A stretch of 36,375 nt of DNA from a virus, in IMG/VR virus record IMGVR_UViG_3300049459_000189, positions 1 through 36,375 of that record. One strand, written 5' to 3'. Position 1 is the stretch's first letter; the number at the start of each line of letters is the position of its first letter. The position numbers and the translations under genes are program-made. Below, piece by piece: positions 1-36,375 of this stretch. Under the pieces are notes generated by a model. The model worked only from the letters and a program-made list of their open reading frames with translations. It searched no databases and was not told the origin of the DNA.

Positions 1-476
1 TAGAAGAGATCGAGGGTGAACACGTCTTCGGCGGCTCCGGCCGGCGAGGGAATGGTGCCGGCCGCCGCGCCGCCAGCAGCGGCATCGCCACCACCAGGTG
101 CAGCGCCGTCGGCGCCGGCCGCCGCGTCGCCAGCAGGCGGCTTGGTCTTCGGCTTCGGACCTGGCTTGCCTGGCGCCGCCTTCGTGACCACGGGCTTGGC
201 CGCTGCAACAGCTGGTGCGGCGGCGCCTTCACCACCGGCAGCGGCCTGCGCCTGTTCCTGCAGCGATTTCTTCGGCGCCTGCCAGGTGATCAACGCCTCG
301 GCCAGGCCTTCATCCAGCTCGGCGGCCGTACCGACCAGCGACACCGGGTTGATGGCTTGCTTCGCCTTGCTGTCGGTCGGCGTCGGCGTGATGCTGAGCC
401 GCAGGTTTTCGCCCTCGGCGCTGACGGTGATCAGCAGCGGGCAGCGGCGCGCGAGCGCCTCCAGTTCAATGAACAT
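1..476 (-). CDS. PRTRC system protein E-like protein (reaches window edge)
   Basis: Reads leftward off the window edge: 158 codons are visible and the next two bases (TA on the coding strand) fit a stop codon, so it may be essentially complete. The N-terminal ~65 residues are an ordered domain (MFIELEALARRCPLL...) with a PVSLVGTAAELDEGL segment like that of PRTRC protein E. A long Ala/Pro/Gly/Lys low-complexity tail follows, ending in LDLF, which is also typical of that family. The start at 476 is preferred over the ATG at 479 because AAGGAG sits five bases before it. PRTRC genes normally form a plasmid/integrative-element cluster of unknown biochemical function. Here the gene stands in a phage early leftward operon, 14 bp after its upstream neighbour. 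The family call rests on remembered resemblance, not a search. Confidence 0.6.
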   Translation of the reverse strand, partial: MFIELEALARRCPLLITVSAEGENLRLSITPTPTDSKAKQAINPVSLVGTAAELDEGLAEALITWQAPKKSLQEQAQAAAGGEGAAAPAVAAAKPVVTKAAPGKPGPKPKTKPPAGDAAAGADGAAPGGGDAAAGGAAAGTIPSPAGAAEDVFTLDLF

Positions 477-490
477 CATTGCTCCTTCGT

Positions 491-943
491 TTAGTTGGCT
501 TGGGGTTGCGCTGGCGGCGCGGTGAAGATGGGGCGGCGATCGGTTCCGCGGCGGATGATTCGGCATTCGGTGACCAGCATGTTGAGCACTGGCGCCATAA
601 CCGTCGACGTCTTGAAGAACATCCGGCAGAGATCGCGGGAGTCCATTTCTTTCGTGCCCAGGATGCCGACAATACGGTTGTGGAGATCGGTGTCCAGCAT
701 GGCCATGCGTTGGCGGCCCTCGGCCGTGCGCGCGTGGTAGGTGCCCACGTGGCGGTTGCAGTCGCTGACCTCCGGATAGCTGACCTGCCGGCCCGCGATC
801 TCGTCGCCGACCATGGTGCTGTAGAGCGTGTAGTTGGTGCCGGGCAGGCGCGCGCGGCGCACCTGGTGCTCGCCGATGGTCAGCGGCGAGAAGTCGCGCG
901 CGGCATCGGGATCGAAGCGGACGATGGGGGAGGGCGTTTTCAA
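491..943 (-). CDS. Phage early protein, unknown, possible C-terminal winged helix
   Basis: A 150-residue protein read from a TTG start at 943, chosen because AGGA lies six bases upstream (AGGATTCAAC-TTG) and because the longer ATG-initiated frame would overlap the neighbouring gene. The first half is mixed and polar. The last ~60 residues (MDSRDLCRMFFKTSTVM... LVTECRIIRRGTDRRPIF) alternate a helix with a basic beta-hairpin, which would suit a winged-helix DNA-binding fold, but this is inference. It is followed after 14 bp by the PRTRC-E-like gene and preceded after 19 bp by a 69-residue gene, so it is clearly part of the same leftward transcript. I do not recognise a family. Confidence 0.65.
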   Translation of the reverse strand: MKTPSPIVRFDPDAARDFSPLTIGEHQVRRARLPGTNYTLYSTMVGDEIAGRQVSYPEVSDCNRHVGTYHARTAEGRQRMAMLDTDLHNRIVGILGTKEMDSRDLCRMFFKTSTVMAPVLNMLVTECRIIRRGTDRRPIFTAPPAQPQAN

Positions 944-962
944 GTTGAATCCTTTGCGGTTT

Positions 963-1172
963 TTAATCGAGATCGTTTGCGGCAGCGCACTTACGGTCGT
1001 TCTGGCGTGCACTTGCGGCGCGCGCCTGGCGCCGCCGGTTGCTATCGGCCTTCAGGCGGATCGTGAGCGCCAAGGTGCTGTTTGCCATGGCCTGCTGGAA
1101 CGTCACGCCGACCAGCGCGCATTCGCGCCAGGCGCGCTGCAGCTCGGCTTCGGTGTGGTCTGCGCTGGCCAT
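963..1172 (-). CDS. Small phage early protein, unknown
   Basis: A 69-residue basic protein, MASADHTEAELQRAWRECAL..., with a likely N-terminal helix followed by an Arg/Ala-rich tail (SNRRRQARAASARQNDRK). The start codon follows the stop of the upstream 33-residue frame by only three bases, so initiation is probably coupled, as no good ribosome binding site is present. It lies in the leftward early operon. The TXXXLXXAWXEC-like helix is common among short phage proteins that precede recombination genes, but no function can be assigned. Confidence 0.5.
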   Translation of the reverse strand: MASADHTEAELQRAWRECALVGVTFQQAMANSTLALTIRLKADSNRRRQARAASARQNDRKCAAANDLD

Positions 1173-1175
1173 GGT

Positions 1176-1277
1176 TTAGAACCCGTTGCTGTAGACGAAA
1201 ATGGCCTTCCGAGCGGCGCAAAGGCAGGTCGCGCCTTGACGTCGGTAGTAGCGGTAGAGGTAAAAAATGGTTCGCAT
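1176..1277 (-). CDS. Very short phage ORF (33 aa), aromatic/basic
   Basis: Encodes MRTIFYLYRYYRRQGATCLC... ending SNGF. Tyr/Arg-rich mini-proteins of this form (YRYYRR followed by a helix with A.RKA) are common in temperate phage early operons and usually lie between larger early genes. Its stop is three bases from the next start, which supports it being translated. No convincing Shine-Dalgarno is visible. It is the first leftward gene after the divergent gene at 1341. Function unknown. Confidence 0.4.
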   Translation of the reverse strand: MRTIFYLYRYYRRQGATCLCAARKAIFVYSNGF

Positions 1278-1313
1278 GAGGGTTGTAATTTCTTTTGGTT
1301 ATCCGTCTTGCAA

Positions 1314-1334
1314 TACAATGGTCTTTTTAAGGAG
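1314..1334 (+). promoter_or_regulatory. Candidate -10 (TACAAT) and strong RBS for the inserted rightward gene
   Basis: TACAAT at 1314-1319 is a good -10 hexamer, but the -35 region is poor. AAGGAG at 1329-1334 stands six bases before the ATG at 1341. Together they suggest the gene at 1341 has its own short leader rather than relying on the leftward operon around it. Confidence 0.4.
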
Positions 1335-1340
1335 ACCCCG

Positions 1341-1754
1341 ATGCGAATCGTCAGCACCTTCCTGCCCGGCCAGCCTGACAAGGACCTGGTCGACGGGCCC
1401 AACAAGGTCGTCCTCATGGCCTTCGATACCCTCGTAGGCGAGAAAAGTCTGGTAGTCGGAATCACCGTTGGGAAGATCACGAGGGACGCGAAGGACGCGG
1501 AGCTGAGCCAAGTCGGCGTTCGGGTCATGCATCGAGTTATGGACCACCACGCGCTCAATTACCCGCAGTCCGCGCCTGTCATATTTGCTGGAGTGGCATC
1601 GGTCAGCAACGCGGTACAGCGCGTCCGCAATGTGCTGGCGAACGCACCCCACCAAGCTGCGCTTATGCTTGTGTGCGCGGACGACAAGGTTTATGACGCC
1701 GCCTTTCCCGCGCTGCGCGTCGATTTGAAGTCCGCGAACATGGATACGCAATAG
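1341..1754 (+). CDS. Unknown 137-aa protein, rightward gene inside the leftward operon
   Basis: A 137-residue soluble protein (MRIVSTFLPGQPDKDL...) with a perfect AAGGAG ribosome binding site six bases upstream. The sequence has regular alternation of beta strands and helices (SLVVGITVGKI, ALMLVCADDKVYDA) and no membrane segment or catalytic motif I recognise. It is transcribed opposite to its neighbours: divergent from the 33-aa gene at 1277 and convergent with the P-loop gene ending at 1784. That placement is typical of an accessory (moron) gene inserted into an early operon. Long frames on the opposite strand here are shadows without ribosome binding sites. Confidence 0.65.
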   Translation: MRIVSTFLPGQPDKDLVDGPNKVVLMAFDTLVGEKSLVVGITVGKITRDAKDAELSQVGVRVMHRVMDHHALNYPQSAPVIFAGVASVSNAVQRVRNVLANAPHQAALMLVCADDKVYDAAFPALRVDLKSANMDTQ

Positions 1755-1783
1755 TCCGCCCAGCTCGCTCCAGGCCGTCGTGT

Positions 1784-2149
1784 TCATGCTTTCAGGCCCG
1801 CGCGCGACATCGCGGTCTTGAACGGCATCGAGCCGGGCAGAGGCACGTTCGAAAACACGATCAGGTTGTTGGCGTAGGTGCGTTGAGTGCTGTCGTAGTC
1901 GACAGCCTTGCGCTTGCCGAAGAATTTGCACAGCGCTGCTTCGTTGCGGGTCTTGCCGCAGCCCTGCGGGCCATGGATGAACAGGGCGCCACCTTGCGCC
2001 GGATTCGGCGTACGGTTGCGACTGCCTTCGGTGACTACCAGCTTGGCGCGGACAACTGCATCGTCGAACGACATGCCGGCCTGTTGGAACTTGGTGGCCA
2101 GTTTGGCCGCGGCCGGCCGGCGCACTTCTACATCGAGCGGTTTGCTCAT
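1784..2149 (-). CDS. Compact P-loop NTPase-like phage protein
   Basis: A 121-residue protein whose start at 2149 is fixed by AAGGA six bases upstream. Residues ~73-80 read GPQGCGKT, a perfect Walker A P-loop preceded by a hydrophobic strand (ALFIH). A second strand, NNLIVFSNVPLPG (~residue 97), resembles the strand after the catalytic acidic residue in superfamily III or AAA proteins, where an Asn often acts as sensor. The protein is far too short for a full AAA module and no clear Walker B acidic pair is present, so it may bind nucleotide without hydrolysis, or act as a partner or inhibitor of a larger ATPase. Lies in the leftward early operon, 17 bp after a 47-aa gene. Confidence 0.7.
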   Translation of the reverse strand: MSKPLDVEVRRPAAAKLATKFQQAGMSFDDAVVRAKLVVTEGSRNRTPNPAQGGALFIHGPQGCGKTRNEAALCKFFGKRKAVDYDSTQRTYANNLIVFSNVPLPGSMPFKTAMSRAGLKA

Positions 2150-2166
2150 GGTCTTTCCTTTCGTGG

Positions 2167-2310
2167 TTACAGCGGGTGGACGGAAATGCCGCACGGGGTG
2201 TCGGCAAAGATCTCAGCGGCGGCCGCGCTGGCCTCACCGCTGGTGCGCGCAATGGCCGTGTACGTGGTGCTGGCCAGCGCGGTGCGAACGGTGACGGTGT
2301 AGGCGCTCAT
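2167..2310 (-). CDS. Small phage protein (47 aa), unknown
   Basis: Encodes MSAYTVTVRTALASTTYTAI... ending GISVHPL. The pattern is a beta hairpin, then a helix with ARTSGEASAAAAEIF, then a short strand with GISV. This is a widespread shape among small phage early proteins that begin with a YxVTV strand. The start overlaps the stop of the upstream gene by four bases (ATGA), so translation is coupled. Below most gene-caller size limits but well supported by context. Confidence 0.6.
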   Translation of the reverse strand: MSAYTVTVRTALASTTYTAIARTSGEASAAAAEIFADTPCGISVHPL

Positions 2311-2507
2311 GAGGCGATCCGAATGGAGGTGATGCGGTCGAGCGCAGCGCTTGCGTCGTCGACGAGTGGCCTCCAGAAGGCAGCATCGCCGCCGGTTGTA
2401 AGGTTGTGCTGTGCGTCACGGATGTAGAAGAACAAGGCGGTGCTGATCGCCTTGGTATCGGCATCGGTCAGCGCATCCAGCGCTGCGAGGCGCTCCGTGG
2501 CGCTCAC
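2307..2507 (-). CDS. Small phage early protein, unknown (66 aa)
   Basis: MSATERLAALDALTDADTKA... is mostly helical and acidic, without cysteine. The four-base ATGA overlaps at both ends tie it into an operon with the 63-residue gene before it and the 47-residue gene after it. It contains FYIRDAQHNLTTGGDAAFW, which I cannot place in a family. Confidence 0.6.
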   Translation of the reverse strand: MSATERLAALDALTDADTKAISTALFFYIRDAQHNLTTGGDAAFWRPLVDDASAALDRITSIRIAS

Positions 2508-2695
2508 GACGCTGCCCCTGCATCGGTCGCGACCAGGTCAGCCAGGCGATCGCCGACAGGCTCGCCGTGGATCTTGAAGTCCGCAGCGAGCAGCGAGATG
2601 AACGCCTGAGCGCGAGCAGCGGCGTCAGTCGGGTACCACGCGCGCGCATCGGCGAGGCGCTGGTCGATCATCTTCAGGGTATTTTTCGCGTTCAT
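2504..2695 (-). CDS. First gene of the leftward early operon, unknown (63 aa)
   Basis: Read from the ATG at 2695 (MNAKNTLKMIDQRLADARAWY...), because GGAG lies eight bases upstream. In-frame ATGs at 2737 and 2743 would add 14-16 residues but have no ribosome binding site and stand only 9-15 bases after the predicted transcription start. The protein is helical and acidic. As promoter-proximal gene of the PL-like transcript it occupies the position of lambda N, but shows no Arg-rich motif, so no antitermination role is claimed. Confidence 0.6.
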   Translation of the reverse strand: MNAKNTLKMIDQRLADARAWYPTDAAARAQAFISLLAADFKIHGEPVGDRLADLVATDAGAAS

Positions 2696-2758
2696 CCGCC
2701 TTGCTCCATCCTCGTAGGTGATGGAGTAGACCTCCATCAACATGTTGTGATGGAATGA

Positions 2759-2802
2759 ATTATGGGTATTCCGGTATTTATAGTCAACCGGTATTCCGGT
2801 AT
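2759..2802 (-). promoter_or_regulatory. PL-like promoter with two repressor operators
   Basis: On the minus strand: TTGACT (2787-2782), a 17-bp spacer, then CATAAT (2764-2759), a near-consensus sigma70 promoter firing left. Operator 1 (2802-2788) reads ATACCGGAATACCGG and abuts the -35. Operator 2 (2777-2765) reads ATACCGGAATACC inside the spacer. The same two sites with the same 25-bp spacing occur at the rightward promoter near 4200-4243. A bound repressor would block both hexamers. A weaker ACCGATAT element lies at 2824-2831. Confidence 0.85.
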
Positions 2803-2863
2803 TTTTTTGCGCGGCTAGGGAAAACCGATATTTTCTCGGCCTTGATCTGTTTTGTGCTGATGC

Positions 2864-3088
2864 TTAGTCGCGGTCTAGGATGCGCTGAACCAGCTTCTTT
2901 AAGTCGGCCAGCTCTGCAAGGATGGCTTCCGAAGGAGATGCCTGTAACCGCGCAAGGATTTCGGCGTTCATGCTTCGACCATTTTGCGCAGCGGCTCTCC
3001 TCAGCTCGTTGCGGAGATCAACTGGCATACGAAGTGCTGACTGAACGTAGTCAACCTGCAACACTTTTTCAGGGGGCGGTTTCTTCAT
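2864..3088 (-). CDS. Arc-family ribbon-helix-helix DNA-binding protein
   Basis: A 74-residue protein with residues ~17-50 reading ALRMPVDLRNELRRAAAQNGRSMNAEIL, the beta-strand plus two-helix signature of Arc-like repressors (phage P22 Arc: NLRWP...NGRSVNSEI). The C-terminal ~25 residues (EAILAELADLKKLVQRIL) look like a short coiled coil for dimer or tetramer contacts. It lies leftward between PL and the repressor, the position of lambda rexA/rexB. No strong ribosome binding site precedes the ATG. An inverted repeat 42 bp upstream (3130-3146) could be its own operator. Confidence 0.8.
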   Translation of the reverse strand: MKKPPPEKVLQVDYVQSALRMPVDLRNELRRAAAQNGRSMNAEILARLQASPSEAILAELADLKKLVQRILDRD

Positions 3089-3129
3089 CGCCGGATTTTG
3101 GCGGCGACAACACCAAAGCGGTGAAAACT

Positions 3130-3146
3130 GTTTCCATGGTAGAAAC
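3130..3146. promoter_or_regulatory. Inverted repeat upstream of the Arc-like gene
   Basis: GTTTC-N7-GAAAC is a perfect dyad with CCATGG in its middle. Arc-type proteins bind short inverted half-sites, commonly containing TAGA, and TAGA occurs at 3140-3143 and again just to the right. A role in autoregulation is inferred from position only. Confidence 0.3.
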
Positions 3147-3300
3147 TGGATATTGCGCCTAGAATAGAGCCGAGCACCGCGGCCGCTTCGTAGCAGATGT
3201 ACCGAACAGTGCTATTATGGGACGGTATTGATTGCTATGTTGGAACGCTTGTTGTATGCCTTGCAAGTAATCTTTACTTCATTTTTTGCGAGGAGCCACA

Positions 3301-3486
3301 ATGGCTGAAGATGACCCTGCCTCTGACGAGGACGAGACCAGGGCGATAATTGCGTTGAGGAGTATGGATGAGGAGCGCCGGCGATATATGGTCGCGCTGC
3401 TTGAACGAATTGCCAAGGAGAATGTCCAAAGCAAAGCGCAAAAATTCCAGCTGGTCTCGAAAACAAACCGAAAGCCCAAGAAGTGA
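3301..3486 (+). CDS. Small acidic/helical phage protein, paralogue A
   Basis: A 61-residue protein started at 3301 because GAGGAG lies five bases upstream. The acidic N-terminus is followed by a helix DETRAIIALRSMDEERRRY, then LLERIAKE and a basic tail ending RKPKK. The helix and following segment align with the protein at 3632 (DRAIAALRAMNEDQKRYAAAMLESVAKA), so the two are tandem paralogues. Both run rightward, opposite to the repressor and the Arc-like gene. The ALxxMxxxxRxxxxxxLExIAK pattern resembles tails found on some phage XRE regulators, so interaction with the switch proteins is possible but unproven. Confidence 0.7.
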   Translation: MAEDDPASDEDETRAIIALRSMDEERRRYMVALLERIAKENVQSKAQKFQLVSKTNRKPKK

Positions 3487-3549
3487 AGACTTCGCTTCCT
3501 CTGGCCACGAACTCGATTCAGCCCAAATCCTGCTGATTCCAAAAGATTT

Positions 3550-3566
3550 CAATATTGTGAATATTG
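3550..3566. promoter_or_regulatory. Perfect inverted repeat upstream of paralogue B
   Basis: CAATATT-GTG-AATATTG, seven-base perfect arms around a three-base centre, in the AT-rich gap between the two paralogues and just before a TATATT (3569-3574) that could be a -10. Likely an operator; the binding protein is unknown. Confidence 0.35.
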
Positions 3567-3631
3567 GTTATATTTTGGAGGGGTGTTCTGTGTAAAACTC
3601 TGTGATCTACAGCTTAAACACGACTTCCCCA

Positions 3632-3802
3632 ATGCCAAATTTGAGACCCGATCATGAGGCCCGACTTGAAGACCGTGCTATAGCCGCCTTGCGTGCTATG
3701 AACGAGGATCAGAAGAGATATGCGGCAGCCATGCTTGAGTCCGTTGCTAAGGCGTTCCCGGCAGCGCCGCGGTTACGACTTATTGTCTGCAATGCGGACT
3801 AG
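3632..3802 (+). CDS. Small helical phage protein, paralogue B
   Basis: 56 residues from the ATG at 3632 (MPNLRPDHEARLEDRAIAAL...); an in-frame GTG at 3602 would add ten residues. Neither start has a good ribosome binding site: the only GGAGG nearby (3577-3581) is too far away. Its core is similar to the protein at 3301, and its end (APRLRLIVCNAD) resembles the tail of that protein (KFQLVSKTN). The 3' end overlaps the 3' end of the convergent repressor gene by 30 bp. Confidence 0.55.
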   Translation: MPNLRPDHEARLEDRAIAALRAMNEDQKRYAAAMLESVAKAFPAAPRLRLIVCNAD

Positions 3803-4177
3803 TGGATCCTTCTCTGCGTTGTTGGCAAAGTCCTGGATAGCGCCCTTCCAGCCGGCTGTAGCGGCCCGATAGTTCGAAAGTAGGCGAGCTTCTTCTGCGT
3901 TAATCCACTGAAGTGCAGGTTCAGCTTGGGCCTGTGCTGGCGCCAAAGCGATTTCTGGCTGAACGCTCTTCGGGCTTTTATCTCCTCTGCCCGTTTCAAG
4001 CCAAAGCGCACTAACACTAAGCACGCTCGCGAGCTGGGCGATGTTGGTAGTGCCTCTCGTATTGCCTACTTCCAGATCAGAGATAGTGCTCTGCTTTACG
4101 CCAGAACGCTTAGCCAAGTCGATCTGCGTCAGCTTGGCATCTTTTCGGGCTTCTTTAAGTCGGTCACCTATCGTCAT
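3773..4177 (-). CDS. CI-type phage repressor, XRE helix-turn-helix, no peptidase domain
   Basis: 134 residues from the ATG at 4177. Residues ~5-60 are a classic XRE/Cro-CI domain: IGDRLKEARKDAKLTQIDLA, KRSGVKQSTISDLEVGNT, IAQLASVLSVSALWLETG. The remainder is an Ala/Gln-rich linker and a short helical C-terminus (EEARLLSNYRAATAGWKGAI). There is no S24/LexA-type autocleavage domain and no Ser/Lys dyad, so it should not be cleaved through RecA. It is divergent from the Cro-like gene over a 73-bp gap carrying two operators, which fits the maintenance repressor. The ATG stands six bases after an extended -10, so the transcript may be leaderless. Longer upstream in-frame extensions run through the operator region and are not real. 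Confidence 0.85.
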   Translation of the reverse strand: MTIGDRLKEARKDAKLTQIDLAKRSGVKQSTISDLEVGNTRGTTNIAQLASVLSVSALWLETGRGDKSPKSVQPEIALAPAQAQAEPALQWINAEEARLLSNYRAATAGWKGAIQDFANNAEKDPLVRIADNKS

Positions 4178-4192
4178 ATCGGTATTATCGCA
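4176..4192 (-). promoter_or_regulatory. PRM-like promoter of the repressor gene
   Basis: On the minus strand TGC-GATAAT (4192-4184) forms an extended -10. No good -35 exists because that position is occupied by operator 1. The ATG starts six bases after the -10, so transcription would begin at or next to the start codon. ACCGATAT (4183-4176) overlaps the start and may be a third, weaker operator for autoregulation. Confidence 0.6.
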
Positions 4193-4199
4193 ACAGTGC

Positions 4200-4243
4200 A
4201 TACCGGAATACCGGTTGACGTGGAGTACCGGAATTCCTATAAT
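4200..4243 (+). promoter_or_regulatory. PR-like promoter with two repressor operators
   Basis: TTGACG (4215-4220), exactly 17 bp, then TATAAT (4238-4243): a near-perfect sigma70 promoter firing right. Operator 1, ATACCGGAATACCGG (4200-4214), abuts the -35. Operator 2, TACCGGAATTCC (4226-4237), fills the spacer. The layout is the same as at the PL-like promoter 1.4 kb to the left. The first codon of the Cro-like gene starts seven bases after the -10. Confidence 0.9.
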
Positions 4244-4250
4244 TGCCTGC

Positions 4251-4499
4251 ATGAATATTCCATTCACTATATCGGCCCTGCGAAGGGCTGGTTTGACGCA
4301 GACCCAAATCGGTGAATCGATAGGGATCAAACAATCTTCTGTTAGCGACCTAGAAACCGGCCGCACTGGAATTCGAAACCCGTCAGCCAAGGTGGTCAAC
4401 GGACTCTCCGCTCTTGCGCTCGCCTATGGCGTTCCCACGACACCATCAGATCCATCTGCTCCCGCTAAAGGCGCGAGCCCGGCCCATCTACCCTGTTGA
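4251..4499 (+). CDS. Cro-like helix-turn-helix regulator
   Basis: 82 residues from the ATG at 4251: MNIPFTISALRRAGLTQTQI, then GESIGIKQSSVSDLETGRTG, a clear XRE-type HTH whose recognition helix (KQSSVSDLE) closely resembles that of the repressor (KQSTISDLE). The two would therefore read similar operators, as CI and Cro do. It is the first gene of the rightward early transcript. The ATG coincides with the predicted transcription start, implying a leaderless message. A longer upstream frame would run through the promoter and is rejected. The C-terminus is a disordered Pro/Ala/Ser tail. Confidence 0.85.
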   Translation: MNIPFTISALRRAGLTQTQIGESIGIKQSSVSDLETGRTGIRNPSAKVVNGLSALALAYGVPTTPSDPSAPAKGASPAHLPC

Positions 4500-4508
4500 A
4501 GGAACGAA

Positions 4509-4685
4509 ATGCACACACCGCTAAAACGGTTGATCTGGCGAGGTAAGCAAACACGCGTGTTACGAGCAGGGATGGCTGAGCAGCGAGCGCTTGTCGAAGA
4601 GGTCACTGTATTGCGCGACCAAGTCGGCAAGCTGGCAAAACAAGTGCGCTTGCTTACGTTGGCGGAACGCGCTCGCTGCGCATAG
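4509..4685 (+). CDS. Small basic coiled-coil protein (58 aa)
   Basis: Encodes MHTPLKRLIWRGKQTRVLRA..., then a helix with heptad-like hydrophobics (LVEEVTVLRDQVGKLAKQVRLL). Its ribosome binding site (GAAGGAA, four bases before the ATG) overlaps the stop of the Cro-like gene, so it is co-transcribed and probably coupled. The shape suggests a small dimeric DNA- or protein-binding factor, but no family is recognised. Confidence 0.6.
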   Translation: MHTPLKRLIWRGKQTRVLRAGMAEQRALVEEVTVLRDQVGKLAKQVRLLTLAERARCA

Positions 4686-4734
4686 TCGGTAGGAACCCAT
4701 ATAGGTGTGATGGCTATTGAGCTTCCACGAATTT

Positions 4735-5250
4735 CTACCAGCGCGTGCTGGGTGGCGGGCGATGCGGCGGCGTGTATGGCTTCGTTGTTTCTAAATAGTT
4801 CTGTCTGCAATTGGAGCAAAAATGAGTAGTCGAGAGGGAGTGGTCGATCCGCTGCAGCACAACCTTGATCCCCTTGTCGAAGCAAGGTTGGCAAACGTAG
4901 TGGAGCGGCTCCGTAGTGACTGGATCTCCCACTTGGCCATCCATTGGGGTGAGATTCACTCGATACACCATGACGCCTTCGGAGAGCGCGAACAGCGAAT
5001 AGCGACCGCGCTCCGCGAGGGCTTCTTCCGCTTTTCGCAACTTCTGTGTGGTTTCGAAGTGTTGCTCCTGCAGGGCAAGCAGCTGGGTCTGGTGCTTGAA
5101 CAGGGAGTCCTGGGCGTTGAGGAGTTGGTCGTTCAACTTGGAGACAGCCAGCGCGATCTCGTTGAAATCTCGAATCCCGACGACTGCGCGAAGCAGATCC
5201 TTGGCGATGCTGATCGAGGACGCCGCCGCACTGATCGTTGAGAAGTCCAT
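4735..5250 (-). CDS. Coiled-coil plus zinc-ribbon accessory protein
   Basis: 171 residues started at 5250 with AAAGGA six bases upstream. Residues ~1-25 (MDFSTISAAASSISIAKDLL...) are a helix often seen in this accessory family. Residues ~30-80 form a coiled coil, and the C-terminal part holds a four-cysteine zinc ribbon (YVCQPCFDKG, then HFCSNCRQNY). Similar proteins (MDF-TIS start, CxxC-CxxC end) are scattered on bacterial mobile elements without known function. The gene runs opposite to the early rightward operon that it interrupts and is less GC-rich than its neighbours, which suggests an acquired cargo gene expressed from the prophage. Confidence 0.75.
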   Translation of the reverse strand: MDFSTISAAASSISIAKDLLRAVVGIRDFNEIALAVSKLNDQLLNAQDSLFKHQTQLLALQEQHFETTQKLRKAEEALAERGRYSLFALSEGVMVYRVNLTPMDGQVGDPVTTEPLHYVCQPCFDKGIKVVLQRIDHSLSTTHFCSNCRQNYLETTKPYTPPHRPPPSTRW

Positions 5251-5397
5251 GGAGATTCCTTTGCGCTGTCATTGAGATTGTCGAATGGAAATAGTAGCGC
5301 ATCTCGGGTCCTTGATCCTATTTAGCAATTTTATTGATGTGGCAATGGTAGGCGTGCTGCATCCGGTTAACAACGTAAGGACCGAAGGGAAATACCT
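5251..5397. promoter_or_regulatory. Divergent intergenic region
   Basis: This 147-bp AT-rich gap separates the leftward zinc-ribbon gene from the rightward CII-like gene. It must contain the leftward gene's promoter and may contain a rightward one. TTGATC near 5309 followed by TATTGA/ATTGAT is the best hexamer pair I can find, and it is weak. Confidence 0.3.
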
Positions 5398-5865
5398 ATG
5401 AGCGATTTTACGAAGGCCTACCAAGGCATGATCAAGGTCCATGGCTGGAACGGTACGGCGGCCACGTTGGATATGAAGCGCGCTTCTCTGGAGGCGCGCG
5501 TGTACGAGCTGAATGGCCACGGCATGCGAGTCCCGCTCGCGATGATGATCCAGGCGTATTCGGGTACGACGCTGTTCGCTGAGGCAGTAGCGGCGGCGTC
5601 TGGCGGCGTATTCATCCAGCTACCGGATGCCGGCCCGCTGGATGGCCACGATCTGATGGCGAAATTTCATGAGCTCTATGCCGAGATCGGTGAGCTGTCG
5701 TCGACATATACCGCCGCGATCGCCGACGGCGAAATCGACAAGCGTGAGCGGGCCGAGCTGGAGCACATCGAGCAGAGCATGCACAAGACCATGGCGGAGC
5801 TGATGGGGACCATGTTCCGTGTCTACTGCCGACCACCGGCTGTACTGCCTGCCACGGCCACCTGA
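5398..5865 (+). CDS. Phage regulatory protein, CII/YmfL-like (CP76 family)
   Basis: 155 residues (MSDFTKAYQGMIKVHGWNGT...) with AAGGGA seven bases upstream. The first ~60 residues hold an atypical HTH (NGTAATLDMKRASLEARVYEL), then a region rich in Ala/Gly. The C-terminal helix pair with AIADGEIDKRERAELEHIEQ is characteristic of the CP76/YmfL group of phage early regulators, in which an ADGxI..xE motif recurs. The gene's place, after the Cro-like gene and before replication genes, matches CII. By family analogy it would activate lysogenic transcription; I see no evidence of its target sites. Confidence 0.75.
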   Translation: MSDFTKAYQGMIKVHGWNGTAATLDMKRASLEARVYELNGHGMRVPLAMMIQAYSGTTLFAEAVAAASGGVFIQLPDAGPLDGHDLMAKFHELYAEIGELSSTYTAAIADGEIDKRERAELEHIEQSMHKTMAELMGTMFRVYCRPPAVLPATAT

Positions 5866-5884
5866 CCAACTGGAGAGCGCACCC

Positions 5885-6121
5885 ATGACCATATTCACAC
5901 CTGGCCCGAACTATCTGATCGACATGCTGCTCGACAAATATCGCCTGAAGAACGATGCGGCCCTGAGCCGGGCCCTGAAAGTTTCACCGGCAGTGATCAG
6001 CAAGGTGCGCAACCTGCGCATGGTGGTCGGACCGACGGTGATCTTACGCATCCATGAGGTATTCGGCACACCTGTGGCCGACCTGCGTGCATGGGGCGGC
6101 CTGGTCGATCCGCGCGCATGA
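5885..6121 (+). CDS. Small XRE-like helix-turn-helix protein
   Basis: 78 residues from the ATG at 5885, supported by GGAGAG eight bases upstream. It contains LIDMLLDKYRLKNDAALSRA, then LKVSPAVISKVRNLRMVVGP, an HTH of the XRE kind, and ends DLRAWGGLVDPRA. This compact HTH family is frequent just upstream of primase genes in temperate phages of Burkholderiales. Upstream in-frame codons overlap the previous gene and are not used. The stop overlaps the next start (ATGA). Confidence 0.75.
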   Translation: MTIFTPGPNYLIDMLLDKYRLKNDAALSRALKVSPAVISKVRNLRMVVGPTVILRIHEVFGTPVADLRAWGGLVDPRA

Positions 6122-6417
6122 GCATCCGCATCCGTGCCAACCCGACCGAGGACCTGGTCAACGAGAGGCATGTCTCCAAGATGCCGCTCGAATGGGCGCG
6201 CTTCAACCAGGCGCGCCGCATCGTGCAGATGGCAAAGAAGGATGCGCGTCTCCAGTTCGTCGCGAATCTGCGCGTCGTAGAAACACCGGAGTACGTGGTT
6301 GCGCTGGAAAAGGAAGTTCGCCGCCAGTGGCCGCTGCGTTTTGAACCTCTCCAAATACCAACCGAATTGATGAACATCATGCAGCAAACAGAATGGGCGT
6401 CGAATGGCAACGCTTGA
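6118..6417 (+). CDS. Small phage early protein, unknown (99 aa)
   Basis: The start at 6118 overlaps the previous stop by four bases. MSIRIRANPTEDLVNERHVSKM... is basic with two helices and ends near the primase-helicase start, overlapping it by 14 bp. Coupling on both sides suggests stoichiometric production with the replication protein. No recognisable domain. Confidence 0.6.
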   Translation: MSIRIRANPTEDLVNERHVSKMPLEWARFNQARRIVQMAKKDARLQFVANLRVVETPEYVVALEKEVRRQWPLRFEPLQIPTELMNIMQQTEWASNGNA

Positions 6418-8947
6418 CCAGGCAATAATTCAGATCGAGTCCAATGGCGCGCCGCTGCCGGACGGACGACTCAAACTAGACGGCAAGTTCCACCGGTACG
6501 GGCCGAAGAGTAAGTACTGGTATAAGGTCCATGAATTCGTTACCAAAACCGGCCAGCAGCTGATCAGCGGCTCCTTTGGCTACTGGCAGGGAGATGAAGA
6601 AAATACCCAGCACATCGCAATGGACTGGACCGATGTAACGGATGAGGATCGCGCCACGGCGGAGGCCAAGCGGCAGCAGATCGAGCTGGCCGAAGCGGCG
6701 AAGAAGGCACAGGCCGCGACGAACGCCGCGAACCGCGCGGTCCAGCAGTGGCGCCAGGCTAGCGCCGAAGGCCAATCTCCTTACGTCGAGCGCAAGCAGA
6801 TCACGGCGCCATCTGTTCGCTATCAGCCCGACGGAACTATGCTGGTGCCGGCGGTGGTGCTGGAGCCGGGCGCTCCGACGCGCATAGTCGGCCTACAGAA
6901 GATTGCCCCGGACGGCGATAAGCGCTTCAACGCCGGCATGGCGATGAAAGGGGCTTGCTGCCCGATCGGCCGCGTCAACGATGGCGACGCCATCCTCTTC
7001 ATCGCGGAGGGCTATGCGACCGCCAGAACGATCGCCATGGCGACCAATGGCGCTATCGGTGGATTCGTCGCGTTCAACGCCGGGAACATCATGGCGGTGG
7101 CGCAGATGGCGCGCCAGCTGCATCCAGACACCCATATCCTGATCTGCGCCGACGACGACTATCAGCTGGAGGCGCGCGCAGCAAAGTGGATGGCCGACAA
7201 ATGGAAGATCGACGGCCAACTGGTGATCGACGGCAAAGAGCATGTGATGCAGGCAGCCGACGGCGAAAAGGTGCGAGTGCTTGCCACCTGGCAGAATGAT
7301 GCGCGCGGCGTGCGGTACATCGCGGTCGATTCGCGCGCCGGGCGCCGCGTACAAACCAGCACGTTTTCTAACGCCGGCGTGGCGCGGGCAACCGAAGCGG
7401 CCCGCGCCGTGGGCAACGCGTCGATCAGCTGCCCACGCTTCGCCGCGCGCGGCGAGAATAAGTGGTCCGACTTCAACGACCTGCACGTCAACGAATCGTT
7501 GGTGGCCGTCGAGGAGCAACTGGCTGTCGCGCTGATGGCGGGATTGGGCCAGTCGAGTACCGATGACGAGGACGCGGTTGCAGCGGTGGCGCCAGCTGCT
7601 GCAGCGCCGGTGGCGCCGAAGGCGAAACCGCGGCGCGCGAAATCAGCTGCCGCAGGGGGCGGGGAGGACGGCCCGCCCGATTGGCCCGGTAACGGCGAGG
7701 GTGTTCCGGCAGGTGATGATGACGACAAGTGGGAGTGGCGCTTGAACCGCAGCGAAAAGGGCAACATCCTGCCCACGCTGTCGAACGTCTATCTGGTGCT
7801 GGAGAATCACCCGCAGTGGAAGGGCGTCATCGCCTACGATGAATTCAGCGGCATCGAGCAAAAGGTTAAGCTGCCCCCATTCCCTAATGCGGAAGTCGGC
7901 CCGTGGGTTGATAAGGACGATCTGCGTTGCACGCTGTGGTTGCAGCAGAAGTACGGCTTTGCGCCTCGGCAGGAAGTGGTGATGGGCGCCGTGATCCTGG
8001 TTGCGGATCTGAACAGGTACCACGTAGTGCGCGACTACCTGGATGCGCTGGCCTGGGACGGCAAGGATCGCCTGCAGCGCTGGCTGATCGACTATCTGGG
8101 CGCCGAAGATACGCCATATAACCGGGCGGTCGCACGCAAGTGGCTGATCGCCGCTGTGGCCCGTATCTACCGGCCCGGCTGCAAGGCCGACAACGTGCTG
8201 ATCCTGGAAGGCGAGCAGGGCTTGAACAAGTCGACGGCGCTCAAGGTGCTGGGCGGCGAGTGGTTCACCGACGCGCCGTTCCGCCTGGGCGACAAGGATT
8301 CCTATATCGTCATCCAGGGAAAGTGGATCGTCGAGCTTGCCGAACTGGATAGCTTCAACAAGGCGGAATCCACCGGCGCGAAACTGTTCTTTGGCCAGTA
8401 TATTGACCGCTTCAGGGCGCCGTATGGGAAGCGTGCGATCGACGTGCCGCGCCAGCAGCTGTTCGCCGGCACCACGAACAGCGACTCGTACTTGAAGGAC
8501 GATACCGGCAACCGGCGCTACTGGCCCGTGAAGGCGCTCAAGATCGATCTGGAGGCGCTGCGCGCCGATCGGGATCAGATATGGGCCGAAGCGGTAGCGG
8601 CATTCCGCGACGGTGCCGAGTGGTGGCCGACGTCGGCGGAGAAGGAAATGTTTGAGGAGCAGCAGGACGAGCGCTACGTCGGCGACGCCTACACCTCGCT
8701 GATCCGCAACTGGCTGGCTGGCCGGTCTCAGACCACAATGACCGAGATCCTTGGTGAATGCCTCAAGCTGGACACTGCCAAGTGGACCAAACCGGAGCAG
8801 CAACGGGTCGGTCGATGCCTGTCGGAGATCGGGTGGAAGCGGCAGAGGTCGAGCAAGACAGTTGAGGGAAAACGGGAGTGGCTGTACAAGCGACCGGAAA
8901 GCGCTGGCGGCGCGCCAGCTGCAGGAGGTGATGATGAGCCGTTCTAA
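6404..8947 (+). CDS. Toprim primase / VapE-type superfamily III helicase
   Basis: 847 residues. The N-terminal ~70 are a phage DNA-binding-like domain (KYWYKVHEFVTKTGQQLISG). Residues ~195-260 form a Toprim primase core with the conserved Glu in IAEGYATA (201-207) and the DxD-like motif in ICADDD (247-252). After an Ala/Pro linker (~390-440), the C-terminal half is a VapE/VirE helicase: Walker A EGEQGLNKST (602-611), Walker B WIVELAELD (641-649), motif C FAGTTN (687-692) and GNRRYWP (702-708), where an Arg finger is expected. It should prime and unwind phage DNA as a single replisome protein. The repeat-rich non-coding region directly downstream is a plausible origin for it. Confidence 0.95.
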   Translation: MATLDQAIIQIESNGAPLPDGRLKLDGKFHRYGPKSKYWYKVHEFVTKTGQQLISGSFGYWQGDEENTQHIAMDWTDVTDEDRATAEAKRQQIELAEAAKKAQAATNAANRAVQQWRQASAEGQSPYVERKQITAPSVRYQPDGTMLVPAVVLEPGAPTRIVGLQKIAPDGDKRFNAGMAMKGACCPIGRVNDGDAILFIAEGYATARTIAMATNGAIGGFVAFNAGNIMAVAQMARQLHPDTHILICADDDYQLEARAAKWMADKWKIDGQLVIDGKEHVMQAADGEKVRVLATWQNDARGVRYIAVDSRAGRRVQTSTFSNAGVARATEAARAVGNASISCPRFAARGENKWSDFNDLHVNESLVAVEEQLAVALMAGLGQSSTDDEDAVAAVAPAAAAPVAPKAKPRRAKSAAAGGGEDGPPDWPGNGEGVPAGDDDDKWEWRLNRSEKGNILPTLSNVYLVLENHPQWKGVIAYDEFSGIEQKVKLPPFPNAEVGPWVDKDDLRCTLWLQQKYGFAPRQEVVMGAVILVADLNRYHVVRDYLDALAWDGKDRLQRWLIDYLGAEDTPYNRAVARKWLIAAVARIYRPGCKADNVLILEGEQGLNKSTALKVLGGEWFTDAPFRLGDKDSYIVIQGKWIVELAELDSFNKAESTGAKLFFGQYIDRFRAPYGKRAIDVPRQQLFAGTTNSDSYLKDDTGNRRYWPVKALKIDLEALRADRDQIWAEAVAAFRDGAEWWPTSAEKEMFEEQQDERYVGDAYTSLIRNWLAGRSQTTMTEILGECLKLDTAKWTKPEQQRVGRCLSEIGWKRQRSSKTVEGKREWLYKRPESAGGAPAAGGDDEPF

Positions 8948-8954
8948 CGCCGTG

Positions 8955-9000
8955 GTCCCAATGTCCCATTTACAAACTGTGCACGTCGGGACATTGGGAC
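8955..9000. repeat. GTCCCAAT repeats, left cluster (facing pair)
   Basis: GTCCCAATGTCCCA (8955-8968) and its reverse complement form GGGACATTGGGAC (8988-9000) face each other across 19 bp. They belong to the same 8-bp unit family as the arrays at 9022 and 9171 and could also fold as a hairpin. Confidence 0.8.
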
Positions 9001-9021
9001 GTGTGACAAGAATGGGCTGGC

Positions 9022-9057
9022 GTCCCGATGTCCCAATGTCCCAATGTCCCAATGTCC
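9022..9057 (+). repeat. Direct array of 8-bp GTCCCAAT units
   Basis: Four and a half head-to-tail 8-bp units: GTCCCGAT once, GTCCCAAT three times, then GTCC. It is a perfect short-period array next to the alternating purine-pyrimidine tract. The period is far too short for CRISPR. Binding sites for an origin-recognition protein, or a fold-back element with the inverted array at 9171-9194, are the main options. Confidence 0.85.
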
Positions 9058-9070
9058 TAACGTGTTTTCT

Positions 9071-9150
9071 TGCGCGTGTGTGCGTGCATGCGTATGCGTG
9101 TGTGTGCATGTGCACGTGGGGCGCGCACATGCGCCCGCGCGCGCACGCAC
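9071..9150. other. Alternating purine-pyrimidine tract (potential Z-DNA)
   Basis: Bases 9071-9118 alternate strictly pyrimidine-purine for 48 bp (TG, CG and CA steps). The alternation resumes at 9121-9134 and 9136-9150. Such tracts favour left-handed Z-DNA under negative supercoiling and melt or nucleate structure. The left part can also pair imperfectly with the right part. No gene is visible on either strand. Confidence 0.75.
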
Positions 9151-9170
9151 CTATCCCCTTATTTCCATTA

Positions 9171-9194
9171 GGACATTGGGACAATAGGACATTG
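9171..9194 (-). repeat. Inverted array of the 8-bp unit
   Basis: Three 8-bp units GGACATTG, GGACAATA, GGACATTG; the reverse complement is the same GTCC-containing unit found at 9022-9057 in the opposite direction. The two arrays bracket the alternating tract symmetrically. Ends 32 bp before the next start codon. Confidence 0.8.
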
Positions 9195-9226
9195 AATAGA
9201 GGTCAGCGTTTCATCAAGGAGGAAGC

Positions 9227-9979
9227 ATGCCAGTCGATGTGAGGGATGCGATCGCCGCATTAACCGCAACCAGTAGCGCTGGTCAAAAGCAGGTCACGTT
9301 CGCCACCAGGGTGGCGCTGACGCGCACCGCGCAGAAGGCGGCGGCGGCCGAGGTGCACGAGATGCGCGACGTGTTCCGCAACCCGACGCCCTACGCGCTG
9401 AACAGCGTGTTCGTTCAGCCTGCCACCAAGACCAGGCTGGAGGCCACCGTCAAGCTGAAGGACGATGCGACCAAGGCCGTGCCTGCGTCCAAGTTCCTGG
9501 CTGCCCAGGTGAGCGGCGGGCAGCGGCAGCTCAAGCGGTTCGAGAAGGCGCTGACCGCCGCCGGCGCCATGCCCGTCGGCTACCGCGCCGTGCCCGGCAA
9601 GGCGGCCAAGCTGGACAGCTACGGCAACATGAGCAGAGGGCAGATCGTGCAGATCCTCGCCTTCTTCCGCGCCTTTCCTGAGATGGGCTACAAGGCCAAC
9701 ATGACGGACAAGGGCAGGGCGCGTCTGGCACGCGGCAACAAGCGTGTGCAGGGCTTCGCCTACTTCGTTGGCCGGCCGGGCGACCGCCTGCCGCTGGGCA
9801 TCTACCAGCGCGTCAGCTTCGTCGGCGGCACGGCCATCAAGCCGGTGATGCTGTTCGTTCGCTCGGCCGTCTACGAGGCCATCTACGACTTCGAATACGT
9901 GGTCGAGCAGACCGTCAAGAACCAGTTCGCCGACGAGTTCGCCAAGGCCTATGTCGAAGCCGTGGGGAGCGCACGATGA
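9227..9979 (+). CDS. Conserved phage protein before terminase, probably virion-associated, unknown
   Basis: 250 residues with an excellent AAGGAGG site. It contains VTFATRVALTRTAQKAAAAEV, FRNPTPYALNSVFVQPATKT and GYRAVPGKAAKLDSYGNMSRGQ, then IVQILAFFRAF. I recall closely similar conserved proteins in Burkholderiales prophages at the replication/packaging boundary, usually left uncharacterised. No enzymatic motif or membrane segment is visible. The composition (basic, alpha/beta, no Cys) and position suggest a structural or assembly part such as a minor head or tail component, but this is inference. Confidence 0.75.
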   Translation: MPVDVRDAIAALTATSSAGQKQVTFATRVALTRTAQKAAAAEVHEMRDVFRNPTPYALNSVFVQPATKTRLEATVKLKDDATKAVPASKFLAAQVSGGQRQLKRFEKALTAAGAMPVGYRAVPGKAAKLDSYGNMSRGQIVQILAFFRAFPEMGYKANMTDKGRARLARGNKRVQGFAYFVGRPGDRLPLGIYQRVSFVGGTAIKPVMLFVRSAVYEAIYDFEYVVEQTVKNQFADEFAKAYVEAVGSAR

Positions 9980-10206
9980 ACTACACCGTCCAGCAGTACG
10001 CCGCTGTCCCATTGCCCCGCCGGCTCGCAGAAAAGTTGCTGCTAGAGCAAGCCATCATTCAACAGGTAATACTTGGATGCAACATAGTGTCGTATGGAAA
10101 TGTTTTGCCAAGGTACTCCCGAGCCCTTCCTGTCAGGGGTAATTCGAACCCTGACGCCGCGCTAGTCACAGGTGCATTCCCAGGGGGTTGTGTTGTCCGG
10201 ACCTGA
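9976..10206 (+). CDS. Doubtful ORF overlapping the pre-terminase gap
   Basis: A 76-residue frame starting with an ATGA overlap onto the previous stop (MNYTVQQYAAVPLPRRLAEK...). Only the first ~20 residues look protein-like. The remainder crosses a less GC-rich segment containing a strong stem-loop and runs 35 bp into the terminase small subunit. It may be a short real coupled gene, or simply a frame across a cos/regulatory region. Confidence 0.3.
   Translation: MNYTVQQYAAVPLPRRLAEKLLLEQAIIQQVILGCNIVSYGNVLPRYSRALPVRGNSNPDAALVTGAFPGGCVVRT
10132..10155. other. Stem-loop in the pre-terminase gap, candidate packaging (cos) region
   Basis: A 7-bp perfect stem, GTCAGGG (10132-10138) with CCCTGAC (10149-10155), and a 10-base loop containing TTCGAA. 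It lies immediately before the terminase small subunit, where cos sits in lambda-type phages that use Nu1/GpA terminases. No T-run follows, so it is not an ordinary terminator. Assignment to cos is positional inference. Confidence 0.35.
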
Positions 10207-10720
10207 CCTGTCACAGCCTATGACACAGGCCGCTTTCGGCGCGCTGGTCGGCGTCAGCCAGCAAGCCGTCGGCAACTTGGTTGGGCGCGGCGTGCTGGAC
10301 ACCAGCGTGCCCGGCCAGCAGCTGCTCCACGCATACTGCTCGCACCTGCGCGAGCAGGCCGCCGGCCGCGCCGCCAACGGCGAACTGGACCTGGCCACCG
10401 AGCGCGCCGGCCTTGCCCGCGAGCAGCGGATCCGCGTGTCGCTGCAGAACGCGGTCACACAAAAGGAGCTGGCGCCGGTGGCGCTGCTCGAGGAGGTGCT
10501 GTCGAAAGCTGGTGCGAAAATCGCAGGCATCCTGGAGGCGATCCCGGGCTCGGTGCGGCGGCGCGTGCCGTCGCTGCCGGCCGAGGAGATTTCGGCCATC
10601 GCCGGTGAGATCGCGCGCGTGCGCAACATCGTGGCGGCCATGTCGCTGGCCGACTTGCGCGACGATGAGGGCGCCGCCGGTGACGACGACGAGATCCAGG
10701 AAGAGGAGATCGATCCGTGA
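10172..10720 (+). CDS. Terminase small subunit, Nu1-like
   Basis: Up to 182 residues from a GTG at 10172; a TTG at 10193 with AGGGGG five bases upstream, or the ATG at 10220, are alternative starts. The protein opens with an HTH (MTQAAFGALVGVSQQAVGNL), as in phage DNA-packaging protein Nu1, which binds cos and recruits the large subunit. The middle is helical (ATERAGLAREQRIRVSLQNA) and includes LLEEVLSKAGAKIAGILEAI. The tail is very acidic (DDDEIQEEEIDP), probably the large-subunit contact. It overlaps the large subunit start by four bases. Confidence 0.85.
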   Translation: MHSQGVVLSGPDLSQPMTQAAFGALVGVSQQAVGNLVGRGVLDTSVPGQQLLHAYCSHLREQAAGRAANGELDLATERAGLAREQRIRVSLQNAVTQKELAPVALLEEVLSKAGAKIAGILEAIPGSVRRRVPSLPAEEISAIAGEIARVRNIVAAMSLADLRDDEGAAGDDDEIQEEEIDP

Positions 10721-12789
10721 GCAACATGTACGAGGTCGTCAACTGGCAGTCGCAGGAACTCGCTTCCACGCTGGCGCGTGGGCTGGGCAGCTTTGGAGTG
10801 CCGCCGCCGATGACGCTGGAGGAGTGGTCGCGCGAGCATTTCTACCTGTCGAAGGAATCGTCGTACGTGGAGCAGGACTGGCGGCCGTGGCCGTTCCAGC
10901 GCGCCATCATGGCCTGCATCAGCAACGACGACATCCGTTTCATCGACTTCATGAAGTCGGCCCGCGTCGGCTACACGAAAATCCTGCTGGCGGCGATCGG
11001 CTACTTCGCCGAGCACAAGCGCCGTAACCAGGCGCTCTGGCAGCCGACCGACGGCGACAACGACGAGTTTGTCAAGACCGAGCTCGATACCATGCTGCGC
11101 GACGTCAAGGTGATGAGCAAGGCGATGCCGGCCCACATGGCGCGCCACAAGGACAACACGCTGGCGCAGAAGAAGTTCCTGGGCTGCCTGCTGCACACGC
11201 GCGGCGGCACTGCTGCGCGCGCGTACCGCAGGATCTCGGTCGACGTCGCCTTCCTGGATGAGCTCGACGCATTCCTGCGCGACATCGAGAAGGAAGGCTC
11301 GCCGGACAAGCTGGCGGCCAAGCGCGTCGAGGGCGCCACGTTCCCCAAGATGGTCACCGGGTCGACCCCGAAACTGTCCGGCTTCTCGCTGATAGAGGAC
11401 CGCTACAACGCCGCCGACGAGCGATTCAAGTACGCGATCCCGTGCCCGAGCTGCGGCATGTTCCATTCCCTCGCTTGGGGAAAGAAAGACGACAGTACGG
11501 GCTTCAAGTGGCTCGCCGGCGATTCGGCTTCGGTCCGGCATTTGTGCCCGAACCCGGAATGCGCGTTGCTGATCACCCAAGCGGAGTACCTTGCCGTGGC
11601 GGAGCTGGGCCGCTGGCAGAATGCCGACGGCAGCATCACCATCGACGGCGCCGGCATTTTCCGCAACGCGGCAGGCGCCGTGATCGCACCGCTCGATCAC
11701 ATCGCCTTCCATGTGTGGACCGCCTATAGCCCTGTCGCCACGTGGGCGAACCTGGTCGAGGAATTCCTGGAGGCGTTCGAGAAGGCGCTGACGGGCGACA
11801 TCACCAAGCTCAAGACGTTCACGAACACCACGCTGGGCCTGCCGTGGGCGCTGGAGATGGAGAAGACCGACGCCGACCAGCTGAAGGATCGCGCCGACCC
11901 GCACGTCTTCGGCACCGTGCCGCGCGGCGGCCTGCTGCTGCTGGCCGGCGGCGACACGCAGGACAACCGGATCGAGATCACTGTTCGGGCCTACGGCCGG
12001 GGCTGTGAAACCTGGCAGGTCGACCACAAAATCTTCTACGGCAATCCGAACGACGACCAGGTATGGCAGGACGTGGCCGAGTACCTGTTCGAGACCGAGT
12101 TCCCGCACGTCGCCGGCACGAAGCTGAAGATCCACGCATGCGCGATCGACACCCAAGGTCACAACACGCAGGCCGTCTACAGCTTCGTCCACGCGCATAC
12201 CGACAAGAAGGTCTTCGCTGTGCGCGGCCGGTCGGGGCGGGAGAAGCACATCAAGGACGGCGTGTCGCTGGTGGACATCGACTGGCGCGGCAAAACCCGC
12301 AAGCGCGGCCTGAAGCTGTGGCAGGTTGGCACGAACCTGGCTAAGGACCTTATCTTCGGCCGCCTCGGCATCGAGCGCTCCGGCCCGGGCTACATGCATT
12401 TCTCAAAGGACGCGACGGATGAATTCTTCAAGCAAATGGCAGGTGAGGCTCGCGTTGAGCGAGCTACCGCCCACGGAAAGGAATCGCGCTGGACGGCGCT
12501 GCGCAAGCGCGTGGAAGCATGGGATTGCACGGTGTACCTCGTATGGCTCGAAACGCACCTGGACTTGGCGAAGAAGACGGCGAAGTTCTGGGACCAGTTG
12601 GAGGCGGAAGTACAGCCCGCCATCGGCGACCTGTTCAGCCAGCCGATGACGATCAGCGAAACTGTCAAGCCTGAGCCGTCGCCTCCTGCAGCTACGGCGC
12701 CGGCCCGGGCGCCAGTACCGCAGCAAGAACAAAGCCGCGGCGGCAATCGATTCGCCTCCGATGACTGGGCGAGCAGGGGGTTCCGATGA
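10717..12789 (+). CDS. Terminase large subunit, GpA family
   Basis: 690 residues, close to lambda gpA (641). The N-terminal packaging ATPase has a variant P-loop, MKSARVGYTK (79-88), and a Walker B, VAFLDELD (177-184). A four-cysteine zinc-binding stretch follows near residues 245-285 (CPSCGMFH and CPNPEC), then the endonuclease domain with NTTLGLPWALEMEK and HACAIDTQGHNTQAV. It would cut concatemers at cos and drive DNA into the prohead. Ends in a Pro/Gln-rich tail. Overlaps the small subunit and the following Mor-like gene by four bases each. Confidence 0.95.
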   Translation: MSNMYEVVNWQSQELASTLARGLGSFGVPPPMTLEEWSREHFYLSKESSYVEQDWRPWPFQRAIMACISNDDIRFIDFMKSARVGYTKILLAAIGYFAEHKRRNQALWQPTDGDNDEFVKTELDTMLRDVKVMSKAMPAHMARHKDNTLAQKKFLGCLLHTRGGTAARAYRRISVDVAFLDELDAFLRDIEKEGSPDKLAAKRVEGATFPKMVTGSTPKLSGFSLIEDRYNAADERFKYAIPCPSCGMFHSLAWGKKDDSTGFKWLAGDSASVRHLCPNPECALLITQAEYLAVAELGRWQNADGSITIDGAGIFRNAAGAVIAPLDHIAFHVWTAYSPVATWANLVEEFLEAFEKALTGDITKLKTFTNTTLGLPWALEMEKTDADQLKDRADPHVFGTVPRGGLLLLAGGDTQDNRIEITVRAYGRGCETWQVDHKIFYGNPNDDQVWQDVAEYLFETEFPHVAGTKLKIHACAIDTQGHNTQAVYSFVHAHTDKKVFAVRGRSGREKHIKDGVSLVDIDWRGKTRKRGLKLWQVGTNLAKDLIFGRLGIERSGPGYMHFSKDATDEFFKQMAGEARVERATAHGKESRWTALRKRVEAWDCTVYLVWLETHLDLAKKTAKFWDQLEAEVQPAIGDLFSQPMTISETVKPEPSPPAATAPARAPVPQQEQSRGGNRFASDDWASRGFR

Positions 12790-13067
12790 TGCAGGACCAG
12801 CGGGGCGACATCGTGAGCGCGATGATCGAGGAGGTGCGGCAGGTCCTCGGCGGCACCATCGTGTCCGCCGAGGCGGAGAAGGCGCTGGAGGAGAAGCTGC
12901 GTCTAGACTGGGGCGGCCAGGCGGTGTATGTCAAGAAAGTCGCGGTCGACGTGGAAGCGCGCGCCCGGGATATCCGCACCCGGTACAACATGGTCAACCG
13001 CCGCGAGCTGCAGGCCTATTGGAACATCAGCCGCGGCCAGTTCTACAAGATTCTGCGCGGCGGATAG
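12786..13067 (+). CDS. Mor-family transcription activator
   Basis: 93 residues; AGGGGG five bases before the ATG, overlapping the terminase stop. The region LRLDWGGQAVYVKKVAVDVE carries the D-x-GG-x-VY motif of Mor/C activators of phage Mu and relatives. The end, IRTRYNMVNRRELQAYWNIS then RGQFYKIL, is the family's HTH (R..I...y....r.EL...y.is...iykI). Mu Mor and C bind dyads next to sigma70 -10 elements and switch on middle and late genes. This one is shorter than Mu Mor (129 aa), lies in the packaging operon, and stands 14 bp before the first of two copies of a dyad element, its likely target. Confidence 0.8.
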   Translation: MMQDQRGDIVSAMIEEVRQVLGGTIVSAEAEKALEEKLRLDWGGQAVYVKKVAVDVEARARDIRTRYNMVNRRELQAYWNISRGQFYKILRGG

Positions 13068-13081
13068 GCGGCGAATCGACA

Positions 13082-13138
13082 GTCTCCATTTTCCCTAGAA
13101 ATGAGACTCGGTGGCCGGTAAGGTGGGGTATCCATATT
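13082..13138 (+). promoter_or_regulatory. Late promoter module, copy 1 (imperfect 29-bp dyad)
   Basis: The 29-bp element at 13082-13110 starts GTCTCCATTTT and ends GAAATGAGACTCG, an interrupted dyad of GTCTC(C)ATT against AATGAGAC. Exactly 39 bp separate it from the ATG at 13150. CATATT (13133-13138) is a possible -10 and AGGAA follows. A second copy lies at 17005-17033 with the same 39-bp offset. Confidence 0.75.
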
Positions 13139-13149
13139 AGGAATGCCCC

Positions 13150-13383
13150 ATGACCACCGCCACCGACATGCTTGCGAAATACCTCACCGCCGAGGTCTCC
13201 ATCCTTGAGGGGAAGGAAGTTTCATTGGGTGACCGCCGCCTGCGGATGGAAGACCTGGACATGGTTGTCGCCGGCCGCAAGGAATGGGAGCAGCGTGTGG
13301 CGCAAGAGGCGGGCACCGGCGCAGGCCAGCCAACCATCGCCGGGGTAGGCTTCATGCTGGCCAACTTCTCGGGCCAGGGCTGA
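13150..13383 (+). CDS. gpW-like head-tail joining protein
   Basis: 77 residues: LAKYLTAEVSILEGKEVSLG followed by a short hairpin and a long helix (MEDLDMVVAGRKEWEQRVAQ), the same helix-hairpin-helix plan as lambda gpW (68 aa), which docks under the portal. It sits between terminase and portal exactly as W does. Start follows AGGAA. Only two bases separate it from the portal gene. The sequence-level match is modest; position adds much of the weight. Confidence 0.8.
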   Translation: MTTATDMLAKYLTAEVSILEGKEVSLGDRRLRMEDLDMVVAGRKEWEQRVAQEAGTGAGQPTIAGVGFMLANFSGQG

Positions 13384-13385
13384 TC

Positions 13386-14933
13386 ATGGGCGCCACGCCG
13401 AAGGTCGAGCTCAATACGTTCGATCGCATCATCTCCTTCTTCTCGCCGATGGCGGGCCTGCAGCGCATGCAGGCCAGGCGCGTCCTCAATCAGTACGAGG
13501 CGGCCAAGCCATCGCGCCTGCGCCGGGGCACGAAGGATGTTCGATCGCCGGACGCCCAGGTGCAGCAGGGCGCCGTCACGCTGCGTGCCCTGGCGCGCAA
13601 CCTGGAGCAAAACCACGACATCGCGCGCGGCGCGCTGCGGACACTGGTCAACAACGTCATCGGGCCCAATGGCATCGGCATCGAGCCGCAGCCGCGGCGC
13701 GCTGACGGCACCATTCACGAGGAATACGCGCAAGCCTTGCGCAACGCCTACCGCGACTGGTGTCTGACGCCCGAGGTAACCCACCGCCATCATTGGGCGA
13801 AGGTGCAGCGCCTGGTGTGCAACACTTGGTTCCGCGACGGCGAGTGCTTTTCCCAACGCCTGATGGGTACCGTCCCGTTTCTAGATCACGGCACTCGCGT
13901 GCCGTATTCGCTGGAGCTTATCGAACCGGACCTGGTGCCGATGGATTACCACGATCTGAGCCGAGGTATACAGCAGGGCATCGAGCGCAACACCTGGGGC
14001 CGGCCGACCGCGTTCTGGTGCTACAAGGAATTCCCGTCGGGCAGCAGCTGGTCGAAGGCCAGCATGGAAGTCAAGCGTATCCCGGCCGAGCGCATGCACC
14101 ATATCGCCTCCATTGATCGGATCGGGCAGATGCGCGGCGTGACCCTGTTCGCGAGCGTGATAACGCGCTTGGAGGACATCAAGGATTACGAGGAAAGCGA
14201 ACGCATCGCCGCGAAGGTGGCGGCATCGCTGACCGCATACGTCAAGAAAGGATCACCGGACATGTACGGTGACGCGTCATTTGCAGGTGCTTCGACGACA
14301 CCGCCCGGTACTGCACCTGAACTTGGCATGGCGCCTGGGATGATCATCACTGGTCTGTCTCCCGGCGAAGAGATCGGCATGATCGATTCGAATCGCCCCA
14401 ATCCGAACCTGATCACCTTCCGTGGCGGCCAGCTGCGCGCCGTCGCGGCCGGAGTTGGCGCGAGCTACTCCAGCCTGGCGCGCGACTACGACGGCACCTA
14501 CTCAGCCCAGCGCCAGGAGCTGGTAGAGCAGTGGGTGCACTACGCCGTGCTGACGGACGAGTTCGTCGGCCAATACGTGCAGCCAGTTTGGCAGGATTTT
14601 GTGCTGACGGCACACCTGTCGGGTGTCGTTCCGCGCCCGCGCGATGTCGATCCGGATAGCGCAGATGATGCGCTATTCGTCGGGCAGTCCATGCCCTGGA
14701 TCGACCCGCTGAAAGAGGCGAATGCCTGGCTGGCGCTGGTGCAGGCCGGCTTCGCGAGCGAGGTCGAAGTGATGCGCAAGCGTGGCGCCAACCCCCGCGA
14801 CGTGCTGGAGCAGATTAACGCGCACCGCATCGCTTCCGGCGAAAAGGGACTGGTCTTCTCGTCTGACTACGCCAATGTGGCTAAGAATCCGCCGGCCGCT
14901 CCAGCGTCGGCACAAAACGATGAAAAATCGTAA
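13386..14933 (+). CDS. Portal protein, lambda gpB family
   Basis: 515 residues from the ATG at 13386 (MGATPKVELNTFDRIISFFS...), comparable to lambda gpB (533). Landmarks are the N-terminal wing with RNNLEQNH-like segment (ARNLEQNHDIARGALRTLVN), NVIGPNGIGIEPQP, DGECFSQRL, the crown-stem region with HHIASIDRIGQMRGV and the tunnel-loop region SYSSLARDYDGTYSAQRQEL, typical of the lambda portal group. It forms the dodecameric DNA gate at the capsid vertex. A longer upstream in-frame extension lies inside the gpW gene and is rejected. Confidence 0.93.
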   Translation: MGATPKVELNTFDRIISFFSPMAGLQRMQARRVLNQYEAAKPSRLRRGTKDVRSPDAQVQQGAVTLRALARNLEQNHDIARGALRTLVNNVIGPNGIGIEPQPRRADGTIHEEYAQALRNAYRDWCLTPEVTHRHHWAKVQRLVCNTWFRDGECFSQRLMGTVPFLDHGTRVPYSLELIEPDLVPMDYHDLSRGIQQGIERNTWGRPTAFWCYKEFPSGSSWSKASMEVKRIPAERMHHIASIDRIGQMRGVTLFASVITRLEDIKDYEESERIAAKVAASLTAYVKKGSPDMYGDASFAGASTTPPGTAPELGMAPGMIITGLSPGEEIGMIDSNRPNPNLITFRGGQLRAVAAGVGASYSSLARDYDGTYSAQRQELVEQWVHYAVLTDEFVGQYVQPVWQDFVLTAHLSGVVPRPRDVDPDSADDALFVGQSMPWIDPLKEANAWLALVQAGFASEVEVMRKRGANPRDVLEQINAHRIASGEKGLVFSSDYANVAKNPPAAPASAQNDEKS

Positions 14934-14944
14934 GAAAGGAAATC

Positions 14945-15199
14945 ATGGTCAAATCAGTCGTCAATAACTCCGGCGCCGGATACGTTCATCCGGATGATCC
15001 AAGCCTGCGAATCCAAATGGTCGCTGTGGTCAATCCTGTCGGACTTCCTGACCTGGGAAGCGGTACGCATGCATATGGGTACGATGGCAGCGGCAATCTG
15101 ACCACTGACACCTGGACAGTCAATGCCAATGTGTACCTGAAGACCTTCAGCTACACCGCAGGTAATTTGACCGGCGAAACGGATTGGGTGAAGCAATGA
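14945..15199 (+). CDS. Small protein preceding the tailspike
   Basis: 84 residues with AAAGGA upstream. The sequence is beta-rich with YGYDGSGNLTTDTWTVN and YTAGNLTGETDWVKQ, a motif I know from small proteins encoded just before phage tail fibres, and superficially like YD/RHS repeats. Its stop overlaps the tailspike start by four bases, so the two are a translational pair. It may form the adaptor or chaperone for the spike; function not established. Confidence 0.65.
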   Translation: MVKSVVNNSGAGYVHPDDPSLRIQMVAVVNPVGLPDLGSGTHAYGYDGSGNLTTDTWTVNANVYLKTFSYTAGNLTGETDWVKQ

Positions 15200-16902
15200 G
15201 TTTCGGCCAATTCATTAAGTACGCAATCATCCTCCGCCTTGCAAAGTGGGCATCCGATGGACTGAACTTGATTGCGCCTGGCGGAACGATTCTTGGTGGC
15301 CTCGATGTAATGGCCTATCCGCTTACGTCGGACGGAATCGACGCTGCGATCGCAAAGGTAGTTGCTTCTGGAAAGCCTGGGCGCGTACGCTACTTTGCAG
15401 CGCCGTATGCCGTCTCACGCAATCATCCGCTGATCTCGGGTGTCAGCCACATAGCCGTTCCGCCTACATTGCAGTTCACGGGCAATGTTCCGGATGCTGA
15501 TTTTTCGGTCGCAGGCGGCACGGTTTTCAATCTAAGCGCTGGTGTAACTGGATTTCCTTTCAATAACGTCGATAAGGCAAATAACGAGGCTAACTCCGCG
15601 ACGTTTGGCCTGACTAATGTCACTATCTATGGCATAACTTTTGTGGGTGGTCTGCGGGCGATTGATATAGGCGCTATGCGCGCCATGGGTACGCTCTGGT
15701 GCCGCTTCGACGAGCTATATGCCTTCGACCAGACCGGCGACTACCAGTTCGACTTTAAGAACTTCCAACACTGCACTTTCCGGAATATCTACACCTCGAC
15801 ACAATTGACGTCTGGTGGGGGAATTCGTCTCGGCAATATGTTGGATTCGAATGTTCTGCTGCCTGGTAACAGCACAATAGAAGGTGAAATTTATAGTTAC
15901 TGTAAGAATCGCAAGAATCGCTCAGTGGTCATTGAGTGCGCCGGCCCGACCAATGGAGGAAGTGCGCCAAACTTGAATCAGATTAAGGTTTCTGGCAGGC
16001 TGCAAGGTAATCGGTATCAGGCATCCGGAACGCCCGATCCTATCAGTATTACGACGACCAATCTCAGCTCGACGCTTTCGGTCACAAATGCGGGGCAATT
16101 TGATCTGTGCCAGATAGGAATGCCAGTAGGCTGGGACGTTGCGCCTGCCGGGTTTACGGCTGGCATAGCCTACTTCGTGCTTAGCCGAGACACGCAGGCG
16201 CAGACAATTACTCTTGGTGAAAGCCCCTACGATACAGTGCCGGTCACGCCGACTAGTTCGAATACCTACACAGGACGTATCTCCGGATATCCGGCAATTG
16301 AAATCAAGTCGGCTGCTGGTTGCGTCATAAAAAATTCTGACTTCGGGCAGTTGGATGCCGAAGCGTATGGAAACGTGTGCGCAATTTACATTGCAAAAAC
16401 GCGGGGATGCCAAGCGCACATTGCCGAAATCATGACGTCCTACAGCTACTCCGTCGCAAATGTACCGCCCGCAAACTCGTTAGGCACTGCACTGGTCTGC
16501 CGAGACGCGGAGATCGGTCTTACCTACAACGGTGCATCGAATTTTACGCAAGACATATCGGGGAATTGGGGCTTTAATAATTGCCGCAATCTGACTGGGG
16601 GGGCGTTCCTCTTATCGTCTACGGCGAACTTCCGCCTTGACGCCTCATGGAATGGGCGAAAGGTATATTGGACTGGAAACTCCACTACGATGACGGTTAC
16701 GGCTCCCATCAACCTTCCGAAAGGTTTTGGCTTGGAGTGGGTAAACAACGATCCTGCTGCGATTGTTACCTTCGCCATTGATGGCGGCGGCGCCATTCGG
16801 AGTCGGAACGGTTTGCGCTCACTTGCCGGTCAAGGTACAAAAGTTGTCCTGACCAACATCAGTAACAAAATCTATTCACTCAGCGGTGATACACAAGTCT
16901 AG
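15196..16902 (+). CDS. Tailspike / right-handed beta-helix receptor-binding protein
   Basis: 568 residues from the ATG at 15196. The N-terminus has a hydrophobic helix (FGQFIKYAIILRLAKWA) and then the spike body begins with YPLTSDGIDAAIAKVVASGK, the DG-x-DDTxA-like opening of beta-helix tailspikes. Repeating short strands rich in Asn, Gly and Thr (FGLTNVTIYGITFVGG, FKNFQHCTFRNIY) continue to a C-terminal region, ITAPINLPKGFG onward, that likely trimerises. It should bind and perhaps cleave a surface polysaccharide. Its coding sequence is clearly less GC-rich than the flanking head genes. Its place between portal and protease-capsid gene, not in the tail region, marks it as an inserted module. 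Confidence 0.8.
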   Translation: MSFGQFIKYAIILRLAKWASDGLNLIAPGGTILGGLDVMAYPLTSDGIDAAIAKVVASGKPGRVRYFAAPYAVSRNHPLISGVSHIAVPPTLQFTGNVPDADFSVAGGTVFNLSAGVTGFPFNNVDKANNEANSATFGLTNVTIYGITFVGGLRAIDIGAMRAMGTLWCRFDELYAFDQTGDYQFDFKNFQHCTFRNIYTSTQLTSGGGIRLGNMLDSNVLLPGNSTIEGEIYSYCKNRKNRSVVIECAGPTNGGSAPNLNQIKVSGRLQGNRYQASGTPDPISITTTNLSSTLSVTNAGQFDLCQIGMPVGWDVAPAGFTAGIAYFVLSRDTQAQTITLGESPYDTVPVTPTSSNTYTGRISGYPAIEIKSAAGCVIKNSDFGQLDAEAYGNVCAIYIAKTRGCQAHIAEIMTSYSYSVANVPPANSLGTALVCRDAEIGLTYNGASNFTQDISGNWGFNNCRNLTGGAFLLSSTANFRLDASWNGRKVYWTGNSTTMTVTAPINLPKGFGLEWVNNDPAAIVTFAIDGGGAIRSRNGLRSLAGQGTKVVLTNISNKIYSLSGDTQV

Positions 16903-16926
16903 CCACTGAGGCAGCAATTCAATAAC

Positions 16927-16950
16927 GCCGCCTTCGGGCGGCTTCTTCAT
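16927..16950 (+). terminator. Rho-independent terminator after the tailspike
   Basis: Stem GCCGCC (16927-16932), TTCG tetraloop, GGCGGC (16937-16942), then TTCTTCATTTC. The exceptionally stable UUCG loop and T-rich tail fit an intrinsic terminator. It isolates the tailspike cassette from the capsid gene, which restarts from the second late promoter module. Confidence 0.8.
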
Positions 16951-17004
16951 TTCAATTTTGGGACAACGCCAACGGAAATGAACTCGATTCCGATGCAATA
17001 TTTT

Positions 17005-17072
17005 GTCTCCATTTTACGTAGAAATGAGACTCGTCAAAACGGAAACTATGCGTACCGAATAAGGAACGCATA
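17005..17072 (+). promoter_or_regulatory. Late promoter module, copy 2
   Basis: The element at 17005-17033 matches that at 13082-13110 in 26 of 29 positions; the only differences are in the three to four bases at the centre of the dyad. It again ends exactly 39 bp before the ATG, with AAGGAA positioned identically. A TATGCG or GAATAA sequence could act as -10. Placed immediately after a terminator, it is almost certainly a promoter for capsid and tail genes. Confidence 0.8.
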
Positions 17073-19145
17073 ATGTCCGCACCTACAGCACAACAAGCAG
17101 AACCAGCGAAGTGGTACGCCATCCGCGCCAACGCCCGCCCACCAGCTGGCGTGGTCGCGGCGGCGGCTGCCGAGATCCTGATCTACGGCGATATCGGTGA
17201 GAGCTGGTACGGCGACACAGTCGCCGCCAAAGATTTCGTACGCGAGCTGGCCGCGCTGGACGCTGACCAGATCACGGTGCGCATCAACAGCTACGGCGGT
17301 TCCGTCACCGACGGCATCGCCATCTTCAACGCGCTGCAGCGGCACAAGGCGACGGTCACCACGATCGTTGACGGCATCGCCGCTTCGGTGGCTAGCCTGA
17401 TCGCGATGGCCGGAGACAGCATCGAAATGGCTGAAAACGCGCTGATGATGATCCACGCTCCTTGGGTTGACTATACCTGGGGTAACGCCGTGGATTTGCG
17501 GGAGCAGGCCGACATGCTCGACACCTACGCGGCCTCGATGGCCACCAGCTACGCCGTTCGCTCGGGCGACAAGGCTGCGGCTCTCGTGCTCCTCACCGAC
17601 GGCAAAGACCACTGGTATACCGCGCAGGAAGCGCTCGACGCCAATCTGATCGACTCCGTTGTCGCGGCCCTGCCGCTAGCCGCCTCGGCGCAACTCAACG
17701 GCCCCATCAAGGCGCGGTACGCATCATTCCCGCGCTCAGTCACCCCGGCGGCTGCTGCCGCGCTTCAACCCACCATCACTCCCAAGGAGAGCACCGCCAT
17801 GACCGTAGTCACCACACCAGCCGGCACCGCCGACACCGCCGCAATTCAGGCCGCAGCAACTGCCGCAGCGACGGCCGCGCTGGCCGCCGACAAAGATCGC
17901 CGCGCCAACATCGCAGCCGCCTTCGCCAAGTTTGCCGGCGTGGCCGGCATGCCGGAAATCCAGGCCGCATGCGTCGAGGACCAGCAGTGCACCGTCGAGC
18001 AGGCAAACACCAAGATTTTGGCGCAGTTGGGCAAAGATGCGTCGCCGGTCGCCGGCTCGCACATCATCACCCTGGAAGACTCGCGCGATAAATTCCGCGC
18101 CGGCGTCACTGCATCGATTCTGGGCCGTGCTAGCCTGGACAAGGACGACCGCGCGAACAACTACCGCAGCTTCAGCCTGATGGACATTGCCCGCGAGTGC
18201 CTGGCGCATTCCGGCGTCAACGCCCGCGGCATGAGCAAGATGGATCTGGTGGCCGCCGCCTTCACGCATACCGGCAGCGACTTCCCGCTGCTGCTGGCCA
18301 ACGTCGCCGAGAAGGCGATGATGAAGGGCTACGACGAAGCGGAAGAAACCTTCCAGCTGTGGACATCGGCCGGCAGCCTGGGCGACTTCAAGCCCGGCAA
18401 GCGCGTGGACCTGAACACGTTCCCGACGCTGGCGAACGTTCCGGACGGCGCGGAATACAAATACGCCGACATCGGCGAGCGCGGAGAGACGGTGCAACTG
18501 GCGACCTACGGCAAGCTGTTCTCGCTGACCCGCCACACCGTCATCAACGACGACCTGAACGCCTTCACCAAGATTCCGAAGGCCATGGGCCGCGCCGCTA
18601 TTCGCACCATCGGCGATCTGGTCTACGCGATCCTGACCGGCAATCCGACGATGGCCGACGGCGTGGCGCTGTTCCACGCGACGCACGGCAACCTGCTGAC
18701 CGGCTCGGCGATCAGCACCGGCTCCGTCGACGTCATGGGCGTGGCGATGGGCACGCAGAAGGACGCGACCGGCTCGACCCTGAACATCAACCTGGCCAAG
18801 ATCCTGGTGCCGCGCGCCCTGCGTGGTACGGCGAACGTGGTGCGCGACAGTGAATTCGAAGTCGGCGCCGCCGCCAAGAACAACACGGTGCCGAACTCCG
18901 TGCGCGGCACCTTCGAGGTGATCGCCGATGCACGCCTGGATGCAGCCTCCGCAACCACCTGGTACGGCACCGCCGACCAGTCGATGCACGACACCGTCGA
19001 GGTCAGCTACCTGGACGGCAACCAGACCCCGACGCTGGAGCAGCGCGAGGGCTGGCATGTCGACGGCGTCGAATTCAAGGTGCGCATGGACGCCGGCGTC
19101 AAGGCGCTGGATTTCCGCACCATGCAGAAAAACCCGGGCGCGTAA
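17073..19145 (+). CDS. ClpP-like prohead protease fused to major capsid protein
   Basis: 690 residues. Residues ~33-210 are a ClpP/S14-type protease: INSYGGSV (71-78), nucleophile Ser105 in DGIAASVASL, His128 in MMIHAPW, and an Asp expected in the helix region near 140-180. After an Ala/Pro linker (~220-270), the C-terminal ~400 residues are an HK97-fold capsid subunit resembling Mu gpT-type coat proteins: MMKGYDEAEETFQLW, GSLGDFKPGKRVDLNTFPTL, YGKLFSLTRHTVINDDLNAF and LFHATHGNLL. An in-frame ATG (17799, residue 243) has AAGGAG nine bases upstream, so the capsid part alone is probably also made in excess, as in nested protease/scaffold genes. Confidence 0.9.
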   Translation: MSAPTAQQAEPAKWYAIRANARPPAGVVAAAAAEILIYGDIGESWYGDTVAAKDFVRELAALDADQITVRINSYGGSVTDGIAIFNALQRHKATVTTIVDGIAASVASLIAMAGDSIEMAENALMMIHAPWVDYTWGNAVDLREQADMLDTYAASMATSYAVRSGDKAAALVLLTDGKDHWYTAQEALDANLIDSVVAALPLAASAQLNGPIKARYASFPRSVTPAAAAALQPTITPKESTAMTVVTTPAGTADTAAIQAAATAAATAALAADKDRRANIAAAFAKFAGVAGMPEIQAACVEDQQCTVEQANTKILAQLGKDASPVAGSHIITLEDSRDKFRAGVTASILGRASLDKDDRANNYRSFSLMDIARECLAHSGVNARGMSKMDLVAAAFTHTGSDFPLLLANVAEKAMMKGYDEAEETFQLWTSAGSLGDFKPGKRVDLNTFPTLANVPDGAEYKYADIGERGETVQLATYGKLFSLTRHTVINDDLNAFTKIPKAMGRAAIRTIGDLVYAILTGNPTMADGVALFHATHGNLLTGSAISTGSVDVMGVAMGTQKDATGSTLNINLAKILVPRALRGTANVVRDSEFEVGAAAKNNTVPNSVRGTFEVIADARLDAASATTWYGTADQSMHDTVEVSYLDGNQTPTLEQREGWHVDGVEFKVRMDAGVKALDFRTMQKNPGA
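17784..17801 (+). promoter_or_regulatory. Internal ribosome binding site and start for free capsid protein
   Basis: AAGGAG (17784-17789), nine bases, then ATG (17799-17801) in the frame of the 690-aa fusion. Initiation here yields a 448-residue product starting MTVVTTPAGTADTAAIQ, lacking the protease. A strong ribosome binding site inside a gene is unlikely to be accidental at this domain junction. Confidence 0.65.
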
Positions 19146-19155
19146 CCGGCGCGCC

Positions 19156-19176
19156 ATCGCCGGCGGCGCCGGCGAT
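19156..19176 (+). other. Strong stem-loop after the capsid gene
   Basis: Eight-bp perfect stem ATCGCCGG/CCGGCGAT with a five-base loop, 10 bp after the capsid stop and without a T-run. It probably shields the abundant upstream mRNA from 3' exonucleases or partly attenuates readthrough, rather than terminating fully. Confidence 0.55.
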
Positions 19177-19203
19177 CACCGACTCAATCAATAGGAGCGA
19201 CTC

Positions 19204-19533
19204 ATGTCGAAGAACTACATTCAAGAAGGCGATGTACTGGACTACGCCACGGGCGGCGCTGCCGTTGCGTCCGGCGCCGTGGTGCTGATGGGTAAGCGTA
19301 TCGGTGTCGTGCTGCGGGATATCCCGGCAAACAGCACCGGCAGTGCGAGCGTCACCGGCGTCTGGTCGATCGCGAAGCTGTCCACCGACGTCATCGCCCA
19401 GGGCGACCTGGTGTACTGGGATGCCGGCAACAGCCGCCTGACGTCGACCGCCGGCGGCAACACGCTGGCCGGCTACGCGGCATATGCGGCCGGTAACGGA
19501 GTCACCACGCTCAACACCAAGATCAACGCCTGA
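19204..19533 (+). CDS. Capsid decoration/cement protein, DUF2190
   Basis: 109 residues with AGGAG seven bases upstream. MSKNYIQEGDVLDYATGGAA, AVASGAVVLMGKRIGVVLRD and GDLVYWDAGNSRLTSTAGGN are the hallmarks of DUF2190 proteins: a beta-barrel-like fold with GD-x-(V/I)-x-x-x at the start and YW near the end. In other phages these are found in virions next to the coat gene. Expected to stabilise the expanded capsid. Confidence 0.85.
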   Translation: MSKNYIQEGDVLDYATGGAAVASGAVVLMGKRIGVVLRDIPANSTGSASVTGVWSIAKLSTDVIAQGDLVYWDAGNSRLTSTAGGNTLAGYAAYAAGNGVTTLNTKINA

Positions 19534-19535
19534 TC

Positions 19536-19838
19536 ATGTTCGACACGCTCGAAGCCAGGATGAACAGCGTTGCGATGAAAAAGCTCGCCAACGCGATCGC
19601 CATCATCGCTGGCGTCAATGTGCTGGTCATCTTCGATGCCGAATACAAAGCCGGCATGGTGGGAGTGACGGGCATGGGCGCGGCGTCGCCGCAAATGGTG
19701 ATCAGCAACGCCGATGTGCCCGACGACTTTATCGACAGCCAGATCCAGATCAACGGCGCCAACTGGACCGTCGTCGATCGCCAGCCGGACGGCGCCCTGC
19801 CGACTGGCCTGACCCTGATCCTGCTGGAGAAGGCATGA
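19536..19838 (+). CDS. Head-tail joining protein (FII-like connector)
   Basis: 100 residues: MFDTLEARMNSVAMKKLANA, NVLVIFDAEYKAGMVGVTGM, then FIDSQIQINGANWTVVDRQP and GLTLILLEKA. A helix followed by a small beta barrel with W-x-V and a hydrophobic last strand matches the phage head-tail joining group that includes lambda gpFII. It starts two bases after the DUF2190 stop and overlaps the next gene by four bases. Confidence 0.75.
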   Translation: MFDTLEARMNSVAMKKLANAIAIIAGVNVLVIFDAEYKAGMVGVTGMGAASPQMVISNADVPDDFIDSQIQINGANWTVVDRQPDGALPTGLTLILLEKA

Positions 19839-20278
19839 CGACCGCGCAGCGCCAGATCGCGCTGGCCGTGGTTGATGCGCTGAAGCTCGCGGGCGTCGCC
19901 GGCGGCAAGGTCTACGCCTGGCGTACCCGGGCCATCGGTATTGACAGCCCCACCGGCGTGGTGGTGCGCCTGACCCGCAGCACGTCGTTGCTGGCGTCCA
20001 TCCAAGGTGGTCGCACCGAGTGGCGTACGTTGCTGCAGGTCGAGTGCTACGGGCGCAGCGTGGGCGGCCAGCCTGACGAGGAGTGCGACGCCGTTGCCGC
20101 GCAGGTCTTCGCAGCGCTTGCCGGGGAGCCCACCCTGGGCGGCCTGGCGATGGATGTCGAGCCGATGGAAGGCGACACGCTGGGCTGGGATGTCGACGAA
20201 CTCGATACCGGGCTGGGATGCATCACCGCGAAATTTATTGTTTCACACCAAACCATAGGAAGGACGCTCACACCATGA
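19835..20278 (+). CDS. Tail terminator protein (gpU-like)
   Basis: 147 residues from the ATG at 19835, overlapping the previous stop. TAQRQIALAVVDALKLAGVA, RLTRSTSLLASIQGGRTEWR, LLQVECYGRSVGG and GCITAKFIVSHQT show the alpha/beta plan of minor tail protein U: an N-terminal helix, the strand with VxCYxR, and a last strand with CITAxFxVxHQT. By analogy it caps the finished tail tube and joins it to the connector. A longer in-frame frame upstream overlaps two genes and is not used. Confidence 0.8.
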   Translation: MTTAQRQIALAVVDALKLAGVAGGKVYAWRTRAIGIDSPTGVVVRLTRSTSLLASIQGGRTEWRTLLQVECYGRSVGGQPDEECDAVAAQVFAALAGEPTLGGLAMDVEPMEGDTLGWDVDELDTGLGCITAKFIVSHQTIGRTLTP

Positions 20279-20484
20279 GTTCCGGAAAAAATACCAAGCC
20301 GGGCGCCAGCGACGTGCCCATCGATCGTGCCGGCGAGGCAGCGCTGGCCAGCGCGCCAGTCGTGCACGAAGAGCCAACCGAGGGGGGCAGCTACAGGCGC
20401 CACCCAGCCACCGGCGTGCTGACCAAGGTGGTGCCGGTCGCCGCCGTCGTCGCAACCGAACCCGAACCCACCGCACAGGAGTAA
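20275..20484 (+). CDS. Small phage structural-module protein, unknown (69 aa)
   Basis: MSSGKNTKPGASDVPIDRAG... is disordered and rich in Ala, Pro and Glu, with one ordered motif, GGSYRRHPATGVLTKV. Short proteins with a GSY-RxxxTGxLxxV motif are common between the tail terminator and tail tube genes. The start overlaps the previous stop (ATGA). Possibly a small assembly factor. Confidence 0.6.
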   Translation: MSSGKNTKPGASDVPIDRAGEAALASAPVVHEEPTEGGSYRRHPATGVLTKVVPVAAVVATEPEPTAQE

Positions 20485-20486
20485 TC

Positions 20487-21458
20487 ATGGGCCGCCTCAT
20501 CCGCAAGACCGCCATTCTGGCGAAGATCGAAACCACCTACGGCACCGATGCCATTCCCACCGGCGCGGCCAACGCGCTGGTGGTCAGCAACCTGAGCATC
20601 AACCCGCTCAACGCCCAAAACGTCGACCGCGCCATCATCCGCGCTTACTTGGGCGCGTCCGAGCAGCTGGTCGGCACCAACTACGTGGAGATGGGTTTCG
20701 ACATCGAACTCGTCGGTTCGGGCATGCTCGGCGAGGCGCCGGCATGGGGGCCGCTGATGCGCTCGATCGGCTTCGCTGAAACCGTGACCGAGGATACCCG
20801 TGTGGATTACACGCCAGTGTCGGACGTGTTCGAGTCCTCGACGATCTACTGGTACGACGACGGCGTGCTGCACAAGGGCCTCGGCGCCCGCGGTACCGCG
20901 ACGATGGACCTGACCGTGGGCCAAAAGCCGGTCATCTCGTTCAAGTTCGTGGCCATCAACGGCGGCATCGCAGCGGCGGGCAACCCCGCGACTACGCTGA
21001 CCGCATGGCGCGTGCCGCAGATCGTCATCGATGCCAACTCCGGCAACCTGACCTTCGGCGCCACCCATGCGGCGGTCGTGGCGCCGGTGCTGGCCGGCGG
21101 CACGCCATATCCGAGCCAGGGCCTGATGATCGACCTGGGCATCTCGGCGCCGTTCGAGCCGCTGCTGGGCGAGGAGTCCGTGCCGATCACCGACCGCCAG
21201 ATCACCGGTTCGATCAAGCTGAAGCAGACCGCCGCTGAGGAGGTGGCGATGTACGCGGACGTCCTGGCGACGACCAAGCGCAGCATCGGCCTGGTCCACG
21301 GCACCGTCGCAAACGACAAGGTACTCGTCTTCATGCCTTCCGTGCAGCTGACCGAGCCGACCAAGGAGGAGATCAACGGCTCGCGCCTGATCGGCTACAA
21401 GCTGCGCGCCATCCCGGTCTCCGGCAACGACGAGCTGCGCATCGTCACCAGTTTCTAA
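20487..21458 (+). CDS. Major tail tube protein
   Basis: 323 residues. The opening, MGRLIRKTAILAKIETTYGT then DAIPTGAANALVVSNLSINP, is a tail tube signature (K-x-x-x-x-x-KxExxYGxD), followed by beta-rich segments (GFDIELVGSGMLGEAPAWGP, YWYDDGVLHKGLGARGTATM) and a terminal beta domain (RLIGYKLRAIPVSGNDELRI). It is longer than lambda gpV (246 aa), with room for a surface domain. The position, immediately before the G/GT chaperones and tape measure, agrees. Confidence 0.88.
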   Translation: MGRLIRKTAILAKIETTYGTDAIPTGAANALVVSNLSINPLNAQNVDRAIIRAYLGASEQLVGTNYVEMGFDIELVGSGMLGEAPAWGPLMRSIGFAETVTEDTRVDYTPVSDVFESSTIYWYDDGVLHKGLGARGTATMDLTVGQKPVISFKFVAINGGIAAAGNPATTLTAWRVPQIVIDANSGNLTFGATHAAVVAPVLAGGTPYPSQGLMIDLGISAPFEPLLGEESVPITDRQITGSIKLKQTAAEEVAMYADVLATTKRSIGLVHGTVANDKVLVFMPSVQLTEPTKEEINGSRLIGYKLRAIPVSGNDELRIVTSF

Positions 21459-21464
21459 ATCTCC

Positions 21465-21478
21465 GGGCCCGAGGGCCC
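21465..21478 (+). other. GC stem-loop between tail tube and chaperone genes
   Basis: GGGCC-CGAG-GGCCC, five GC pairs with a tetraloop, no T-run. It may lower expression of the chaperone and tape measure relative to the tube protein, or stabilise the upstream mRNA. Weak on its own. Confidence 0.4.
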
Positions 21479-21493
21479 TCATAAAGGAAAGTC

Positions 21494-21835
21494 ATGTCCA
21501 AGAAATATCTGCTCGCCATCAGCGATGTCGTACACGTTCCGGTCTGGGTCAAGATCGCCGATGGCGAAGGCAAGGAGAAAGACTACAAATTCAGCCTCGT
21601 CTGCAACCGGCTCGGCGCCGAGGATCAGGCCGAGAAGTTCGGCGTGCTGAGCCCGCGCGACTTCCTGATGCAGGAAACCACCGGCTGGTCCGGCCAGCGC
21701 CTGGTGCTCAACGACGACAAGACCCCTGCGGACTTCTGCGAGGACGCCTTCGCGGCCATGCTGGACATCCAGGGCCTGACGATTGTCGCCTTCAACGCCT
21801 ACATGAAGGCCGTCAACGCGGTGGAAAAAACCTAG
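21494..21835 (+). CDS. Tail assembly chaperone (gpG-like)
   Basis: 113 residues with AAAGGAAAG upstream. MSKKYLLAISDVVHVPVWVK is beta-rich, then YKFSLVCNRLGAEDQAEKFG and DDKTPADFCEDAFAAMLDIQ, a compact alpha/beta fold seen in phage tail assembly chaperones. The frame ends ...GAA AAA ACC TAG. Ribosomes that slip back one base in the six-A run at 21825-21830 continue in the -1 frame to 22197, making a 234-residue G-T fusion. In lambda, G and GT bind the tape measure and tube subunits during assembly and are absent from the mature tail. Confidence 0.85.
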   Translation: MSKKYLLAISDVVHVPVWVKIADGEGKEKDYKFSLVCNRLGAEDQAEKFGVLSPRDFLMQETTGWSGQRLVLNDDKTPADFCEDAFAAMLDIQGLTIVAFNAYMKAVNAVEKT

Positions 21836-22197
21836 CCTGGGTCGCGCGGTGCGCTGCGCTCGGGCAGATTGAATCGCCTGTGCAGCGTGACGAGGAGCGG
21901 TCGGAGCTGGATGAGGCGCTAGCCAACTTTGGCCTGATTGCGGTCCAGGCGGACGAGGTGCTGGAGCCACTCTACCTGTGGCCCGAAAACGTCCCAAGCT
22001 GGAATTTGTTCCAGTCGGTCATGACGCAGTGGGTGGTGAGCATGGACGGCGCGGTCGGCCTGCACTACCCCAGCGTCGAGAGCGTGATGAGGATGTGGCG
22101 CATCAAGCCACGCGACCAGCGGCGCAAGTTGAGAGAAATCCAGGTAATGGAGAGGGCCACCCTGAAGGCGTGGCGGGAGCAAAGGGAAAATGGCTGA
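21829..22197 (+). CDS. Frameshift extension of the tail chaperone (gpT-like, DUF1799-like)
   Basis: The -1 frame is open from the slippery run onward (NLAWVARCAALGQIESPVQR, then DEERSELDEALANFGLIAVQ, ...). There is no ATG, and the only possible internal start, GTG at 21880, has no ribosome binding site, so expression as part of a G-T fusion is by far the likeliest. Residues such as LWPENVPSWNLFQSVMTQW match the small DUF1799-type tail proteins known as frameshift products. It overlaps the tape measure start by eight bases. Confidence 0.8.
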   Translation, partial: NLAWVARCAALGQIESPVQRDEERSELDEALANFGLIAVQADEVLEPLYLWPENVPSWNLFQSVMTQWVVSMDGAVGLHYPSVESVMRMWRIKPRDQRRKLREIQVMERATLKAWREQRENG

Positions 22198-25100
22198 AAC
22201 ACGGGTAGTGATCACGGCGCAGGCGAACCAGGCGATTCAGGAGTTTGAGCGCCTGCGTGCCTCCGGTACCGCATCGCTGCAGCAGCTCGGCGCCGGCGCC
22301 ACGCAGCAGTTGGGCCGCACAACGGTGTCGGCCGCGCAGACCGCTGCGGCGCTGCGCCAAGTTCCTGCCCAATTCACCGACATCGTCGTTAGCCTTCAGG
22401 CCGGCCAGGCGCCGTTGACTGTTCTGTTGCAGCAGGGCGGCCAGCTGCGCGATATGTTCGGCAGCGCTGGCGGCGCGGCGCGGGCGCTGGGTGGCTATGT
22501 AGTTGGCTTGGTGAACCCATTCACCCTGGCCGCCGGCGCCGCCGCGGCGCTAGCCTACGCGTACAGCGAGGGCAGCAAGGAGGCGGATGCCTATAACAAG
22601 TCCATCATCATGTCCGGCAACGTGGCCGGCACCACCACGAATCAGCTGGCAGACATGGCGCGCGGCATCGGCGCCAGCGTCGGTACGCAGTCCCAAGCCT
22701 CGGCCGTGCTGGCCTCTCTGGTCGATTCCGGCAAGGTCTCCGTAGACAATCTGAAGAGCTTCGCCCATGCAGCAGTCGCCGCGCAGGACGCTGGCGCGCG
22801 CAGTGCGGAGAAGATGGTGGAAGACTTCGTCGCGCTCGGTAAGGCGCCGGTCGATGCAAGTATTAAACTGAACGAGCAGTATCACTACCTGACCGCGTCG
22901 ACCTACGCGCAGATCAAGGCGCTGCAGGACCAAGGCAAGGAAGACGAAGCTGCCGCACTGGCGCAGCAGACCTGGGCGGCGGCGGCGGAGAAGCGCTCGG
23001 CGGATCTGGTCGCCAGCCTTGGGACCGTGCAGCGGGCTTGGAAGGCGACTGGCGATTTCGCCAAGAGCGCATGGGACAAGTTCCTGGATTTGGGTCGCAA
23101 GGACACCGATACCCAGATTGTGCAGAAATCGGAATCTCGAATTGCCGAACTCCGGAAACAGTTGCCGGTGGCTCAGGATCTCGATCGCGTGTCGCCGCGG
23201 GCCGGCAACGTCAAGGCCATCCAGAATGAAATCACCGCCCAACAGAAACTGATTGATGGCGCCAAGGCTAAAGGCGAGGCTGAACGTTGGAACGCCCAGG
23301 TAATTGCCGACAGCGCCAAGCTGGAGGAGGCTGGCGTCAAATGGAAGCAGGAAGGTGTCAAATACCTGTCCAAGGAAGCGCAGCTGCAAATCGAGCTGAC
23401 CCGCCAGAAGCAGCTCGGCCTTGATGCCGGCGAATCCGACGATGCGATCAACAAGCGCCTGGCAAAGGTGCGACAGAATTACAGTGCGCTGAACAATGCG
23501 GGCATGGCGGCGCTTGAGGCGCAGCGCGCGCTCGATCACGAAATGCTGTCTGGTAACTTGGCTGCGCTCGAAAGCCGGCATAAACAGGGCCTGATCAGCG
23601 ACCAGAAATATTACGCCGACAAGCGCGACATGCAGCTGCAGGATCTGGATGGCGAGGCGCAGGTCATTAAGAAGCAGATCGACCTTGCCGGTGGAAAAGC
23701 CGACCTGAGCGAACGTGCGAAGTATGTTGGCGCGTTGGCCGTCCTGCAGCAGCGCCGGAAAAACCTCATCCAAGATGCCGACGATTCTATCAATGAATCA
23801 TCGGTTGCCGCGACGAAGGCCGTGGCCAACCAAGCCAACGCCTGGACTGCCGCTTCCGCATCCGAGCAGCAGCAATTACAGGATGAAGTGTCGCTCTTCG
23901 GTAAGACGGCGGAGGCGCGCGCGATCGCGGTAGCGCAGATCAAAGTGGATACCGAGGCCCGTCAGCTCCTAGCTACTTGGCAGAAGCAGGGCCATGTCTT
24001 CACCGCGCAAGATATCGCCGACCAGAATGCTGCGACCGAAGCACGCAAGGGAAGTATCGCCGCGATCATGGGTGAACAGCAGGCACGTGCCGGTGCCGAG
24101 CAGCTGCGCGTGGAAAACCAAAAATATGCGATCGATTCCATCAGCGACGATCGTCAGCGTGCGGCCGCACGTCTGGAAGTCGAAGCGGACGTCTGGCGGC
24201 AGCGTATCGCCCTGGCTACCGAAGGTTCAGCTGCGCAGCGCGCATTGCAGTCGCAATTCGATACGTGGTACGCAAATCAGTCGGCCCGTGCCCTGACCGA
24301 AGTGGATCTGACCCGCGCGACCGAAGTGCTGAAGGTCATGGAGTCGGTCGACGCGGCCGCGCGCCAGGCCGCCTCCGGCATGGAGGCGTCGTTTGGCAAG
24401 GTCGGCGCTGCGATCGGGGGCCTGACCACGGCGCTGACCGGTTACGGCGCCGCGCAGGCAGCGATCACCGCGCAACTGGCGGCCGACATCACAAATTCGG
24501 GTGGCAATCAGGCGAAGATCTACAGGGCGCAAAGCCAGGCCGCATCGGCATCGGCCCAGGCGCAGGTCAAGTCGTATGGCGACATGGCCGGCGCCGCGAA
24601 AGGCTTTTTCAAGGAGAACACCGCCGGCTACAAGGTGCTGCAGACCACCGAGAAGGCGTACCGCGCCTACGAGATGGCGCTGGCCCTGGAGTCCATGGCC
24701 AAGAAGATCCTGTTCAAGGAAGGCGAGGTCGCGGCGAACGTCGCGCTGAACGCCACCAAGGTCACCGGCGAGGCCGCCAGCACGGCGGCGTCGACCAGCC
24801 TGGCTGCGACCGAGGCCAGCGCTTGGGGCGTGACCGCAGTCGTCAAAGCGCTTGCGTCGCTGCCGTTCCCGGCGAACCTCGCCGCCGGCGCCGCAACTCT
24901 GGCGGCGGTGATCGCCATCGGCGCAAAGGTAGTCGGGAGTTTCGGTGGCGGCAGCGGCGGTGGCATGACCGCGGCTGACGTGCAGAAGGCCCAGGGCATG
25001 GGGTCGGTTTTCGGTGACAGCAGCGCGAAATCCGATTCTGTTCGTCGCTCGATCGAGATGCTGAAGACGAATTCGGACAGCATGCTGCCGATCAACCAGG

Positions 25101-27250
25101 GCATGCTCACCGCGCTGCAGAACATCGAATCGGCCATGACCGGACTGACGAACCTGGTGGTGCGCACGCCCGGCCTGACCGACGGCACGAACATGAACAT
25201 CAAGGAAGGCACCGTCTCGAAATCTACGGGGGCTTCGGTCGCGGCAGGGGCGCAAGTTGGCTCGATGATTGGGGGATACATCGCCGGCCCGATCGGCATG
25301 GCCATCGGCGCGGTCGGCGGTGCCATCGTCGGCGGCATTAAGAGTATTTGGGGTAAGACGACGCAGTCCATTGTCGATTCCGGCCTGCAGTACGGCGGCA
25401 GCGTACGTAGCCTACAACAGGGCCAGGGCTTCGACCAGTATGCGAGCGTCGATACGACCAAATCGAGTTGGTTCGGCCTGTCCAAGAGCACCAGCAACTC
25501 GATCCAGACGCAGGGCTTGAACGACGAGCTGTCGAAGCAGTTCGGCCTGATTTTCACCAACCTGGAAGGATCGCTGAAGGCCGCCTCCATGGCCATGGGC
25601 GGGACCGCCGACGACGTGATCAAGGTTCTCGATGGCCTGACGCTGGAAAGCACGAAGGTCTCGTTGAAGGGGCTGACAGGCACCGCGCTGACAGACGCGC
25701 TGAATTCGGTTATCTCGAAATCGATGGACGACATTGCCGCGGCGGCGTTCCCGCAGCTCGACCAGTTCCGCAAGGTCGGAGAAGGATACGCCGAGACAGT
25801 GATGCGCATCGCTGGCGACTATGCCAAGCTCGACTCGATCCTGGCCAGCTCCGGCGTTACGTTCGGTGCCACTGGCGCGGCCAGCATCGCCGCGCGCGAA
25901 CGGCTGATCGAACTGTCCGGCGGCATCGATACCTTGGCCAGCCAGACCGCATCGTTCAACCAGGACTTCCTGACGCAGGCCGAGCAGCTGGCGCCGGTGC
26001 AAAAATATGTGACCGACCAGCTGGCCGCCATGGGCCTGGCCAGTGTCACCACGCGCGACCAGTTCAAGGACACCGTGCTCAACCTGGCGAAGTCGGGCGC
26101 CTTGGCCACGGAAGCCGGGGCCCAGCAGTATGCGGCGTTGATCGCACTGGAGGGCGCATTCGCCAAAACCCACGCGGCCACGGTCGACCTGACGAAATCC
26201 GAGCAGGAAATTGCGGATGAGCGCACCGACCTGCAGAACAAGCTCGATGAGCTGACCATGTCGTCCGCCGAGCTGGCCGCCAAGGCGCGCGGCTCGATCG
26301 ATCCATACAACGTGGCCATCTACGACCAGGTGCAGGCCGCGCAGGCTGCGAAGGACGCCTTGGACGCGCAGAAGGTAGCGGCCGATGCCCTGGCCAGCAC
26401 CAACGCCGGGTATGAGAAACAGATCAATGACCTGCTCAAGGCGAATATGACGGCGGCCGAAGTGCGCGCTCTGGAAACGAAGGGGATGGACGAAAGCACC
26501 ATCGCGCTGTACGACCGGCTCGCCGGGCTCAAGGCATCCGCTTCGGCGGAGCAAGCCGCCGCCGAGGTGATCAAACAAGCCCAAACGTCTGCCGCTGCTG
26601 CGACGCAAACCTTTGGCAACGCGCTGGCCGACAGTATGACCAAGGCCCGGGAAGCCGCCAAGGCCTACCGCGCGCTGAACGATACGTTGCTGGTCGGGGA
26701 TTCCTCAACGCTATCGCCGGAGCAAAAATACGTTGAGGCAAAGCGCCAGTTCGAAACTGCCGATTCCAGCAAGTTGGCGGATGCGGAAAAGGTATTTCTG
26801 GATGCATCGAAAGCGTGGTTTGGCGGTAGCGCTGGTTATGCGGCCGATTTCGCAGCTGTATTGAAGCGCAATTCGACTGAGGCGGTGGGGCAGGATGCAT
26901 TGGCGGCGTCGATCCCGGATTTTTGGAAGAGCGTCTTAGCTAGCGGTGCATTGGATGCTCATGAAAATGGCGGAACAGCATCTGGATGGTCTGTAGTAGG
27001 GGAGAAAGGTCCGGAGGTCGTCAATTTCGATCAGCCGACCCGAGTCTATACCGCCAATCAATCACGCCAAATGATGGGCGGTACGATATCGATGCAGGAA
27101 ACCAACGCACTTCTACGTGTCGTTCTGACTGAACTGCGCGCTGATAAAACGCAGCGCGGAGCAGTTGCTGATGCAACCCTGAACATGCTCAGCTCCTTGG
27201 CCAATAGGCTCGACGATACGAAGCGCGTGTTAGCGAAGGCGACCGCATGA
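22190..27250 (+). CDS. Tail tape measure protein
   Basis: 1686 residues, about twice lambda gpH (853). The opening MAETRVVITAQANQAIQEFE and LRQVPAQFTDIVVSLQAGQA, then PLTVLLQQGGQLRDMFGSAG, is the conserved start of lambda-group tape measures. Long helical/coiled-coil stretches follow, with hydrophobic segments near residues 105-128, 895-915 and 1024-1045 that could insert in the host membrane for DNA entry. The C-terminus, HENGGTASGWSVVGEKGPEV then VNFDQPTRVY, is the usual tape-measure end motif. Length sets tail length; at about 0.15 nm per residue this implies a tail near 250 nm. AAAGGGAAA precedes the start. No proteolysis site identified. Confidence 0.95.
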   Translation: MAETRVVITAQANQAIQEFERLRASGTASLQQLGAGATQQLGRTTVSAAQTAAALRQVPAQFTDIVVSLQAGQAPLTVLLQQGGQLRDMFGSAGGAARALGGYVVGLVNPFTLAAGAAAALAYAYSEGSKEADAYNKSIIMSGNVAGTTTNQLADMARGIGASVGTQSQASAVLASLVDSGKVSVDNLKSFAHAAVAAQDAGARSAEKMVEDFVALGKAPVDASIKLNEQYHYLTASTYAQIKALQDQGKEDEAAALAQQTWAAAAEKRSADLVASLGTVQRAWKATGDFAKSAWDKFLDLGRKDTDTQIVQKSESRIAELRKQLPVAQDLDRVSPRAGNVKAIQNEITAQQKLIDGAKAKGEAERWNAQVIADSAKLEEAGVKWKQEGVKYLSKEAQLQIELTRQKQLGLDAGESDDAINKRLAKVRQNYSALNNAGMAALEAQRALDHEMLSGNLAALESRHKQGLISDQKYYADKRDMQLQDLDGEAQVIKKQIDLAGGKADLSERAKYVGALAVLQQRRKNLIQDADDSINESSVAATKAVANQANAWTAASASEQQQLQDEVSLFGKTAEARAIAVAQIKVDTEARQLLATWQKQGHVFTAQDIADQNAATEARKGSIAAIMGEQQARAGAEQLRVENQKYAIDSISDDRQRAAARLEVEADVWRQRIALATEGSAAQRALQSQFDTWYANQSARALTEVDLTRATEVLKVMESVDAAARQAASGMEASFGKVGAAIGGLTTALTGYGAAQAAITAQLAADITNSGGNQAKIYRAQSQAASASAQAQVKSYGDMAGAAKGFFKENTAGYKVLQTTEKAYRAYEMALALESMAKKILFKEGEVAANVALNATKVTGEAASTAASTSLAATEASAWGVTAVVKALASLPFPANLAAGAATLAAVIAIGAKVVGSFGGGSGGGMTAADVQKAQGMGSVFGDSSAKSDSVRRSIEMLKTNSDSMLPINQGMLTALQNIESAMTGLTNLVVRTPGLTDGTNMNIKEGTVSKSTGASVAAGAQVGSMIGGYIAGPIGMAIGAVGGAIVGGIKSIWGKTTQSIVDSGLQYGGSVRSLQQGQGFDQYASVDTTKSSWFGLSKSTSNSIQTQGLNDELSKQFGLIFTNLEGSLKAASMAMGGTADDVIKVLDGLTLESTKVSLKGLTGTALTDALNSVISKSMDDIAAAAFPQLDQFRKVGEGYAETVMRIAGDYAKLDSILASSGVTFGATGAASIAARERLIELSGGIDTLASQTASFNQDFLTQAEQLAPVQKYVTDQLAAMGLASVTTRDQFKDTVLNLAKSGALATEAGAQQYAALIALEGAFAKTHAATVDLTKSEQEIADERTDLQNKLDELTMSSAELAAKARGSIDPYNVAIYDQVQAAQAAKDALDAQKVAADALASTNAGYEKQINDLLKANMTAAEVRALETKGMDESTIALYDRLAGLKASASAEQAAAEVIKQAQTSAAAATQTFGNALADSMTKAREAAKAYRALNDTLLVGDSSTLSPEQKYVEAKRQFETADSSKLADAEKVFLDASKAWFGGSAGYAADFAAVLKRNSTEAVGQDALAASIPDFWKSVLASGALDAHENGGTASGWSVVGEKGPEVVNFDQPTRVYTANQSRQMMGGTISMQETNALLRVVLTELRADKTQRGAVADATLNMLSSLANRLDDTKRVLAKATA

Positions 27251-28761
27251 TCCTGATCGAACTGACTGCGGCCGTCGACGCCGCCGGCACGCTGCGAACC
27301 TTCTATGTGTCGACCGATGGCTTCGTAACCGAGCCTGGCGATATACCTGCTAACGTTGCATTCCTGGCGTGCGTCGACGACCCCGGATCCATTGGATTGC
27401 ATGCGTTTTCGGACGGCCGAACCGGCGGCGCGACGAAGCTGGAAACGGGCGAGATCACGCTGATCAACATCGACGGCCAGCTGGACGATTGGGTCAAGTA
27501 CTCCTTCGACGGCCGTCCGGTGGTGATCCGCAGCGGCACCGGCGGCGCCTATCCCGGATCTTTCCGGATCGTACTCACCGCCACTGTGGAAAGCGTCGAC
27601 TGCACCTGGACGAAAGCCATCATCCAGATCAAGGACAAGCAATTTGTCTTCGACAAGCAAGCTCGGACCGCGCTGTACGGCGGAACGAACGCGCTGCCGA
27701 ACGGCCTGGACGGCGTAGCCGACCTGAAAGGGAAGCCGCGCCCGGTCGCCTATGGCAAGGTATTCAACGTCTCGCCGCCAATGGTCAACACCTCGCGCCT
27801 TATCTGCGAGATAGGCTTGTGCAACTCGGTGGATGCAGTCTACTCCAACGGTGCGGCGCTGACGGCAGGAACCGCTTACACGTCGCAATCCGACATGGAG
27901 ACGAACGCTCCGTCGGCTGGCACATACCGCGCATGGCCGGCCGGCGGCTACTTCCGGCTAGGCAGCTACAGTGCGGAGCAGATCACGGCCGACGTCACCC
28001 AGGGTGCCAACGCGGCGGCGCGCACGGTTGCGCAGGTGCTGCGGGCGCTGGCGACAGACGCGGGACTGACCACGGCGGAGATTTCCACCGCCGACATCAC
28101 CGCTCTCGATGGCCTCAACACCGCCGTTGTCGGCATCTGGATCGACGATGCCGGTACCACGTTCGCGAACGCGATGGACCAGGTGGCGGCCAGTATTGGC
28201 GTCTACTATGGCTTCGACGCCACCGGCGTGCTGCGGATGGGGCGCCTGACCGCGCCCGTCGGTGTAGCCAAGGCGACCCTCTCGGACTTCGACATCCTGG
28301 ACGGGATCGAGCGCCGCGCACCGAAGGACAACGGAATACCTGTCTGTGGCGTGACCGTGAACTACGCGAAGAACTACACCGTGCAGACATCCGGCCTGGC
28401 TGGATCGGCGTCGGCGCGCGAGCCGTTTGTCAGCGAAGAGTTCCGCGCCTCGAACGCGGCGGACCTGTCAATCAAAAACCAATGGCTGCTGTCGGACACG
28501 ATGTCCGTCGACACGCTGCTGACAGCCGTGGCAGATGCGGACGCGGAGGCGGCGCGGTTGCTCGCCCTCTACAAGGTGCGCCGGGACGTATTCGACATCC
28601 CAGCCGATCTTTCATTCCTCACCGCCGCCGGTCTGTGGATGCTGGACCTGGTCGCCGTGAACTATCCGCGCTACGACTTGCAAACGGGCCGCCTGTTTCG
28701 CATCATCGGCATCGCGCCGAATCTGTCGAGCAACAAAGTGACTCTCACGATCTGGGGCTGA
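27247..28761 (+). CDS. Tail tip / baseplate protein
   Basis: 504 residues, overlapping the tape measure stop by four bases. LIELTAAVDAAGTLRTFYVS, GEITLINIDGQLDDWVKYSF, LYGGTNALPNGLDGVADLKG and KPRPVAYGKVFNVSPPMVN are landmarks of a conserved phage tail protein that follows the tape measure in many Burkholderiales and Pseudomonas prophages. The second half (TFANAMDQVAASIGVYYGF, then LTIWG at the end) is beta-rich like hub domains. It probably forms part of the tail-tip complex that plugs the tube. Exact equivalence to lambda M, L or J is uncertain. Confidence 0.75.
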   Translation: MILIELTAAVDAAGTLRTFYVSTDGFVTEPGDIPANVAFLACVDDPGSIGLHAFSDGRTGGATKLETGEITLINIDGQLDDWVKYSFDGRPVVIRSGTGGAYPGSFRIVLTATVESVDCTWTKAIIQIKDKQFVFDKQARTALYGGTNALPNGLDGVADLKGKPRPVAYGKVFNVSPPMVNTSRLICEIGLCNSVDAVYSNGAALTAGTAYTSQSDMETNAPSAGTYRAWPAGGYFRLGSYSAEQITADVTQGANAAARTVAQVLRALATDAGLTTAEISTADITALDGLNTAVVGIWIDDAGTTFANAMDQVAASIGVYYGFDATGVLRMGRLTAPVGVAKATLSDFDILDGIERRAPKDNGIPVCGVTVNYAKNYTVQTSGLAGSASAREPFVSEEFRASNAADLSIKNQWLLSDTMSVDTLLTAVADADAEAARLLALYKVRRDVFDIPADLSFLTAAGLWMLDLVAVNYPRYDLQTGRLFRIIGIAPNLSSNKVTLTIWG

Positions 28762-28764
28762 TGA

Positions 28765-29622
28765 ATGGCAAATTGTATGTTGGGCTTTCCGAATCGGACC
28801 GACGCTGCGGTATTGAGCGGTGGTTCCTGGGCTGCGACCTTGCCGCTATCAAATTTGCAGAGTCGGGTAATTGGTAAAGTCGCGCGCAGTGTCAATACAG
28901 CACCGGCCAGCACCAAGTTCGACATCGACCTCGGCGCCGGAACAAAAAATCAGGCGCTGAGCTTGCGCAACCACAACATCACACTGGCTGGCATCTATCG
29001 GATCATGGCATCGGCATCGCCGTCGTTCGCGGTGCTCTCGTACGATTCTGGCTGGCTCGACGTCTGGCCCGTGGTCTACCCATGGGGAACTCTGGAGTGG
29101 GAGGACGATAATTTCTGGAGCGGAAAATACACCGTCGAGCAGACGCAGGGCTACACCACCGAGTTGGATCACATACTGCCAATTCTAAAAGTGGCGCGGT
29201 ACTGGCGCGTCGAAATCAGCGACCCTACCAATCCCGATGGTTACCTGCAGATCGGCAGGCTCTTCATCGGGCCGGTCTGGCAGCCCAAGCTCAACATGAG
29301 TTATGGCGCTTCGATCGCATGGGAGACGAAGACCGGTGTCCAGGAAGCGATTGGTGGTGCCGAATATTTCCAGCAGCGCACGCCGTACCGCGTCGCCAAG
29401 TTTGCACTCAACTGGATGGATCAGGATGAGGCATTCTCCCAGGCCTTCGAATTGCAGCGACGCGCTGGCGTCGATCAGGAGGTGCTGTTCGTTCATGACC
29501 CTGCCGACACCGTACACGCGCTGCGCCGGCGCTTCCTCGCGCGCATACGTACGCTGAGTTCAATCGAATACCCCTATTGCAATATCAACAGCGCAGCATT
29601 TGAAGTGAAGGAACTCCTGTAA
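28765..29622 (+). CDS. Tail tip protein, unknown, galactose-binding-like N-terminal region
   Basis: 285 residues beginning MANCMLGFPNRTDAAVLSGG, SWAATLPLSNLQSRVIGKVA. The N-terminal ~150 residues (STKFDIDLGAGTKNQALSLR, NHNITLAGIYRI, ARYWRVEISDP) fit a jelly-roll discoidin/galactose-binding-like fold. The C-terminus has AFELQRRAGVDQEVLFVHDP. This protein commonly follows the previous one in related prophages. A role in the distal tail and host-surface contact is inferred from fold and position only. Confidence 0.7.
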   Translation: MANCMLGFPNRTDAAVLSGGSWAATLPLSNLQSRVIGKVARSVNTAPASTKFDIDLGAGTKNQALSLRNHNITLAGIYRIMASASPSFAVLSYDSGWLDVWPVVYPWGTLEWEDDNFWSGKYTVEQTQGYTTELDHILPILKVARYWRVEISDPTNPDGYLQIGRLFIGPVWQPKLNMSYGASIAWETKTGVQEAIGGAEYFQQRTPYRVAKFALNWMDQDEAFSQAFELQRRAGVDQEVLFVHDPADTVHALRRRFLARIRTLSSIEYPYCNINSAAFEVKELL

Positions 29623-31451
29623 TGACCCAAGTCATAGTCAATGGCAATACCTATTCGGATGATGGATCGACGCCAAAGGATATGCAGGCCGGCGGCTTCC
29701 GGACCCATCTACTCCCGATGGTTAGCGATACGATGGTGGATACGGCGGCGAAGGTTGCTGCTGCGGCCCATCAAGTTGAACTAGCGGAGGACGCCGCTGC
29801 CGCTGCCGCCGTCTCCGCGTCGACGGCTGTTTCCGGCCCTGGCTCGAACGGCACGTCGACGACGTCGCTGACCGTTGGCCTCGGCGCGCAGTCGCTGACA
29901 ATCCAGACGGGCAAGACACTTTCGCCTGGTATGCCGTGCACGATCGCCAGCACCGCGTCACCGCGTAACTGGATGAACGGATCGATCGATTCCTATAATT
30001 CGGGCACTGGCGCGCTGCAGGTCTACGTCACGAACATCGGGCTGGTGACGCCTGGAACTTTCCCGACCTTGTCCGCCTGGACGGTCTCCCTGTCTGGCCC
30101 CGCGGCCCAGACAGGCGTGCTCAACGAGCAAAAGGGCGGCGCAATCGCGTCGGCCTCCACCGTCAACCTCGACACCGCCACAGGCAATTACCTGCACCTG
30201 ACCGGCAGCGTCACCGTAACGGCTGTGACCCTCGCACAGGGTGCGGAACGTGAGATCACGCTCGACGCCGCGCCGTTGTTCACCAACGGAGCGAACCTGA
30301 TCCTGCCAACAGGAGCGAACGTTCAGGGCGCTGCAGGGGACGTTGTCGTGTTTCGCGGCGAGGGTAGTAGCGTGGTACGGGTCACCAGTTGGACGCGCGC
30401 AAACGGACAAGCTTTGGCCGTAGCCGCACAACCGTCATTCCGTGTCAGCCGATCGCTGACGTCTTCCGGCACCTTTACCGCTCCCACGACCGGATGGCTG
30501 CGTATTACGCACAGCGGTGCGTCGGGAAATGGAGGTGCAGCGCTCGGTTCTACAGGGGTGCACTCGGTAGCTGCCTCTGGCGGCGCCACGGGCGGCCTAT
30601 GCGTGAAGACGGTTTGGGCACAGGCCGGCGACGTATTCACTGCGACGTTGGCAGCTGGCGGCACAGCAATCAGCATCAGCGCGCCCGGCACTGTACAGCA
30701 GGGTAACGCTGGCGGAAATTCTTCGGTGACCGGACCTGGTGGACTGAATATGGTGGCGAATGGCGGGCAGGGTGGCAAGGCCACCATTGTTACTAGTGGT
30801 GCGGCAGTCGCTGCAGCTGCAGTTGGTGGTACGGCAAGCGGCGGGGATCTCAATTTCTCCGGAGGTGGCTCCGGCATTGCAACATCCGGGACGGCTCTAT
30901 CGAGTATGGCCGCCACAGGTGGGGGAGCTATCCCTTGGGGAGGCGTGGGATATTCCAGTGGCGCCGCTACGGCTGCCAATTCGTCTTTCTCAATGGCTGC
31001 AACCGGCGGAGCTGGCGTAGGCGGTGGGTCCGGATCAGCTACAGGCGCTTCGGCGGTTTCCGCCGGCGGAGGATCCGCTTCGGCTTCAGCGGCTTCCATC
31101 ACAACGTCGGGTACTCCGGGCGCCGCAGAAATTACCAACTCAACGCCCTTGCTGCTCAATGGTCAGGGCGGAGGCACCGGATCGGCTGTGAGCTCAGGCG
31201 CAGGGGGTAATGGCGCCGGCTCGGGAGCGGCATATTATCCATCCATGAGTTCGAGTTCAATCTCTAGCGGAACCGGTGGTGTGCTAGCTGGCACCGGCGG
31301 TGTGGTGGGGTATGGGGCATCAGGTTCATTGACAGCATCGGTCAGCACGCTCGGAGGGGCAGTCGGCGGCGTGGCGATGAGCACCACATCAACAGGGACG
31401 GTTGCCGTCAGTGCCGGCGCAAATGCAGTTGCAATTTTTGAATGGAACTGA
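29622..31451 (+). CDS. Glycine-rich tail fibre / adhesin
   Basis: 609 residues, its ATG sharing an A with the previous stop. The first ~60 residues (MTQVIVNGNTYSDDGSTPKD, GGFRTHLLPMVSDTMVD) form the virion-attachment part, followed by an Ala-rich coiled coil and beta repeats. From ~residue 285 onward the chain is extraordinarily rich in Gly, Ser, Ala and Thr, with many GG, GGG and SGGG steps (GGGSGSATGASAVSAGGGSA). Long glycine-rich strands of this type form polyglycine-II sandwiches in adhesins such as S16 gp38, and their variable loops contact the receptor. It is probably the tail-tip receptor-binding protein, independent of the tailspike near the portal. Confidence 0.75.
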   Translation: MTQVIVNGNTYSDDGSTPKDMQAGGFRTHLLPMVSDTMVDTAAKVAAAAHQVELAEDAAAAAAVSASTAVSGPGSNGTSTTSLTVGLGAQSLTIQTGKTLSPGMPCTIASTASPRNWMNGSIDSYNSGTGALQVYVTNIGLVTPGTFPTLSAWTVSLSGPAAQTGVLNEQKGGAIASASTVNLDTATGNYLHLTGSVTVTAVTLAQGAEREITLDAAPLFTNGANLILPTGANVQGAAGDVVVFRGEGSSVVRVTSWTRANGQALAVAAQPSFRVSRSLTSSGTFTAPTTGWLRITHSGASGNGGAALGSTGVHSVAASGGATGGLCVKTVWAQAGDVFTATLAAGGTAISISAPGTVQQGNAGGNSSVTGPGGLNMVANGGQGGKATIVTSGAAVAAAAVGGTASGGDLNFSGGGSGIATSGTALSSMAATGGGAIPWGGVGYSSGAATAANSSFSMAATGGAGVGGGSGSATGASAVSAGGGSASASAASITTSGTPGAAEITNSTPLLLNGQGGGTGSAVSSGAGGNGAGSGAAYYPSMSSSSISSGTGGVLAGTGGVVGYGASGSLTASVSTLGGAVGGVAMSTTSTGTVAVSAGANAVAIFEWN

Positions 31452-31453
31452 CC

Positions 31454-31837
31454 ATGATCTATGAAATCCTCAACGATGCGGGCGTGGCGATCAACAAGAT
31501 CGTCGCAGATCACGCGTTCGTCGAATCACAATTTCCTGGGCACTGGCGGGTTGCTGCCGGCGAGCAACCGGATGTCGAAATGCCTGTTGCCATTCCAGAT
31601 TCTGTGCCGATGCTCAATGCGCACCTGCTGCTGATCCGCGAGGGCAAGCTCGGGCAGCTGATCGAGTTGGTGGCGGCACTGCCGGATCCGGATCGTCAGG
31701 AAGTCGAGGCTTACCTGAACCTGGCGCAGACCTTCCGTCGGGACAATAAGTGGGTCCAGCAGTTTGGCCCGGTGCTCGGCTACACCCCGGCCGGCATGGA
31801 TCAGTTTTTCATCTTGGCCGCCGCACTGAATCCGTAA
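31454..31837 (+). CDS. Probable tail fibre assembly protein
   Basis: 127 residues from the ATG at 31454, three bases after the fibre stop. MIYEILNDAGVAINKIVADH begins with a strand-turn typical of small fibre-assembly proteins (xYxIxxxxGxxINxIxA), followed by helices LLIREGKLGQLIELVAALPD and a C-terminal part ending FFILAAALNP. Directly downstream of the fibre gene, the place of Tfa-type chaperones. Start and function are inferred. Confidence 0.6.
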   Translation: MIYEILNDAGVAINKIVADHAFVESQFPGHWRVAAGEQPDVEMPVAIPDSVPMLNAHLLLIREGKLGQLIELVAALPDPDRQEVEAYLNLAQTFRRDNKWVQQFGPVLGYTPAGMDQFFILAAALNP

Positions 31838-31846
31838 CCCCCCCCC
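31838..31846 (+). repeat. Nine-base poly-C tract
   Basis: A run of nine C bases immediately after the stop of the fibre-assembly gene and before the ribosome binding site of the lysis operon (GAAAGGG). Such homopolymers slip during replication; here it lies between genes, so length changes would alter spacing rather than frame. Confidence 0.7.
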
Positions 31847-31864
31847 ACCATACGAAAGGGCGCC

Positions 31865-32155
31865 ATGCCAGATCAAAACCAGCAACTGGAACAGCCGCCG
31901 CGCGGCCAGTGGCACCTCGAAAAGTCCGTGTCGATCACGCACCTGTTTTCCACCATCGCTGCTATTGCGACGCTGGTGGTGCTGGGCTCCAAGTTCGACA
32001 CGCGTGTGACTCTGCTCGAGCAGCAGACGGCGGCGCAGCACGCTGTCGACACGCGGCAGGATAAGGAAACCGATGACTTCAAGCACGTGGTTCGCGAGGA
32101 TTACCGAGCAATCGACGACAAACTGCAGCGCCTAATTGAAAGGGTAAAACCATGA
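31865..32155 (+). CDS. Small membrane protein at the head of the lysis cassette
   Basis: 96 residues with AAAGGG upstream. One membrane segment at ~26-43 (LFSTIAAIATLVVLGSKF), a short cytoplasmic or N-terminal polar region before it, and a coiled-coil helix after it (ALLEQQTAAQ-like, KETDDFKHVV, AIDDKLQRLI). Proteins with one TM plus coiled coil often accompany holins as holin, antiholin or pinholin-like components. It overlaps the next gene by four bases. The exact class is uncertain. Confidence 0.65.
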   Translation: MPDQNQQLEQPPRGQWHLEKSVSITHLFSTIAAIATLVVLGSKFDTRVTLLEQQTAAQHAVDTRQDKETDDFKHVVREDYRAIDDKLQRLIERVKP

Positions 32156-33111
32156 TTCCGAAATTCCTACGCGGTGCGCCGCGGCACCGCTCGCTGTTCC
32201 TGCTGGGCGGCGCAATGCTGGCCACCGCGCTTTCGCTGTCCTCGGATCCGGACAGCGGTTGGTCGACGTTCCTTGGTGGCGTCGCGCTGATCCAGGCGGT
32301 ATGGGCTGTAGCGGCATCGCACTGGGCCCGAAAGGCGTTGATGGACTATCCCGAGGCGGACATGCGCCGCCTGTTCCAGCGCGCCGGAGACGAGCCGACC
32401 GGCGCCGGCCTGGCGCTGATTGCCATCGCCATCGTGCTGGTCGGCCTGCTGATGGTATTCGCGCCGCGCGCACACGCCGGCGAGCTGCCGGCCGGTGCTA
32501 TCAAGTATCTACCGGTGCTGAAGGCTGAGCAGCATCGCCTGTGGCCAGCCCACCCGGCCCCGGTGCTGCTGGCCGGCCTGGTTGAACAGGAATCGTGTGC
32601 GAGCCTGAAGTCGCGCAGTTGCTGGAATCCGGCGGCCCGGCTGAAGTCGGCGCGAGAAGAGGGCGCCGGCATGGAGCAGATCACCCGGGCCTGGCGCGCC
32701 GACGGCACGCTGCGCTTCGACTCGCTGGCCGGCCTGCGCGCGCAATACGGCGCCGAACTTGATGGTTGGACTTGGGATACCGCGTACAGTCGGCCGGACC
32801 TGCAGCTGCGCGCCATCGTGCTGATGAGCCGCGACGCCTATCGCCCGTTCCGCACGGCGCCGGCGGCGCTGGCCTTCGGTGACGCCGCGTACAACGGCGG
32901 CGCCGGTGGCGTGCAGCAGGAGCGCCGAGCCTGCGCACTGACCGCTGGCTGCGACGCTGGCCAGTGGTTCGGCCATGTTGAACTGCACTGCCTCAAGTCG
33001 CGTCAGGCGCTGTACGGCGGCCGTTCAGCGTGCGACATCAACCGCGAGCATGCCCGGAACGTCGTCCAGGTGCGGCCGGCGAAGTACATGCGCGCGTGGG
33101 CGGCGCTGTGA
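32152..33111 (+). CDS. Holin-like membrane domain fused to lytic-transglycosylase-type endolysin
   Basis: 319 residues in one frame. Three membrane segments come first: ~14-31 (LFLLGGAMLATALSLSS), ~39-58 (TFLGGVALIQAVWAVAASHW) and ~85-104 (GLALIAIAIVLVGLLMVF), the third ending in an AHA-G signal-peptidase-like site at ~107-110. The catalytic part then begins with LPVLKAEQHRLWPAHPAPVL, followed by LAGLVEQESC (catalytic Glu of a lysozyme-like SLT fold), SCWNPAARLK and EEGAGMEQITRAW. With the N-terminus inside, the third segment delivers the enzyme to the periplasm. One gene thus appears to combine pore/anchor and muralytic functions, unless a signal-peptidase cut separates them. The downstream spanin gene overlaps by four bases (GTGA). 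Confidence 0.8.
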   Translation: MIPKFLRGAPRHRSLFLLGGAMLATALSLSSDPDSGWSTFLGGVALIQAVWAVAASHWARKALMDYPEADMRRLFQRAGDEPTGAGLALIAIAIVLVGLLMVFAPRAHAGELPAGAIKYLPVLKAEQHRLWPAHPAPVLLAGLVEQESCASLKSRSCWNPAARLKSAREEGAGMEQITRAWRADGTLRFDSLAGLRAQYGAELDGWTWDTAYSRPDLQLRAIVLMSRDAYRPFRTAPAALAFGDAAYNGGAGGVQQERRACALTAGCDAGQWFGHVELHCLKSRQALYGGRSACDINREHARNVVQVRPAKYMRAWAAL

Positions 33112-33668
33112 GCCTCATACCCTGGTGGTGGAAGGCGCTGGCCGCTGCGGCTCTGTTGTGCGCGCTGGTGGTGGCGAAGGGCCAGTACGACGCTCACCTG
33201 ATCGCGAAAGGCGACGCCGCCGGCGCCGCGCGCGTGAAAGCTGAGTGGGTGGCATCAGAGGCCGGAATCAAGGCGGCGGCCGAGCGTGAGGCCGGCGCCG
33301 AGACCAAGAAGGCGCATGCGGAGAGCGCCGCGCTGCAGCTGAAATTTGACCAGTTGGCCGACCGCCAGCAGAAAGAACGGACCGATCATGAATTTGCGAA
33401 ACGTATTGCTATTGCCGCTGCTCTTGCCGGTGCTGAGCGCCTGTCAATCGACACCTCCGGCGGATCCGGCCGTGCGCTTCCTGAAGGCGGAGCGCCCGAA
33501 GGTGCCGCCACTGGAGCCGACGCTGCGCCAGCGCCGCGAACCTACCTCTTGCCAGCGACTGCTGCAGCTGTTCTCGACTTCGCCGGCGACTACGGACAGC
33601 TTGTGCGGGACTATAACTCCGTCCTCGACCGGTTCGACGCCGCCCGCACCAGCTGCAACGCCGAGTAA
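33108..33668 (+). CDS. Inner-membrane spanin subunit, Rz-like
   Basis: 186 residues from the GTG at 33108, which overlaps the endolysin stop. A single N-terminal membrane segment (~WWWKALAAAALLCALVVAKG) is followed by a long periplasmic alpha-helical domain with many Ala, Lys and Glu (AGIKAAAEREAGAETKKAHA), the i-spanin layout. Together with the nested lipoprotein it would fuse inner and outer membranes at the last step of Gram-negative lysis. Coordinates upstream of the GTG belong to the endolysin. Confidence 0.85.
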   Translation: MSLIPWWWKALAAAALLCALVVAKGQYDAHLIAKGDAAGAARVKAEWVASEAGIKAAAEREAGAETKKAHAESAALQLKFDQLADRQQKERTDHEFAKRIAIAAALAGAERLSIDTSGGSGRALPEGGAPEGAATGADAAPAPRTYLLPATAAAVLDFAGDYGQLVRDYNSVLDRFDAARTSCNAE

Positions 33669-33672
33669 GTAA
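33388..33672 (+). CDS. Outer-membrane lipoprotein spanin subunit, Rz1-like (nested)
   Basis: 94 residues lying almost wholly inside the Rz gene in another frame. MNLRNVLLLPLLLPVLSACQ is a lipoprotein signal with lipobox LSAC (Cys19), followed by a Pro-rich body (TPPADPAVR, PKVPPLEP, TPPAPAATPSK). Both features are standard for Rz1 o-spanins, which are Pro-rich and often embedded in Rz. It is longer than lambda Rz1 (60 aa). The stop is four bases after the Rz stop. The longer upstream frame before 33388 is rejected because it would not begin with the signal peptide. Confidence 0.85.
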   Translation: MNLRNVLLLPLLLPVLSACQSTPPADPAVRFLKAERPKVPPLEPTLRQRREPTSCQRLLQLFSTSPATTDSLCGTITPSSTGSTPPAPAATPSK

Positions 33673-33684
33673 GGCCGGAGCAAG

Positions 33685-33894
33685 CTAGCTCTGCCAAACC
33701 ACGACCAGGTCTTTCGCATTGAAGACCTCGAATCGATCCTCGCCGTTCTCCGTCCATGTGCAGTAGACGCCATTCCGGACGCCCTCCCAGGCATGATGCT
33801 CACCCAGCGCCTCGCCGGCAACGAGCATCGCCGGTCCTTCCGGCCGACCGCGCTGCTGCACGATATCGCCGTTCTTCGGCAAATTCACTTCCAT
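33685..33894 (-). CDS. DUF2158/YodC-like small protein
   Basis: 69 residues from the ATG at 33894, with GGAGG five bases upstream. MEVNLPKNGDIVQQRGRPEG and VYCTWTENGEDRFEVFNAKD match the YodC/DUF2158 pattern: F/L-x-x-GD-x-V in the first strand, then CxW. It is a small SH3-like beta barrel of unknown role. It lies downstream of the YedK-like gene on the same strand (12 bp gap), and converges on the spanin genes, which separates it from the late transcript. Confidence 0.75.
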   Translation of the reverse strand: MEVNLPKNGDIVQQRGRPEGPAMLVAGEALGEHHAWEGVRNGVYCTWTENGEDRFEVFNAKDLVVVWQS

Positions 33895-33905
33895 CCTCAC
33901 CTCCA

Positions 33906-34601
33906 TCAAAATCCCAAGTCCAATGTCCCGGCCGCCGCCGGCGCGGCCGTCTTCTTCGCGCGCGGCGGTACCGGATATTCCCACGACGTCATCAGCTCTG
34001 CCGGATAGGGCCGCAGGAAGCTGCGCGCACGCTCCGGGTCCTCACATTCCAGCCAGTCATCCCATTCCTCCTGCGGCACGATCACCAGTGCCCGCTTTTC
34101 GTCGCCCGGCTTGTGGAAGCGGCGCATCAGCGGGTGGTCATCGGCGTTCATGGTCAGCTGCGTGAACGACGCTTCCTTGCCGGTCTCGCTTTCCCATTCC
34201 CGCCACAGGCCAGCCACCGCGAACATCGACTGGTCCGCCATCCCGATTCCCCACCGTACCGGCTTTCCGCTTTCATAGCACGGCTCGTAAAACGCCGTCA
34301 TCGGCACTAGGCACAGCTGCGTCCGCTTCCAGGCGCCGGAGAACGAGCGCAGCTGGCCGACCGTCTCGGCGCGCGCGTTCATCGTGTCGAACGGCCGCAC
34401 GCCGGGCGGGATGTGCTTGCGCGGCACCATCCCGTAGCTGGCCAGCACGCCTTCGCGGACGGCGGCGCCGCGGCGAACGATCGGAGCACCGTAGTCCTTC
34501 CAGGTCTCCGTCTTCCAGAAATCGGTGTCGTGCAGGTCGATGATGACCCCCATGACGGATTCGAGCATTGCGGGATCGGGCGGGCGGAAGTTGACGCACA
34601 T
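33906..34601 (-). CDS. SRAP/YedK (HMCES-type) abasic-site crosslinking protein
   Basis: 231 residues from the ATG at 34601, chosen because the catalytic Cys must be residue 2 (MCVNFRPP). Conserved active-site positions are visible: Cys2, Asn75 in DTMNARAET, Glu106 in FYEP, and a His in ADDHPLMRRF (His156). SRAP proteins form a thiazolidine crosslink with abasic sites in single-stranded DNA, protecting it from nicking. A perfect LexA box lies 59 bp upstream, so the gene should be SOS-induced. Genes of this family are common cargo in mobile elements. The protein is slightly longer than E. coli YedK (222 aa). Confidence 0.9.
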   Translation of the reverse strand: MCVNFRPPDPAMLESVMGVIIDLHDTDFWKTETWKDYGAPIVRRGAAVREGVLASYGMVPRKHIPPGVRPFDTMNARAETVGQLRSFSGAWKRTQLCLVPMTAFYEPCYESGKPVRWGIGMADQSMFAVAGLWREWESETGKEASFTQLTMNADDHPLMRRFHKPGDEKRALVIVPQEEWDDWLECEDPERARSFLRPYPAELMTSWEYPVPPRAKKTAAPAAAGTLDLGF

Positions 34602-34655
34602 GATGTCGGCCTGTCTTGTATGGATCGCCAATGATAGCGCTTTTCTGATTCGCCT

Positions 34656-34679
34656 ATTATACTGTACAAACATACAGTA
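34656..34679 (-). promoter_or_regulatory. LexA box and promoter of the YedK-like gene
   Basis: CTGT-ACAAACAT-ACAG (34662-34677) is a perfect CTGT-N8-ACAG LexA site, extended to TACTGT/ACAGTA. On the minus strand TATAAT (34661-34656) is a consensus -10, partly overlapping the box, so a bound LexA blocks it. The divergent gene at 34698 starts 18 bp from the box and may be controlled by the same site. Confidence 0.9.
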
Positions 34680-34697
34680 TTTAATTCGGGATATAAG

Positions 34698-35372
34698 ATG
34701 AAGGCATGGGTGGTTCGGCGGCGGGACGACGGAGCCGCGTTAGCGACGCCGGCACCGGTGGTGGAGGGGGCCTCGCTGCTGGAGCTCCTGGTTGTTGAGA
34801 TTACGGAGGAGGGGAATCGCCGCCCGATCAAGGTGGCCAGATTGCAGCCTCTTGGTGAGCCTCGAATCCTGGCGCAGTTGAAGTTGCCTACGCTGGTGCA
34901 GCTGAAGGGTTGGAAGATGGTGCTGAGCGGCATAGAGGAAGTACGGAACGAGACCGGCCGCGTCAGAGGTGTCGCACAGACATGGCTTTGTGAGTTGATG
35001 CAGCCTGAGAACGCCATAGGCTTTTGCGTGAAGGATACCTATACCTGCGGCGTGCGCGTTCCGCGCGGCGCTCTGCATCAGGCAAGCAGTTCCCGAGGCA
35101 GGGTTGTCGTGGCCGGCGATCACTCGAATGCACTCCAGCGCCAGACGAGCTGTGCGGAGTTGCATCACCACCAGATCGCGACATTTCCGGCAAAGCGCCT
35201 GATCGACTGCCATCTGGAATTCATTTCTGACAGCAGCTTCGGCTTGGGCGGCCTGGTCGTCCGTGAGGCCCATCAGGATCGGCCGCAGCTTTTGGAGCGC
35301 GGCGGCTGGCTGTGCGAGTTCGACGTCATGGAGCGGCAACTGACGAAGGCGGAGTACCGTATGTTGCGGTAG
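34698..35372 (+). CDS. Small mobile-element family protein with an odd C-terminal extension
   Basis: 224 residues starting at MKAWVVRRRDDGAALATPAP. The first ~105 residues (LLVVEITEEGNRRPIKVARL, KLPTLVQLKGWKMVLSGIEE, RGVAQTWLCEL) match a family of ~90-100-residue proteins often found divergent from YedK-like genes. Those normally stop soon after the WxC-x-L motif. Here the frame continues ~118 residues with high Cys, His and Ser content and no recognisable domain. The opposite strand is also open over much of this part, with a fair-looking helical protein. Codon-position base composition, tallied roughly by hand over the last ~170 bp, favours the plus strand. A fusion or lost stop codon is possible. 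Divergent from the LexA-controlled gene. Confidence 0.6.
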   Translation: MKAWVVRRRDDGAALATPAPVVEGASLLELLVVEITEEGNRRPIKVARLQPLGEPRILAQLKLPTLVQLKGWKMVLSGIEEVRNETGRVRGVAQTWLCELMQPENAIGFCVKDTYTCGVRVPRGALHQASSSRGRVVVAGDHSNALQRQTSCAELHHHQIATFPAKRLIDCHLEFISDSSFGLGGLVVREAHQDRPQLLERGGWLCEFDVMERQLTKAEYRMLR

Positions 35373-35535
35373 GCGTCGGCCAGGCCGCACCGGCGGCGTA
35401 GCTTTTAGCGTAACTCTAGGAATTGCCCCTATCTCTGCATAGGAGGAATACGCCGAGCCATCATCAATACAGACATCTCCGGTAGTTGTTAAGCATGCTA
35501 CTATTTGACCATAGGTAATTTTTTATAGGTAAAGA

Positions 35536-35877
35536 ATGAAGGTAACGATAGGACGCCGCTTGCAGATAGGCACGGCCCAGCTTTATTTGCGCCAAGGCGA
35601 AAATGCGTGGTTGGAATTTAAGGTAGGCGAGGAGACTATCCGCCTAAACCTCCGACTCGTCGCAAAAGGCGAGGGAGCTGGTATGACCAAGATCTTCGGT
35701 GAAGAGGACTACGGCGTGCTTGAAATTTCTGATTCTAAAGGTACCTTGGGGTCTGGATCCGGCGATGCTTATCTTTTCATGGGCGATCATGGTGGATTTA
35801 ATGCATACGTCACTTTCTATAGCACACCGTTGGGGGATACGAATTTCATCCAACTTCAGTTTTACCGCGAGGAATGA
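35536..35877 (+). CDS. Beta-rich soluble protein, unknown, first of a coupled pair
   Basis: 113 residues with AGG-TAAAGA before the ATG. MKVTIGRRLQIGTAQLYLRQ, GENAWLEFKVGEETIRLNLR, AYLFMGDHGGFNAYVTFYST and NFIQLQFYREE alternate regularly as beta strands, suggesting a small sandwich or barrel. No membrane segment, Cys or catalytic motif. Less GC-rich than the phage core. The last codons overlap the next start (ATGATG), so the two proteins are made together, as in small sensor-effector or toxin-antitoxin style pairs. No homologue recognised; a rho-independent or sigma70 element upstream is not clear. Confidence 0.6.
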   Translation: MKVTIGRRLQIGTAQLYLRQGENAWLEFKVGEETIRLNLRLVAKGEGAGMTKIFGEEDYGVLEISDSKGTLGSGSGDAYLFMGDHGGFNAYVTFYSTPLGDTNFIQLQFYREE

Positions 35878-36251
35878 TGCCTAGAGCTGCCAATAACTCC
35901 GGCTTTCCGCAAGCGACTGCGCCGATTCAGCAAGTTCACAGTAACCTGAGCCAGGAAGTAATTCAAATTACTGACGACAAGCTGCGATTAGTTCTGGATG
36001 ACCACCTTAGAAAATTAGAAGACCGGCGGAGCTGGATTGGTCCGTTCGGTGTATTTCTGGCGGTTCTAACCGTATTTTGCTCGTCCGAATTTAAAGTCGC
36101 CTTTGGCGTGCCAGCGGCAGTCTGGCAGGCAATCTTTATCATTGTCGGCGTAGTCTCCTTCATGTGGCTAATCAATACTTTGATACGTATCATTCGCAGT
36201 CCAACAACCGATACGTTATTGGATAAGATAAAAAACCGAACACATCCGTGA
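35874..36251 (+). CDS. Two-TM membrane protein, second of a coupled pair
   Basis: 125 residues. The N-terminal ~50 are soluble and helical (NLSQEVIQITDDKLRLVLDD, HLRKLEDRRSW); then two membrane segments at ~54-69 (IGPFGVFLAVLTVFCS) and ~82-105 (VWQAIFIIVGVVSFMWLINT), and a basic C-terminus (KIKNRTHP). Two-TM proteins next to a soluble partner frequently act as membrane-disrupting effectors or superinfection-exclusion proteins in prophages, but nothing in the sequence proves this. Translationally coupled to the gene before it and less GC-rich than the phage core. Confidence 0.65.
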   Translation: MMPRAANNSGFPQATAPIQQVHSNLSQEVIQITDDKLRLVLDDHLRKLEDRRSWIGPFGVFLAVLTVFCSSEFKVAFGVPAAVWQAIFIIVGVVSFMWLINTLIRIIRSPTTDTLLDKIKNRTHP

Positions 36252-36375
36252 ATCGTGGAACTTTATTATTTGGCCAGGGGCGGGGCTTGATATTCGGACC
36301 GCATGTATTTGTGAACGTGTAGGTATGAAAGTAGGTACGGAGTGGATTTTTGCGGCCACAAGCCTCATGGATGCT

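Follow-up and report, generated by a model that had tools for sequence, protein, structure and literature searches.

The viral sequence analyzed here (36,375 nucleotides of the IMG/VR record IMGVR_UViG_3300049459_000189, hereafter the window) very probably carries its own switch for late gene expression, in which a 93-aa protein of the Mor/C family would activate the structural genes through two copies of a dyad element, each set in a predicted promoter (P1 and P2). The preliminary description had proposed a Mor-like activator encoded ahead of its targets, two late promoter elements, and a lambda-type head; comparison with related phages bears out each of these, and from them we infer activation. 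The case for a late switch draws on a -10 box at fixed spacing, the late genes found downstream of every classified element (72/72), the genome-wide specificity of the element, the concerted drift of its copies, and gene order shared with phage Mu. The relevant features, all on the + strand, are as follows.

12786–13067 (+): candidate Mor-family late activator gene, 93 aa (Pfam, PHROGs, and homologue profile)
13082–13107 (+): dyad copy 1 of promoter P1, GTCTCCATTTTCCCTAGAAATGAGAC, conserved in relatives; proposed activator site at about −49 to −24
13119–13124 (+): predicted −10 hexamer of P1, TAAGGT, with a predicted start at ~13131; its A+13/T+17 are invariant (29/29)
13139–13143 (+): Shine-Dalgarno AGGAA of gpW, ahead of the ATG at 13150
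13150–13383 (+): gpW head-tail adaptor, first gene of the P1 operon (phrog_118, E 1.5e-17)
13386–14933 (+): portal protein (PF05136, E 8.7e-97)
14945–16902 (+): accessory cargo from portal to terminator, an 84-aa and a ~570-aa ORF with no confident family
16927–16942 (+): intrinsic terminator hairpin, GCCGCCTTCGGGCGGC, with a T-rich tail, closing the P1 operon
17005–17030 (+): dyad copy 2 of promoter P2, GTCTCCATTTTACGTAGAAATGAGAC, with a homologous copy 5′ of the protease gene in relatives
17042–17047 (+): predicted −10 hexamer of P2, GAAACT, with a predicted start at ~17054; GAAACT or CAAACT also occurs in P2 of the closest relatives
17062–17066 (+): Shine-Dalgarno AGGAA of the protease-capsid gene, ahead of the ATG at 17073
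17073–19145 (+): ClpP-like protease/major capsid fusion, first gene of the P2 operon (phrog_133, E 4e-205; PF00574, PF25209)
19204–33668 (+): rest of the proposed P2 operon, comprising decoration, head closure, tail, tape measure, endolysin, and Rz-like genes

Mor-Family Gene and Its Proposed Role

The characterised members of the Mor/C family are activators. The 93-aa product scored 26.8 bits against the Pfam family PF08765 (curated cut-off 24.9) and matched phrog_532, a late transcriptional activator family in PHROGs, with an E-value of 1.9e-6; a profile built from 12 homologues further matched the Mu Mor structure (1rr7; E 3e-4). The window protein lies only just over the Pfam cut-off, and this small margin counts against our preferred explanation. 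Among relatives, PF08765 scores were 36.4 bits in L003, 53.6 bits in L175 (E 2.6e-14), and 24.2 bits, marginally below the cut-off, in L004, and the Mor-like proteins of L011 and L013 also stayed below it. The AlphaFold model of the window protein was of low overall confidence (pTM 0.43), and the top five Foldseek hits to this model were Mu C/Mor, but weak (E 0.08–0.9).

From what the sequence displays (the dyads, the fixed −10, the terminator, the gene order, and their conservation), we propose the following course of binding, activation, and timing. The activator gene would be expressed together with the terminase genes, and a Mor dimer, or a pair of dimers, would bind the dyad and recruit or activate the host sigma-70 polymerase at a weak −10 hexamer 11 bp downstream. 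P1, which comes immediately after the activator gene, would drive gpW, the portal, and the cargo up to the terminator, and P2 would drive the protease-capsid gene and then everything downstream, that is, the tail and lysis genes. Given that a third dyad copy is absent from the window, the endolysin and Rz-like genes (32152–33668) are probably also driven by P2. The slot occupied by cargo in the window (14945–16902) holds a two-gene cargo in L003 and L013 and structural-looking genes in L008, and may serve for accessory structural genes. Upstream of the terminase genes, and outside the proposed Mor-controlled operons, positions 9227–9979 encode a protein with matches to minor tail protein families (phrog_1924 and, weakly, PF06763).

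Dyad Element and −10 Box

The dyad has the form GTCTC-N16-GAGAC, with half-sites 21 bp apart, and its two copies are the sole matches in the window even when up to three mismatches are allowed; every dinucleotide shuffle yielded 0 matches. Earlier described as a 29-bp dyad with two copies, at 13082 and 17005, the element keeps both copies, but its conserved length is 26 bp, the remainder being a shared flank (TCG). The 39 bp originally counted from the 29-bp element to the start codon agree with the 42 bp that separate the end of the 26-bp dyad from the ATG in both copies, and the activator ORF does end 14 bp before copy 1. The AGGAA motif also lies at an equal offset in both copies, as had been pointed out, but is only the ribosome-binding site; it is not conserved with the element across relatives and was ruled out as a component of it.

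The preliminary description overlooked a −10 hexamer that follows the dyad in both copies with a constant spacing of 11 bp. In an alignment of 29 copies from 14 phages (window included) anchored on the dyad, all 29 had A at +13 and T at +17, the next best offset reaching 7/29, and the pattern held in a non-redundant set of 14 copies with less than 50% shared downstream identity. In the sigma-70 −10 hexamer, these two bases are the most conserved. Since this −10 signature is invariant in its spacing while the distance from dyad to ATG varies in relatives (42–58 bp), we regard the dyad as part of a promoter. It would then be centred at about −36.5 and overlap the −35 region, where TAGAAA (dyad bases d15–20) matches the −35 consensus at 4/6 positions with a 17-bp spacer. 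No sigma-70 consensus promoter was found in 12700–19300, and a weak −10 preceded by a dyad, with no consensus −35, is as seen in Mu-type late promoters. A −10 at the Mu spacing (19–24 bp after the dyad) was ruled out, as columns there were not conserved. In Duganella-type phages, the −10 reads TA(A/C/G)NNT at P1 and (G/C)A(A/C)ACT at P2, which suggests fixed differences in promoter strength that distinguish the portal operon from the capsid operon. In the more distant Mor phages L063, L068, and L066, the start codon of gpW or the first gene lies 6–8 nt after the −10, and their late mRNAs would have little or no leader.

Distribution among Related Phages

Mor proteins with 49–68% identity to that of the window were found in viral contigs and Duganella prophages, and the dyad lies between Mor and gpW in nearly all of them. 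Four whole Duganella genomes of 6–7 Mb each contained exactly two sites (≤3 mismatches), both within the prophage. To test the −10 prediction on new data, we searched all viral contigs with a pattern restricted to the dyad bases; it recovered 81 distinct elements, of which 72 carried A+13/T+17 (next best offset 15). The nine exceptions comprised six reverse readings of near-palindromic copies, two elements in L173 that show the pattern on the opposite strand, and one in L160 from which it is absent, such that 74 of 75 real elements carry the −10 box once reverse readings are excluded.

The genes 3′ of all 72 classified elements were late genes: 32 gpW, 30 protease/capsid (28 protease and two matching phrog_4523), and 10 holin/lysis-like. 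The latter are small membrane-protein genes that read as holins of lysis cassettes, one matching the phrog_198 holin family and others phrog_1024 (no annotated function), with the call in L144 made by sequence likeness only and the neighbouring endolysin/Rz genes recognised by eye, not by profile. As these viral-contig counts include near-duplicates, we gave preference to the non-redundant tests.

In L030 and L073, where a gene of 378 aa separates Mor from gpW, the dyad is found immediately 5′ of gpW; it stays with gpW and therefore belongs with the operon start rather than with the 3′ end of the activator gene. The inserted gene in L073 (7469–8605, minus strand) appears to be independent cargo. 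L013 and L011, very divergent phages recovered by the DNA pattern alone, share the architecture of the window, and their Mor-like genes (18–26% identity) retain a WGG..Y..K signature. L011 carries three dyad copies. We had considered L005, L007, and L009–L011 as AT-rich repeats, which was rejected, as these phages have a Mor-like gene and as many as three dyad copies. The third dyad of the L011 phage (L076, 16133–16330) lies directly behind Mor and has the best −10 (GATAAT); a terminator and then the next dyad follow after ~130 bp, and its only product would be a short transcript containing a tiny ORF, ATGAACTGTTAA. The element is present in L008, in whose partial record Mor was not found, a further point against our preferred explanation.

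The module recurs in Oxalobacteraceae prophages and other viral contigs, the layout of activator and twin promoters being shared by dozens of further phages whose heads are lambda-type. No L011/L013-type sequence turned up when 398 genomes of the phylum were searched by pattern. When named phages were searched by tblastn with proteins of the window and L011 and of the L059, L063, and L066 types, no lambda-type relative was obtained; the searches returned nothing, or Mu-like phages, a Salmonella prophage fragment, and unannotated scaffolds. A literature search found papers on Mu Mor and C, none of which described a module of activator and twin promoters.

Proposed Link between the Element and the Mor Protein

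The two copies within a phage resemble each other more than they resemble the copies of other phages (10 phages, p = 0.003), and in five divergent lineages the true pairing of copies ranks 1 of 120. In G238, both copies have the right arm GGGAC. Among viral contigs, a GTGAC version of the dyad was matched in L175 alone, which has two copies of it, both followed by CATCAT as the −10. They lie behind a Mor protein with LNERQIRRIV as its recognition helix, versus an SR/GR-type helix in the GTCTC phages. Because half-sites change in both copies together, and in L175 along with the recognition helix, we infer that the Mor protein itself reads the dyad; these concerted changes are the best computational evidence for it.

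The same observations bear on the idea that the dyad is a repressor operator, with the prophage repressor or the Mor-like protein covering the −35 of two weak promoters. A position of −49 to −24 is a usual one for a repressor, and the 4/6 match of TAGAAA would supply the −35; however, no consensus promoter was found alongside these poor −10 boxes, the family of the adjoining gene has activators as its characterised members, and half-sites and Mor helix change together in L175. We consider a repressor operator improbable. An RNA hairpin in the leaders of the gpW and protease mRNAs, acting in translation control or antitermination, would account for an inverted repeat near a start codon at a nearly constant distance in many copies, yet what is constant is the distance to the −10-like box and not to the ATG. 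In L063, L068, and L066, moreover, the ATG lies so few nucleotides past the −10 that a transcript from this promoter would lack the dyad, which for these three excludes a hairpin in their own leader. The bulged hairpin was dropped on the fixed spacing and these near-leaderless relatives, and we hold any such RNA role to be very improbable.

The least probable explanation, for which we see hardly any room, is that the dyads are recombination boundaries for the exchange of cargo modules. Variable cargo does separate the two copies or, in L073, Mor from copy 1, but the copies are in direct orientation with essential genes between them, the invariant −10 lies outside the repeat, and two copies ~1.9 kb apart exist without cargo in G238 and G242.

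Comparison with Phages Mu and Lambda

A Mor/C-family activator is common to the window and to the C-dependent late promoters of Mu (Plys, PI, PP, and Pmom). The order of elements also corresponds: C is directly followed by Plys in Mu and the Mor gene by P1 in the window, and both PI and P2 lie after a terminator and before a capsid protease gene (gene I in Mu), placing copies behind the activator gene and before the protease as in Mu-type late control. Both sets of promoters have a weak −10 and no good −35. CAAACT, the usual −10 of many P2 promoters, also occurs at Mu PI (AF083977, 17977–18043; L106, 3978–4044), where it is likely the −10. The Mor/Pm pair of Mu shares the PF08765 family and the arrangement in which mor is followed directly by Pm with its dyad upstream of the −10.

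In contrast, promoter geometry differs. The C site of Mu is of the TTAT-N6-ATAA type and ends 24 bp before the −10 at Plys and Pmom, and across Pm, Plys, and Pmom the gap is 22–24 bp, versus 11 bp after the GTCTC-N16-GAGAC site in the window; the 26-bp dyad is not a Mu-type short dyad with a 6-bp spacer well upstream of the −10. The Mor element of Mu spans 16 bp and is centred at −43.5 (PMC4287176, PMC4390567), whereas the window dyad, 26 bp long, lies at about −36.5. As the dyad is thereby ~7 bp closer to the −10, the Mu mechanism is not simply transferable. Solved complexes of Mu C and Mor (9l0x, 9l0y) contain four activator chains each according to the PDB listing. Mu also has four late promoters, compared to two in the window and three in some relatives, its head genes are Mu-type where those of the window are lambda-type, and its Mor controls middle genes, whereas the window candidate would control structural genes. 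The label of a Mu-type activator grafted into a lambdoid phage, therefore, holds for the protein family, the gene order, and Mor-type control of a lambda-type head, but not for the promoter geometry, nor as a one-off event, since the module is widespread.

In lambda, the Q protein, an antiterminator acting at one promoter, switches on genes for the head, the tail, and lysis in a lambda-type phage. The proposed targets in the window are similar, and no Q-like antiterminator was found among the subset of window ORFs scanned (the small ones in part). The window also encodes a CII-like regulator (5398–5865; PF06892, phrog_101). Lambda CII uses direct repeats, and its half-sites straddle the −35 region, as do those of the window dyad, two helical turns apart; by analogy, the dyad may resemble the CII site in geometry, although CII is unrelated to Mor and the window repeat is inverted.

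Implications for Late Gene Control

Our analysis suggests a variant of Mor/C-dependent late control that is widespread and apparently undescribed, a Mu-type late control that would govern phages with lambda-type heads. A broader reading, to which we give an even chance, is that these are members of a large, so far undescribed group of temperate phages, lambda-type in their heads, in which a Mor-type master activator has replaced Q antitermination and acts at two to three late promoters, by a mechanism unlike that of Mu Mor or Mu C given the differing promoter geometry (a dyad over the −35, with half-sites two turns apart that probably face the opposite side from sigma region 4).

The proposed pair of regulator and site would offer a testable handle on the late genes of a broad set of uncharacterised prophages, and the naturally diverged pairs (GTCTC, GTCCC, and GTGAC) would provide material to decode DNA recognition in the Mor family. 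The element may further serve to locate late operons, and the cargo inserted in them, in metagenomic phages from DNA alone.
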